From positions 1 through 41,760 of the forward strand of contig RSEH01000342.1 of the NCBI GenBank assembly GCA_006503475.1: a stretch of DNA of 41,760 nt. Direction: 5' to 3'. Positions 1-41,760 of this stretch are shown piece after piece (within the stretch, counting starts at the first letter, position 1; the number at the start of each line of letters is the position of its first letter). This DNA comes from Stentor roeselii (lineage: Eukaryota > Ciliophora > Heterotrichea > Heterotrichida > Stentoridae). Under the pieces are notes generated by a model. The model worked only from the letters and a program-made list of their open reading frames with translations, searched no databases and was not told where the DNA came from. The position numbers and the translations under genes are program-made.

Positions 1-2918
1 TATCAATAACTTTATTATATTGTGAATAAATAATCAGCATTCTCTATAATTATTTCAAGTATCTCTTCATAATGAATGATCACTTAGTATGAATGTTTAT
101 TTATGATTTAATTCTTATATCTTTTTTTTCATAAAAGTTGTTAAAACATAGTTTTTTGAATCAAAGTTATTTTGAATAGCCTAGTTATTAGTGATTTTAG
201 TCTAATTTTTAAGTAAAGATTAGAAATTTAATACACTTATAAATAACATTTTCTGATTTTTACTGCATTAAATCCTTTTTCGATTGAAAATTAATAGGTT
301 TGCATTGATACCTCAACCAAATATAAGAGTTAAAAAGTTTAATAGTAATAAGTAAAAATTAAAATATTTAAGTTAATCGACTCTTATATATAAAGACACA
401 TTTATGATAAATCAAAATTACAAGAAAAATTTAAATATGAATTGAAATATTTAAGCTAGAGTTAATTCACAAGAAATGTAATCAAAAAAGCTCTCTATCG
501 CTTAAATTTTACGATTTTTTTTGGTGCTTGATAAAATCTAAGTTTCTTTGATTTACTTTAATATCTACATCAAATATTACATACTAACTGGGTGCAATAT
601 CATAAAGTTTTATGATCTCTTTTCAAAAATATAAAAATTCAAGTAATATGCTTCCAATTTGAAAAAATGAAAAATTCAAAGTAACATTTTTCCAATTTTG
701 AAAAAAATGAAAAATTCAAATAAAACCGTTAATAATAAATAGTTCTTTACCTAAAAAACCTAATATCAGATACTTTCGCTTGTAAAAATATTGAACAAAA
801 ATAACAAGAAGGCATCAAAATATATATCTTTTTGCATATAGGACAATAAATCTCATTTTCTCAGCTAACTTCGAGGATCTAAAAAATTGGACTTAGAAAA
901 AAAAAATTCTGATCATTTATAAAAAATTAAAAAAAAATGTATTCTGATATTAAAAATTGACTTCATGCTACTTTTCACAGAATGATTCAATATTTTATTT
1001 CAAAATGTTTATAAATATAATTATTATGGACTCGGAAGAACTCAATTGCCTAGGAATTTATAATCGACACTAATTTATTAATAAATTGAATCAAAGACCA
1101 AGGAAATATAATTCTAAATAAATTATGAAAAATATTTGATATCAAAGTTAAATTTTGTTCAAGATAATGTACTTGAAACAGAAAATTTATCTATTATTAT
1201 CAAAATGTATAACCCCAATTATTTTAAGTTTTAAAAAAGTGGCAGATTATGATATCAATCATTTAAAATATGATCTCAGAAGAAAGTACTAATTATAAAA
1301 TACAATTTTATAAACCACCCTGACTTTGATTACCTTATTTTAACGATTAATTAATTCAATTACATTATTATTTATGAAATCTAACTTTCTAGTAATATTT
1401 AATAAATAATCATCATCTTATAAAAGATAAATATAAAAAAATTGGATAATAAATAACTATTGAATAATGAATATTTGAAAATAGATCAAAATTCTTAAGC
1501 TTTTATTAGTTCTTGATAAAGAGTCCCAAAAGTATCTATAAAAAAACCAAAGTCATCAGTTAAATAAGTTCTTGAAAAAAGTTCAATAATAATCCGATTT
1601 AGCATTCTGTTTAATTTTAAACTAATTTTATACTGAGATAGAATATATAAAAATTAAACAATATTCTAAAATAAAATCAAGTTTTCTTCATATTTGAATT
1701 TTAATTAGTTTGAATACTAAGAGCTAAATATAATAAAAAAGAATTTTTTATATATTAATCCATTTTCTTTAAAATTCCTTTCATGCGCGTTAAATAACTT
1801 AATACAAAGTAAACTTTCTTATTTCAGTGAAATACTTCTTCAAACATGAAAATACCTAAAGTAAAATTTACTTCCATTTAGAGTTTATCATAAAGCTATA
1901 GATTTAACCCGAAATGAATAATGAATTTCTTAAATTTACTTAATACAGAGGGTGAATGAAAACTTTGTATAAAAAATGAGATTATCTAAAAATATTCATC
2001 TTCGATTTCTTATGATCTATTTTGAAGTTTCATTCTATCAAAACTTTAAGATAAAACCCAATTTCTAAAGTTTACCATCTATTCAGTAAATTTATTCTTA
2101 ATAATATGTCTCAGTCTACCATTCATGTAAAAATATTTCTGAACAACTAAAAATCATGCGAATATAAAAAAATAAACAATTCTTTCATGAGCTTCATTAA
2201 TTTCACTATTTCAATTATTCATACTCGAAAGGTAAATTACAGAGGTATAATTAATCAAGAACTAAAAACAGAAAAAAAATAAATATTCTAAGATTTATCA
2301 TTTTTAAAAATAATTTACTTAAAGTTTATCATAACTATCAACAGAAGGTTTAAAGTATCTAATTTGATTTAGGGGTAAATTCTTTATAGTATAAATTGTC
2401 TTGATTTTTTTTAATTTCATGTAAATTTATACATTTTCAAGTTCTTAAGGAAAACTGAAAATTGTTTTTAAGTTTTTTGAAGTTCAAGTGAATCGATTAC
2501 AGATACTTTTTGATGAAAAATCACGGATTGACAGAAAGGAAATGAAATAATGTTTAGATATTTGGAATTTTAGGCAGTCTGAGAAGAGATTTCAGAAACA
2601 TGATTTTAATAATGAGTGTCTTGATATTGGTTAAATCAACAGTAAGAGCAGTATTCATTCAATTTCATATAAAATTCGTGGAAAATAAAGCTCTACTGTT
2701 GGAAACCCAAAAATTATTGAACTGATTTATAATTTCCTTTATGAAATTCTTTGATAGAAACTCTCAAACAACGAGAAAACCTCAAAAAATCATCAATCAA
2801 GTTGATGAAGTAATAATTAATTAATAAATTCTAGATAAAATTCAATCCTAACAATTATAGGGCATATAGATGCAAAAATTATATATATTACTGAATTTTT
2901 TGTACTTTTTATAATTAT
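1..2918. other. Long AT-rich intergenic region, no gene seen
   Basis: Nearly 3 kb of very AT-rich sequence with stops dense in all six frames. I found no frame with a recognisable domain, no tRNA-like B-box and no telomeric repeat. A short stretch near 2540-2740 has a slightly more open plus frame broken by stops, but nothing in it can be named. One small tandem repeat lies at 624-727 and is listed separately. The stretch is probably spacer between members of the WD40 family that dominates this flank. Confidence 0.6.
624..727. repeat. AT-rich tandem repeat, about 38 bp, 2.5 copies
   Basis: Two adjacent copies, 652-689 and 690-727, both begin TTCCAATTT and contain GAAAAA(A)ATGAAAAATTCAAA. A degenerate partial copy (AAAAATTCAAGTAATATG) precedes them. 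The base composition is close to background, so this is probably a slippage repeat without a specific role. Confidence 0.7.
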
Positions 2919-4940
2919 ATGGAGACTTTGATAATGAGAAAAAGACTCTATTGTTGTTCATGTCAACCCCAGCAGATCTACTTAAAAGATTTAAAAAATC
3001 ATTTGAAAATACCTCTGAATCATAAGATTAGTTTAAAAAATAGTTCTTTGAATCATAAAACATATACAAAGAAAAAATGTGAAAACCTTAAAACAATTAA
3101 CTCATCCCACAAACTCATTTCAGATAATTTCTACAATCAAGATCTCGAAATACTTCAAAAAATATCCCAATTTAATCATAAGTTAAACAGAATTCAATAT
3201 ACCATCGATTCAAACAAGAAAAACTTCAATACAAACCCTATAAAAACATCTGAATTTTCATCAAAACTTGTTTTCCATTCATCAACTTTTCTCAAAGAAA
3301 TCAATGAACACCTAAAAAATAACACCCAAAAAATCCTATCAACCTTAATCAGCTTTACGAAAACCCACAGTCATCTTTCAAAGAATTTTTAAAAACTCAT
3401 ACAAGTTCAATTATAACTATTTCCTTTTCACCTAAGAACAATTTTTTGCTTTCAGGTGGTGAAGATGCGATGATAAGACTTTGGAATCCGATGAGTCTTG
3501 AAATAAAAAAATCAGTTTCCTTTCACAAATCAAAAATAAACTCAATTGATATAAAAAATAATTTTTCAGTTTCAGGATCTTCAGATAAATCGATAGGTTT
3601 GTGGAAATTACCTGATTTGAAGCTAGATACTTGTTTTCAAGGCCATAATGATGAAGTTTTAACTGTGAAAATTTGTGGAAATAGTCATTTTGTCAGTGGT
3701 TCAAAAGATAAAACCTTAAAAATCTGGAATATCACTAAAAAAACAATGATTTTTGAAATTACTTCAAATTCGACTTTAACTTCCATGATAATTCCAAAGA
3801 ACTTAAAATTTTTATTAATTTTTAATGAAACTGGAGAAATTATAAAATTAGAAATCGAGTCAAAAGAGAAAGTTATAAAAAAAATTTATGATTCTTCAAT
3901 TTACTCCAGTTTGGCTCTAGATAAAGAAGTAGAATATTTAGTTACTGGGCAAATAGATGGTAAAATTGCTGTTTATGATATGAAAACAGTTATAATCAAC
4001 AAGATATTCCAGGCGCATTCAAATAACATTACTTCACTTTCCTTATGCAAAAAAAACAACACCTTTGCAAGTGGGTCTCTTGATTGCACTGTAAAACTTT
4101 GGAACAGAGAAACTTTTGAACTTATATCAATTCTTCCACGTTTCTCTGCATCTATATCATGTGTTTATTATGTTGATTCAAGACTTTATATAAGTGGAGC
4201 TTCTTCTAAGATTTTCTTATTCAATACAAATCTGAATTCAATTGTGAATGTAAATAAAATGAAACGTTTCTACATTAATTGCTTCAGTTTCTGTGAAATG
4301 TGGATTTGTTGCTTATTGATGGGGAGAAATAAGTTTATTTGATTTATACTCTAATTTAGATATTTGTAAAAGAACTTTTTTTACTAATGTGGAATGTTTT
4401 AGCTTCTCTGGGTATAAGATTTTCTGTGGAACTAATGAGGGAACTTTGATGTTATTAACGACACCGGAGTTAAGGATTATTTGGAAAAATTCATTGAGTA
4501 AGGATTTTGTGTATTTTGTTTTAGGATCGAAAAACTTGAAAACTGTGGCTTATTCAACATTTCATAAATTTTATATTATCACAAGAAAGAATTGTAAAGT
4601 GATCTACACTCATTTTTCTGGTGTTCATTCAGGGAAATTTATTGAATCAAATAAATCGTTTGCTTTTATTGATTTTTATAATGATATTTACTTATGCAAA
4701 AACAATAAAACAACTGTGAAGATTGCAAATGTCTCTTTATGTTTTCAAATATATGTCAGTTATAAAGGTGAACATGTAATAGTGAGGAAGATATCATCTG
4801 AATTTGCATTAATAGAAGCTAAAACTAAAAGAATAAAGATAATAAACCAAGAAGATATAAAAAATAAAATGTATGACTGCGAATATCCCCAAGAGTTGAA
4901 GATTTTATCATTTTTGAGATACTCAAATAGGCTTCTCTAG
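2919..4940 (+). pseudogene. B-box-like/WD40 family gene, frameshifted (copy 1)
   Basis: Three reading-frame pieces join into one family member: an N-terminal zinc-motif/coil region (2919-3392), WD40 blades (about 3380-4340) and more blades (about 4320-4940). WD endings such as IRLW, VKLW, LKIW and the string SGSSDKSIGLWK are visible. The frame steps back by one near 3340-3392, just before TAA at 3390-3392. It steps forward by one near the GGGG at 4321-4324, before TGA at 4340. The zinc motif has eroded: against the intact copy at 5921 the spacing is kept, but one Cys is Tyr, one His is Asp and the first Cys pair is missing. I see no 15-16-nt GT-AG intron that repairs either shift. Probably a recent pseudogene; sequencing indels are the alternative. 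Confidence 0.75.
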
Positions 4941-5920
4941 ATATTTTAATTAGATTAAGGAATAGTTTATTTAGAAAGAATTATTGTTATTAATATGTTC
5001 AAATTATTTATGCGAACTAACTGAAAACATCCTTCAAGAAGTTATAAAATTGATATCAATAATCAAAGGTCCGTTATTTAAGTATCTCTTCATACTAAGT
5101 ATTAATTAAACACGAATATGTATATTCAAGGAACATCTTTAGAATATGAAGTTATTAAAATAGCATCTGAAACTAATGATTCAATATAATTACTAATAAT
5201 CATAACACATAAATACTCATAATAATTAACTATTAATATATTTTTATTTTTAATCATAGCTTTATCAGTGCAAATTTCCTATAATAAAAAGAAAATTTTG
5301 AAAACTCAGCATTCATTAAACTGTTAACATTACCGCTAAATTGATACGGTCCGAAATTGTATAAAATATTTTATAACTTCCTTAATAAGCAAGTTAAATG
5401 GTTTTAAGCATAAAATTTTGATTAAATGTTAAACAATTTATTTAAATAGTCATTATCTGACTTTCTCATTTTAGTTTGATTTTCTGTAATTCGAGCCTAT
5501 GATGCTAGTAAATTCTTACCAAAGATTTAAGGAAATTTCTCCGCGATGATGAAAATAAATGTTAATACTTACTGAAAATATCTCTTCTAGTCTACCGTCG
5601 ATTCAATTATAATATAAACAATTAGGAATAAATAATAATCAATATAAAATCTTTCTTGATAAAAAAAGCTTTTTTTGATAAGCCTTCCTAACTATGCTTG
5701 AAAAGCTTATGTTAAATGACTAAATCACTATACACCCAATATTAAAAAAAAATCTTTAAAACTTTTCTAATATTTAACAAAAAATAGACTTGTAGAGTAA
5801 TCAATCAATAAAGAAATCCTGAAAGACAGAACATGATAAAATCAGATTATAAAAAATCTTTAAGAGTTAGAAAATATTCCATTTAAAACTACCCTAGTGT
5901 CTACATTTTTACATATAAAT
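4941..5920. other. AT-rich spacer between two WD40 genes
   Basis: About 980 bp with stops in every frame and no domain, RNA gene or long repeat that I can recognise. It must hold the 3' end of the copy upstream and the promoter of the intact gene at 5921, but no motif stands out. Confidence 0.6.
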
Positions 5921-7987
5921 ATGAAGTGCCAGATCTACTCTTGCTCTCTTCTCCCAGATTTAATTTGTTTGTGCTCTAATATATACCTTTGCCAAATGCA
6001 TTCGCACCATCACTTTATTGAGAACCGGAATCACATCATCGAGCGACTCAAAACAATCGACATTCCTCAAAGAATAATCCTCACAACCAACCTGAAAAAC
6101 CGTATAAAAGATCTCGAACTTCTAAAAATTCAACTTTACAACCAAACCGTAAAAACCCAAAAACTGATCGAAAAATCAATAAAATCAATAATAATCCAAA
6201 TAAATTCCCAAATATCAAATTACATTGAACTATTGACTAAAACTAAATACACAAATTCACAAATAAATGAAATAAAATCAATAAATTCCACAAAACTTAA
6301 AACAAACCTAATCAGTTTATTCAACTTGAAAGAAAATATCATTCAAACCTATTCAAAGAAATTTTTTGAAATCGTTGAAGACAAGGCAGAAGACTTGAAA
6401 ATTCAAAGAAATAAATTTTTTGAGACTCATTCAAAAGTTATTGAATGTGTCGGAATTTCAAATGATGGAAAAATTTTAGTGACAGGGTCAGATGATGGCT
6501 TTGTTCAACTTTGGAATGTAAAAGAAAAGAAACAAGTTGCATTTTTTATTCATCATCAAGCGAGGGTGTCTTGTGTTGCTGTTTCGAGAGATAAACCTTT
6601 GGCTGTGACTGGATCACAAGATAGGACTTTGGGCTTGTGGGATATTCAACAGAAATATTTGAAATGTGTTTATAGAGGGCACTCAGGATGTGTTTTTACT
6701 GTTGGATTTAATAGAGGGTCGAGTATTATTGTCTCTGGGGATAATAAAGATATTTTGTTTTGGAATGTTGGGAAACCTGAGTGTTTTAGGAAAATTTTTG
6801 TGGGGGAGGCGATTATTTCAAGTGTGATTTCTTCTGAGTTTTATTTTGCAGGGATCAGGTGTGATTTGGAGAAGTTTGAATTAAACTCTTATGAGCAGCT
6901 TATATCAATAAAAAATGCACATGATAATGATATTAACTCAATTGCTATCACTAATGACCAAAGTGTTATTATTACTTGCTCTTATGATAAAACAGTTAAA
7001 CTTTGGGATGCTCGAACTTTGAAGCTTATTTCATATCCTTTACTGCATGAATCAAGTGTCTTTGCACTTACTTTAACTTCAGACGAAAAATATATAATTT
7101 CTGGATGCAGTGATAGCTCGATATACTTATGGCGTCTAAACGATAAAAAAATTCATAAAAAGTTTTCTTATCATAAAGGACGCATCATGGGAGTAACCAG
7201 TTTCTCTGATAATATTTTTTCCATATCTTGGGATAAAAAAATCTGTATTTTTTCTATTTCCACTCAAAAATTCTGTACTTTTTTTAGTTTAAATCACTTC
7301 AATGAATCCTCAGAAACAATAAAAAACAATTTAGTCACATATGGAGATAACAACAATGTAATCATCTACAACCTCAACCAGAAAGAAGCTCATATATTAA
7401 AAAATGGTCACTCATCTCAAGTAACTTCGACTTGCCTTTCTTCAAATTTAAACTTCCTGATTTCTTCATCAATTGGAAAAGAAAATAATTTGATTTTTTG
7501 GAATTTTCATGAAAAAGTTAAAATCTCTGAACTTCTTGGTCATAAAGAAAGTGTTAATTGTGTTGATATTTCCACTGATGAGCTTACAGCAATCAGTGGA
7601 GATGAAAAAGGAGTTGTTTTTTTATGGGATCTTATGAAAAATAAGCATTTTTCTTGTATTGAAGGAAAATTTTCAAAGGTTTATTTGATAAAATTTTTAA
7701 AGGATGGGAAATTTGCTGTAGCTCAAAGAATTGATAATAAAATTATTATTTGGGATACTAGATATAAATGTATTTATGGAACTTTTTCAAGATTTCTGCT
7801 TGTTCAGAAGATTTTGATTACTAATGATGATAAATTTATTGTTTCTGCAGGGAATGCTATTGGGGTTCATGTTTGGAATGTAAGACTTAAGAAAGTTGAA
7901 ATTATTTTCATGAATCTTGGAGATGCTGATGAGTGGCTCAAGAAAAATGAAGATTTTAGATTTGAATTGTCGAGATACATTTTTTAG
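5921..7987 (+). CDS. B-box-like zinc finger, coiled-coil, WD40 repeat protein (intact copy)
   Basis: A 688-residue protein starting at the ATG at 5921; the frame is open slightly further upstream, but only to a GTG. Residues 3-38 form a zinc motif, C-x4-C-x7-C-x-C-x5-C-x2-H-x3-H-x6-H, resembling a B-box. Residues about 45-160 are Lys/Glu/Gln/Ile-rich and probably coiled coil. From about 165 onward there are a dozen or more WD40 blades, enough for two propellers (for example TGSDDGFVQLWN, TGSQDRTLGLWD, CSYDKTVKLWD, SGCSDSSIYLWR). The C-terminus carries a tail, EWLKKNEDFRFELSRYIF, shared with the copy at 41297. The architecture recalls TRIM-like scaffolds or ubiquitin adaptors, but the role is unknown. 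It is the only complete WD40 copy in the window and ends in TAG. Confidence 0.85.
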   Translation: MKCQIYSCSLLPDLICLCSNIYLCQMHSHHHFIENRNHIIERLKTIDIPQRIILTTNLKNRIKDLELLKIQLYNQTVKTQKLIEKSIKSIIIQINSQISNYIELLTKTKYTNSQINEIKSINSTKLKTNLISLFNLKENIIQTYSKKFFEIVEDKAEDLKIQRNKFFETHSKVIECVGISNDGKILVTGSDDGFVQLWNVKEKKQVAFFIHHQARVSCVAVSRDKPLAVTGSQDRTLGLWDIQQKYLKCVYRGHSGCVFTVGFNRGSSIIVSGDNKDILFWNVGKPECFRKIFVGEAIISSVISSEFYFAGIRCDLEKFELNSYEQLISIKNAHDNDINSIAITNDQSVIITCSYDKTVKLWDARTLKLISYPLLHESSVFALTLTSDEKYIISGCSDSSIYLWRLNDKKIHKKFSYHKGRIMGVTSFSDNIFSISWDKKICIFSISTQKFCTFFSLNHFNESSETIKNNLVTYGDNNNVIIYNLNQKEAHILKNGHSSQVTSTCLSSNLNFLISSSIGKENNLIFWNFHEKVKISELLGHKESVNCVDISTDELTAISGDEKGVVFLWDLMKNKHFSCIEGKFSKVYLIKFLKDGKFAVAQRIDNKIIIWDTRYKCIYGTFSRFLLVQKILITNDDKFIVSAGNAIGVHVWNVRLKKVEIIFMNLGDADEWLKKNEDFRFELSRYIF

Positions 7988-8261
7988 ATTATTAATTAAG
8001 GTAATTTAATGATCTGATTAAGTTTTAGTTCAAAAGGGCTTTAGGTGTTGATGATTGGATATTGCTGCATTTTTATTTGATTGGTTTGGTTCATGTATAT
8101 GCAAAGTATGAAAAAATTCTACAAATTTAGATTTTTGGTCTATTAAAGACTAAGTCGATAATACTTGTAAAATCTTTCTATATTAACTATAATTTAAATG
8201 ATTTTCAGAATCAGCTCTCATTATTCTAATCTCAATTAATAATAATATATTGTTTTACTAA

Positions 8262-9218
8262 CTAATCTAATCTCAAATAAAACAAATTATAAAATGGAAG
8301 CTCTTCAAAAAACTCAATTTTAAGACCATCAGCCTCGATGATATTCAATGATTTTTTAATTGCATAAAAAGATATTCCTTGATAAAGAAAATGATAGAGG
8401 CTATTGTTTTTAAGTAAAACTGGTTGAGTAAGTTTTAATTCATAAGAAACTCTGCAGTCTTTGTTAATAATTTCAAGGTTAGGGTCTTGAGAATAAATAA
8501 TTTTATTATCTTCTGTGATCGTTACAGAATAAAAGAAAATACTTGAATTTAAACCTGGAGATGTTCCAACTCCAAGAGAAACCAACAGACGAGGTCCACC
8601 TGAAACGACTTTAAATTGACATTTGCAGCTTCCAAATGCTATAGTTAAACAACCTAAATAAATTCCTAGAAATACATATTTTTCAGAGGCTGGGATTTTC
8701 TTTTTCTCTCTTTCTAAGGCAATCCTTGAGAGTCTGGGTAAAACCTTCAGAAGTATACTATTTTTGAAGTTATTCATGAATGATTGAATCTTAAAGGATC
8801 CAGCTTTAAAAATATTCAGATCTTTAAAAAGCTTCTGATTTTGATGATTAAGATAAGGAAATTCGTAAAATTTTGAAAGATTTTCTTGATTTTTCAGTAG
8901 TTTGCAGGTGATGTTGTAGATCTGGATTTTTTTCAGGTATTTTTCAGATTAAATTTTAATTTCTTTTAATTTTGATTTGATTGAGAAGAGAACTTCTTCT
9001 GGTGAATTAGAAAATGACTGTGATCCTTGTTTCGAAGGAAGGATTCTTGAGATTAAATCGCTTTTTGAAAATGATGCTTCATAAAAAGGACAGAAAAAAT
9101 GATTCTGATTTATGAGGAATTCTAAGCAATTTAAACAGATTTTGCATTGGCATGCTGTTATTTTAGGAAATCTTGAACTTGGTCTAGTACTATAGCAATA
9201 AGAGCACTTAGATTCCAT
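8262..9218 (-). pseudogene. RING + PHR-domain protein, in-frame TAA (tandem copy B)
   Basis: One 319-codon frame, in register from ATG at 9218 to the stop at 8262, interrupted only by TAA at 8949-8951. The N-terminal RING has CSYC, CQC and CLNC, but the last pair reads CPFY where the sister gene has CPLC, so one zinc ligand is lost. After the TAA the frame resumes with text parallel to the sister (IYNITCKLLKN versus MYNFTCKILKN) and continues through a PHR-like beta-sandwich (LGVGTSPGLNSSIFFY, then LYQGISFYAIKKS). No GT-AG segment of 15-16 nt spans the stop. The lost ligand plus the stop indicate a young pseudogene. Alternatively the downstream part, from the ATG at 8777, could still be made as a lone PHR domain of 171 residues. 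Confidence 0.75.
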
Positions 9219-9437
9219 ATATATACATTGAAATTAAAAAAATAGAGTTTTTAGGATCTCAATCTGATTTAGCCTAGCGATTGTTTTGAAGGCTATGATA
9301 TTAAATCAATCAAGATAATTGATTATCTTGTATTAACTAATAAAATATATTTATCTATAATAAACCCTATATATTCCACAAATATCTTCATTAATAATCC
9401 TAGAATCGATGTAAATTAACTTCAAAGCTCTAAAAGA

Positions 9438-10412
9438 CTAAACTAATTTTAAATAAAATAAATTGTGATTCAAACCATTTCCTTCAGAAATCTTGAGTCT
9501 GAATCCCTCAGCTTCTATAACTCTATGAGTAGTTTTTATTCCATAAAAACATATCCCATGATAAAGAAATTCAATATTATAGTCATTCCCAGGTTTCAAT
9601 GTCACTGGATAGGATAAAATCAGTTCCTTTGTTAATCTTGAACCATCGTTTACTAGTTCAATGTTTGGATCTTCTTCGTAAATGGTTCGCTCGTTCTCAG
9701 TAATCTTGACATTATAAAAGAAAATACTTGAATTAAGACCTGGACATATTCCAACCCCAAGTGCTTTTAACTGACAAGGGGTGCCTGATAATATCTTGAA
9801 TTGACAACCACACGACCCATATTCAATCATAAAACAGCCTAAAGAGCTTCCTAGGAATACATAATTCGAGTCTATCCCTATCTTTTTTTTTTCCCTTTCT
9901 AATGCCATTCTTGAAAGTTTGGTTAGAATATCGTTCATAATCCCATTACAGAAATTTTTCAAAAAAGATTTAGGTTTCAATAAGTTTATCTTAAAAATCC
10001 TCAAATCTTTGAATACCTTAAATTTATCAGATATATAAAGAAACTTATATAATCTTAGTAATTCTTCATTATTCTTTAGAATTTTGCAGGTAAAGTTATA
10101 CATTTCAATATCTTCAAGAAAAGTTTTAAAAACTTTTCTGAAGTTTTTAAAGGTTAAATGAATTGAACTGAAATCATGGACGATTTTTTCAGTTTTTTGA
10201 GGATTTTGTAATGAAAGTGACTTGTTGATGGCTTCTTTAGAATTTTCGTAGTTTTCTCTATCAGAAATATCTGATTTGCAAAGGGGACAAATAAGTTGTT
10301 CATGCTTTGAGAGGTAATCGATGCAGTTCATACAAAGTTTGCATGTGCAAGGCCCAAGAAGTAAATTCTTTGATCTTGATAAATTTTGATAACAATAAGC
10401 ACACTGATGCAT
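9438..10412 (-). CDS. RING-finger + PHR-domain protein, probable E3 ubiquitin ligase (copy A)
   Basis: A 324-residue protein. Residues 4-45 form an all-Cys RING: C4-x2-C7-x14-C22-x-C24-x2-C27-x2-C30-x11-C42-x2-C45, with Cys in the usual His position. Residues about 60-165 are helical. Residues about 165-324 match the PHR fold found in PAM/Highwire/RPM-1 and BTBD1/2 proteins: the central LGVGICPGLNSSIFFYNV resembles the family's GVGLYGP strand, PVTLKPGNDYNIEFLYHG the 'PV-LKP---Y-I' strand, and GIKTTHRVIEAEGFRLKIS the 'G---V--EGV-F-FS' end. By family knowledge the RING would recruit an E2 and the PHR domain would bind a partner. A near-identical layout lies 220 bp away (8262-9218), so this is a tandem duplication. 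RING is clear; PHR is assigned by pattern. Confidence 0.75.
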   Translation of the reverse strand: MHQCAYCYQNLSRSKNLLLGPCTCKLCMNCIDYLSKHEQLICPLCKSDISDRENYENSKEAINKSLSLQNPQKTEKIVHDFSSIHLTFKNFRKVFKTFLEDIEMYNFTCKILKNNEELLRLYKFLYISDKFKVFKDLRIFKINLLKPKSFLKNFCNGIMNDILTKLSRMALEREKKKIGIDSNYVFLGSSLGCFMIEYGSCGCQFKILSGTPCQLKALGVGICPGLNSSIFFYNVKITENERTIYEEDPNIELVNDGSRLTKELILSYPVTLKPGNDYNIEFLYHGICFYGIKTTHRVIEAEGFRLKISEGNGLNHNLFYLKLV

Positions 10413-11453
10413 AATTTATATTAAATATACTAAATTAAATAATCGATATTTTTATTTTTAGAATATTTGCAGTCTAATCAAAGCCTTAGCTGATTCTTAT
10501 TTATACAGGAGAATCATTTAAGGTAATTCTTTAGGATTAGTCAATAATTATCATAATTCCTTGATATTAATAATATTTACATTAATGATTGAATAGTCAA
10601 TATTTTAAAAAGAAGGAGTTTATTTGAGTAATAATTAAGAAGAGTTTATTGTAATTTTTATGAGTCGTGAAAATATCATTTTTTTTAATAATATTTGTTG
10701 ATATTATGATAGATAATGAGCTAAATAATTAGATCATTCATAAGAGAGAGTAAAAATTGTTATTCAAATATTAAAATTCATCAATATGGCTTTATAATAC
10801 TTTAATTGAAGGAGTAAGCTGAAAAACTGTAAACGAAAGAAATACAAATAATTTATTGAGAGTAAATAGTTAAAATTTAATATATAAGATTATCATTATT
10901 TAAATCAAATAGCAATCGTGATTGAATGAGAAGTAGTTTAATTTGATGAAACTGAATAATTCAAACGCAAATCATTATATCTATATTTTTTATATTTGAA
11001 AATATCTTTAATATTTAAAAATATTTCTTGGTTCTTCAGTATTTCTAAATTGCAATAAACTATTATAGCTTTTAGCTGAAAGATAATCAATGAGTGATAA
11101 CCAAATAATACAAATACATGAAATTCATTTATTTGAATAAAAGTAATTAAGCAATCAACATTATAATCTAAGTTCATCAGTTTTTCCTTATTCGATTTTA
11201 TCTTCTGTTAAAACCTCATCAAATAAAGCAAATCCAAATATTTCTAAGATGTTCAACTACAATAAAAAATTAAACATCATTACTAAACAAAATAAATAAT
11301 TCTCAAATCATTCATGAAAAATCAAAATAAAAAACCATAAAATCCAAAATCCTAAAAAATCCCCATCATATCCTCCACAAAACCTCTAAACCCATATAAA
11401 CCTGCAAACCCACTAATTCTTCTCTAAATCCAATTGAAATAAATAACTATCTC
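10413..11453. other. AT-rich intergenic region between RING/PHR gene and kinesin gene
   Basis: About 1 kb without a convincing gene. A 79-codon ATG frame on minus (10938-11177) is hydrophobic, with VFVLFGYHSLIIFQLK resembling one WD blade, but it has no second blade and no homologue that I recognise, so I do not call it. The last 250 bp before the kinesin stop are A/C-rich on plus, which fits the strand-composition blocks described in the findings. Confidence 0.5.
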
Positions 11454-14400
11454 TTAAAAAACTTCACAGCATCCAGATTTTTTCTCACTTTTCTGACTTT
11501 TTTCCTCAGCAGCTTTCAACTTGGCTTCCAACTCTTTAATCTTCTCAGCTTCACTTTTCTCAACAACACCCTGGCCAGTCCCCGCATTTCCCAAATGGTT
11601 GCCTTGTGCAGGATTCGTTGAAGGTACAACAATTGCAGAAGCATTTTGATGTTTATTCTTTTCAATACTTCCATCAAGAATAGACTGAGAAAGGGGAGAA
11701 GGACTAGCTTTATACTCTTCTTTCGGAACTTCTATTTTTTTAACACCCTTGGATTCTTCCTTATAAGTCTTTGGTTCTTCCTTATGAGCCTTGACTTCTT
11801 CTTTCTGAGCAGAAGCTTTTATCATTACTGGAGGTGCTCCAAGAGCCTTTCTGATTTTGTTCAGTTCTTCTTGTTTAAGTTGGTCTGACTTGTTGCCGAA
11901 CAAGTTGATGCAGATCTGTCCACGTTTAATCTGATCAGAAACGTATTTAGTAACAATAAACTTATGTTGTTGACGAAAGTTAAAAACCGGGTCTCTTCCT
12001 GTTGACTTACTTGTTTTAAAGACTTCTCTTCCAAGTGCTCCAATGGTATAAGAACAGTAGACATCTTTGCACAGTTCATTAGGAAGTCCTTTAGCTTGTT
12101 TGATTTTAAAGTCGAAAATCAGTTCTTTTCCTTGAATTTCTTCCATGTTTTCATACCCGGCTTCTTCCAGGTCTTCTCCGGGCATAGAGCAGTCAACACT
12201 TGCGACGAGTTTTCCGATTTCTGATCCATTTGAGCCGTAAATAGGATTATCTGTTTCTTCAAGACCTAAAAGGTACCAAAGAGACTCGGCAATAAGGTTA
12301 ACCATTCCGAGGTACCCTCCATCGTCCATCATTTCTTCAAGTTCGTCTAAATTTATTGAAAAAGGATCATATCCGATGTTTATCTTTTCTAATGGTGTCC
12401 CGGTGAAGTACTGTTCACACATGTCAGCCATGTCAGGAATTCTTTCTTCTAACTTTTGGGTGTTCCAGTAAAGTCGACTGTCCCCGATGCTTGGGTGCTG
12501 AAGTCGCAACCTGAGCTTTACTGAGTCTTTGCTTATGGTGCCGTCTGGATTCGCTTCACGGTAAAATTCAGGTCTAAACCTCATAGGCTTTCCTAGAACC
12601 GAGGCCCGCTCATTCGCTTCATTCGTCAACTGTAAAGCAGAAGAAATCATCTGTTCAACTTTCCCTCTCTGAACTCTTTCTTTTTCCTTTTCCCTCAACT
12701 CAAGTTCTTTCTGCTGCAGTTCTTCTTCCATCTTCCTCTGCTTCTCAAGTAACTCTTTTTCTCGAGCGGCTAAGGCCTGTCGACTTGCTTCATCTTCTTT
12801 CGCTTTGCTATTCATAAGTTTTTCCAAAGTTTTCTTTTCCTCTTCCATTTTTTGATAAGCTCTTTGAATTTCTTCCTGCATTTTTTTCTGCATTTCTTCT
12901 TCTTTCCTTCTTATTTCAGCTTCTTTTTCGCCGATGAGACTTTTCATTTCAGTTTCATTTGCTTCTTTCACTGCGAACTCGAAGTTCAACTCTTCGCTTT
13001 GAGGCTGTTCCGGGTCAATAAAAGAGAAAAAGACGTGATTTCCGAAACGAATTCTGTCTTGATTGTGAATTTCAGTCGGCCCTTTGATGATCTGCCCGTT
13101 GACCATTGTTTTAACTGATAGGTCAAGTGGAGTAAGAATGAACTTTCCTCCATGAAAGACGATTTTGCAGTGTTCTTGACTGACTCCAAGTCCATTAATG
13201 ACGATGTTGCCTCCTTTGCCGATGACTTGTTCGTCATTTGTGATGAGATGTTTGATTTGGCCATTAAGTTGCGGGTCTTCATTTAAATTTGTAAGATGAG
13301 GGCCTTTTACCTCTTCTTTCACAACGACTTTAGAACGGTTTTTCTCCATGTCTTCAAGTCGCTGTTGAAAAGTCATCTCGGCTTGTTCCTTCGCGATTCT
13401 CAACATTTCAATCTGCGACTGATAATCAGCAAGTGTCTCGTCGTTCACACCTGAAGCTGCCACTGACCCTCCCCTTCCTTCCACGAGCGCCTTGAGGCGC
13501 TCGTTTTCTTCTTTTAACTCTCGGATTAACTTCTCCTGTGGAGTCTCATTCACAACTGCCTGGTTCTTAATAGACTTCACCTGGTCGGCATACCTTAAAG
13601 TACTCAATGTTTCTTCGAAGTTGAATGTTGCAGGACTTATAGCTGCTATCATTGTTGTCTTTGAATTACCTCCTAAGGCGTTTTGAAGAATCCTTGTTAA
13701 TTTGCTTTCACGATATGGAACTACTTCGGCTTTGTTACCGCCTGATTTCTTTGCAAGGGCAGTTATGACTTTGCCAAGACAGGATAAAGACTTGTTGATG
13801 TTGGAACCTTCTGCGAGACGGTCTCCTGTTGCGCCGGTTTTCCCTGCACGCTCGGAACCTGCAAGGTCGACTAAGTTGATGTCGGACTGCTTTCGGTTCA
13901 GAGGCTTTCCTGTTGAGTCGTCGTAGAAGAGCTGGGTGAAGGATATTGTTAGAACTGTGTGAGCGCGACTTGAAGTCGCGTTCATTTGAGTAGCGCCTAC
14001 TGTACGGTGCTCGTTACCTTTGTCCAGCCAGTTTGAAATGTCTTGATAGGAGTTTACGATTACTTTCTTTAGACCTTCGACATAAACCCCTGTTTTCGGG
14101 TTCTCACGTACTTTAAGTCCACCTTTTTCTCTACCTGAAGGTGGAACAAGCAGATCCTGTACCTGTTCATTATAAATCTCCAACATGCTAACCTCAACCT
14201 GAAACTCAACTTTTTTCGGTTGAGGTTGACGAATGCGTTTAAAGATCTCTTCACAAGCGATAGGAATGATTCCTTTATTCGCTCCATAGCCAACAATACT
14301 ATAACTCTTTCCAGCTCCAGTCTGTCCATAAGCAAACAAACAGACATGATAGCCGTTCCAGGCGTTGTTGAGGACTTCAATGCCTAAATCATTGAAAACT

Positions 14401-14645
14401 GTCTGTTGATCCGCGTAGTTCGAGGACAAAGAAGCTTTTTTCATGAGACCTGTCCCGGGCTCCTCAATGAACCCGTCATGAGACCAGTAACTGTAGTCGA
14501 AGTTGAACTCTTTTTCGATTCCTTGCTCCTTGCTCCAGATCTTCGTCGTTTTTCCACTCATGGCCACGCATAACTCGGCACCTTCTTGACGTTCTCGGTT
14601 GTTGTAAGGACGGACCCTCACAGCTACTTTAACTGAATCACCCAT
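11454..14645 (-). CDS. Kinesin-3 (KIF1/Unc104-like) motor with FHA domain and CaaX tail
   Basis: A 1063-residue plus-end-directed microtubule motor of the kinesin-3 family, expected to carry membrane cargo. The motor domain (1-360) shows the P-loop GQTGAGKS (107-114), switch I NATSSRAH (222-229) and switch II DLAGSE (260-265). A short neck helix follows. An FHA domain (about 450-543) has the core IGKGGNIVINGLGVSQEHCKI; residues 555-670 are a long charged coiled coil. A KIF1B/DUF3694-like region comes later, with a C2-like segment near 880-960. The tail is Lys/Glu-rich. No PH domain is visible. Instead the protein ends GCCEVF, a CaaX-type prenylation site next to a second Cys. The start MGDSVKVAVRVRP is typical of the family. 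It diverges from the isomerase gene across 253 bp holding a tandem repeat and a palindrome. Confidence 0.95.
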   Translation of the reverse strand: MGDSVKVAVRVRPYNNRERQEGAELCVAMSGKTTKIWSKEQGIEKEFNFDYSYWSHDGFIEEPGTGLMKKASLSSNYADQQTVFNDLGIEVLNNAWNGYHVCLFAYGQTGAGKSYSIVGYGANKGIIPIACEEIFKRIRQPQPKKVEFQVEVSMLEIYNEQVQDLLVPPSGREKGGLKVRENPKTGVYVEGLKKVIVNSYQDISNWLDKGNEHRTVGATQMNATSSRAHTVLTISFTQLFYDDSTGKPLNRKQSDINLVDLAGSERAGKTGATGDRLAEGSNINKSLSCLGKVITALAKKSGGNKAEVVPYRESKLTRILQNALGGNSKTTMIAAISPATFNFEETLSTLRYADQVKSIKNQAVVNETPQEKLIRELKEENERLKALVEGRGGSVAASGVNDETLADYQSQIEMLRIAKEQAEMTFQQRLEDMEKNRSKVVVKEEVKGPHLTNLNEDPQLNGQIKHLITNDEQVIGKGGNIVINGLGVSQEHCKIVFHGGKFILTPLDLSVKTMVNGQIIKGPTEIHNQDRIRFGNHVFFSFIDPEQPQSEELNFEFAVKEANETEMKSLIGEKEAEIRRKEEEMQKKMQEEIQRAYQKMEEEKKTLEKLMNSKAKEDEASRQALAAREKELLEKQRKMEEELQQKELELREKEKERVQRGKVEQMISSALQLTNEANERASVLGKPMRFRPEFYREANPDGTISKDSVKLRLRLQHPSIGDSRLYWNTQKLEERIPDMADMCEQYFTGTPLEKINIGYDPFSINLDELEEMMDDGGYLGMVNLIAESLWYLLGLEETDNPIYGSNGSEIGKLVASVDCSMPGEDLEEAGYENMEEIQGKELIFDFKIKQAKGLPNELCKDVYCSYTIGALGREVFKTSKSTGRDPVFNFRQQHKFIVTKYVSDQIKRGQICINLFGNKSDQLKQEELNKIRKALGAPPVMIKASAQKEEVKAHKEEPKTYKEESKGVKKIEVPKEEYKASPSPLSQSILDGSIEKNKHQNASAIVVPSTNPAQGNHLGNAGTGQGVVEKSEAEKIKELEAKLKAAEEKSQKSEKKSGCCEVF

Positions 14646-14677
14646 TTATTTACCATCGATTAACAGATGATTAACTG

Positions 14678-14761
14678 ATGAAGGTCTTAAAGAAAATATA
14701 GGAAAATGAAGGACTTAAAGAAAATATAGGAAAATGAAGGACTTAAAGAAAAAATAGGAAA
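14678..14761. repeat. 28-bp tandem repeat, three copies, in divergent promoter
   Basis: Three head-to-tail 28-bp units at 14678-14705, 14706-14733 and 14734-14761. Each begins ATGAAGGACTTAAAG (first unit GGTCTT) and ends with an A-rich stretch and TAGGAAA; a decaying fourth unit follows (ATTTAAAGGAAATAGGG). The array starts 33 bp upstream of the kinesin start codon, inside the shared kinesin/isomerase 5' region. It may carry repeated binding sites or may be simple slippage. Confidence 0.85.
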
Positions 14762-14870
14762 ATTTAAAGGAAATAGGGAAAAAGACTTGTTTAAATAAAA
14801 GTTTTTCAAAACTTTTAAAAGAAAATAAAATTTTTTTTATCTTTTGAGCAGTTTTTTCTCAAGGTTCCAT

Positions 14871-14888
14871 TTCACCAATATTGGTGAA
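14871..14888. promoter_or_regulatory. Perfect 18-bp palindrome just upstream of the isomerase gene
   Basis: TTCACCAATATTGGTGAA is identical to its reverse complement and ends 10 bp before the ATG at 14899. A perfect 18-bp palindrome in a short 5' region suggests a site for a dimeric DNA-binding protein controlling the isomerase, the kinesin or both. It could also form a small hairpin in a 5' UTR. Role inferred; the symmetry itself is seen directly. Confidence 0.6.
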
Positions 14889-14898
14889 GGTTTGATAA

Positions 14899-15603
14899 AT
14901 GGTAGAGCTTCAAGCATCCTCAGGAATTTTCACTATGTACATTCCCCGTACATTCACATTGAACACAGTCGCTGAAATAACTTCCTGTCTTGAAATAGTT
15001 GAGAACCATTCAGGTCCCACAGCCTTGATCATCACTTCAAAGGACCCGAAAATATTTTCAGGAGGAATGGATTTGAAGTTCATAATGAAAAACGGTGCAT
15101 CGAGTGGAGTCATGCTTTTTATCGCGTTGATGAAAGTATTCGGACGTCTGCTGAGATTAGGAGTCCCGACCATTGCAGCGATCAATGGCCATGTCGTCGC
15201 CGGAGGACTTATAATGGCTCTGGCATGTGACTACCGGATAATGAGTAAAGACGCGGGTTCTGCGAAAATGACTGAAATTAATCTGGGAATGTCTTTGCCT
15301 CGAGGCGGCAACGGCATCTTTAATGTGAAAGTCACTCCTGATGTGCATAGAGACTTTATACTTAGGGGAAAAGTTTTTACTCCTCAGGAATGCTTTGATA
15401 GAAAAGTTGTTGATTTTCTAGTTCCTGCTGATGAGGTTTATAAGAAGGCCGTTGAATTGGCTAAGGAAGTCATGCAGTTTGGAGAAAAGAAAATGGTTTA
15501 TGCGATGATTAAGACTAGTATGTACTTTGATCAAATTAAGATTTCGGAAGAAGCTGTGTATCGGCAGGGAGAGTTGGATTGCATTACCACTCCGAAGATA
15601 TAG
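14899..15603 (+). CDS. Enoyl-CoA hydratase/isomerase family protein (probable delta3,delta2-enoyl-CoA isomerase)
   Basis: A 234-residue crotonase-fold protein. The first oxyanion-hole segment is FSGGMDLKF (53-61) and the second is INGHVVAGGLIMALACDYRIM (95-115). Glu126 in MTEINLGMSLP sits where enoyl-CoA isomerases of the plant/animal ECI type place an acidic residue. The short length and the run GHVVAGG followed by DYRIM resemble peroxisomal ECI proteins, which move the double bond of unsaturated fatty acyl-CoAs so that beta-oxidation can proceed. The C-terminus, TTPKI, is not a standard peroxisomal signal and no mitochondrial leader is obvious, so location is unclear. The fold is certain; isomerase rather than hydratase is likely. 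Confidence 0.85.
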   Translation: MVELQASSGIFTMYIPRTFTLNTVAEITSCLEIVENHSGPTALIITSKDPKIFSGGMDLKFIMKNGASSGVMLFIALMKVFGRLLRLGVPTIAAINGHVVAGGLIMALACDYRIMSKDAGSAKMTEINLGMSLPRGGNGIFNVKVTPDVHRDFILRGKVFTPQECFDRKVVDFLVPADEVYKKAVELAKEVMQFGEKKMVYAMIKTSMYFDQIKISEEAVYRQGELDCITTPKI

Positions 15604-15712
15604 AAGTAGTTTTAGTAGTAGGGTTTAACAGAATGATTCTAAAAAGCATCAAATCAACTATAATTTTCCAAACCCATCCATAATCATCTCAAAAAAATTC
15701 CCATATTCATAA

Positions 15713-16306
15713 ATGATTTCCTTATTCTCAACCTTTCCAATATCTCTCCTTCTCCTCTGCACTCCTTCCTCAAGTACCTTCTCCTGGGGTCCCTGCCCAT
15801 CAATCTTTTCAACATCAGAAGAAGTGATCTCCTTAAAAGCTCAAGGTTTCTTCTACTCCTTCTCCGATCTCTCCCCATCTGACTTCCTCGGAACCTGGCT
15901 AGACGTATACCGAAGCCAAGACTTTCCATACGCGAAAGGAAACTGCACTCAAGGTTTTTACTACATCACAGAAGACGGTAAAATCGCAGCAAAGAACTCA
16001 GAAATCGTAAACGGGGTGAATTCAAGTGCAACAGCAGAAGTCTTCATAGACCCTGACACATCAGGACAGCTTTATGTGAAGTTTTCGCACTTTGGACCTG
16101 CAGGTGACTTTAAAATAATTCACACGGATTATAAAAACTCAGCTTTGGTCTTTAGTTGCACTTCAGTCCTGCTCGCGCATATGAAGTTTGCTTGGATTCT
16201 TGTTAGAAGACTTGATGTGGAACCGCCTGGGCTTTATTATCAGCTTATTGAAAGATTTGGCATCTCTTTGGATAGGATGATTAATACTAATCATGTTAAC
16301 TGCTAG
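15713..16306 (+). CDS. Secreted lipocalin
   Basis: A 197-residue protein with a hydrophobic signal peptide (about 1-22). The lipocalin first conserved region is FLGTWLDVYRS (58-68) with the invariant Gly-x-Trp (G60, W62). The second is HTDYKNSALVFSC (137-149) with the TDY motif, and the third-region Arg lies in WILVRRLD (161-168). Cys residues C78 and C149 could pair as in apolipoprotein D-like proteins. The length suits a single eight-stranded barrel that binds a small hydrophobic ligand such as a lipid or pigment; the ligand cannot be read from sequence. It ends in TAG at 16304-16306, only 4 bp from the stop of the convergent gene on minus. Confidence 0.85.
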   Translation: MISLFSTFPISLLLLCTPSSSTFSWGPCPSIFSTSEEVISLKAQGFFYSFSDLSPSDFLGTWLDVYRSQDFPYAKGNCTQGFYYITEDGKIAAKNSEIVNGVNSSATAEVFIDPDTSGQLYVKFSHFGPAGDFKIIHTDYKNSALVFSCTSVLLAHMKFAWILVRRLDVEPPGLYYQLIERFGISLDRMINTNHVNC

Positions 16307-16310
16307 TTTA

Positions 16311-16934
16311 TTAAGGAAAATTAACTGAATGGAGAAGGCTTCGAACTCCTTCTGAATATGTTAGCTTTGAAAAGAGTTGAAGTTGACTTTTGAAGATTTC
16401 TTTGTCTAGAGATGGCTCTGGGCAGAGCTTTTGGGAGTATTGGGCCGTGAAGGCTTTTCGGCTTTTTAAGGATGTGTTTATGTAGAGCTCCAGGGACTCG
16501 CTTGTTAGGGAGCCGATTGCTAGATTTGGAAGGATTTGGAAGGTGAAGGAGAAGATTAGTTTTATGAAGGCTTTTACTTGTGCAAAACTCAGCTGATTCT
16601 TCACCTGAACATCAAGCACATCAAACCAAACCTCTGCTTTTCTTTCAGGCTGTGCACAACTCAAAAAAACACAAAAACAAATCACCTTCTTCAAGTCATA
16701 CTTATCTCCATTCCTAAAGTTCATAAACAATTTCCAAACATTCTCTTCAAATCCAATGCCAATGGCATCAAGAGCCTTTTTAAACCTAACTTCATTAAGT
16801 CCATCCTCAGCAGTCCATTTCTTAAACGACCATTCAATCTTTTCAGGACTGGCAAAAATCAAAACTTTTCTTTCACAGTTCAAAACAACTCGATCCTGTT
16901 CACTAAGCAAGTGTCGACTACTGCAACATCCCAT
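16311..16934 (-). CDS. Probable N-myristoylated, EF-hand-like protein
   Basis: A 207-residue protein, starting at the ATG at 16932-16934 because it gives MGCCSSRHLL, a classic Gly2 myristoylation site with Cys3/Cys4 available for palmitoylation. The frame extends 12 codons further to another ATG, but that would bury the signal. Residues about 30-110 have helix-loop-helix spacing with phenylalanine patterns like calcineurin-B or neuronal calcium sensor proteins (FKKALDAIGIGFEENVWKLF, FDVLDVQVKNQLSFAQVKAF). The loops lack full calcium-ligand sets, so calcium binding is doubtful. It is probably a membrane-anchored signalling adaptor. Its start lies 4 bp from the start of the Sec7 gene and its stop 4 bp from the lipocalin stop, so promoter and 3'-end signals must lie inside neighbours. 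Confidence 0.65.
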   Translation of the reverse strand: MGCCSSRHLLSEQDRVVLNCERKVLIFASPEKIEWSFKKWTAEDGLNEVRFKKALDAIGIGFEENVWKLFMNFRNGDKYDLKKVICFCVFLSCAQPERKAEVWFDVLDVQVKNQLSFAQVKAFIKLIFSFTFQILPNLAIGSLTSESLELYINTSLKSRKAFTAQYSQKLCPEPSLDKEIFKSQLQLFSKLTYSEGVRSLLHSVNFP

Positions 16935-16938
16935 AATA

Positions 16939-19900
16939 ATGAACAGAAAAGGGACAATCAACAGTATCAAAGGCGAGATTCACAACTTGTTAGCAGTTCT
17001 TCGCTTTTTGCCTGCATCATGTCCAGACAGTTACACAGAAGAACTTCTTGATTTATTCCAAAAGCTTTTAGTTTGTTCTGACGTCGACGGGGTGGACTAC
17101 TGGTCCCCTTTCTTGAAGATCATTCAAAGTCCTGACTCGACAAGTGCCATAAAAGGCGTGGCTTTGTCGTCAATTCACAAGTTTCTGCTTTACGGCTTCG
17201 TCAGTCCTACTTCGGCTTACACCCTGAACAAGATTGTCAATGGAGTCGTTCAGTGCATCATTGAAAGTTACTCAAGTAGTGATGAAGTCGTGCTTATGAA
17301 ACTTTTGCATGTCTTTTTGGAATGTCTCAGAGCACCTGCTAGTGTTTTTTTAACTGATGCTAGTGTTTGGAGCATTTCGAAAAGGTGCTTTGATATCTTT
17401 GAACGTGAACGGGCAAGTGAGTTGCTGAAAAAAACTGCTCAGAATACTTTGCTTCAGATATTTTTGATTGTTTTTGGAAGAGTTGCGGAAATTTGTAATG
17501 ATCAGGAAAATTCGGCTTATGGAGTACTTTGCTTGAAGAAGGTTATTTTGCATCTGGCGCATTTGATTGGATTTTCTGATAAGAATGACTCGAATTTCAA
17601 GGAAAAAAGGTGTCTTGGGCTATTTTTGATGAATACTGCTTTGGAAACTGCTGGGGAAAATATTGGAGTGCATAAGGAATTGATTTCTGTTATTCAGGAT
17701 GAGGTTTGTAAGAGCTTGTTGATTAACTCGGCGACTGACGACCTGTACATCTTGACTCTAACCCTACGAGTAGTATTCAACCTTTTCCAATCAGTAAAGC
17801 AGCACTTAAAAGTGCAACAAGAGGTCTTCTTCAACAGCCTTCATCTAAAAATCGCAGCAGCTTTCGACGAATCAGGCGATTCAGGAGTATTCCAAAGGTC
17901 AGAACTTGCTTTAGAAAGCATAGTAGACTTTTGCCGCGAGCCTACCTTGATGTTAGAGCTTTACACAAACTACGACTGCGACTTTGAATTTGCGAACTTA
18001 TTTGAAAGACTTGCGAAATTTCTCTGCAAACACGCTTTTCCCTTGAACAACAACCTGAACCGTCTTAATGAGTTATGCATTGAAGGCCTTTTGGCAATCA
18101 TTACTTCGATTTCCATGAGATGTGACCCTAACCTCAAGCCAGGAGACTCTGGAGAAGTCGCAGATGTGAAAGACTTGAAAGAAAAAAAGACTTTAAAAGA
18201 AATTTATTTGAAATCTGCGGAAATTTTTAATAGTGACCCGAAAGAATTTATTCCGAAACTTCAGGAACTTAGATATCTTCCAGTTGAATGTGAAGCGAAG
18301 GATGTTGCTAAGTTTTTTAAAGAAAACCCGGCGATTGATCATGTTAAACTTGGAGAGTATCTTGGGACTAATAAAGAGTTTCATAAGAAAGTTATGGAGG
18401 AATTTTTAGAACTTTTTGACTATAAAAGTCTTAGTATTGACCAGGCACTTAGGACTATTTTCAAGTCTTGTAAAATACCTGGCGAGGCGCAGGTGATTGA
18501 CCGTGTAGTATCTTCATTCGCACACGCTTATTACCCATCAAGTTCCGTGATAGTAGACGAGACCTCAGCCTACGTTCTAGCCTTCAGCATAATAATGCTA
18601 AACACCGACCTGACATCCCCTTCAGTGAAAACAAAGATGCCAGTAGAAGCCTACATCCGAAACTTAACAGGAGTGAACGGAGGTAAAGACTTCCCCGAAG
18701 ACTTCCTCCGAAAAATTTACTCTTCAGTGAAAGACGACCCGATCGAGACCAAAGAAATAATCCGTTCAATCGAGCACAAAGACATTTCAGACATGAACTC
18801 AAAATGGGGAAAAATTCTTCTACGAGGCCAAAACACAGGATACTCCACTTTAAACGAACTCCTGCGACAACCTGCAGGAAACAACGAAAAACTCATGTTC
18901 GACGTGCTGTGGGAATCCGGTCTTCTCGGCACCTTGACCAGCGTGACTGAATCAGCGACTACTGCGAAGTCCTTCTCTCTTATGCGCGACTTACTTGTGG
19001 AATGTTCAAAAGTTTCCTCTTATTTCGAGATGAACGATTACATTGTGAAGATAATTCATATTCTCTGCTCGAATTTCATAAAAAACTCTGAGTCCATTGC
19101 TCAGCTTTTTTCAACTCCTCGAGCTTTTTATATTCTTGAGTCTGCTGTGGGAAGTGCTGTGGTTGCCAAAAATAACATGTTTTCAGCTTGGAATCATTTG
19201 GTTAACTGTCTGCTTAAATTGCATAAACTTAAAGTTCTGCCCAATCAACTTGTAGAACTTGATGATTTTGTTGATGAATTCGGAAATGCACTCCCCATGG
19301 CAACCAGTCATTTTGATGAGACCTTCTTTCAGTACTTTAGAAGTTCACATCATTCGAGTAGTCAGAAGAGCGATGAGGATATTGCAGAAGAAACTGCTGG
19401 AATCTGGTCAAGCTTCGTCAAGTACCTCGGAGTACCCACTGCTGGAGGAAGGAATAATGAAGAGGTTTTAATGGAAATGCAGAAGGAGGTCAAGGAAAAG
19501 GTCCAAGCAACTGGAATTCATATTTTGTTCACTTCAAGTAAAACTTTTGATAAGGAAGGACTTGAAGCCTTTCTTGGATGCTTACTTGCAAGGTGCAGGG
19601 CTGAAAGTGATGAGGTCAGCATTGTGCTTTGTATTGAAATACTCACTGGAAGTGTCTTGTCTAATGCTGCACGATTAACTGAAGAAACGTGGAAAATGGT
19701 TTTAGAGGACTTTGAAAGAATGGTTTGTAGAGATTCTTATACGTGGACTCAGGAAAGGGCTTTGGTTAATTTGATTAGAATCGCAGTTTTGCATCATGAG
19801 GACTACTCTGGAATTGCTATTTACTTGCAGAGTGTTTTGAAGTATGTTGCTTCACTTGGAATTGAATTGTTTTCTAAGTATGCTGATAGACTTGCTGCTG

Positions 19901-20748
19901 GACTTTCTATGCTTTTGTGTCAAGGCAATGCAGCGTTTTTGTGTCAGGGAGACTGCTGGACTGTGGTTTTGAAACTTCTGGAAAATTTTGCAAGTACTGA
20001 GAAGACTGCGAGGACTGGCCAGGATTTTATGTTGACCCTTCTGCATCACCTTAACAAAGACCCTAATAGTGCAGTCGAGATGTACGAGAACTTATTCGAA
20101 GTTCTAAAGCAAACCTTAAAAACCTGTTATTCCGACAGTTCAATTCTCAAAACCGCAGTGGAAGCCTTAATAAAAATCTTCAAAAACGTTCAAAAGCGAG
20201 GTTCAACCGAGTTCATTTCAATCTTCTGGAAGAAAATCGTATGCGAACTGGGTAAACTCTGCCAGTCACGACTTCATTCAGTTCGTCTAGTAAGTTACCC
20301 GGCTCTTCAAGAGGTGATTTTAAACTCAACCAAGCAAGACTCATGGCCTTTCTGGAAAGAATGTTTCGAAAAGATCCTATTTCCTTTAGTAGTCGAGCCA
20401 TTCGTGATAACCAAAGAAATGTTAAAAGGTCTGAGCGATGAAAAGACTTTGTCCATCAGACAAGAGTTCGAAGCAAGCAGAGAAAAAGCGACAGCTCTTG
20501 TTTGCCAGACCACATTGAACCTAATTCCCGTAATGGGCAAAGCCAGCGACTTCCAATCATTTTGGCTGCGACTTGTCAAGCTTCTATCACAGACCTTAAA
20601 AGCAAAAGACGAGGTAAATGAGAAAAACTACGAAATCATCAAGAACTTGTTCATCATCGTCAAGTCAGAAGACATCGTCACTCAAGACTCTTGGAATGAA
20701 ACCTGGAACCTGGTGAATCTTGACTGTATGAAAGATGAGATTAGCTAA
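16939..20748 (+). CDS. Sec7-domain ARF guanine-nucleotide exchange factor, GBF1/Gea type
   Basis: A 1269-residue protein. I start it at the ATG at 16939 because INSIKGEIHNLLAVLR then falls at the N-terminus, as in GBF1; the open frame extends 61 codons upstream through the divergent gene. Order: DCB domain (about 1-200), HUS box with YTNYDCD (near residue 345), Sec7 domain (about 415-603), then helical HDS regions. The glutamic finger is in CKIPGEAQ (Glu516), the residue that displaces nucleotide and magnesium from ARF. The motif MLNTDL is also present. By family it acts at cis-Golgi/ER-Golgi membranes to start COPI coats. Brefeldin-sensitivity positions read Phe, Ser, Asp, Met. Stop TAA lies 14 bp before the next gene. 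Confidence 0.93.
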   Translation: MNRKGTINSIKGEIHNLLAVLRFLPASCPDSYTEELLDLFQKLLVCSDVDGVDYWSPFLKIIQSPDSTSAIKGVALSSIHKFLLYGFVSPTSAYTLNKIVNGVVQCIIESYSSSDEVVLMKLLHVFLECLRAPASVFLTDASVWSISKRCFDIFERERASELLKKTAQNTLLQIFLIVFGRVAEICNDQENSAYGVLCLKKVILHLAHLIGFSDKNDSNFKEKRCLGLFLMNTALETAGENIGVHKELISVIQDEVCKSLLINSATDDLYILTLTLRVVFNLFQSVKQHLKVQQEVFFNSLHLKIAAAFDESGDSGVFQRSELALESIVDFCREPTLMLELYTNYDCDFEFANLFERLAKFLCKHAFPLNNNLNRLNELCIEGLLAIITSISMRCDPNLKPGDSGEVADVKDLKEKKTLKEIYLKSAEIFNSDPKEFIPKLQELRYLPVECEAKDVAKFFKENPAIDHVKLGEYLGTNKEFHKKVMEEFLELFDYKSLSIDQALRTIFKSCKIPGEAQVIDRVVSSFAHAYYPSSSVIVDETSAYVLAFSIIMLNTDLTSPSVKTKMPVEAYIRNLTGVNGGKDFPEDFLRKIYSSVKDDPIETKEIIRSIEHKDISDMNSKWGKILLRGQNTGYSTLNELLRQPAGNNEKLMFDVLWESGLLGTLTSVTESATTAKSFSLMRDLLVECSKVSSYFEMNDYIVKIIHILCSNFIKNSESIAQLFSTPRAFYILESAVGSAVVAKNNMFSAWNHLVNCLLKLHKLKVLPNQLVELDDFVDEFGNALPMATSHFDETFFQYFRSSHHSSSQKSDEDIAEETAGIWSSFVKYLGVPTAGGRNNEEVLMEMQKEVKEKVQATGIHILFTSSKTFDKEGLEAFLGCLLARCRAESDEVSIVLCIEILTGSVLSNAARLTEETWKMVLEDFERMVCRDSYTWTQERALVNLIRIAVLHHEDYSGIAIYLQSVLKYVASLGIELFSKYADRLAAGLSMLLCQGNAAFLCQGDCWTVVLKLLENFASTEKTARTGQDFMLTLLHHLNKDPNSAVEMYENLFEVLKQTLKTCYSDSSILKTAVEALIKIFKNVQKRGSTEFISIFWKKIVCELGKLCQSRLHSVRLVSYPALQEVILNSTKQDSWPFWKECFEKILFPLVVEPFVITKEMLKGLSDEKTLSIRQEFEASREKATALVCQTTLNLIPVMGKASDFQSFWLRLVKLLSQTLKAKDEVNEKNYEIIKNLFIIVKSEDIVTQDSWNETWNLVNLDCMKDEIS

Positions 20749-20762
20749 TTTAAGGACTATAA

Positions 20763-22037
20763 ATGAAAAATTCCAAGTCCGCACGTAACTCGGCACCTCA
20801 GGGAAACGTAATCGCGAAGTCCAAAAAGCTCACAATTGACGTTCCACCTGACGACGACGTCGACATTCCTGTTGAGAAGTTCAGTAAAAACTCTCCTGTA
20901 GCAAGCAAAGTAGCGAACGAAATTCAAAAAGTCTCAGGTTCGATTTTTGCTCCAAAGCACAAAAGCCCGTCGTCATCACAGTCGACGAAACGTTGTTATA
21001 CAGGAACTGGAGCTGGTTCTTCATCGAAAGTAAGTCAAAAAGTGTTTAAATTCCCAGCATCTCCGAAACCAATAAAAAAAATCCTTGCCAAGCCCCCCAG
21101 TCAGTTGCGGAACTCGACGAAGCCGCGGCAGTCTTCTACGAAATATTCGCAAACGCCTACAAATCGAAATACTTTAAATGATGGTAAAAAGAGACCGAAA
21201 ACAGCGACAGTCGAGAAAAAGTCTGACACTGGATCGACTTTGAATCACTTGGTCACTTCGATTAAGAAACTTCAGCCTTCCACGGACTCGAATAAAAGTG
21301 ACACGCTTTATAAAGAACATCTTTTTCAGACGTTTCAAGCTATGAAGTTCGTTAGAAGTTTACAGCCTGTCAACTTGGAACATCTGAAGGAAAAACGGTT
21401 GAATGTACCTGTAAAAAAAGGATTTGAGGGAAAAAAAACTATTATTTTTGACCTTGATGAAACTTTAGTTCATTGTTGTGAAGATTTGGCAACTGCTAGG
21501 CCTGATGTTATACTACCTGTCACATTTCCTACGGGAGAAATTGTTCAGGCTGGGATTAATATACGCCCGTTCGCGTTAGAGTGTTTGCGAGAGGTTAACA
21601 AGGACTTCGAAGTCTTCGTCTTCACAGCCTCTCACCCTTGTTACGCGAATGTCGTTCTAGACTACCTCGACCCATGCAAAGAGCTGATTCAACAGAGGTT
21701 CTTTCGTGACTCATGCATTAATGTCAACGGTGTTTACATAAAGGACCTAAGAATATTCGCGAATCGCAATTTGAAAGACATGGTCATTGTAGACAATGCT
21801 GCCTATTCATTCGCTTATCAACTTGACAATGGAGTCCCTATTGTTTCTTGGCATGACGACCCGAATGACAAGGAACTGTTCAATTTAATGGACTATGTCA
21901 AGGCTTTGGCCGCTGTTGATGATGTCAGAGATGTTAATGACCAGACCTTTCATTTGAGAAGTTTTTATGAGGATTATATTAATGAATTCCTTGCTAATGA
22001 CACTGCACCTACGCCGAGACAAATTAAGAATAAGTAA
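20763..22037 (+). CDS. FCP1/SCP-family HAD phosphatase, CTDSPL2-like
   Basis: A 424-residue protein. Residues 1-220 are a basic, Ser/Pro/Lys-rich, probably disordered extension. The catalytic domain (about 222-410) opens with KKTIIFDLDETLVH, placing the DxDxT nucleophile and acid at Asp230 and Asp232. It continues through VFVFTASHPCYANVVLDYLD and closes with the acidic VIVDNAAYSFAYQLDNGVPI. These features match small CTD phosphatases and CTDSPL2/HSPC129 proteins, which remove phosphate from Ser of the RNA polymerase II tail or of other regulators. The substrate here is unknown. The start codon lies 14 bp after the Sec7 stop on the same strand. Confidence 0.92.
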   Translation: MKNSKSARNSAPQGNVIAKSKKLTIDVPPDDDVDIPVEKFSKNSPVASKVANEIQKVSGSIFAPKHKSPSSSQSTKRCYTGTGAGSSSKVSQKVFKFPASPKPIKKILAKPPSQLRNSTKPRQSSTKYSQTPTNRNTLNDGKKRPKTATVEKKSDTGSTLNHLVTSIKKLQPSTDSNKSDTLYKEHLFQTFQAMKFVRSLQPVNLEHLKEKRLNVPVKKGFEGKKTIIFDLDETLVHCCEDLATARPDVILPVTFPTGEIVQAGINIRPFALECLREVNKDFEVFVFTASHPCYANVVLDYLDPCKELIQQRFFRDSCINVNGVYIKDLRIFANRNLKDMVIVDNAAYSFAYQLDNGVPIVSWHDDPNDKELFNLMDYVKALAAVDDVRDVNDQTFHLRSFYEDYINEFLANDTAPTPRQIKNK

Positions 22038-22326
22038 TGGTAGGATTAAGTTAATTTATATTATGGCTGCAAGTAAGAATGTTTGAGAGAAAAACACTGA
22101 AGAGACTAAGACATTATTTGAAGGTGGCTTTGATGTTGTTAGCGTTGATAAAAGGAAGATTGAATTTTTTAATCTATTTTTAAGAAATTTGGAAAAATTA
22201 CCTTTCTATCTTTTAACCAATTACCTCAAATCCAAATAAAGCCCATCTTAAATCCCTTTAAACCTCAAAACTCTTAAAAAATTCCAAATAGAATTCCTAA
22301 ACCTTAGACAAACAATCTAAGCGTTC

Positions 22327-23100
22327 TCACTTCTTCGCCGAACATTGAATTTTTTCGATTTTTTCTTGAGCCTTGAGGAGTTTTTCTTTAATAATCCTCA
22401 TTTTGCCATACAACTTAGAAATTTCTTCTCTTTTCTGCTCAGCAGTCAAGTTATCCTTATAAACATTCAAAGAAACTTCAGGCGTAGGACATCTGACATT
22501 TTTCCTGGCCTCATCAGGCAAAGTATCAGCGGTTTTCACAGTTTCAAGAGGATCCATTGAGTTGCGACAGTCTCTTGCACTAGAGTTTCCGTTTTCTTTC
22601 TTTTTAAGAACTCCATAGTACCGGTTCTTCAAAGCCGCCTTGGTCCTTCCAGGGAATAACTCGCATATTTTTTTCCAGCATCCATTGTAAGTCGAGTAAA
22701 GTTTCAGGATTTTTTCATCGTCTTCTTTTTTCCAGATCAAACTTTTTAGGTTCTTCTTGGTTAGAAATTCCCATCTTTTCTTTATACCGCCAAGTGAATG
22801 ATTGTTAAAGCTCTTTGAGATTAGACCCCAGTCATAGTTGTGTTTTTTAAGCAATTCTATTAATTTCGTGTCGTCAGATGCTGACCATTTAGTGGAATCT
22901 GATACGTTTAGAGAGCTCTGCTCGGTAAATTCAGAACTGGCTAATGAGCGAGGCTCTTGCGAAAGTAAAGACTCATCCAGTTGAGGTTCTGGTTTTTCGG
23001 GATCTATGGGTTTACGCTCACCCGTGCAGAGGATTGATGAAGATGGCAGGACATCCGCCCAGAAAGTTGAAGCCGATTCAAATGCTGTGTTCCACTCCAT
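22327..23100 (-). CDS. Two-repeat Myb/SANT DNA-binding protein
   Basis: A 257-residue protein. An acidic Ser/Glu-rich N-terminus (1-70) may be an activation region. Myb repeat 1 spans about 71-113 (KWSASDDTKLIELLKKHNYDWGLI, ending in KKRWEFL) and repeat 2 about 122-166 (LIWKKEDDEKILKLY, then ELFPGRTKAALKNRYYGVL). The spaced tryptophans and the GRT--AL-NRYY recognition helix are typical of R2R3-like Myb factors. A short charged coiled coil (about 225-255, Glu/Lys-rich) could dimerise. It is convergent with the phosphatase gene (289 bp between stops) and divergent from the large solenoid gene. It ends in TGA, one of the genes showing that TGA is a stop here. Confidence 0.88.
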   Translation of the reverse strand: MEWNTAFESASTFWADVLPSSSILCTGERKPIDPEKPEPQLDESLLSQEPRSLASSEFTEQSSLNVSDSTKWSASDDTKLIELLKKHNYDWGLISKSFNNHSLGGIKKRWEFLTKKNLKSLIWKKEDDEKILKLYSTYNGCWKKICELFPGRTKAALKNRYYGVLKKKENGNSSARDCRNSMDPLETVKTADTLPDEARKNVRCPTPEVSLNVYKDNLTAEQKREEISKLYGKMRIIKEKLLKAQEKIEKIQCSAKK

Positions 23101-23631
23101 AATATATAATAGTAATTCACTATAGGTTTAGTACTCGAAATTTAAAAGATTTTTTCTTTTGAACAACGCAATTTAATTAAAGGTTGAATTGATTCTTAGG
23201 GAGAGTCCTGGGCTTGGTAGAGGCTGAATAGAGTTTTGAAGGTTTTGATCAAGCTATATTTGAGGAAAATGACAAAATTAGAGGTTCTGGTGAATTAATA
23301 TTGAGAAAACTCGAGAAAATATTGAGTTTATGAAATTATAGTAAATTTATTAATTATGGATTTTATTTGATATGAAATTCTTCGATATGAATCTTTTATA
23401 CTTAATTAAAGTAATGAAAGATTATTAGACACTCAGAATACTCTGAAGTTTATATTCTATTTATTAATTATAGTTAATTTTTTCTTTTATTGAATTAAAT
23501 GATGCTGAAATTTGAGAAACTTTTCTGATAGTTGAAATAAAAGCACGTATTTCGAATATTAGGAGAGTTTTGTTGACATTTTTAGAAAGTTATAAGGTGA
23601 AGTCGCGTATCTTTCAAGATCAAGCTTATAA
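23101..23631. other. Divergent promoter region, Myb gene and solenoid gene
   Basis: 531 bp of AT-rich sequence between two divergent start codons, with stops in all frames and no recognisable RNA gene or repeat. It presumably holds both promoters. No shared box is evident by eye. Confidence 0.5.
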
Positions 23632-26600
23632 ATGAATGCTCAAGGAAGGAATCAGATCTGCCAGACAAGCTCAACACATGAACTAAAAGAAATTTTTAAA
23701 ATAGACTTAGGATGGAAAGTCATAGTTCATAACGAATTAATTTACCAATACAACAAAACTCATGTAAATGAATTCAGTCTTCAAGGCAAGTTACTTCGGC
23801 CGATCCAAGTGTTTCAAGCCTCGCCAATATTGTCTCTTCACTTCACAGACCAGCTGTTGATCATAAGCCCTGAAAAATTAACAACATCAGAAGGTAACTC
23901 AATCCCGCTTCCAATCCGCCTTCCCCTGAAAAATTTATCCAGTCTTGACAACAGTCTTCTTCTGGACTTCGAGTCATCACAGCACCTCCTAATCGACTTT
24001 TGCCTTTCAAAGTCCTTCGAAATTCCATCCAAGTTAATCTGTTCAATAAAATCCTTAAAAGTCTTTATTTGTTTATCATCCAGCGAGATCCACCTAATAA
24101 GCAAGTCAGGGAAACTGGAATCTTACGACCAGCCACACGCGAACATTGATCACTTCGCATTAAAAAACACTTTTCTTCTCTCTGCAAGTGACCATTTCCT
24201 TTACATCGACAGTCTTCCTTCAATGATTCCTCTTCAGACTATAACCTTGACAGTGCCACTTCGAGCAATTCACTGCTTTTCAAGTAAACTTTTTGGGGGA
24301 AATTTTTTAATTCGCTGTGAAAAAAGACTCATTCTTCGAGATTTTTCTGATTTTTCAATAAAATTCCAAGCAGAGGTCTCAAATTGCAAAGTTTTATCTC
24401 TAGGCCTGTTTAAAATCAACGGCTCTGTCTTCAAGTTGCAGCTCAAAGACACTGTAAGTAAAGTGAAAGACCTTATTTTAAATGGAAACTTCAAAGCCGC
24501 AACTGAAGGCTGTTTGAAAATAATTCGAAAAAACCTAAAATTCACTTCTGAAGTGATTGAATCCCTTTGTACAGATGAAGACCTCAAAAATAGGTACCTT
24601 TTATGCTGTGATTTTTTAGCTTCTTTTAAAAAGGTTCAGATGGAAGACATTGCGAGGCTTGTTGAGTTCTTTTTGAAAGAAGACAGGCTGGACTTCGAGA
24701 TGTTTTCAGCCTCAATCAAAAAATTTTCCTTGTTTTTATTTGAAAAAAGACTGGATGATGAATTTTTTCAGGTTATTCGAATGTGGAGCAAGTTTGAATT
24801 GTTCACTGAAGTGTTTCAAGGGAGAAACTGGCAGGATTTCAAAAAAAGTCCAGGAAATGAAGAAATCGCGTGGCTGTTGAAGGAAGGCAGGATTGACAAG
24901 GCAATTGTTCTCTTTGATACTTGTAAAGAACAGCTGAGTTTAGATCAAATTTATGGCATTATTAATCAAATCGACTTTAAACTTGAGTTTCACTTTACTG
25001 AAAGCTGGCTCCGCGGAGAGGTCTTTCCTCATCTTTTATCTGCTGATTTGAGTCGTTTTCTCACCTGGTTACTGCGAAAAGTGAAGAAAATGATGAAAAT
25101 AAACATTGACTTGAAAAACATTCTGAAGTTGCTGGACTTTCCCTTGAAATTCCCAGCTTTGGGTAAAGATCACATTGAAAATGTTTTGAATTTCCCGAAT
25201 TTTCAGTCGATTCGAGAAGACCTGTGCACTTTGATCACATTAAAAAGCGATTATTCAATAGTTATAAATTTTTCTAGTCTTTCTCAAGAAAATGACTTGA
25301 CAATCGGACTTAAAATCCTTTCAGGTCTTTGCCTGGCTTCTTTAGACTCAAAAATCCAGCTTCTTGAAAAGTACTGCAAAGAGAAAAAGGTTGATATGGA
25401 CATGGTTATCTCAAAGTTTATTCAACAGATGTTGGAAGAGAAGCTAAATGACCCGAACTGGATGCAGATGGTCTCCATTTTAGTGCGTTCAATAAAAAAC
25501 ACTGAAACAAGGAGCAGAAGTATTCTCAATGTACTCGGAGTAGCGCAGTCATCATCGAAAACATATGAAGAACTCTTAAAATATGCCTTTTCTTATGAAA
25601 ATTCTTCTTTTAAAGTCAACTTTTTGAAGATTAAACAAGCTGAAAGCTTCAAAAAAATCAAAGAAAAATACACTGCTGAAGATGTCAAAGTGACTCAGAC
25701 TAATATGGTCAAGTTCGTTAGTTTCATGCTCAACTCACAGATTCACACTTGTTTAGAAGACTCACTTGAAGTCGCAGAGATGATTCATGGCTTCTCTTGT
25801 GTTGAAGTTGTTCTCATGTTCTTGGAAAGCGTTTTGCAGGACTTGCAACGACTTGAATGGCTTGAAAGAATCAGAAGTCTTGTTGAAAAAGAAGAGCTTT
25901 TTCAGTTGATTGTGTTTTATTTCATCACTTTTCTTGAAGAAAACTCGATTCAAGAGATTTCCTGGATTCAGCAAAGGTACAAAGCAGCTTGTTCTGCCCT
26001 TTTAAAGCTTTTTGAAATCTTCGGCTGTGAGGACTTGGAACTTGTGAATATTATACAAAATCTGTTGAACCTTTCAACAAATTACAACATTTATCTGAAG
26101 TACTCTGAATACTCATGCAGGAAAACAAGGAAAAAGACAGTGAAAAGCTGCATTTTTAACTATGTTGAACACTTTTTAACACAGCCCCAGTCACCTTCCA
26201 GCGATTTGACTTCGAAGCCTTCCAAGCCAATTGTTTCCTTTGAATCTTTATTCAAAATCTCTTCTCTTCTGCACTTCAACCACGTGAAACTTCTTCTAAA
26301 CCTTGCAAAAGCTTCATCAAAAAATCGTCTAACATCTAAAACCTTATTTTTTCTAGATGAACTTTCAAGTCACAAGCTGAACTTTTCACAACTTTCTGAA
26401 ATTATCGTCATTACCGAGTTCGTTCTGCGCACTTTGCAAGACTCAGAGACAGTGACAAGATTGAGACATTCATTTGAAAGGATTTTAGATAACAACTTGA
26501 AAAATAATAAAAAATTCTTAAGAGAAGTATTGAAAGTCATTCAAAATTTACTTAATGTTGAAAGTTTTCTCAGTCCTTGTAAAGGTTTGAGAGATGAAAA

Positions 26601-29151
26601 CTTTTTTTTTCAGGATTTTCCTGAAAAACTTGAAATGTCGGAAGAAGAAGCGATGGCTTTAGCTGGAAAGTACTTTCATGAAGTGAATTTTGAAGTAAAG
26701 CCTGACTTGGAGATGATCATTCAGATGATATTTGATAGGAAAGGGTATCGGTCTGCTTTGCTTTTGGCAGAACCTGAGAATATCAAAGGGGGAATAGAAA
26801 ATTACGATTTTTACCGTCAGTTGATGGAAAAAGTTCTTGAAGTAGTGACTGCGCAACAGAATTTTGATGATATTCTTGCTTTAGATGTGTTGATACAGAT
26901 CAATGATCAGATGTTTGTTGAAGAAAAACTTAAGCAGATTTTGGATGAATGTGATATAGACAAATCTTTAAAAATTTGCAAAATTGCTCAGATTTTCTGC
27001 GGATTTAATAAGAGGAATGAATGTGTTGAGTTTTGGAAAGGGCTTGAAAAAGTAACGAGTTTTAACAAGAAACTTGAAAGGTTTCAAGTGACTTTTCAAA
27101 AAATTTCTGAGATACAAAGTGAGAGTGAACAGATAAAGTTATTGTTCAAAAACACCATAACAATCGAACTAGCGCTTGAACTTGCACCTGAATTCTCCTG
27201 GAAAGAAGAAGAAGTAATTATGTTATACATTGAACACCTGATTTCCAAGCCAGTCTTCAAGAAATCAATTCAAAAGTCTCAAGTCTTCCAAACCTACCCA
27301 TTCTTATATCCCTTCAAGACAAACTTTATAAAAGAAACTCGAAAATGGATCCTAAAAATCGATGCTGTAAAGGCAAAAGACCTTCTCATTCATATCTTTA
27401 AAAAGGTCTGCCAAGTTGACTACGACCGAATCCTTTTCATAATCGAGATGCTTTTGCAATTCGACTCGAAATTTACTTACTCAAAGCAAGTCTGTGAGTT
27501 TCTAAAAAATTATAAAAGAAAATCAGACCCGTCTCCTGAAGAGCTGCACCAAATCAACAGCTGCTACATTTTTTCAAACGAAGTCAAAACTTTTTTCACG
27601 AAAGTGATCCACTCGTGCCTCGGGTTCACGTTTTTCTCAAATTCAATCGATGAAGAGATTCAACTTTCAAATTGCGACGATTTCAGCAGGCTTGAACAGC
27701 TGAGGACTCGCGATCTGAGGAGAATTGATGCATTTTATGAGAAAGCGATAAAAAATCATATCAAATCTTGTTATAAAGAAAAGGTTTCAGTCAAGTTTAA
27801 ACTGTTGCAACCATTTTTAGATAAGATTAAAACGACAGATATTTTGATGACACTTTTGAATGAAATTTGTACTTTTTTCACTTTTTCTGAGGAAATTTTA
27901 AAGATTCGAGATTATCAACTGCGAAAATTAAGAGAAATGGAAGACTTGGAGTGTTTGGAAAGGTTTAAAAAAATACGGACGATAGAAAAAGTCAAGTTGC
28001 TGCTGTTTAAGAATAATCTTTATGAGTTGTTTGGAAATTCCACTGTTGACTCTGACCTGATTGTTAACCTTTATGATTATTTGCTGCCATTGTTAAATCG
28101 GGATCAGGATGCTTTTGACTCAAAGTTAATTGTTCAGCTGGTTTTAGAGATTTTAAACGTTTTGGATGTTGATTTCGATGAATTTCATAATGGGATTGTC
28201 CTTAAATGGCTAAATGACCAGAAAATACTGTTTGATGACTTGAAGGTCAGTCCTTCCTCTTTTATTTTCCTGAAATTGTCCATGAAAAGAGACATCAACG
28301 TCATTAAAATCCTAGAAATTTTAAACCTATTTCCTAAAGCTTCAACTCTTGAGTTCATGAGAAACTTGCTTTTCCAAAACCCGGGCAGATCAGATATCGC
28401 CAAAGTGAGGACTTTGTTGATTCTGGCTGAAAAAGACTGGAATATCAAAGAAATTTTAAAGTCTTCAATAGGAAGAAACAAACTTCTCAGATTTCATTAC
28501 TATCTCGCTGACTTTCATGCCTTGGGCATGAATTTTTCCCTATTCGAAATTACACGTCAAGGTTTTTTAACTGAAATTTGCAATTCCTTATTGTCAAATT
28601 CAAATTTGCGCAAGATTCCTTTACAGCTTGTAGCTTCTATTCTACTAGAAAATGATATCAATATTCAGTCTTTGTTCATCAAAACTTTTGACCTGATGCT
28701 TAAAATGCGAGATTTTGATTCAATAATTTGGTTTCTTTCTTTATTGGTCAGCAGATGCAAGATCATGTTTCTTAAAGATTACATCATTACTGAAAAATGT
28801 GAAGTTTTTGCAGAAGTATGCAAAGTTATCAAAGACCCTGAATCACTTGATGCTTTTGTTCATGTGGTACTGAGATTTGACTTGAATAAGCAAATTATCA
28901 AGGAAATTTTAAAGGTTTTAGCATCATCGCTTGAGGATTCTGTTGTCTCAACTGCTTTTTATCTTGTGAGCAACATGGATGAGTACCTCCAGACTTTTCT
29001 GGTCTCCTTACTGTTTAAGATCAATTTTGAGGTACTTCAGAAGTTTGGCCATTTGCTGCGCCGACTTGAGCTGGACTTCAAGTCGAGAGAAGCTTTTTTG
29101 TCAAGTGCTATCAGAAATTTGAAGTACTTGAGAGAGCACTTTGGTCTTTAG
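23632..29151 (+). CDS. Large beta-propeller + alpha-solenoid protein, possibly Rod/KNTC1- or NBAS-like
   Basis: An unbroken 1839-residue frame. Residues about 1-270 alternate short hydrophobic strands (for example WKVIVHNELIYQYN, IHLISKSGKLESYD, GNFLIRCEKRLILRDFS), as expected of one beta-propeller. The rest is almost all helical, rich in Leu, Lys, Glu and Phe, with no transmembrane segment. This layout is shared by Rod/KNTC1, NBAS and several vesicle-coat proteins. A segment near residues 459-485, where ESWLRGEVFPHLL is followed by a 'FL-WLLRK' helix, resembles the conserved 'WL---V-P-----W-------' stretch of Rod proteins. That points to kinetochore RZZ or ER-tethering NRZ relatives, but the match is weak and from memory of the pattern only. 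A profile search is needed for a firm name. Confidence 0.45.
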   Translation: MNAQGRNQICQTSSTHELKEIFKIDLGWKVIVHNELIYQYNKTHVNEFSLQGKLLRPIQVFQASPILSLHFTDQLLIISPEKLTTSEGNSIPLPIRLPLKNLSSLDNSLLLDFESSQHLLIDFCLSKSFEIPSKLICSIKSLKVFICLSSSEIHLISKSGKLESYDQPHANIDHFALKNTFLLSASDHFLYIDSLPSMIPLQTITLTVPLRAIHCFSSKLFGGNFLIRCEKRLILRDFSDFSIKFQAEVSNCKVLSLGLFKINGSVFKLQLKDTVSKVKDLILNGNFKAATEGCLKIIRKNLKFTSEVIESLCTDEDLKNRYLLCCDFLASFKKVQMEDIARLVEFFLKEDRLDFEMFSASIKKFSLFLFEKRLDDEFFQVIRMWSKFELFTEVFQGRNWQDFKKSPGNEEIAWLLKEGRIDKAIVLFDTCKEQLSLDQIYGIINQIDFKLEFHFTESWLRGEVFPHLLSADLSRFLTWLLRKVKKMMKINIDLKNILKLLDFPLKFPALGKDHIENVLNFPNFQSIREDLCTLITLKSDYSIVINFSSLSQENDLTIGLKILSGLCLASLDSKIQLLEKYCKEKKVDMDMVISKFIQQMLEEKLNDPNWMQMVSILVRSIKNTETRSRSILNVLGVAQSSSKTYEELLKYAFSYENSSFKVNFLKIKQAESFKKIKEKYTAEDVKVTQTNMVKFVSFMLNSQIHTCLEDSLEVAEMIHGFSCVEVVLMFLESVLQDLQRLEWLERIRSLVEKEELFQLIVFYFITFLEENSIQEISWIQQRYKAACSALLKLFEIFGCEDLELVNIIQNLLNLSTNYNIYLKYSEYSCRKTRKKTVKSCIFNYVEHFLTQPQSPSSDLTSKPSKPIVSFESLFKISSLLHFNHVKLLLNLAKASSKNRLTSKTLFFLDELSSHKLNFSQLSEIIVITEFVLRTLQDSETVTRLRHSFERILDNNLKNNKKFLREVLKVIQNLLNVESFLSPCKGLRDENFFFQDFPEKLEMSEEEAMALAGKYFHEVNFEVKPDLEMIIQMIFDRKGYRSALLLAEPENIKGGIENYDFYRQLMEKVLEVVTAQQNFDDILALDVLIQINDQMFVEEKLKQILDECDIDKSLKICKIAQIFCGFNKRNECVEFWKGLEKVTSFNKKLERFQVTFQKISEIQSESEQIKLLFKNTITIELALELAPEFSWKEEEVIMLYIEHLISKPVFKKSIQKSQVFQTYPFLYPFKTNFIKETRKWILKIDAVKAKDLLIHIFKKVCQVDYDRILFIIEMLLQFDSKFTYSKQVCEFLKNYKRKSDPSPEELHQINSCYIFSNEVKTFFTKVIHSCLGFTFFSNSIDEEIQLSNCDDFSRLEQLRTRDLRRIDAFYEKAIKNHIKSCYKEKVSVKFKLLQPFLDKIKTTDILMTLLNEICTFFTFSEEILKIRDYQLRKLREMEDLECLERFKKIRTIEKVKLLLFKNNLYELFGNSTVDSDLIVNLYDYLLPLLNRDQDAFDSKLIVQLVLEILNVLDVDFDEFHNGIVLKWLNDQKILFDDLKVSPSSFIFLKLSMKRDINVIKILEILNLFPKASTLEFMRNLLFQNPGRSDIAKVRTLLILAEKDWNIKEILKSSIGRNKLLRFHYYLADFHALGMNFSLFEITRQGFLTEICNSLLSNSNLRKIPLQLVASILLENDINIQSLFIKTFDLMLKMRDFDSIIWFLSLLVSRCKIMFLKDYIITEKCEVFAEVCKVIKDPESLDAFVHVVLRFDLNKQIIKEILKVLASSLEDSVVSTAFYLVSNMDEYLQTFLVSLLFKINFEVLQKFGHLLRRLELDFKSREAFLSSAIRNLKYLREHFGL

Positions 29152-30028
29152 ATTTAGAATAGATAGATAAATGATTATGAAAATCAAGTTCATTTCTCAT
29201 GCATCTTATGAGGTACGTGTTTAGTTTCCATATTACTTAAAATGGTCGAAATTTGAGTATTATAAAAATATTTTTCTGCTTAAGGGAATCAAAGAGGAAA
29301 ATATGATGAATTCTGAACTAATTTATTGACCTTTATAGCATCACGAGAAGTTAAATTTATGTGGAGGTGAAGTTTGTATTGATATGAGAAGTAATGAATA
29401 CATATAAGTGTTATATATCTTTTGTAAAAACATAAAATTTATATCCTGTATAAACATATATAAAAAATTAATATGAAAGTTAGAAGAATCACCCTATTTC
29501 GTGGCTTTTCTTAAAAGGGTTTGCTAGATTATGATATTTAAACATCAAAGAAAAAATCTGAGAGTGAAATCGGGATAAAATCTTGAAAAAGTCACAGAAT
29601 TTTCCATCGGTCTTATAATCCGGATCATTTTGCATCTTGATTTGGTAGGTAAGCAATTTCTCTGAGTTTCTACCAAACCACGGTCAATCTAAGCTTGTAC
29701 AAGAATGATAGTATAAGATTACCGTACCTCTGTCTTGATTACATTATAGACAACATTTCATAAGAGAAAATGAACTTGTAATATTTTTTAGATATAGTAA
29801 TTATCTCATCAATTTATGGGAAAAACTAAACAAGTCAGCTTATAAGTAAATCTGAGAATTATTTACAATGGTCGAAAACTTCAAGCAGAGTGGCTGGGCT
29901 ATAATTGTTCTTTATAAAGTAATGAATAAAGTAAAAACTTCCTAATGATGAGCTAGTACTCATCGGAAATATTCGAATTCATTATATATTTCATTTCAAA
30001 TATTCATCATTTTTTTGCAGTAATATAA
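29152..30028. other. AT-rich intergenic region with one orphan open stretch
   Basis: 877 bp. A minus-strand frame is open for 64 codons (29489-29683), includes MQNDPDYKTDGKFCDFFK and has less AT-biased wording than its surroundings, but I recognise no domain and it has no good start. It could be a gene remnant. Close to the next gene, TTTTTTTGCAG ends 8 bp before the ATG at 30029, resembling a splice acceptor, and an imperfect hairpin (GATGAG-CTAGTA-CTCATC) lies near 29949. Neither has supporting evidence. Confidence 0.45.
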
Positions 30029-30976
30029 ATGGATTCAATATTAGTCAAGAGGGGAAGGCCAAAAAAGATTTCGGATGAATCCAGGGCACTGGCCTTTCAA
30101 AAGTTCCTAAATGAAAAGGAAGAAAAGGAAAAGAGTCTCTGTGGTATGCAAATGAGGTACACTCAAGAATCCTTTTCCGACCAGGTCCAAAAAATTCTCA
30201 GGAAAATTCCGGTCGCAGCCAGTCTTCCATATTTCTTAAAAATTCTTCCATTAGTGAACCTCTTCGAAGAAGCCGCAAAGCAACTTATGATGAACGAGAT
30301 TGAACTCACTGGGGCTAGTTACATTTTCACTAAAGTTGCCGAATTGGATTTCGAGGTTTCTCATGAAGAACTTGTCCTCGTGAGCTGTTTTGCAGCAAAG
30401 GTCCAGATGGAGAATGATGAAGAAACTATAAAGAGACTGCATGAGAAAATGAATGCTGAGATCAAAGGATTCGAGAAGTGCTTGAAGAGCATCTTGCAAG
30501 TGGCGACTATTTCAGTAAGTGACTTAGTGAAAGAATTTAACAAATTTGGTTGGAAGAATGAAACTGTGAATTACTTGTATTATGTTGATGATATTCTAAG
30601 ATTTTGCATTCCGTATCAGTCACATATCAGGCAGCCTTCCAAGAAAAAGAACAAAACTATTAAAACGCATATAAAAAGTAGAAAATCTGTAGAAATTGCA
30701 AAAGTTAAAAAGGAAAATACTAGGAATATAGAATTGAAGCATGTAAAGGTAAAGTCAAATGGAAAATGTGGATTGGGAAAAAAGGGAGTCACATTTGAGG
30801 ACTTGATACCAGTGAGAAAAGTGGAAACTGATGAATTGAAACTTGATGAAGTTTTGGATCAAGGAATGAATAACTACTTGGAACTTGATACCAACAACTT
30901 TCGGAATGATGAGCTTCATGAAAGGCAAAGCTTTGATTTATGCGATGAATTCTTTCAATACACCACTTTTAGTTAG
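30029..30976 (+). CDS. AT-hook protein with possible cyclin-like helical domain
   Basis: A 315-residue protein. The AT-hook VKRGRPKKI (6-14) should bind the minor groove of AT-rich DNA. Residues about 50-200 are helical; IELTGASYIFTKVAEL followed by EELVLVSCFAAKVQM has the spacing of the first cyclin-box helices, where an 'Ala-Lys' ends a Leu/Val-rich helix. It lacks the usual cyclin Trp and the pattern is short, so this is tentative. Residues about 205-260 are a basic, Lys-rich probable nuclear-localisation segment; the C-terminus is acidic. Likely a nuclear chromatin or transcription protein. It stands alone between AT-rich spacers, at the right border of the intact gene block. Confidence 0.6.
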   Translation: MDSILVKRGRPKKISDESRALAFQKFLNEKEEKEKSLCGMQMRYTQESFSDQVQKILRKIPVAASLPYFLKILPLVNLFEEAAKQLMMNEIELTGASYIFTKVAELDFEVSHEELVLVSCFAAKVQMENDEETIKRLHEKMNAEIKGFEKCLKSILQVATISVSDLVKEFNKFGWKNETVNYLYYVDDILRFCIPYQSHIRQPSKKKNKTIKTHIKSRKSVEIAKVKKENTRNIELKHVKVKSNGKCGLGKKGVTFEDLIPVRKVETDELKLDEVLDQGMNNYLELDTNNFRNDELHERQSFDLCDEFFQYTTFS

Positions 30977-31439
30977 TTAATAAAACATTCGAAAATTTAA
31001 GTATTGAGATAGTTTTTAATTTTCTTACTTTATCACTGTCTTTATATATCTATGCTGATTCTTCCTAAATCTAATAACATCAATCTCCTGAATAAGAATG
31101 AATAATTTTTCATTTTAAAGGCACATTTCAACGATCCTCTAATCTGGATCATAGAAGACAAAATATATAGTTATTAATTCCTAAATAGGAAAAAGAAAAG
31201 AACATACGAAACGATTAAAATAAATCTAAGATATTAAGGCTATCAGTAAGGTAATATTAATTAAAGCTAAAATTCAGAATATCTACGCTAGTAACCTTTA
31301 TGATGGTAGCTTCAGTCTTAAGTCAGGGAATTTAACGGCATTTATTTTATTTTATTTTTCGTTGACTCTAGGAAGTTGAGTTTTTGCTAAGGAATTAATT
31401 TGATTGTTTTTTAGTTAGAAATATGTATTAATAATAGAA
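30977..31439. other. AT-rich spacer before the pseudogene region
   Basis: 463 bp with stops in all frames and nothing recognisable. It marks the change from intact genes to decayed ones. Confidence 0.5.
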
Positions 31440-33540
31440 GTGATTGAAAAAGATCTTCAGAACTTCAAAGAGTAAAGCGATAAAACCCTTGTAGGTGGCC
31501 AAGGAATCATTCTCAGTGGTGGGCAGAAAGTGAGAGTTTTCTCGCGCAAGCTGTTTACGCCAACACTGACATACTCTTGCTTCACGACCCTCCCAGTGGA
31601 CCCTGAAGAGTTCTTGGATCTGCATAAAAACTGCATGAAATTTATTCTGAAAGAAATGTTTTGCTTGCCACGTATCAGGTGCATTTACGTCACAATCCGA
31701 CAATTTGCTAATAATCGAGAAAGTAATACAAGTTTTTTCGGTACTTATCAAGAACTAATCAAGAAAAATTTGACCAGTGTTTAGAGAAGCTTCAAAAAAC
31801 TAAAAAACTCGAAAGTTGGAAAAGAAATTCCATCATCATCCGATGATTAATGACAAGAGGTCAATAACTACTGATTATTATTATCAGCCAAAGTAAGAGT
31901 TCCTTTAAATTTTCTGCAGGTTCTTGATACTCGGCTTTAAGAATGTTGTAGTCTTGTTTTGGTTTTCATACTGTAGATCCTGACACAGGTGTCAAATTTT
32001 TCGATTATTTACTGGATTATACTCTGGTTCAGCGCTGAGGAGCAGAAAGACCTAAGCTACATCTACGGATTGGCGATTTTCGTCGCTTTTTCATCTCGCT
32101 ACTTATCTTAGGGTGGTTTCAGTCACTTTCGATTGCTAAGATCAACTGCTTCAAAATATGGATATCAAATCTCTCGGTTTTACCAATAGTTTGTATTTAA
32201 TCAGAACCCCACAGCAGGATGTTGAACCGGTTTACCAAGGTCACTTCAAAGATGGACCAAGCCCTCATCATGTTTATACTTGAATCATTTTATTAATTTC
32301 CCTGGTCCTGGTAAACTTCATCACAGTTATCACCATCATTCCTAACATTCTCATCATTCTTGCCGCAAACTTAGAGTACTTTTACTTAGTCATGGCTTAC
32401 TTTAGCTTAGTTTCGAAGGAACTCATGGCAAAAGTCTAATCATTTAGTTGTTTAACATCTCGATAAACAGCTTGAATACAATCAGATGTCTCTCGATTAA
32501 AAAGAAAATAAAGGAGGACATGAATAATTGCATCTAAATCAACTTCAAAGCTTACCTTTCCTTTCAACTAATATTCTGCTCAGTCCAGCTTTACCTGAAG
32601 TATGGTTCAACTATTTGGCCTGGATTAATATTATTGTGATGATCAAATCAAGTCCAAGATCACTCCTGGTTATGCAGGCATGATCAAATCAGTCTCCTTG
32701 TCAATTAAGTTCTACGTTGGGCTCAGTTCAAAACGCTGATTGAAATTGAAAATTATATGATTTAATGTAGAAACTCTTTGAATACTCTGAGCTGTCTTTA
32801 GAAGGAGATTATAATTTTAATCTGAACTTTAAAATCACTAACGTAAAAATTAAGGTCCAGCACTTGTTTATGAGGTACAGAGAAACTACTCAAAGACTTC
32901 AAATTCACCAACAATCTAGACCGAAAACTGGCAACATTGGCAGGACTGGCGCATGGAAGTTGCGAATCATGCAGGTTCTCTTCTGACTTACCAACTTAGA
33001 GCAAAGAACTATTTTGATTGATAGGAAACTACCTGACAGCCGGGCTTCATGACTTGCGTAAGCAGATGTCTATCGATCGCCAGTTTGCTACTCTCTTTAT
33101 CACCCACCTCAGAGACAATTTCGACCCTTTTAATCAACATTTAGATGAAAATATTTTTAAAGTCCTTAAAAGATAAAACTCATCTCGTCGCTCGAGCTTC
33201 TGCCTGAGGGCCTTGACCAGAAATCAATTCTGTCAGACTCTCCATGTCAGCAGATCAAAAACAACTCATTTGTATGGCAGGAGCTATACTCAGATAAATT
33301 AAATCATAATGAACTATGAAGCCACTGTAAATTTTGATAGTGAAACTGGTGAATTTATCCATAAACAACTCAAGTTCCACTTACTTATTTAAGTAAATTG
33401 ATAAAACTTCAAGATCAATGAGTTGAAGGGAGAAATTTCATGAAAAGAGTTAGTGACTCCACAAAAACCTTTAGAAGTCTTTGTATTTGTTAAACTGATT
33501 TTCAATAAACTTGAATTAAAACTAAGCCCATATTAATTCA
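31440..33540 (+). pseudogene. Decayed ABCC (MRP-type) ABC transporter, C-terminal half
   Basis: No frame stays open long, yet ABCC landmarks appear in the right order across the three plus frames. NBD1 signature: GIILSGGQK (31512-31529 for LSGGQK). Walker B: TDILLLHDPPSG (near 31568). H-loop region: LLATYQ (31660-31677). A later FFGTYQELIKKNL lies near 31733. Second membrane domain: LVLVNFITVITIIPNILII (about 32306-32370) and YLVMAYFSLVSKEL, then an ENYMI...ETL element. NBD2: Walker A GNIGRTGAWKLR (32930-32965, GKS changed to WKL), GLHDLRKQMSI (33042-33074), DQKQLICMAGAIL (from 33253), Walker B/D-loop EATVNFDSETGEFIH (from about 33315). Many stops and shifts separate them. In life the protein would export organic anions or conjugates; here it is a relic. 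The 5' half is not visible. Confidence 0.8.
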
Positions 33541-34214
33541 GCTCAAATTAAAGTTTTCTTATATTGGAAGTAATGAAGCGTCTTCTTAGAGTCTTAGTGC
33601 TAGATAATGATTCTTCACCTTAAACTTGATTAATGATAATTTTCTTATATCAAGTCCACTGCTCGTATTAGTTAAGTTAAAACACAAACTATCACCGGGT
33701 GCTATAGTGTAACAATTATGATAAGCTGGTGGCAAAAAACTAAAAGAAGTGCGAAAACAGAACTAGATATATACATGTTGTACTTCAAGTGCCTTAACAA
33801 TCACAACAAGGTGCAGATTCTGTAAAATAGAATACTCGCTCAAATCAAGGTCAAGCTAAACGATATCAAGCAGTTCCAATAGACATGGTCAAGTTCGTAA
33901 AGTTGGCTCGAGAGGTTTTTCGCTATCGAAGGGTGCTCAAATTATCATAATACCTTGTGTCTGGGCTTAAAAATTACCTTTAAGCATCTAAAGAAGAAGC
34001 TGGAGGAAAACACTGAGTGCTTCACGAACTTGTTGAAAAATCGCTAGATCAGTACCTCGATCACGAAAACAGACAAGGCACCCTTTTTTCACTACAAAAT
34101 CGAAATGAAAAACTACTGCTAGGTGGCCAAAGAGTTTTTTATCAACTAATTATAGGATTTAAATATGGTCTGATCATCTATTAATTATATTTGAACCTCC
34201 TGTGAAAAGCGTTG
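33541..34214 (+). pseudogene. Unidentified coding-like remnant
   Basis: Between the ABCC relic and the aminotransferase relic, plus-strand frames contain protein-like stretches separated by single stops and shifts, such as VKFVKLAREVFRYRRVLKLS (near 33890) and FKHLKKKLEENTECFTNLLK (near 33980), then KIEMKNYC and VAKEFFIN. Base composition matches the neighbouring pseudogenes more than the AT-rich spacers. The text is helical and Lys/Glu-rich, but I recognise no family. It could be a further pseudogene. Confidence 0.3.
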
Positions 34215-35560
<1,346 letters not shown>

Positions 35561-36233
35561 CAAGCGTTTTTGTAAAGCCTCTATTTTAGACTGGCGGATT
35601 AGAAGAAGAAATAAATGAATTATTAGAATGGACTGAAAATTTTTTCAAGAACTTGGAAAAGTCTAAAGAGTCTTGAATTGAGATATATCTAACAAGTGAA
35701 TTGTTGTTGAAATAGTTTAGGGCTCCATAATTGCTTTATTTTTAAAATTTTTTTAGAGAAAGATTATTATGAATAATGTTGATTATGTTGATGTTTGAAT
35801 GTAATCATTTATGCTTTAACTTCTATAGAACTTAAATCAAAATTTGAGAAAAAGATAATTGCAACTTGTAATCATTTTATACTCATGTAAAACATTTTGA
35901 TTTAGAAATTCTAAGGTACCAAGTATAGTTTATTTGTATTTTGGAAATATTTGAATATTCATTCCAGAAGTAGATCTTTTATATATTTCAATGAATAACA
36001 ATTTCTGAATATCTAGCAAGTTTTCCTTGTATAATTAAATTATAATGATCAAAAAAAAGAGAATTTACTATCAATGAAATAAATTTACTTAATTATCTCA
36101 ATCTCAGATAATTTACAAGTAACCCACATCATATTTTTGATGAATCTCTAATAATTAAAGCAATATCTTAGTTAATTTAATTTATAAGATTAGTATTTCT
36201 GATAGTTTTATAAGAAAATATTTTAAACCTAAT
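35561..36233. other. AT-rich intergenic region
   Basis: About 670 bp returning to very AT-rich sequence with stops in every frame. I see no gene, RNA or repeat. It separates the pseudogenes of conserved enzymes from the WD40 family on the right flank. Confidence 0.5.
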
Positions 36234-38272
36234 CTAAATTATTATCTCTTTGAAAATGACTTTGAATTCATCGGTCTTGAGAGAGAATCTAATGAATCCA
36301 TTTAAAAATTCAAATCTCTTGAGTAACTGATGAGTTTGAATATCAAAAACATAAACTTCTTTGATATTAGTCAGGCAAATTATTTTCTGTGCATTTCTTG
36401 AAAATTGGATAATATCAAATAATGCAATTATATAAGATTGAATGCATTTGGTCTTGTTTTCATCTAAATCTTTTATAATTATTTTCTTTAATATTTTGCT
36501 GTAAGAAATTAATCTTCCACAGTCTGATAAGGCTACACATTCAACATCTGAATATTCATCTTTGAATGTTTTTATCAATTTTCTATTTTCCATGTCCCAA
36601 ACTAATAATTCTATATTTGAAAGAGATATAACTATTTGTGCATTCTGTGCTAAAGATACATAGTTAATATCAGAGGTATGGCCTTTAAATTCTACAATAA
36701 TTTTAGAAGATTCAATTTCCCACAATCTTAATATATAATCAGATGACCCTGTAAGTAAAAATTTGTTACACCTTGAAATAGATAAACATTAAGCAATAAC
36801 TCCACTAGGAAGATAGAGCTTTTTTATAATCATTTTTTTTTAACACTCCAAATACTAAATGCAGAATCCTGACTAGCATAAGCGATAAATTTGCTATCTG
36901 ATGAAAATCGTGGTGATTTATAATAGAAGGCTTGAGATAATGAATTTTTTGTTATAAATGAATTAAGATCAATTTTTAGTATGCCTAGAAAATCTGGAAA
37001 TATCGCAGATTTTAAATTATTGAAAATTTCAATTCTATCAAAATCAGTTGCAATTTCTAAACTTCTAACAGTTTCACAATTTTCGAGTGAATAGATGAAC
37101 AAGAATTTATTGATATGTGCTGAAATAAAGTATTTATCATTCTTTGATGAATTCAAATACTTGCACTCTGAATAACTTTGTTTAAAAACTTGTATTTGGC
37201 CACAAATATTAGGATCTAAAAGAACTACTGAACCATCATTAAGTCCAGCCAATGCATATAATTCATTATTGAACAAATGAAAGCAATTTATTTGAGAAGT
37301 TGAGGAATAAGATTTCTCAAATTTTGAATTAGTATTCAAGACTAAAATTTTTCTATTCTCAATTTTAAAAAACTTGATATGTAAGAATGAATAATATGAT
37401 AAAGAATGAAGGTCAGTACGGGATAGATGAAAAATTATTTCATATGACTTCAAGCTCCAGACATTAACATTTCCTAAAATATCTGAACTGAAGGCTTTCG
37501 ACTCATTTTGATCAATTTTTAGGAAAGAAACACTGCAGTTATGTAATTTCAATACCTTTATAACTTTATTTTCTTTGAATTTCCATAAAACTATGAGTTT
37601 ATCATATCCACCTGAAGCTATCAAGTCTGATTTTGAACTTGAAGCAACACTGTAAATTTCTGATTTATGTTTGAATAAACAAATTGTATTTTTCATAGTT
37701 TCTATATCCCAAACTCTTAACACAGCATCCAATCCACCACTAATAACAAATTTTTCATCATTTGCTAGAGTGATGCATCTAATATTTCCTACTACATTAT
37801 TCAAATATGATCTTTTGATAAGAGATTTGTTTAATTCTTCATAACTTTTTAAAAAATCATCAGAAAAATAAGTTTGTATACTTGTCATTGAATTCGAATC
37901 AAGTCTATTCTCATCAATTTTTATTCTTTTGAAAAAGTTTTTCTCAATTTTTGCAAAAGTTCCTTTTCTTACAATTTTCTTCAGTGTCGTTATTATGAAA
38001 TCTAGTTTATTTAAAGATTGACTACAAAGTTTCTTGATCTGGTCTTGTATTTTAAAAGTTTGATTTAAGATTTCCGATTTTTTGTTAATCAAAAGCTCTA
38101 TCTTTTTTTCTATCGAGTGTAAATCTTTTTTACTAATCTCACGATACCCCTTTGATATATCGTGGCCTTGATTCTTTGAAAGATGAGTCCATAGATGAAT
38201 TTTGCACATGCTAATTTTAGAGCAAGAACAAAAGTATTCTGATTCTCTTGAACAGATAAAGCATTTATTCAT
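36234..38272 (-). pseudogene. B-box-like/WD40 family gene, one frameshift and one extra TAA (copy 3)
   Basis: The first part (38272-36830, 480 residues) has the complete zinc motif C4-x2-C7-x7-C15-x-C17-x5-C23-x2-H26-x3-H30-x6-H37, a coiled coil (about 45-150) and WD40 blades (SGGLDAVLRVWD, SGGYDKLIVLWK). It stops at TGA directly after nine A residues (T run 36833-36841 on plus). One base back, the frame continues MIIKKLYLPSGVIA, meets TAA at 36789-36791, then runs on with CLSISRCNKFLLTGSSDYIL and further blades to 36234. Leaving out the TAA gives exact alignment with the intact copy (VIACLSIS versus VIECVGIS), so the codon looks inserted. No EWL tail is present at the end. Probably a pseudogene; frameshift or readthrough expression would need proof. 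Confidence 0.75.
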
Positions 38273-39164
38273 TTTCTTTATTAAATCATCTTGCTACCTA
38301 TTTTATCGAAAGTTATATGAAAGTTTTAGTTTACCTTCCTTAAAGCTGTATATCAGGTATTTTTTGACAAACTTGAAAAATTAAATGAATTTAAACTTTT
38401 TTGTTATAAAATTTCATAATGATTATTGGATTTAGATAGTATTTTGAATATTTCAGTGATTTAGTTGAGTTTTGATAATTTTTTATGAACGAAGTTCGAA
38501 TTCAACAAAATAATAATTTCACTCGAGTAGATTATAAATTAAATATAGAACCAAAAATCGTAGCACTAGAAAAACTTAGAATCATAGATCCAAATTTAAA
38601 AATTTCAACATTTTAGTAAAACGGTAATGGAATAATTTAAACCTGATAACCATATTAAGAAATTTAAAAAGATTATGATTAAATCCCTAAATCTTGATGC
38701 TTTAAAGACTTGAATTACTAGAGTTAAATGAAACAAAAACATATTATTTTATAAAATCCTCAACCTTTCTTTCATAGACACTTCTAAACCCAGAATGAAT
38801 CATTTTTCGCATAAACTTGAATCATGATTACATCAGATCTTGATAAATTTCAAATCTCTAAGAAAATTTATTTATAAAGAATTTTTATAATTACTTTTTA
38901 AATTTAATAAACTTTTTAATCAATGCAATCTATCAAGGGTTGTCTTTTCTAGCGAGAGTTTCTCAAATTTCAATCTCCAACTTCGTTTTCTGCCCACAAT
39001 TTTAACTAAGGCCCGAGTTGTAGAGTTGTAGAGTTGTAAACTTTTCTTTTCAGTCTATTAATTCTTAAATTTTCTAAATTCAAATAAATCCAAGTATAAT
39101 TAAAAAAATATCGATTGTGAGTACATCTAACTGCTTCCATTATCCTAGCCACTAATCCCTTATA
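38273..39164. other. AT-rich intergenic region with a short 8-bp repeat
   Basis: About 890 bp between divergent WD40-type loci. Stops fill all frames and no RNA gene is seen. The only structured element is a GAGTTGTA octamer repeated three times at 39015-39038, shortly before the remnant that begins at 39165. Confidence 0.5.
39015..39038. repeat. 8-bp tandem repeat, three copies
   Basis: GAGTTGTA occurs three times head to tail. It is G/T-rich inside an AT-rich spacer. Probably slippage; no function can be inferred. Confidence 0.8.
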
Positions 39165-40740
39165 ATGAGTTTATCTAAGAAGTCAATCTCGGAAAGTTAT
39201 TTATCTGAACTATTGATCCAAAAGGCCGACCCTGATAAAGAGAACATCTTGAAAGATGACAACGAAGATGAGGAACAGAATGAGGTAGAGAAAAATGAAA
39301 ATCTAAATGACAAGGACAAAACTTGATTTTTAATTTATGGAGAACTCAAATACGGGAATTAATCTTGACAGTAGTCAGCATATTTGAAGTCTTTCAGAAA
39401 TCTAGAATAGTTCATCCATAAATTCTGAAATAGATGAAAAAAACTGAGTCACAAAAAAAATTAGTAAAGAAAATATCATTACATCACTTGCATAAACAAT
39501 GATCGCAATTTTGCGTACTGTTGAACAACCTATGGAGAGGTTCATGTTGTAAATATTCAAAAGATGATGCCAGTCAATTTCCTTATGAAATCTGTTAAAA
39601 TCTCGTTCTAGAAATTCTCACCATTTTCTTTTCAAGGTGATTTTCATCAGGTAATAAATTATATTACTGCAAAACGATACAAATTTGGTAAAATTAATGA
39701 TATGGTCCTAACAAACAATTAAAAATATCTCTATTGTGGAATAAGTAAAATAGTGCTTTTAAGAATTATGCGAATAAAAAAGAATGGGAATTAGAGATAG
39801 ATGATTAAAAAATTACAAAGATATAACAAAATTAATTATCAGCAATGATGATCAATACTTACTTTCGGCATCTGATGATTCTACAATTAACTTTATAATC
39901 TAAATGAAATAAAGGAGGATAAACATTTAAAAAATAAAGGAAAATTAAGAAAATCGACAATAAAGGATCAAAACTCTGCTGGTGACGGAAAGAAATATTT
40001 AAATTTGAGTAATATTGTGTTTATCAGGTTCACTTTAGATATAAAATCTATCGCTTTACAACTGGTCAAATAAGAAAGATGATCCTGATTGATAAAGATA
40101 ATTTTCTGGTCTTTAAGACTTCAGAAGGATATCTGAGTGTCTAGCTGTTCAAAAAAACCACCGAATATTATAATTTCTACGCCAATTCTAGTCATGTGGC
40201 TTCGCTTTTAAGTATATCTGATAACTGATTCGTGATTCTACTTCTAATGATAATAAAATAAAAATTCTAAACCTTAAAGACAAGTTCTAAGAAAGGTCAT
40301 TTTTTTTTCGATGATGATAATTATCAGCAGGAAGGAAAAAGGAAAGAAACTACTGCTTCAATTAATCTTATTTTTATCAATGCAATTCAAATTTCGAAAG
40401 ACTCAAGCTTTCTACTAATTGCAAGTAAAGATCAATTAAAAAGATTCACTAATTATAAAGTTCCTACCCAAAACACTATTCAGGGAGCTGGAACTTATTG
40501 ACCATAAAAACATAGATATTTACTCAGAGGTTACACTAGTGGTGTTTCAGTCCTTTTTTATTCTTCAAAGATTATCAGACTCATTTAGTGCTCTAGTGAT
40601 GAAACTATCATTATATGGAATAATAATATGATTAAAAACAAAGGATTTGCCAAATATTTCCTATTTATCTTTGCTCGATATGATATATTATCAAATACTG
40701 ATAGTTTCTGCGTAACTAACAAAAGAAAATTTTATTAAAA
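39165..40740 (+). pseudogene. Heavily eroded WD40 gene with acidic N-terminus
   Basis: From the ATG at 39165 a frame runs about 53 codons (MSLSKKSISESYLSELLIQK, then an Asp/Glu/Asn-rich acidic stretch) to a TGA. Beyond it only fragments remain, but WD40 text recurs in different frames: IISNDDQYLLSASDDSTIN (near 39840-39890), FINAIQISKDSSFLLIASKD (near 40375-40435) and CSSDETIIIWNN (near 40590-40625). All three stop codons interrupt the frames. The N-terminus lacks the B-box-like motif of the neighbours, so this was a different WD40 subfamily. It is far more decayed than the copy at 36234. Confidence 0.6.
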
Positions 40741-41296
40741 ACCATTTGGATTTAATCTGATTTTTTCCATTTCAATATTATGCCAGCATAATTCAGACTT
40801 AATTTTTCAGATCAATTGATATTTTTTGTAATAATGGTTGATCAAAACTAATGAGTTTATTTTAATAATCATTTTAAATTAAATCATAATAAAGTATTTC
40901 ATCTTAAGGTTCATAATTTCAGTAAGTTGAAAAATCAATAAATTGCTATAATTCAAACTTGCAGGTTTATTTTTCATGGACTTAGAACCCTCAAAAGTTT
41001 TTAAAATTAATGAATAGGTTATGGCTTACTTTAGTGAAAATATGAAAACAAAGCACCCAAGAATGCTTATGTTATTTGAATTCAATACTTGAAGAGTCCA
41101 GGGAATTTCTCACTTTAATAGAGTCATAAAATTTTTAAATTAATTCAAGATATGCATTAAAAGTTCTTAATCTTAATATTCTTGATTATATATGAATAAT
41201 AATCATTTTATTTTTGAATCCTATTGACAGTAGAGTTTATATTCCGCAGCTTCATATAAAGTATTTAATATTTATTTCTAAATCATTTATGTATTT
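40741..41296. other. AT-rich intergenic region
   Basis: About 550 bp of AT-rich spacer between the eroded WD40 remnant and the partial gene at the right edge. No frame, repeat or RNA gene is recognisable. Confidence 0.5.
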
Positions 41297-41760
41297 CTAA
41301 CTTAAATATCTAAGTAGGCTTTCTTTAGCATCCTTATTAGCTGCAAGCCATTCTCTTGATTCATCCAAAGTCTTGAACCAATGTACTTGTTTTTTCTCAG
41401 ATATATCCCAAACACGAATTCCTTCAATATTATCTCCAGAAACTGCATATTTATCATCACTTGTGATCAATACTTTCCAGATTTCATAGTTGTGTCCATT
41501 CAGACATGCATGTTGAAGCTTTCTGCCCAAATCCCAAATAATAACTTTATTATCTGAACCACCAGAAGCTGCAAAAGCTTTGTTCTTTGTGAACTTTACA
41601 GAATAGACATGTGCTGAATGACCAGTAAATTCAGTATCGAGGCTAAAATTTTTTAAATTCCAGTATAACACTTTAGAATTCCGATCTCCTGAAATAGCGC
41701 ATGAGTCGTCAGAAGAGATATCAACACAAAAAACTGAAGTAGTGTGTCCATTTAGCTTAG
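41297..41760 (-). CDS. WD40 family protein, C-terminal part, cut by window edge
   Basis: An open minus frame enters from the right edge and ends at 41297. About three WD40 blades are visible: GHTTSVFCVDISSDDSCAIS with VLYWN, GHSAHVYSVKF with GSDNKVIIWD, and ISSDD-type spacing in the next, ending GIRVWD. It closes with REWLAANKDAKESLLRYLS. That tail matches the intact copy at 5921-7987 in the pattern E-W-L-x2-N-x-D-x4-L-x-R-Y, so this is a full-length-type member of the zinc-motif/WD40 family. No stop interrupts the visible part; the N-terminus lies outside the window, so intactness cannot be judged. Confidence 0.75.
   Translation of the reverse strand, partial: KLNGHTTSVFCVDISSDDSCAISGDRNSKVLYWNLKNFSLDTEFTGHSAHVYSVKFTKNKAFAASGGSDNKVIIWDLGRKLQHACLNGHNYEIWKVLITSDDKYAVSGDNIEGIRVWDISEKKQVHWFKTLDESREWLAANKDAKESLLRYLS

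Follow-up and report, generated by a model that had tools for sequence, protein, structure and literature searches.

Alternating keto- and amino-rich blocks of about half a kilobase in the Stentor roeselii genome and their possible origin at recurrent double-strand breaks

The strand skews left by replication or transcription enrich one strand in G and T and follow replicons or gene strands over kilobases. In the ciliate Stentor roeselii, G and T are likewise in excess on one strand, but the sign of this excess flips every 450-560 bp inside genes, which raises the question of what kind of process could act at such a scale. We addressed this question at a stretch of 41,760 nucleotides of contig RSEH01000342.1 (hereafter the window) that encodes a GBF1/GEA-type Sec7 ARF exchange factor on the forward strand (positions 16756-20748). 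The frame of this gene is open throughout, with Pfam matches to Sec7 (4.8e-59) and HUS (1.4e-25) and with GEA2 as top PDB match. In the following, K (keto) denotes sequence that is GT-rich on the top strand, M (amino) denotes AC-rich sequence, and a K-to-M step leads from GT-rich to AC-rich sequence.

Third-position blocks in the window

Of the 18 ORFs of the window, 17 entered a test that compares the variance of third-position keto content in 40-codon windows with 300 synonymous-codon shuffles per ORF, and 12 were tested after five ORFs below 200 codons had been left out. The variance in the Sec7 gene is 5 times that of the shuffles, none of which reaches it (0/300), and five further ORFs lie beyond all 300 shuffles as well (5897-7987, 11454-14645, 14899-15603, 16311-16970, which shares 215 bp with the Sec7 ORF, and 23632-29151). 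Two ORFs are weaker (22327-23100, reached by 3/300 shuffles, and 20763-22037, reached by 14/300), and the remaining four show no excess over shuffles (3446-4342, 9438-10412, 30029-30976, and 36830-38272). The last two delimit a stretch (30029-38272) whose tested ORFs show no detectable blocks, and the keto variance ratio of the region 30000-41760 is ca. 1.4 at the 200-400 bp scale. Synonymous shuffles, a comparison already proposed by the sequence-only reading that first described the blocks, thereby rule out chance and amino-acid composition as their cause, and we regard the observation as confirmed.

Along the top strand, an M block at 16600-16990 (third-position keto content 0.27) is followed in the Sec7 gene by a K block at 17358-17735 (0.77), an M block at 17735-18190 (0.35) that begins with a sharp K-to-M step at 17736 (score 6.55), and a K block at 18190-18510 (0.67; M-to-K step at 18186, score 4.05). 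The next M block at 18510-18970 (0.26) again starts with a sharp K-to-M step (18506, score 6.61). Rows at 18918-19097 are intermediate (0.50-0.55), with an M-to-K step near 18944 (score 4.58), before a K block at 19098-20040 (0.64) and a final M block at 20050-20715 (0.34; K-to-M step at 20048, score 5.22). The computed steps at 17736, 18186, 18506, and 20048 all fall within 8 bases of the borders that had been drawn by eye. Elsewhere, the WD40 gene alternates between M at 5921-6420 (0.33), K at 6420-6890 (0.71), weak M at 7120-7460 (0.43), and K at 7460-7980 (0.67), and a large ORF without Pfam match at E 0.001 changes from M at 27130-27620 (0.34) to K at 27700-28200 (0.66). The blocks reported for these three genes thus all have the expected sign. 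However, the initial description of third positions as nearly all T/G was too strong: the T/G excess is there, but whole K blocks reach only 64-77%, with a peak of 0.90 in single 20-codon rows.

A further K block at 16130-16580 (all-base keto content 0.61) covers the end of the forward-strand frame 15713-16306 and part of the reverse-strand frame 16311-16970, and it ends at a sharp K-to-M step (16581-16582; score 6.88, all-base matched filter). Third positions in this block have a keto content of 0.69, though all 55 of these sites come from the forward-strand frame. The block spans both frames as proposed, but the claim that these are two opposite-strand genes stands less firmly, since the TTG start of the reverse-strand frame and its overlap with the Sec7 ORF make its status as a gene uncertain.

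Extent in the genome and relation to genes

The blocks are widespread in the genome. We sampled 20 scattered 10-kb stretches for ORFs of at least 300 codons, with at most four per locus (one locus yielded no such ORF), and tested 47 ORFs with 100 shuffles each. The later genome-wide statistics leave out a copy of part of the window (L001) and four tubulin loci (L030-L033), and an E. coli control was treated separately. On the keto axis, z is at least 3 in 37/47 ORFs, compared to 16/47 on the GC axis and 0/47 on the purine axis, and a two-state hidden Markov model of 240 kb converges to keto even if purine content is its starting point. The signal is thus strand-symmetric and keto-specific, and both results rule out purine or GC content as its primary axis. 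No such pattern is seen in E. coli K-12, in which the autocovariance of a 50-kb stretch, computed in the same way, stays at 0.000 to 0.007 whatever the lag. Signal amplitude correlates with GC3 (Spearman 0.20, p 0.035, 107 genes), a trend that we considered as a sign of a link between recombination and GC but do not rely on, and it is near zero in genes with GC3 below 0.25 (n = 9). Our search of open-licence PMC articles for keto/amino blocks and ciliate strand skew found no description of such blocks, and the two passages found in PMC5182062 contain nothing on them. There was no clear excess of heterotrich-type introns of 15-16 bp, and PDB matches for two very long ORFs were uninformative.

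The sign of the blocks does not follow gene strand, with a mean third-position keto content of 0.49 over 71 ORFs and 0.504 across all codons of the ORF set, and it flips several times within a single gene. At distances of 30-199 bp, keto covariance is positive for genes on opposite strands (0.029, bootstrap sd 0.010; 11/32 blocks contain such pairs) and for coding sites paired with non-coding ones (0.039, sd 0.005). Together, the mean near 0.5, the alternation within ORFs, and the covariance across genes rule out gene-level codon bias or gene strand as explanations. Amino-acid usage also shifts in the predicted direction in 9/11 codon or amino-acid contrasts, by only 0.2 for Ile/Thr and Val/Ala, while Ser/Asn shows no shift and Ser/Pro a slight one the wrong way; one of five control contrasts, Arg AGR/CGR, shifts by 1.26 and is not clean as a control. 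The suggestion of a strand-asymmetric process at the DNA level rather than a codon bias has thus passed the shuffle test and agrees with the opposite-strand and non-coding covariance and the amino-acid shifts.

The idea that the blocks ignore genes altogether was right with respect to the alternation, which continues deep inside long ORFs, but not with respect to placement. On average, intergenic gaps contain a K-to-M step, which is 0.207 ± 0.039 in gaps of at least 100 bp (positive in 47/65) and 0.058 ± 0.037 in gaps below 100 bp (positive in 31/60), with a step of opposite sign in 47/125 gaps. This step is present in divergent (0.127 ± 0.050, n = 24), tandem, and convergent gene pairs, and gene ends are K-rich (+0.14 to +0.19 over the last 150 bp), while many other K-to-M centres are intragenic. 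With a K-to-M step in the average gap, genes on average start AC-rich and finish GT-rich. Taken alone, such a run along genes could pass for a gradient internal to genes, as might arise if selection acted on codons, on mRNA structure, or on the positioning of nucleosomes. We nevertheless consider selection highly unlikely, given that the signal crosses opposite-strand genes, enters non-coding DNA, is stronger at wide gaps, and reverses several times within one gene, and that amino acids shift in the mutational direction. The autocovariance also has no feature at 150-200 bp and thus gives no hint of nucleosomes, whose maps had been suggested for comparison with the block borders.

Block length and step polarity

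Blocks are roughly 450-560 bp long, in line with the flips every few hundred base pairs noticed by eye. The third-position autocovariance declines smoothly, reaches zero near 300 bp, and is negative near 500 bp. It is fitted by a box dipole with arms of 443 ± 88 bp and equally well by an alternation with a mean block of 560 bp, and alone it cannot separate dipole from alternation models. Memoryless switching with its exponential autocovariance is rejected (chi2 227.7 compared to 14.9 for the box dipole, 26 bins treated as independent).

The two kinds of steps differ: K-to-M steps are sharp and M-to-K steps are gradual. At third positions, steps with a score of at least 4 comprise 62 K-to-M and 31 M-to-K cases (binomial p 0.0017), and those of at least 5 comprise 36 and 7 (binomial p 9e-6), while 20 synonymous shuffles yielded on average 0.5 and 0.95 steps of at least 4, respectively. 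The excess has the same direction in the window, in another contig (C4), and in the 20 scattered loci, and an all-base filter gives 42 K-to-M vs. 19 M-to-K steps at scores of at least 5 and 17 vs. 4 at scores of at least 6. Lowering the threshold to 2.8 reverses the counts (147 M-to-K vs. 121 K-to-M), i.e., M-to-K steps are the commoner ones below a score of 4. At 100-200 bp, the skewness of +0.23 to +0.32 (bootstrap sd 0.06-0.07) comes near that of a simulated alternation in which K-to-M steps are sharp and M-to-K steps blurred. At 400-500 bp, it is -0.02 and -0.11, whereas simulations of isolated K-to-M dipoles predict +0.4 to +0.5 (+0.35 to +0.38 for a clipped regular variant). This overprediction rules out isolated K-to-M dipoles on their own, and only contiguous alternation comes close, though none of the models tried matches the negative skewness at 500-600 bp. 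The polarity of the steps is a new point that the sequence-only reading had missed, and it is the most informative feature of the blocks.

This polarity bears on two processes known to leave skews. In mammals, transcription enriches the coding strand in G and T at the expense of A and C, and ciliate meiosis features bidirectional micronuclear transcription. Short germline transcripts with K on the non-template strand could thus be envisaged, and K-rich gene ends would fit. However, genes begin AC-rich, divergent gaps show K-to-M where divergent starts should give M-to-K, and the alternation persists inside long ORFs. Furthermore, transcription starts are expected to be sharper than ends, yet the sharp step is the convergent one, and we consider this origin unlikely. 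An asymmetry of replication, with each step as an origin or terminus, appears extremely unlikely to us: leading strands are indeed often rich in G and T, but origins should show sharp M-to-K steps while the sharp step here is K-to-M, and forks that travel far could hardly reverse their asymmetry fully every 0.5 kb.

A k-mer search revealed no convincing sequence motif at the steps. The top 6-mer is present at 14/94 steps compared to 3.75 expected from flanks (uncorrected for the number of words tried), and k-mer asymmetry is mostly explained by base composition. The steps also lack a GC3 peak of the kind that biased conversion might leave.

Spectrum of change and recurrent breaks as a candidate cause

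Fourfold sites in strong M sequence contain A, C, G, and T at.43,.26,.06, and.25, compared to.19,.07,.20, and.53 in strong K sequence, from which it follows that the change from M to K consists mainly of transitions. The shift in T/C from K to M, which is based on composition and not on observed mutations, peaks at 2.87 log units where G follows (CpG) and drops to a minimum of 0.57 where G precedes, i.e., GpC is largely exempt. As to paralogues or alleles that might reveal mutation direction, a self-comparison of the window and loci L002-L029 (matches of at least 150 bp) gave tandem repeats or copies of 65-73% identity, several of the latter in signal-poor loci. The WD40 gene has short matches only in the genome (65% and 79%), and the four tubulins, at 30-62% identity, have diverged too far for a paralogue test.

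The explanation that we tentatively favour is that the blocks are the accumulated mutational imprint of recurrent double-strand breaks at fixed germline sites. Breaks would recur about every 1.1 kb, and resection of 5' ends would leave single strands with 3' ends, each about half a kilobase long, with the top strand exposed on the left of the break and the bottom strand on its right. These arms may gain C-to-T changes (most in CpG) and A-to-G changes through deamination and through gap filling that is prone to errors. With many repetitions in the course of evolution, the top strand would become GT-rich to the left and AC-rich to the right, which would yield a sharp K-to-M step at the break and a blurred M-to-K zone between the arms of neighbouring breaks. 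The polarity expected of resected breaks (K left, M right, sharp centre) is the one seen among the strong steps, and the expected CpG-elevated C-to-T change is seen in composition. The model would further predict arms of a finite length set by resection, for which the autocovariance fits dipole arms and alternation equally, and centres in accessible DNA such as intergenic gaps, whereas K-to-M centres are seen both in gaps and inside genes. That breaks lie at the steps, that they occur in meiosis, and that the changes were fixed by mutation and not by a bias of conversion is our inference.

The break model also expects meiotic recombination genes, and Spo11-, Dmc1-, and Hop2-type genes are present. 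The genome encodes a match to the Top6A/Spo11 family (3.9e-18), a DMC1 match of 509 bits (cut-off 447.7), a second RecA-family match just below this cut-off (446 bits), and a match to the Hop2 family (2.2e-19). For AID/APOBEC, no PF08210 match was found in the genome, and control genomes likewise gave none. In total, the break model needs ca. 40,000 fixed sites (44.4 Mb at 1.1 kb), which is a high density. The absence of a convincing motif or GC3 peak at the steps counts against it, and plain hydrolytic deamination does not predict the GpC exemption. Further points against it are the unmatched skewness at 500-600 bp, the surplus of M-to-K steps at low scores, the contrasts that failed to shift as predicted, the gaps with a reverse step, and the missing signal in genes with GC3 below 0.25.

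If the same breaks instead led to strand-polar biased gene conversion, this would rely on the same recombination genes. In this scenario, an invading 3' strand with G or T forms a G.T mismatch and one with A or C forms an A.C mismatch; if G.T were less often rejected, or more frequently resolved in favour of the invader, G and T would spread on 3' tails without mutagenesis, giving the same K-to-M polarity, mainly transitions, and amino-acid effects. However, a dependence on CpG and GpC context does not follow readily from it. We know of no reported mismatch bias that favours G.T over A.C, and we doubt this explanation. Programmed DNA elimination is another candidate in a ciliate, a placement with which the tubulins agree. 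K-to-M steps would then be junctions of excised sequences, with flanks shaped by the excision of these sequences or by their targeting through small RNAs. Excision junctions can be about as dense, as they are in Blepharisma, but no convincing k-mer marks the steps, and mutations linked to excision should not be inherited because programmed excision takes place in the somatic nucleus. This origin is very unlikely in our view.

Several features of the break model are familiar from other organisms. Rad51 prefers GT-rich single strands. The same in vitro binding preference is described for RecA (PMC3763553). Under the break model, the 3'-ended strand next to the break would be the GT-rich one. To our knowledge, no tract composition is known to go with the RecA/Rad51 preference. 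At human meiotic hotspots, the forward strand is single-stranded to the left of the break and C>T is high in CpG, a polarity and spectrum as in the S. roeselii blocks, though the human data (PMC7615360) concern new or very rare mutations within ca. 2 kb of PRDM9 sites. S. roeselii instead shows a fixed composition with arms of about half a kilobase, ca. every 1.1 kb and in most sampled ORFs. Similarly, yeast clusters from bidirectional resection with a single switch are mutated on the top strand at C to the left and at G to the right, with the reverse absent or very rare (PMC6786661), which resembles the left/right polarity seen here. These clusters arise from an APOBEC enzyme after bursts of breaks, while S. 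roeselii displays inherited composition and A-to-G besides C-to-T changes.

It is possible that recurrent breaks at fixed sites spaced at ca. 1 kb made the sawtooth in synonymous positions, non-coding sequence, and even amino acids, and that each sharp K-to-M step is a break site, such that bare sequence maps the sites of recombination initiation. If so, break mutagenesis would be strong and its sites stable enough to remodel most genes, including protein sequences, and a single assembly would suffice to map where recombination starts. One could then test directly how stable hotspots are and what recombination costs in mutations over the long term. Irrespective of the mechanism, a skew sawtooth at sub-kilobase scale biases analyses of codon usage, selection, and phylogeny that assume uniform mutation per gene.

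Keto/amino blocks along the DNA

The assembly spans 44.4 Mb in 522 contigs, of which the window is one entire contig. We sampled this 41.8-kb window, 20 scattered 10-kb stretches, and 80 kb of another contig (C4), i.e., 321,760 bases or 0.7% of the genome. Genes are compact and for the most part uninterrupted when read with the standard code, in which all three stops are used.

In the Sec7 ORF (16756-20748, plus strand), the variance of third-position keto sums over 40 codons was 4.89 versus 0.93 after synonymous shuffling, and 0 of 300 shuffles reached the observed value. The same measure gave 5.12 versus 0.91 for the WD40 ORF (5897-7987) and 8.79 versus 0.85 for the minus-strand frame at 16311-16970. 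Among 12 window ORFs tested, six were never matched by any shuffle, two were weaker, and four had no signal, so that the alternating blocks described in the sequence-only reading hold up against synonymous-codon shuffles. Outside the window, 37 of 47 ORFs had keto-axis z scores of 3 or more, versus 0 on the purine axis and 16 on the GC axis, and a two-state HMM ended at the same keto solution (mean dwell ca. 320 bp) even when initialised on the purine axis. The signal is absent from the nine most AT-rich genes, those with GC3 below 0.25.

The keto/amino signal acts on DNA and not on codons. Using third-position residuals with the amino acid's mean subtracted and pairs 30-199 bp apart (bootstrap sd in brackets), covariance was 0.046 (0.003) between same-strand third sites, 0.029 (0.010) between genes on opposite strands (a mere 27,168 pairs, confined to 11 of the 32 blocks), 0.039 (0.005) between coding residuals and non-coding bases, and 0.015 (0.004) within non-coding DNA alone. 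This positive covariance across opposite-strand genes and into non-coding DNA bears out the earlier claim that the blocks are not a codon bias. Non-coding strands with G and T in excess (K; the AC-rich state is M) are composed of A.306, C.086, G.197, and T.411.

The proteins are affected as well, with codon or amino-acid ratios linked by keto transitions moving in the predicted direction between K and M windows in 9 of 11 cases: Leu TTR/CTR (1.54 log units), Cys/Arg (1.40), Leu/Ser (1.16), Arg/Lys (0.99), Val/Ile (0.60), Ala/Thr (0.57), Phe/Ser (0.51), Val/Ala (0.21), and Ile/Thr (0.19). The exceptions were Ser/Asn, which did not move (0.09 ± 0.08) where a shift had been predicted, and Ser/Pro, which moved the opposite way (-0.19 ± 0.08). 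Four controls (Asp/Glu, Asn/Lys, Gln/Lys, and Val/Leu) were flat (-0.06 to 0.08), and the fifth, Arg AGR/CGR, shifted by 1.26; the likely cause is that A-to-G change of Lys AAR feeds AGR while CGR loses C in CpG.

At fourfold sites, T/C and G/A both shift, which under strand symmetry is not independent evidence. The keto share rises from 0.31 to 0.74 while the purine share changes merely from 0.49 to 0.39, and transitions therefore dominate. How strongly T/C differs between K and M depends on the 3' base (G 2.87, A 1.9, C 1.5, T 1.2) and the 5' base (C 2.3, A 2.1, T 1.8, G 0.6), and G/A before C is unresponsive or slightly wrong in direction (-0.29). Over third positions in the 322 kb sampled, the keto shift is strongest in CpG and largely spares GpC.

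Genomic surroundings of the blocks

The window has AT-rich flanks (3446-4940 and 36234-38272) with GC3 of ca. 0.21-0.28 versus ca. 0.4 mid-contig, and keto blocks were absent from both flank ORFs tested (3446-4342 and 36830-38272). They are present in the WD40 gene at 5897-7987 despite its GC3 of 0.26. From 2895 to 4940, WD40-type coding sequence (a label read from the translation, with no family search behind it) crosses successive overlapping frames (2895-3389, 3323-4339, and 4320-4937) in the AT-rich flank, which suggests a gene that is broken or split by introns. A tandem gene pair in scattered stretch L014 (1886-3668 and 5249-7031; 73% identity over 1.8 kb) lies in a GC-poor stretch, and both ORFs tested there lack keto blocks. 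Three other scattered stretches hold tandem repeats of 73-88% identity across the three loci, with smallest offsets of ca. 144 bp (L002:702-1710 and L023:4306-5033) or 72 bp (L011:5337-6000).

The genome gave 23 tubulin-family matches (contigs C152, C201, C305, C350, C364, and others). Some lie at contig ends and two are fragments that contain stops; unmerged haplotypes or broken copies may be the source. The best PDB match of alpha- and beta-tubulin is 6u0h (chains A and B), a Tetrahymena structure, and the tubulin sequences themselves appear to be of ciliate type.

Steps relative to genes and block length

Genes start in the M state (first 150 bp, -0.04 to -0.21 depending on length class) and end in K (last 150 bp, +0.14 to +0.19). 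Across the gaps, the top strand read from left to right steps from K to M in divergent (0.127 ± 0.050, n = 24), tandem (0.121 ± 0.039, n = 78), and convergent pairs (0.195 ± 0.048, n = 23) alike. Pooled gaps of 100-1500 bp gave a step of 0.207 ± 0.039 (positive in 47 of 65) versus 0.058 ± 0.037 (31 of 60) for narrower ones, some of which may reflect split genes. Such a pattern would suit step centres lying in open intergenic DNA better than a gradient of codon use within genes. Under an all-base filter, ORFs contained 0.55 of 42 strong K-to-M steps and 0.95 of 19 M-to-K steps, with a baseline of 0.71 for 1608 random positions. Third-position filtering, possible only where coding sites flank a step on either side, placed 98 of 121 K-to-M steps more than 150 bp inside ORFs. 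Intergenic DNA is therefore preferred but not required. No convincing sequence motif was found at the steps.

The residual autocovariance falls from +0.065 at short lag through zero near 300 bp to -0.024 near 510 bp and is back at zero by ca. 900 bp (mean at 380-700 bp, -0.0198; bootstrap sd 0.0034). Taking its 26 bins as independent, memoryless switching fitted poorly (chi2 228) and an antisymmetric unit with arms of 443 ± 88 bp fitted well (14.9); alternating blocks averaging 560 bp (gamma shape 4) did equally well (12.2) when a second analysis treated the errors as correlated. The negative lobe kept ca. 60% of its depth inside 31 ORFs of at least 2 kb, more than 500 bp from ORF ends, so gene length is not simply its cause. 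No similar pattern was found in 50 kb of E. coli K-12.

Polarity of the steps and its possible origin

Each kind of step is its own reverse complement, and the two may therefore differ without violating strand symmetry. They do differ. With third-position residuals, 220-bp arms, and coding sites required on both sides, K-to-M steps outnumbered M-to-K steps by 62 to 31 at scores of at least 4 and by 36 to 7 at scores of at least 5 (window, 7/4 and 4/1; C4, 23/11 and 16/0; scattered loci, 32/16 and 16/6), while 20 synonymous shuffles averaged 0.5 and 0.95 steps, respectively, at the lower score. The all-base filter gave 97/86, 42/19, and 17/4 at thresholds 4, 5, and 6. At a low threshold of 2.8, the third-position filter found more M-to-K steps (147 versus 121), as expected if these are shallower.

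Left-minus-right skewness was +0.23, +0.32, and +0.26 at 100, 150, and 200 bp and -0.02, -0.11, and -0.17 at 400, 500, and 600 bp (sd 0.06-0.10). Simulated symmetric alternation gave zero, whereas blurring M-to-K steps by 150 bp either side gave +0.30, +0.37, and +0.31, dropping to ca. +0.1. Isolated K-to-M dipoles were rejected, as their simulated skewness of +0.3 to +0.5 from 150 bp upward is unlike that observed. At 500-600 bp, where the observed skewness is slightly negative, none of the simulated models matched it.

This polarity calls for a process that marks, from both sides, the strand with its 3' end toward the sharp centre. It is this very strand that resection of a double-strand break exposes, and C-to-T and A-to-G changes on the left top strand would make K left and M right. 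In yeast resection clusters, mutated C precedes mutated G, whereas clusters in the reverse order are very rare or absent (PMC6786661). Matches to recombination families in this genome comprise one to Spo11/Top6A, one to DMC1 that passes the curated cut-off, another of the RecA family that falls just short of it, and one to the Hop2 family. The high density of putative break centres is a point against break repair. Replication or transcription asymmetry as the source of the blocks is disfavoured, since either the opposite polarity or a dependence on gene strand would then be expected. Searches of open-licence papers listed no report of such blocks, although this says little about novelty. Our preferred explanation of polarity and blocks is repeated break repair at stable sites, at a little under an even chance, and strand-polar conversion bias is kept as a close rival because it would share the same geometry.
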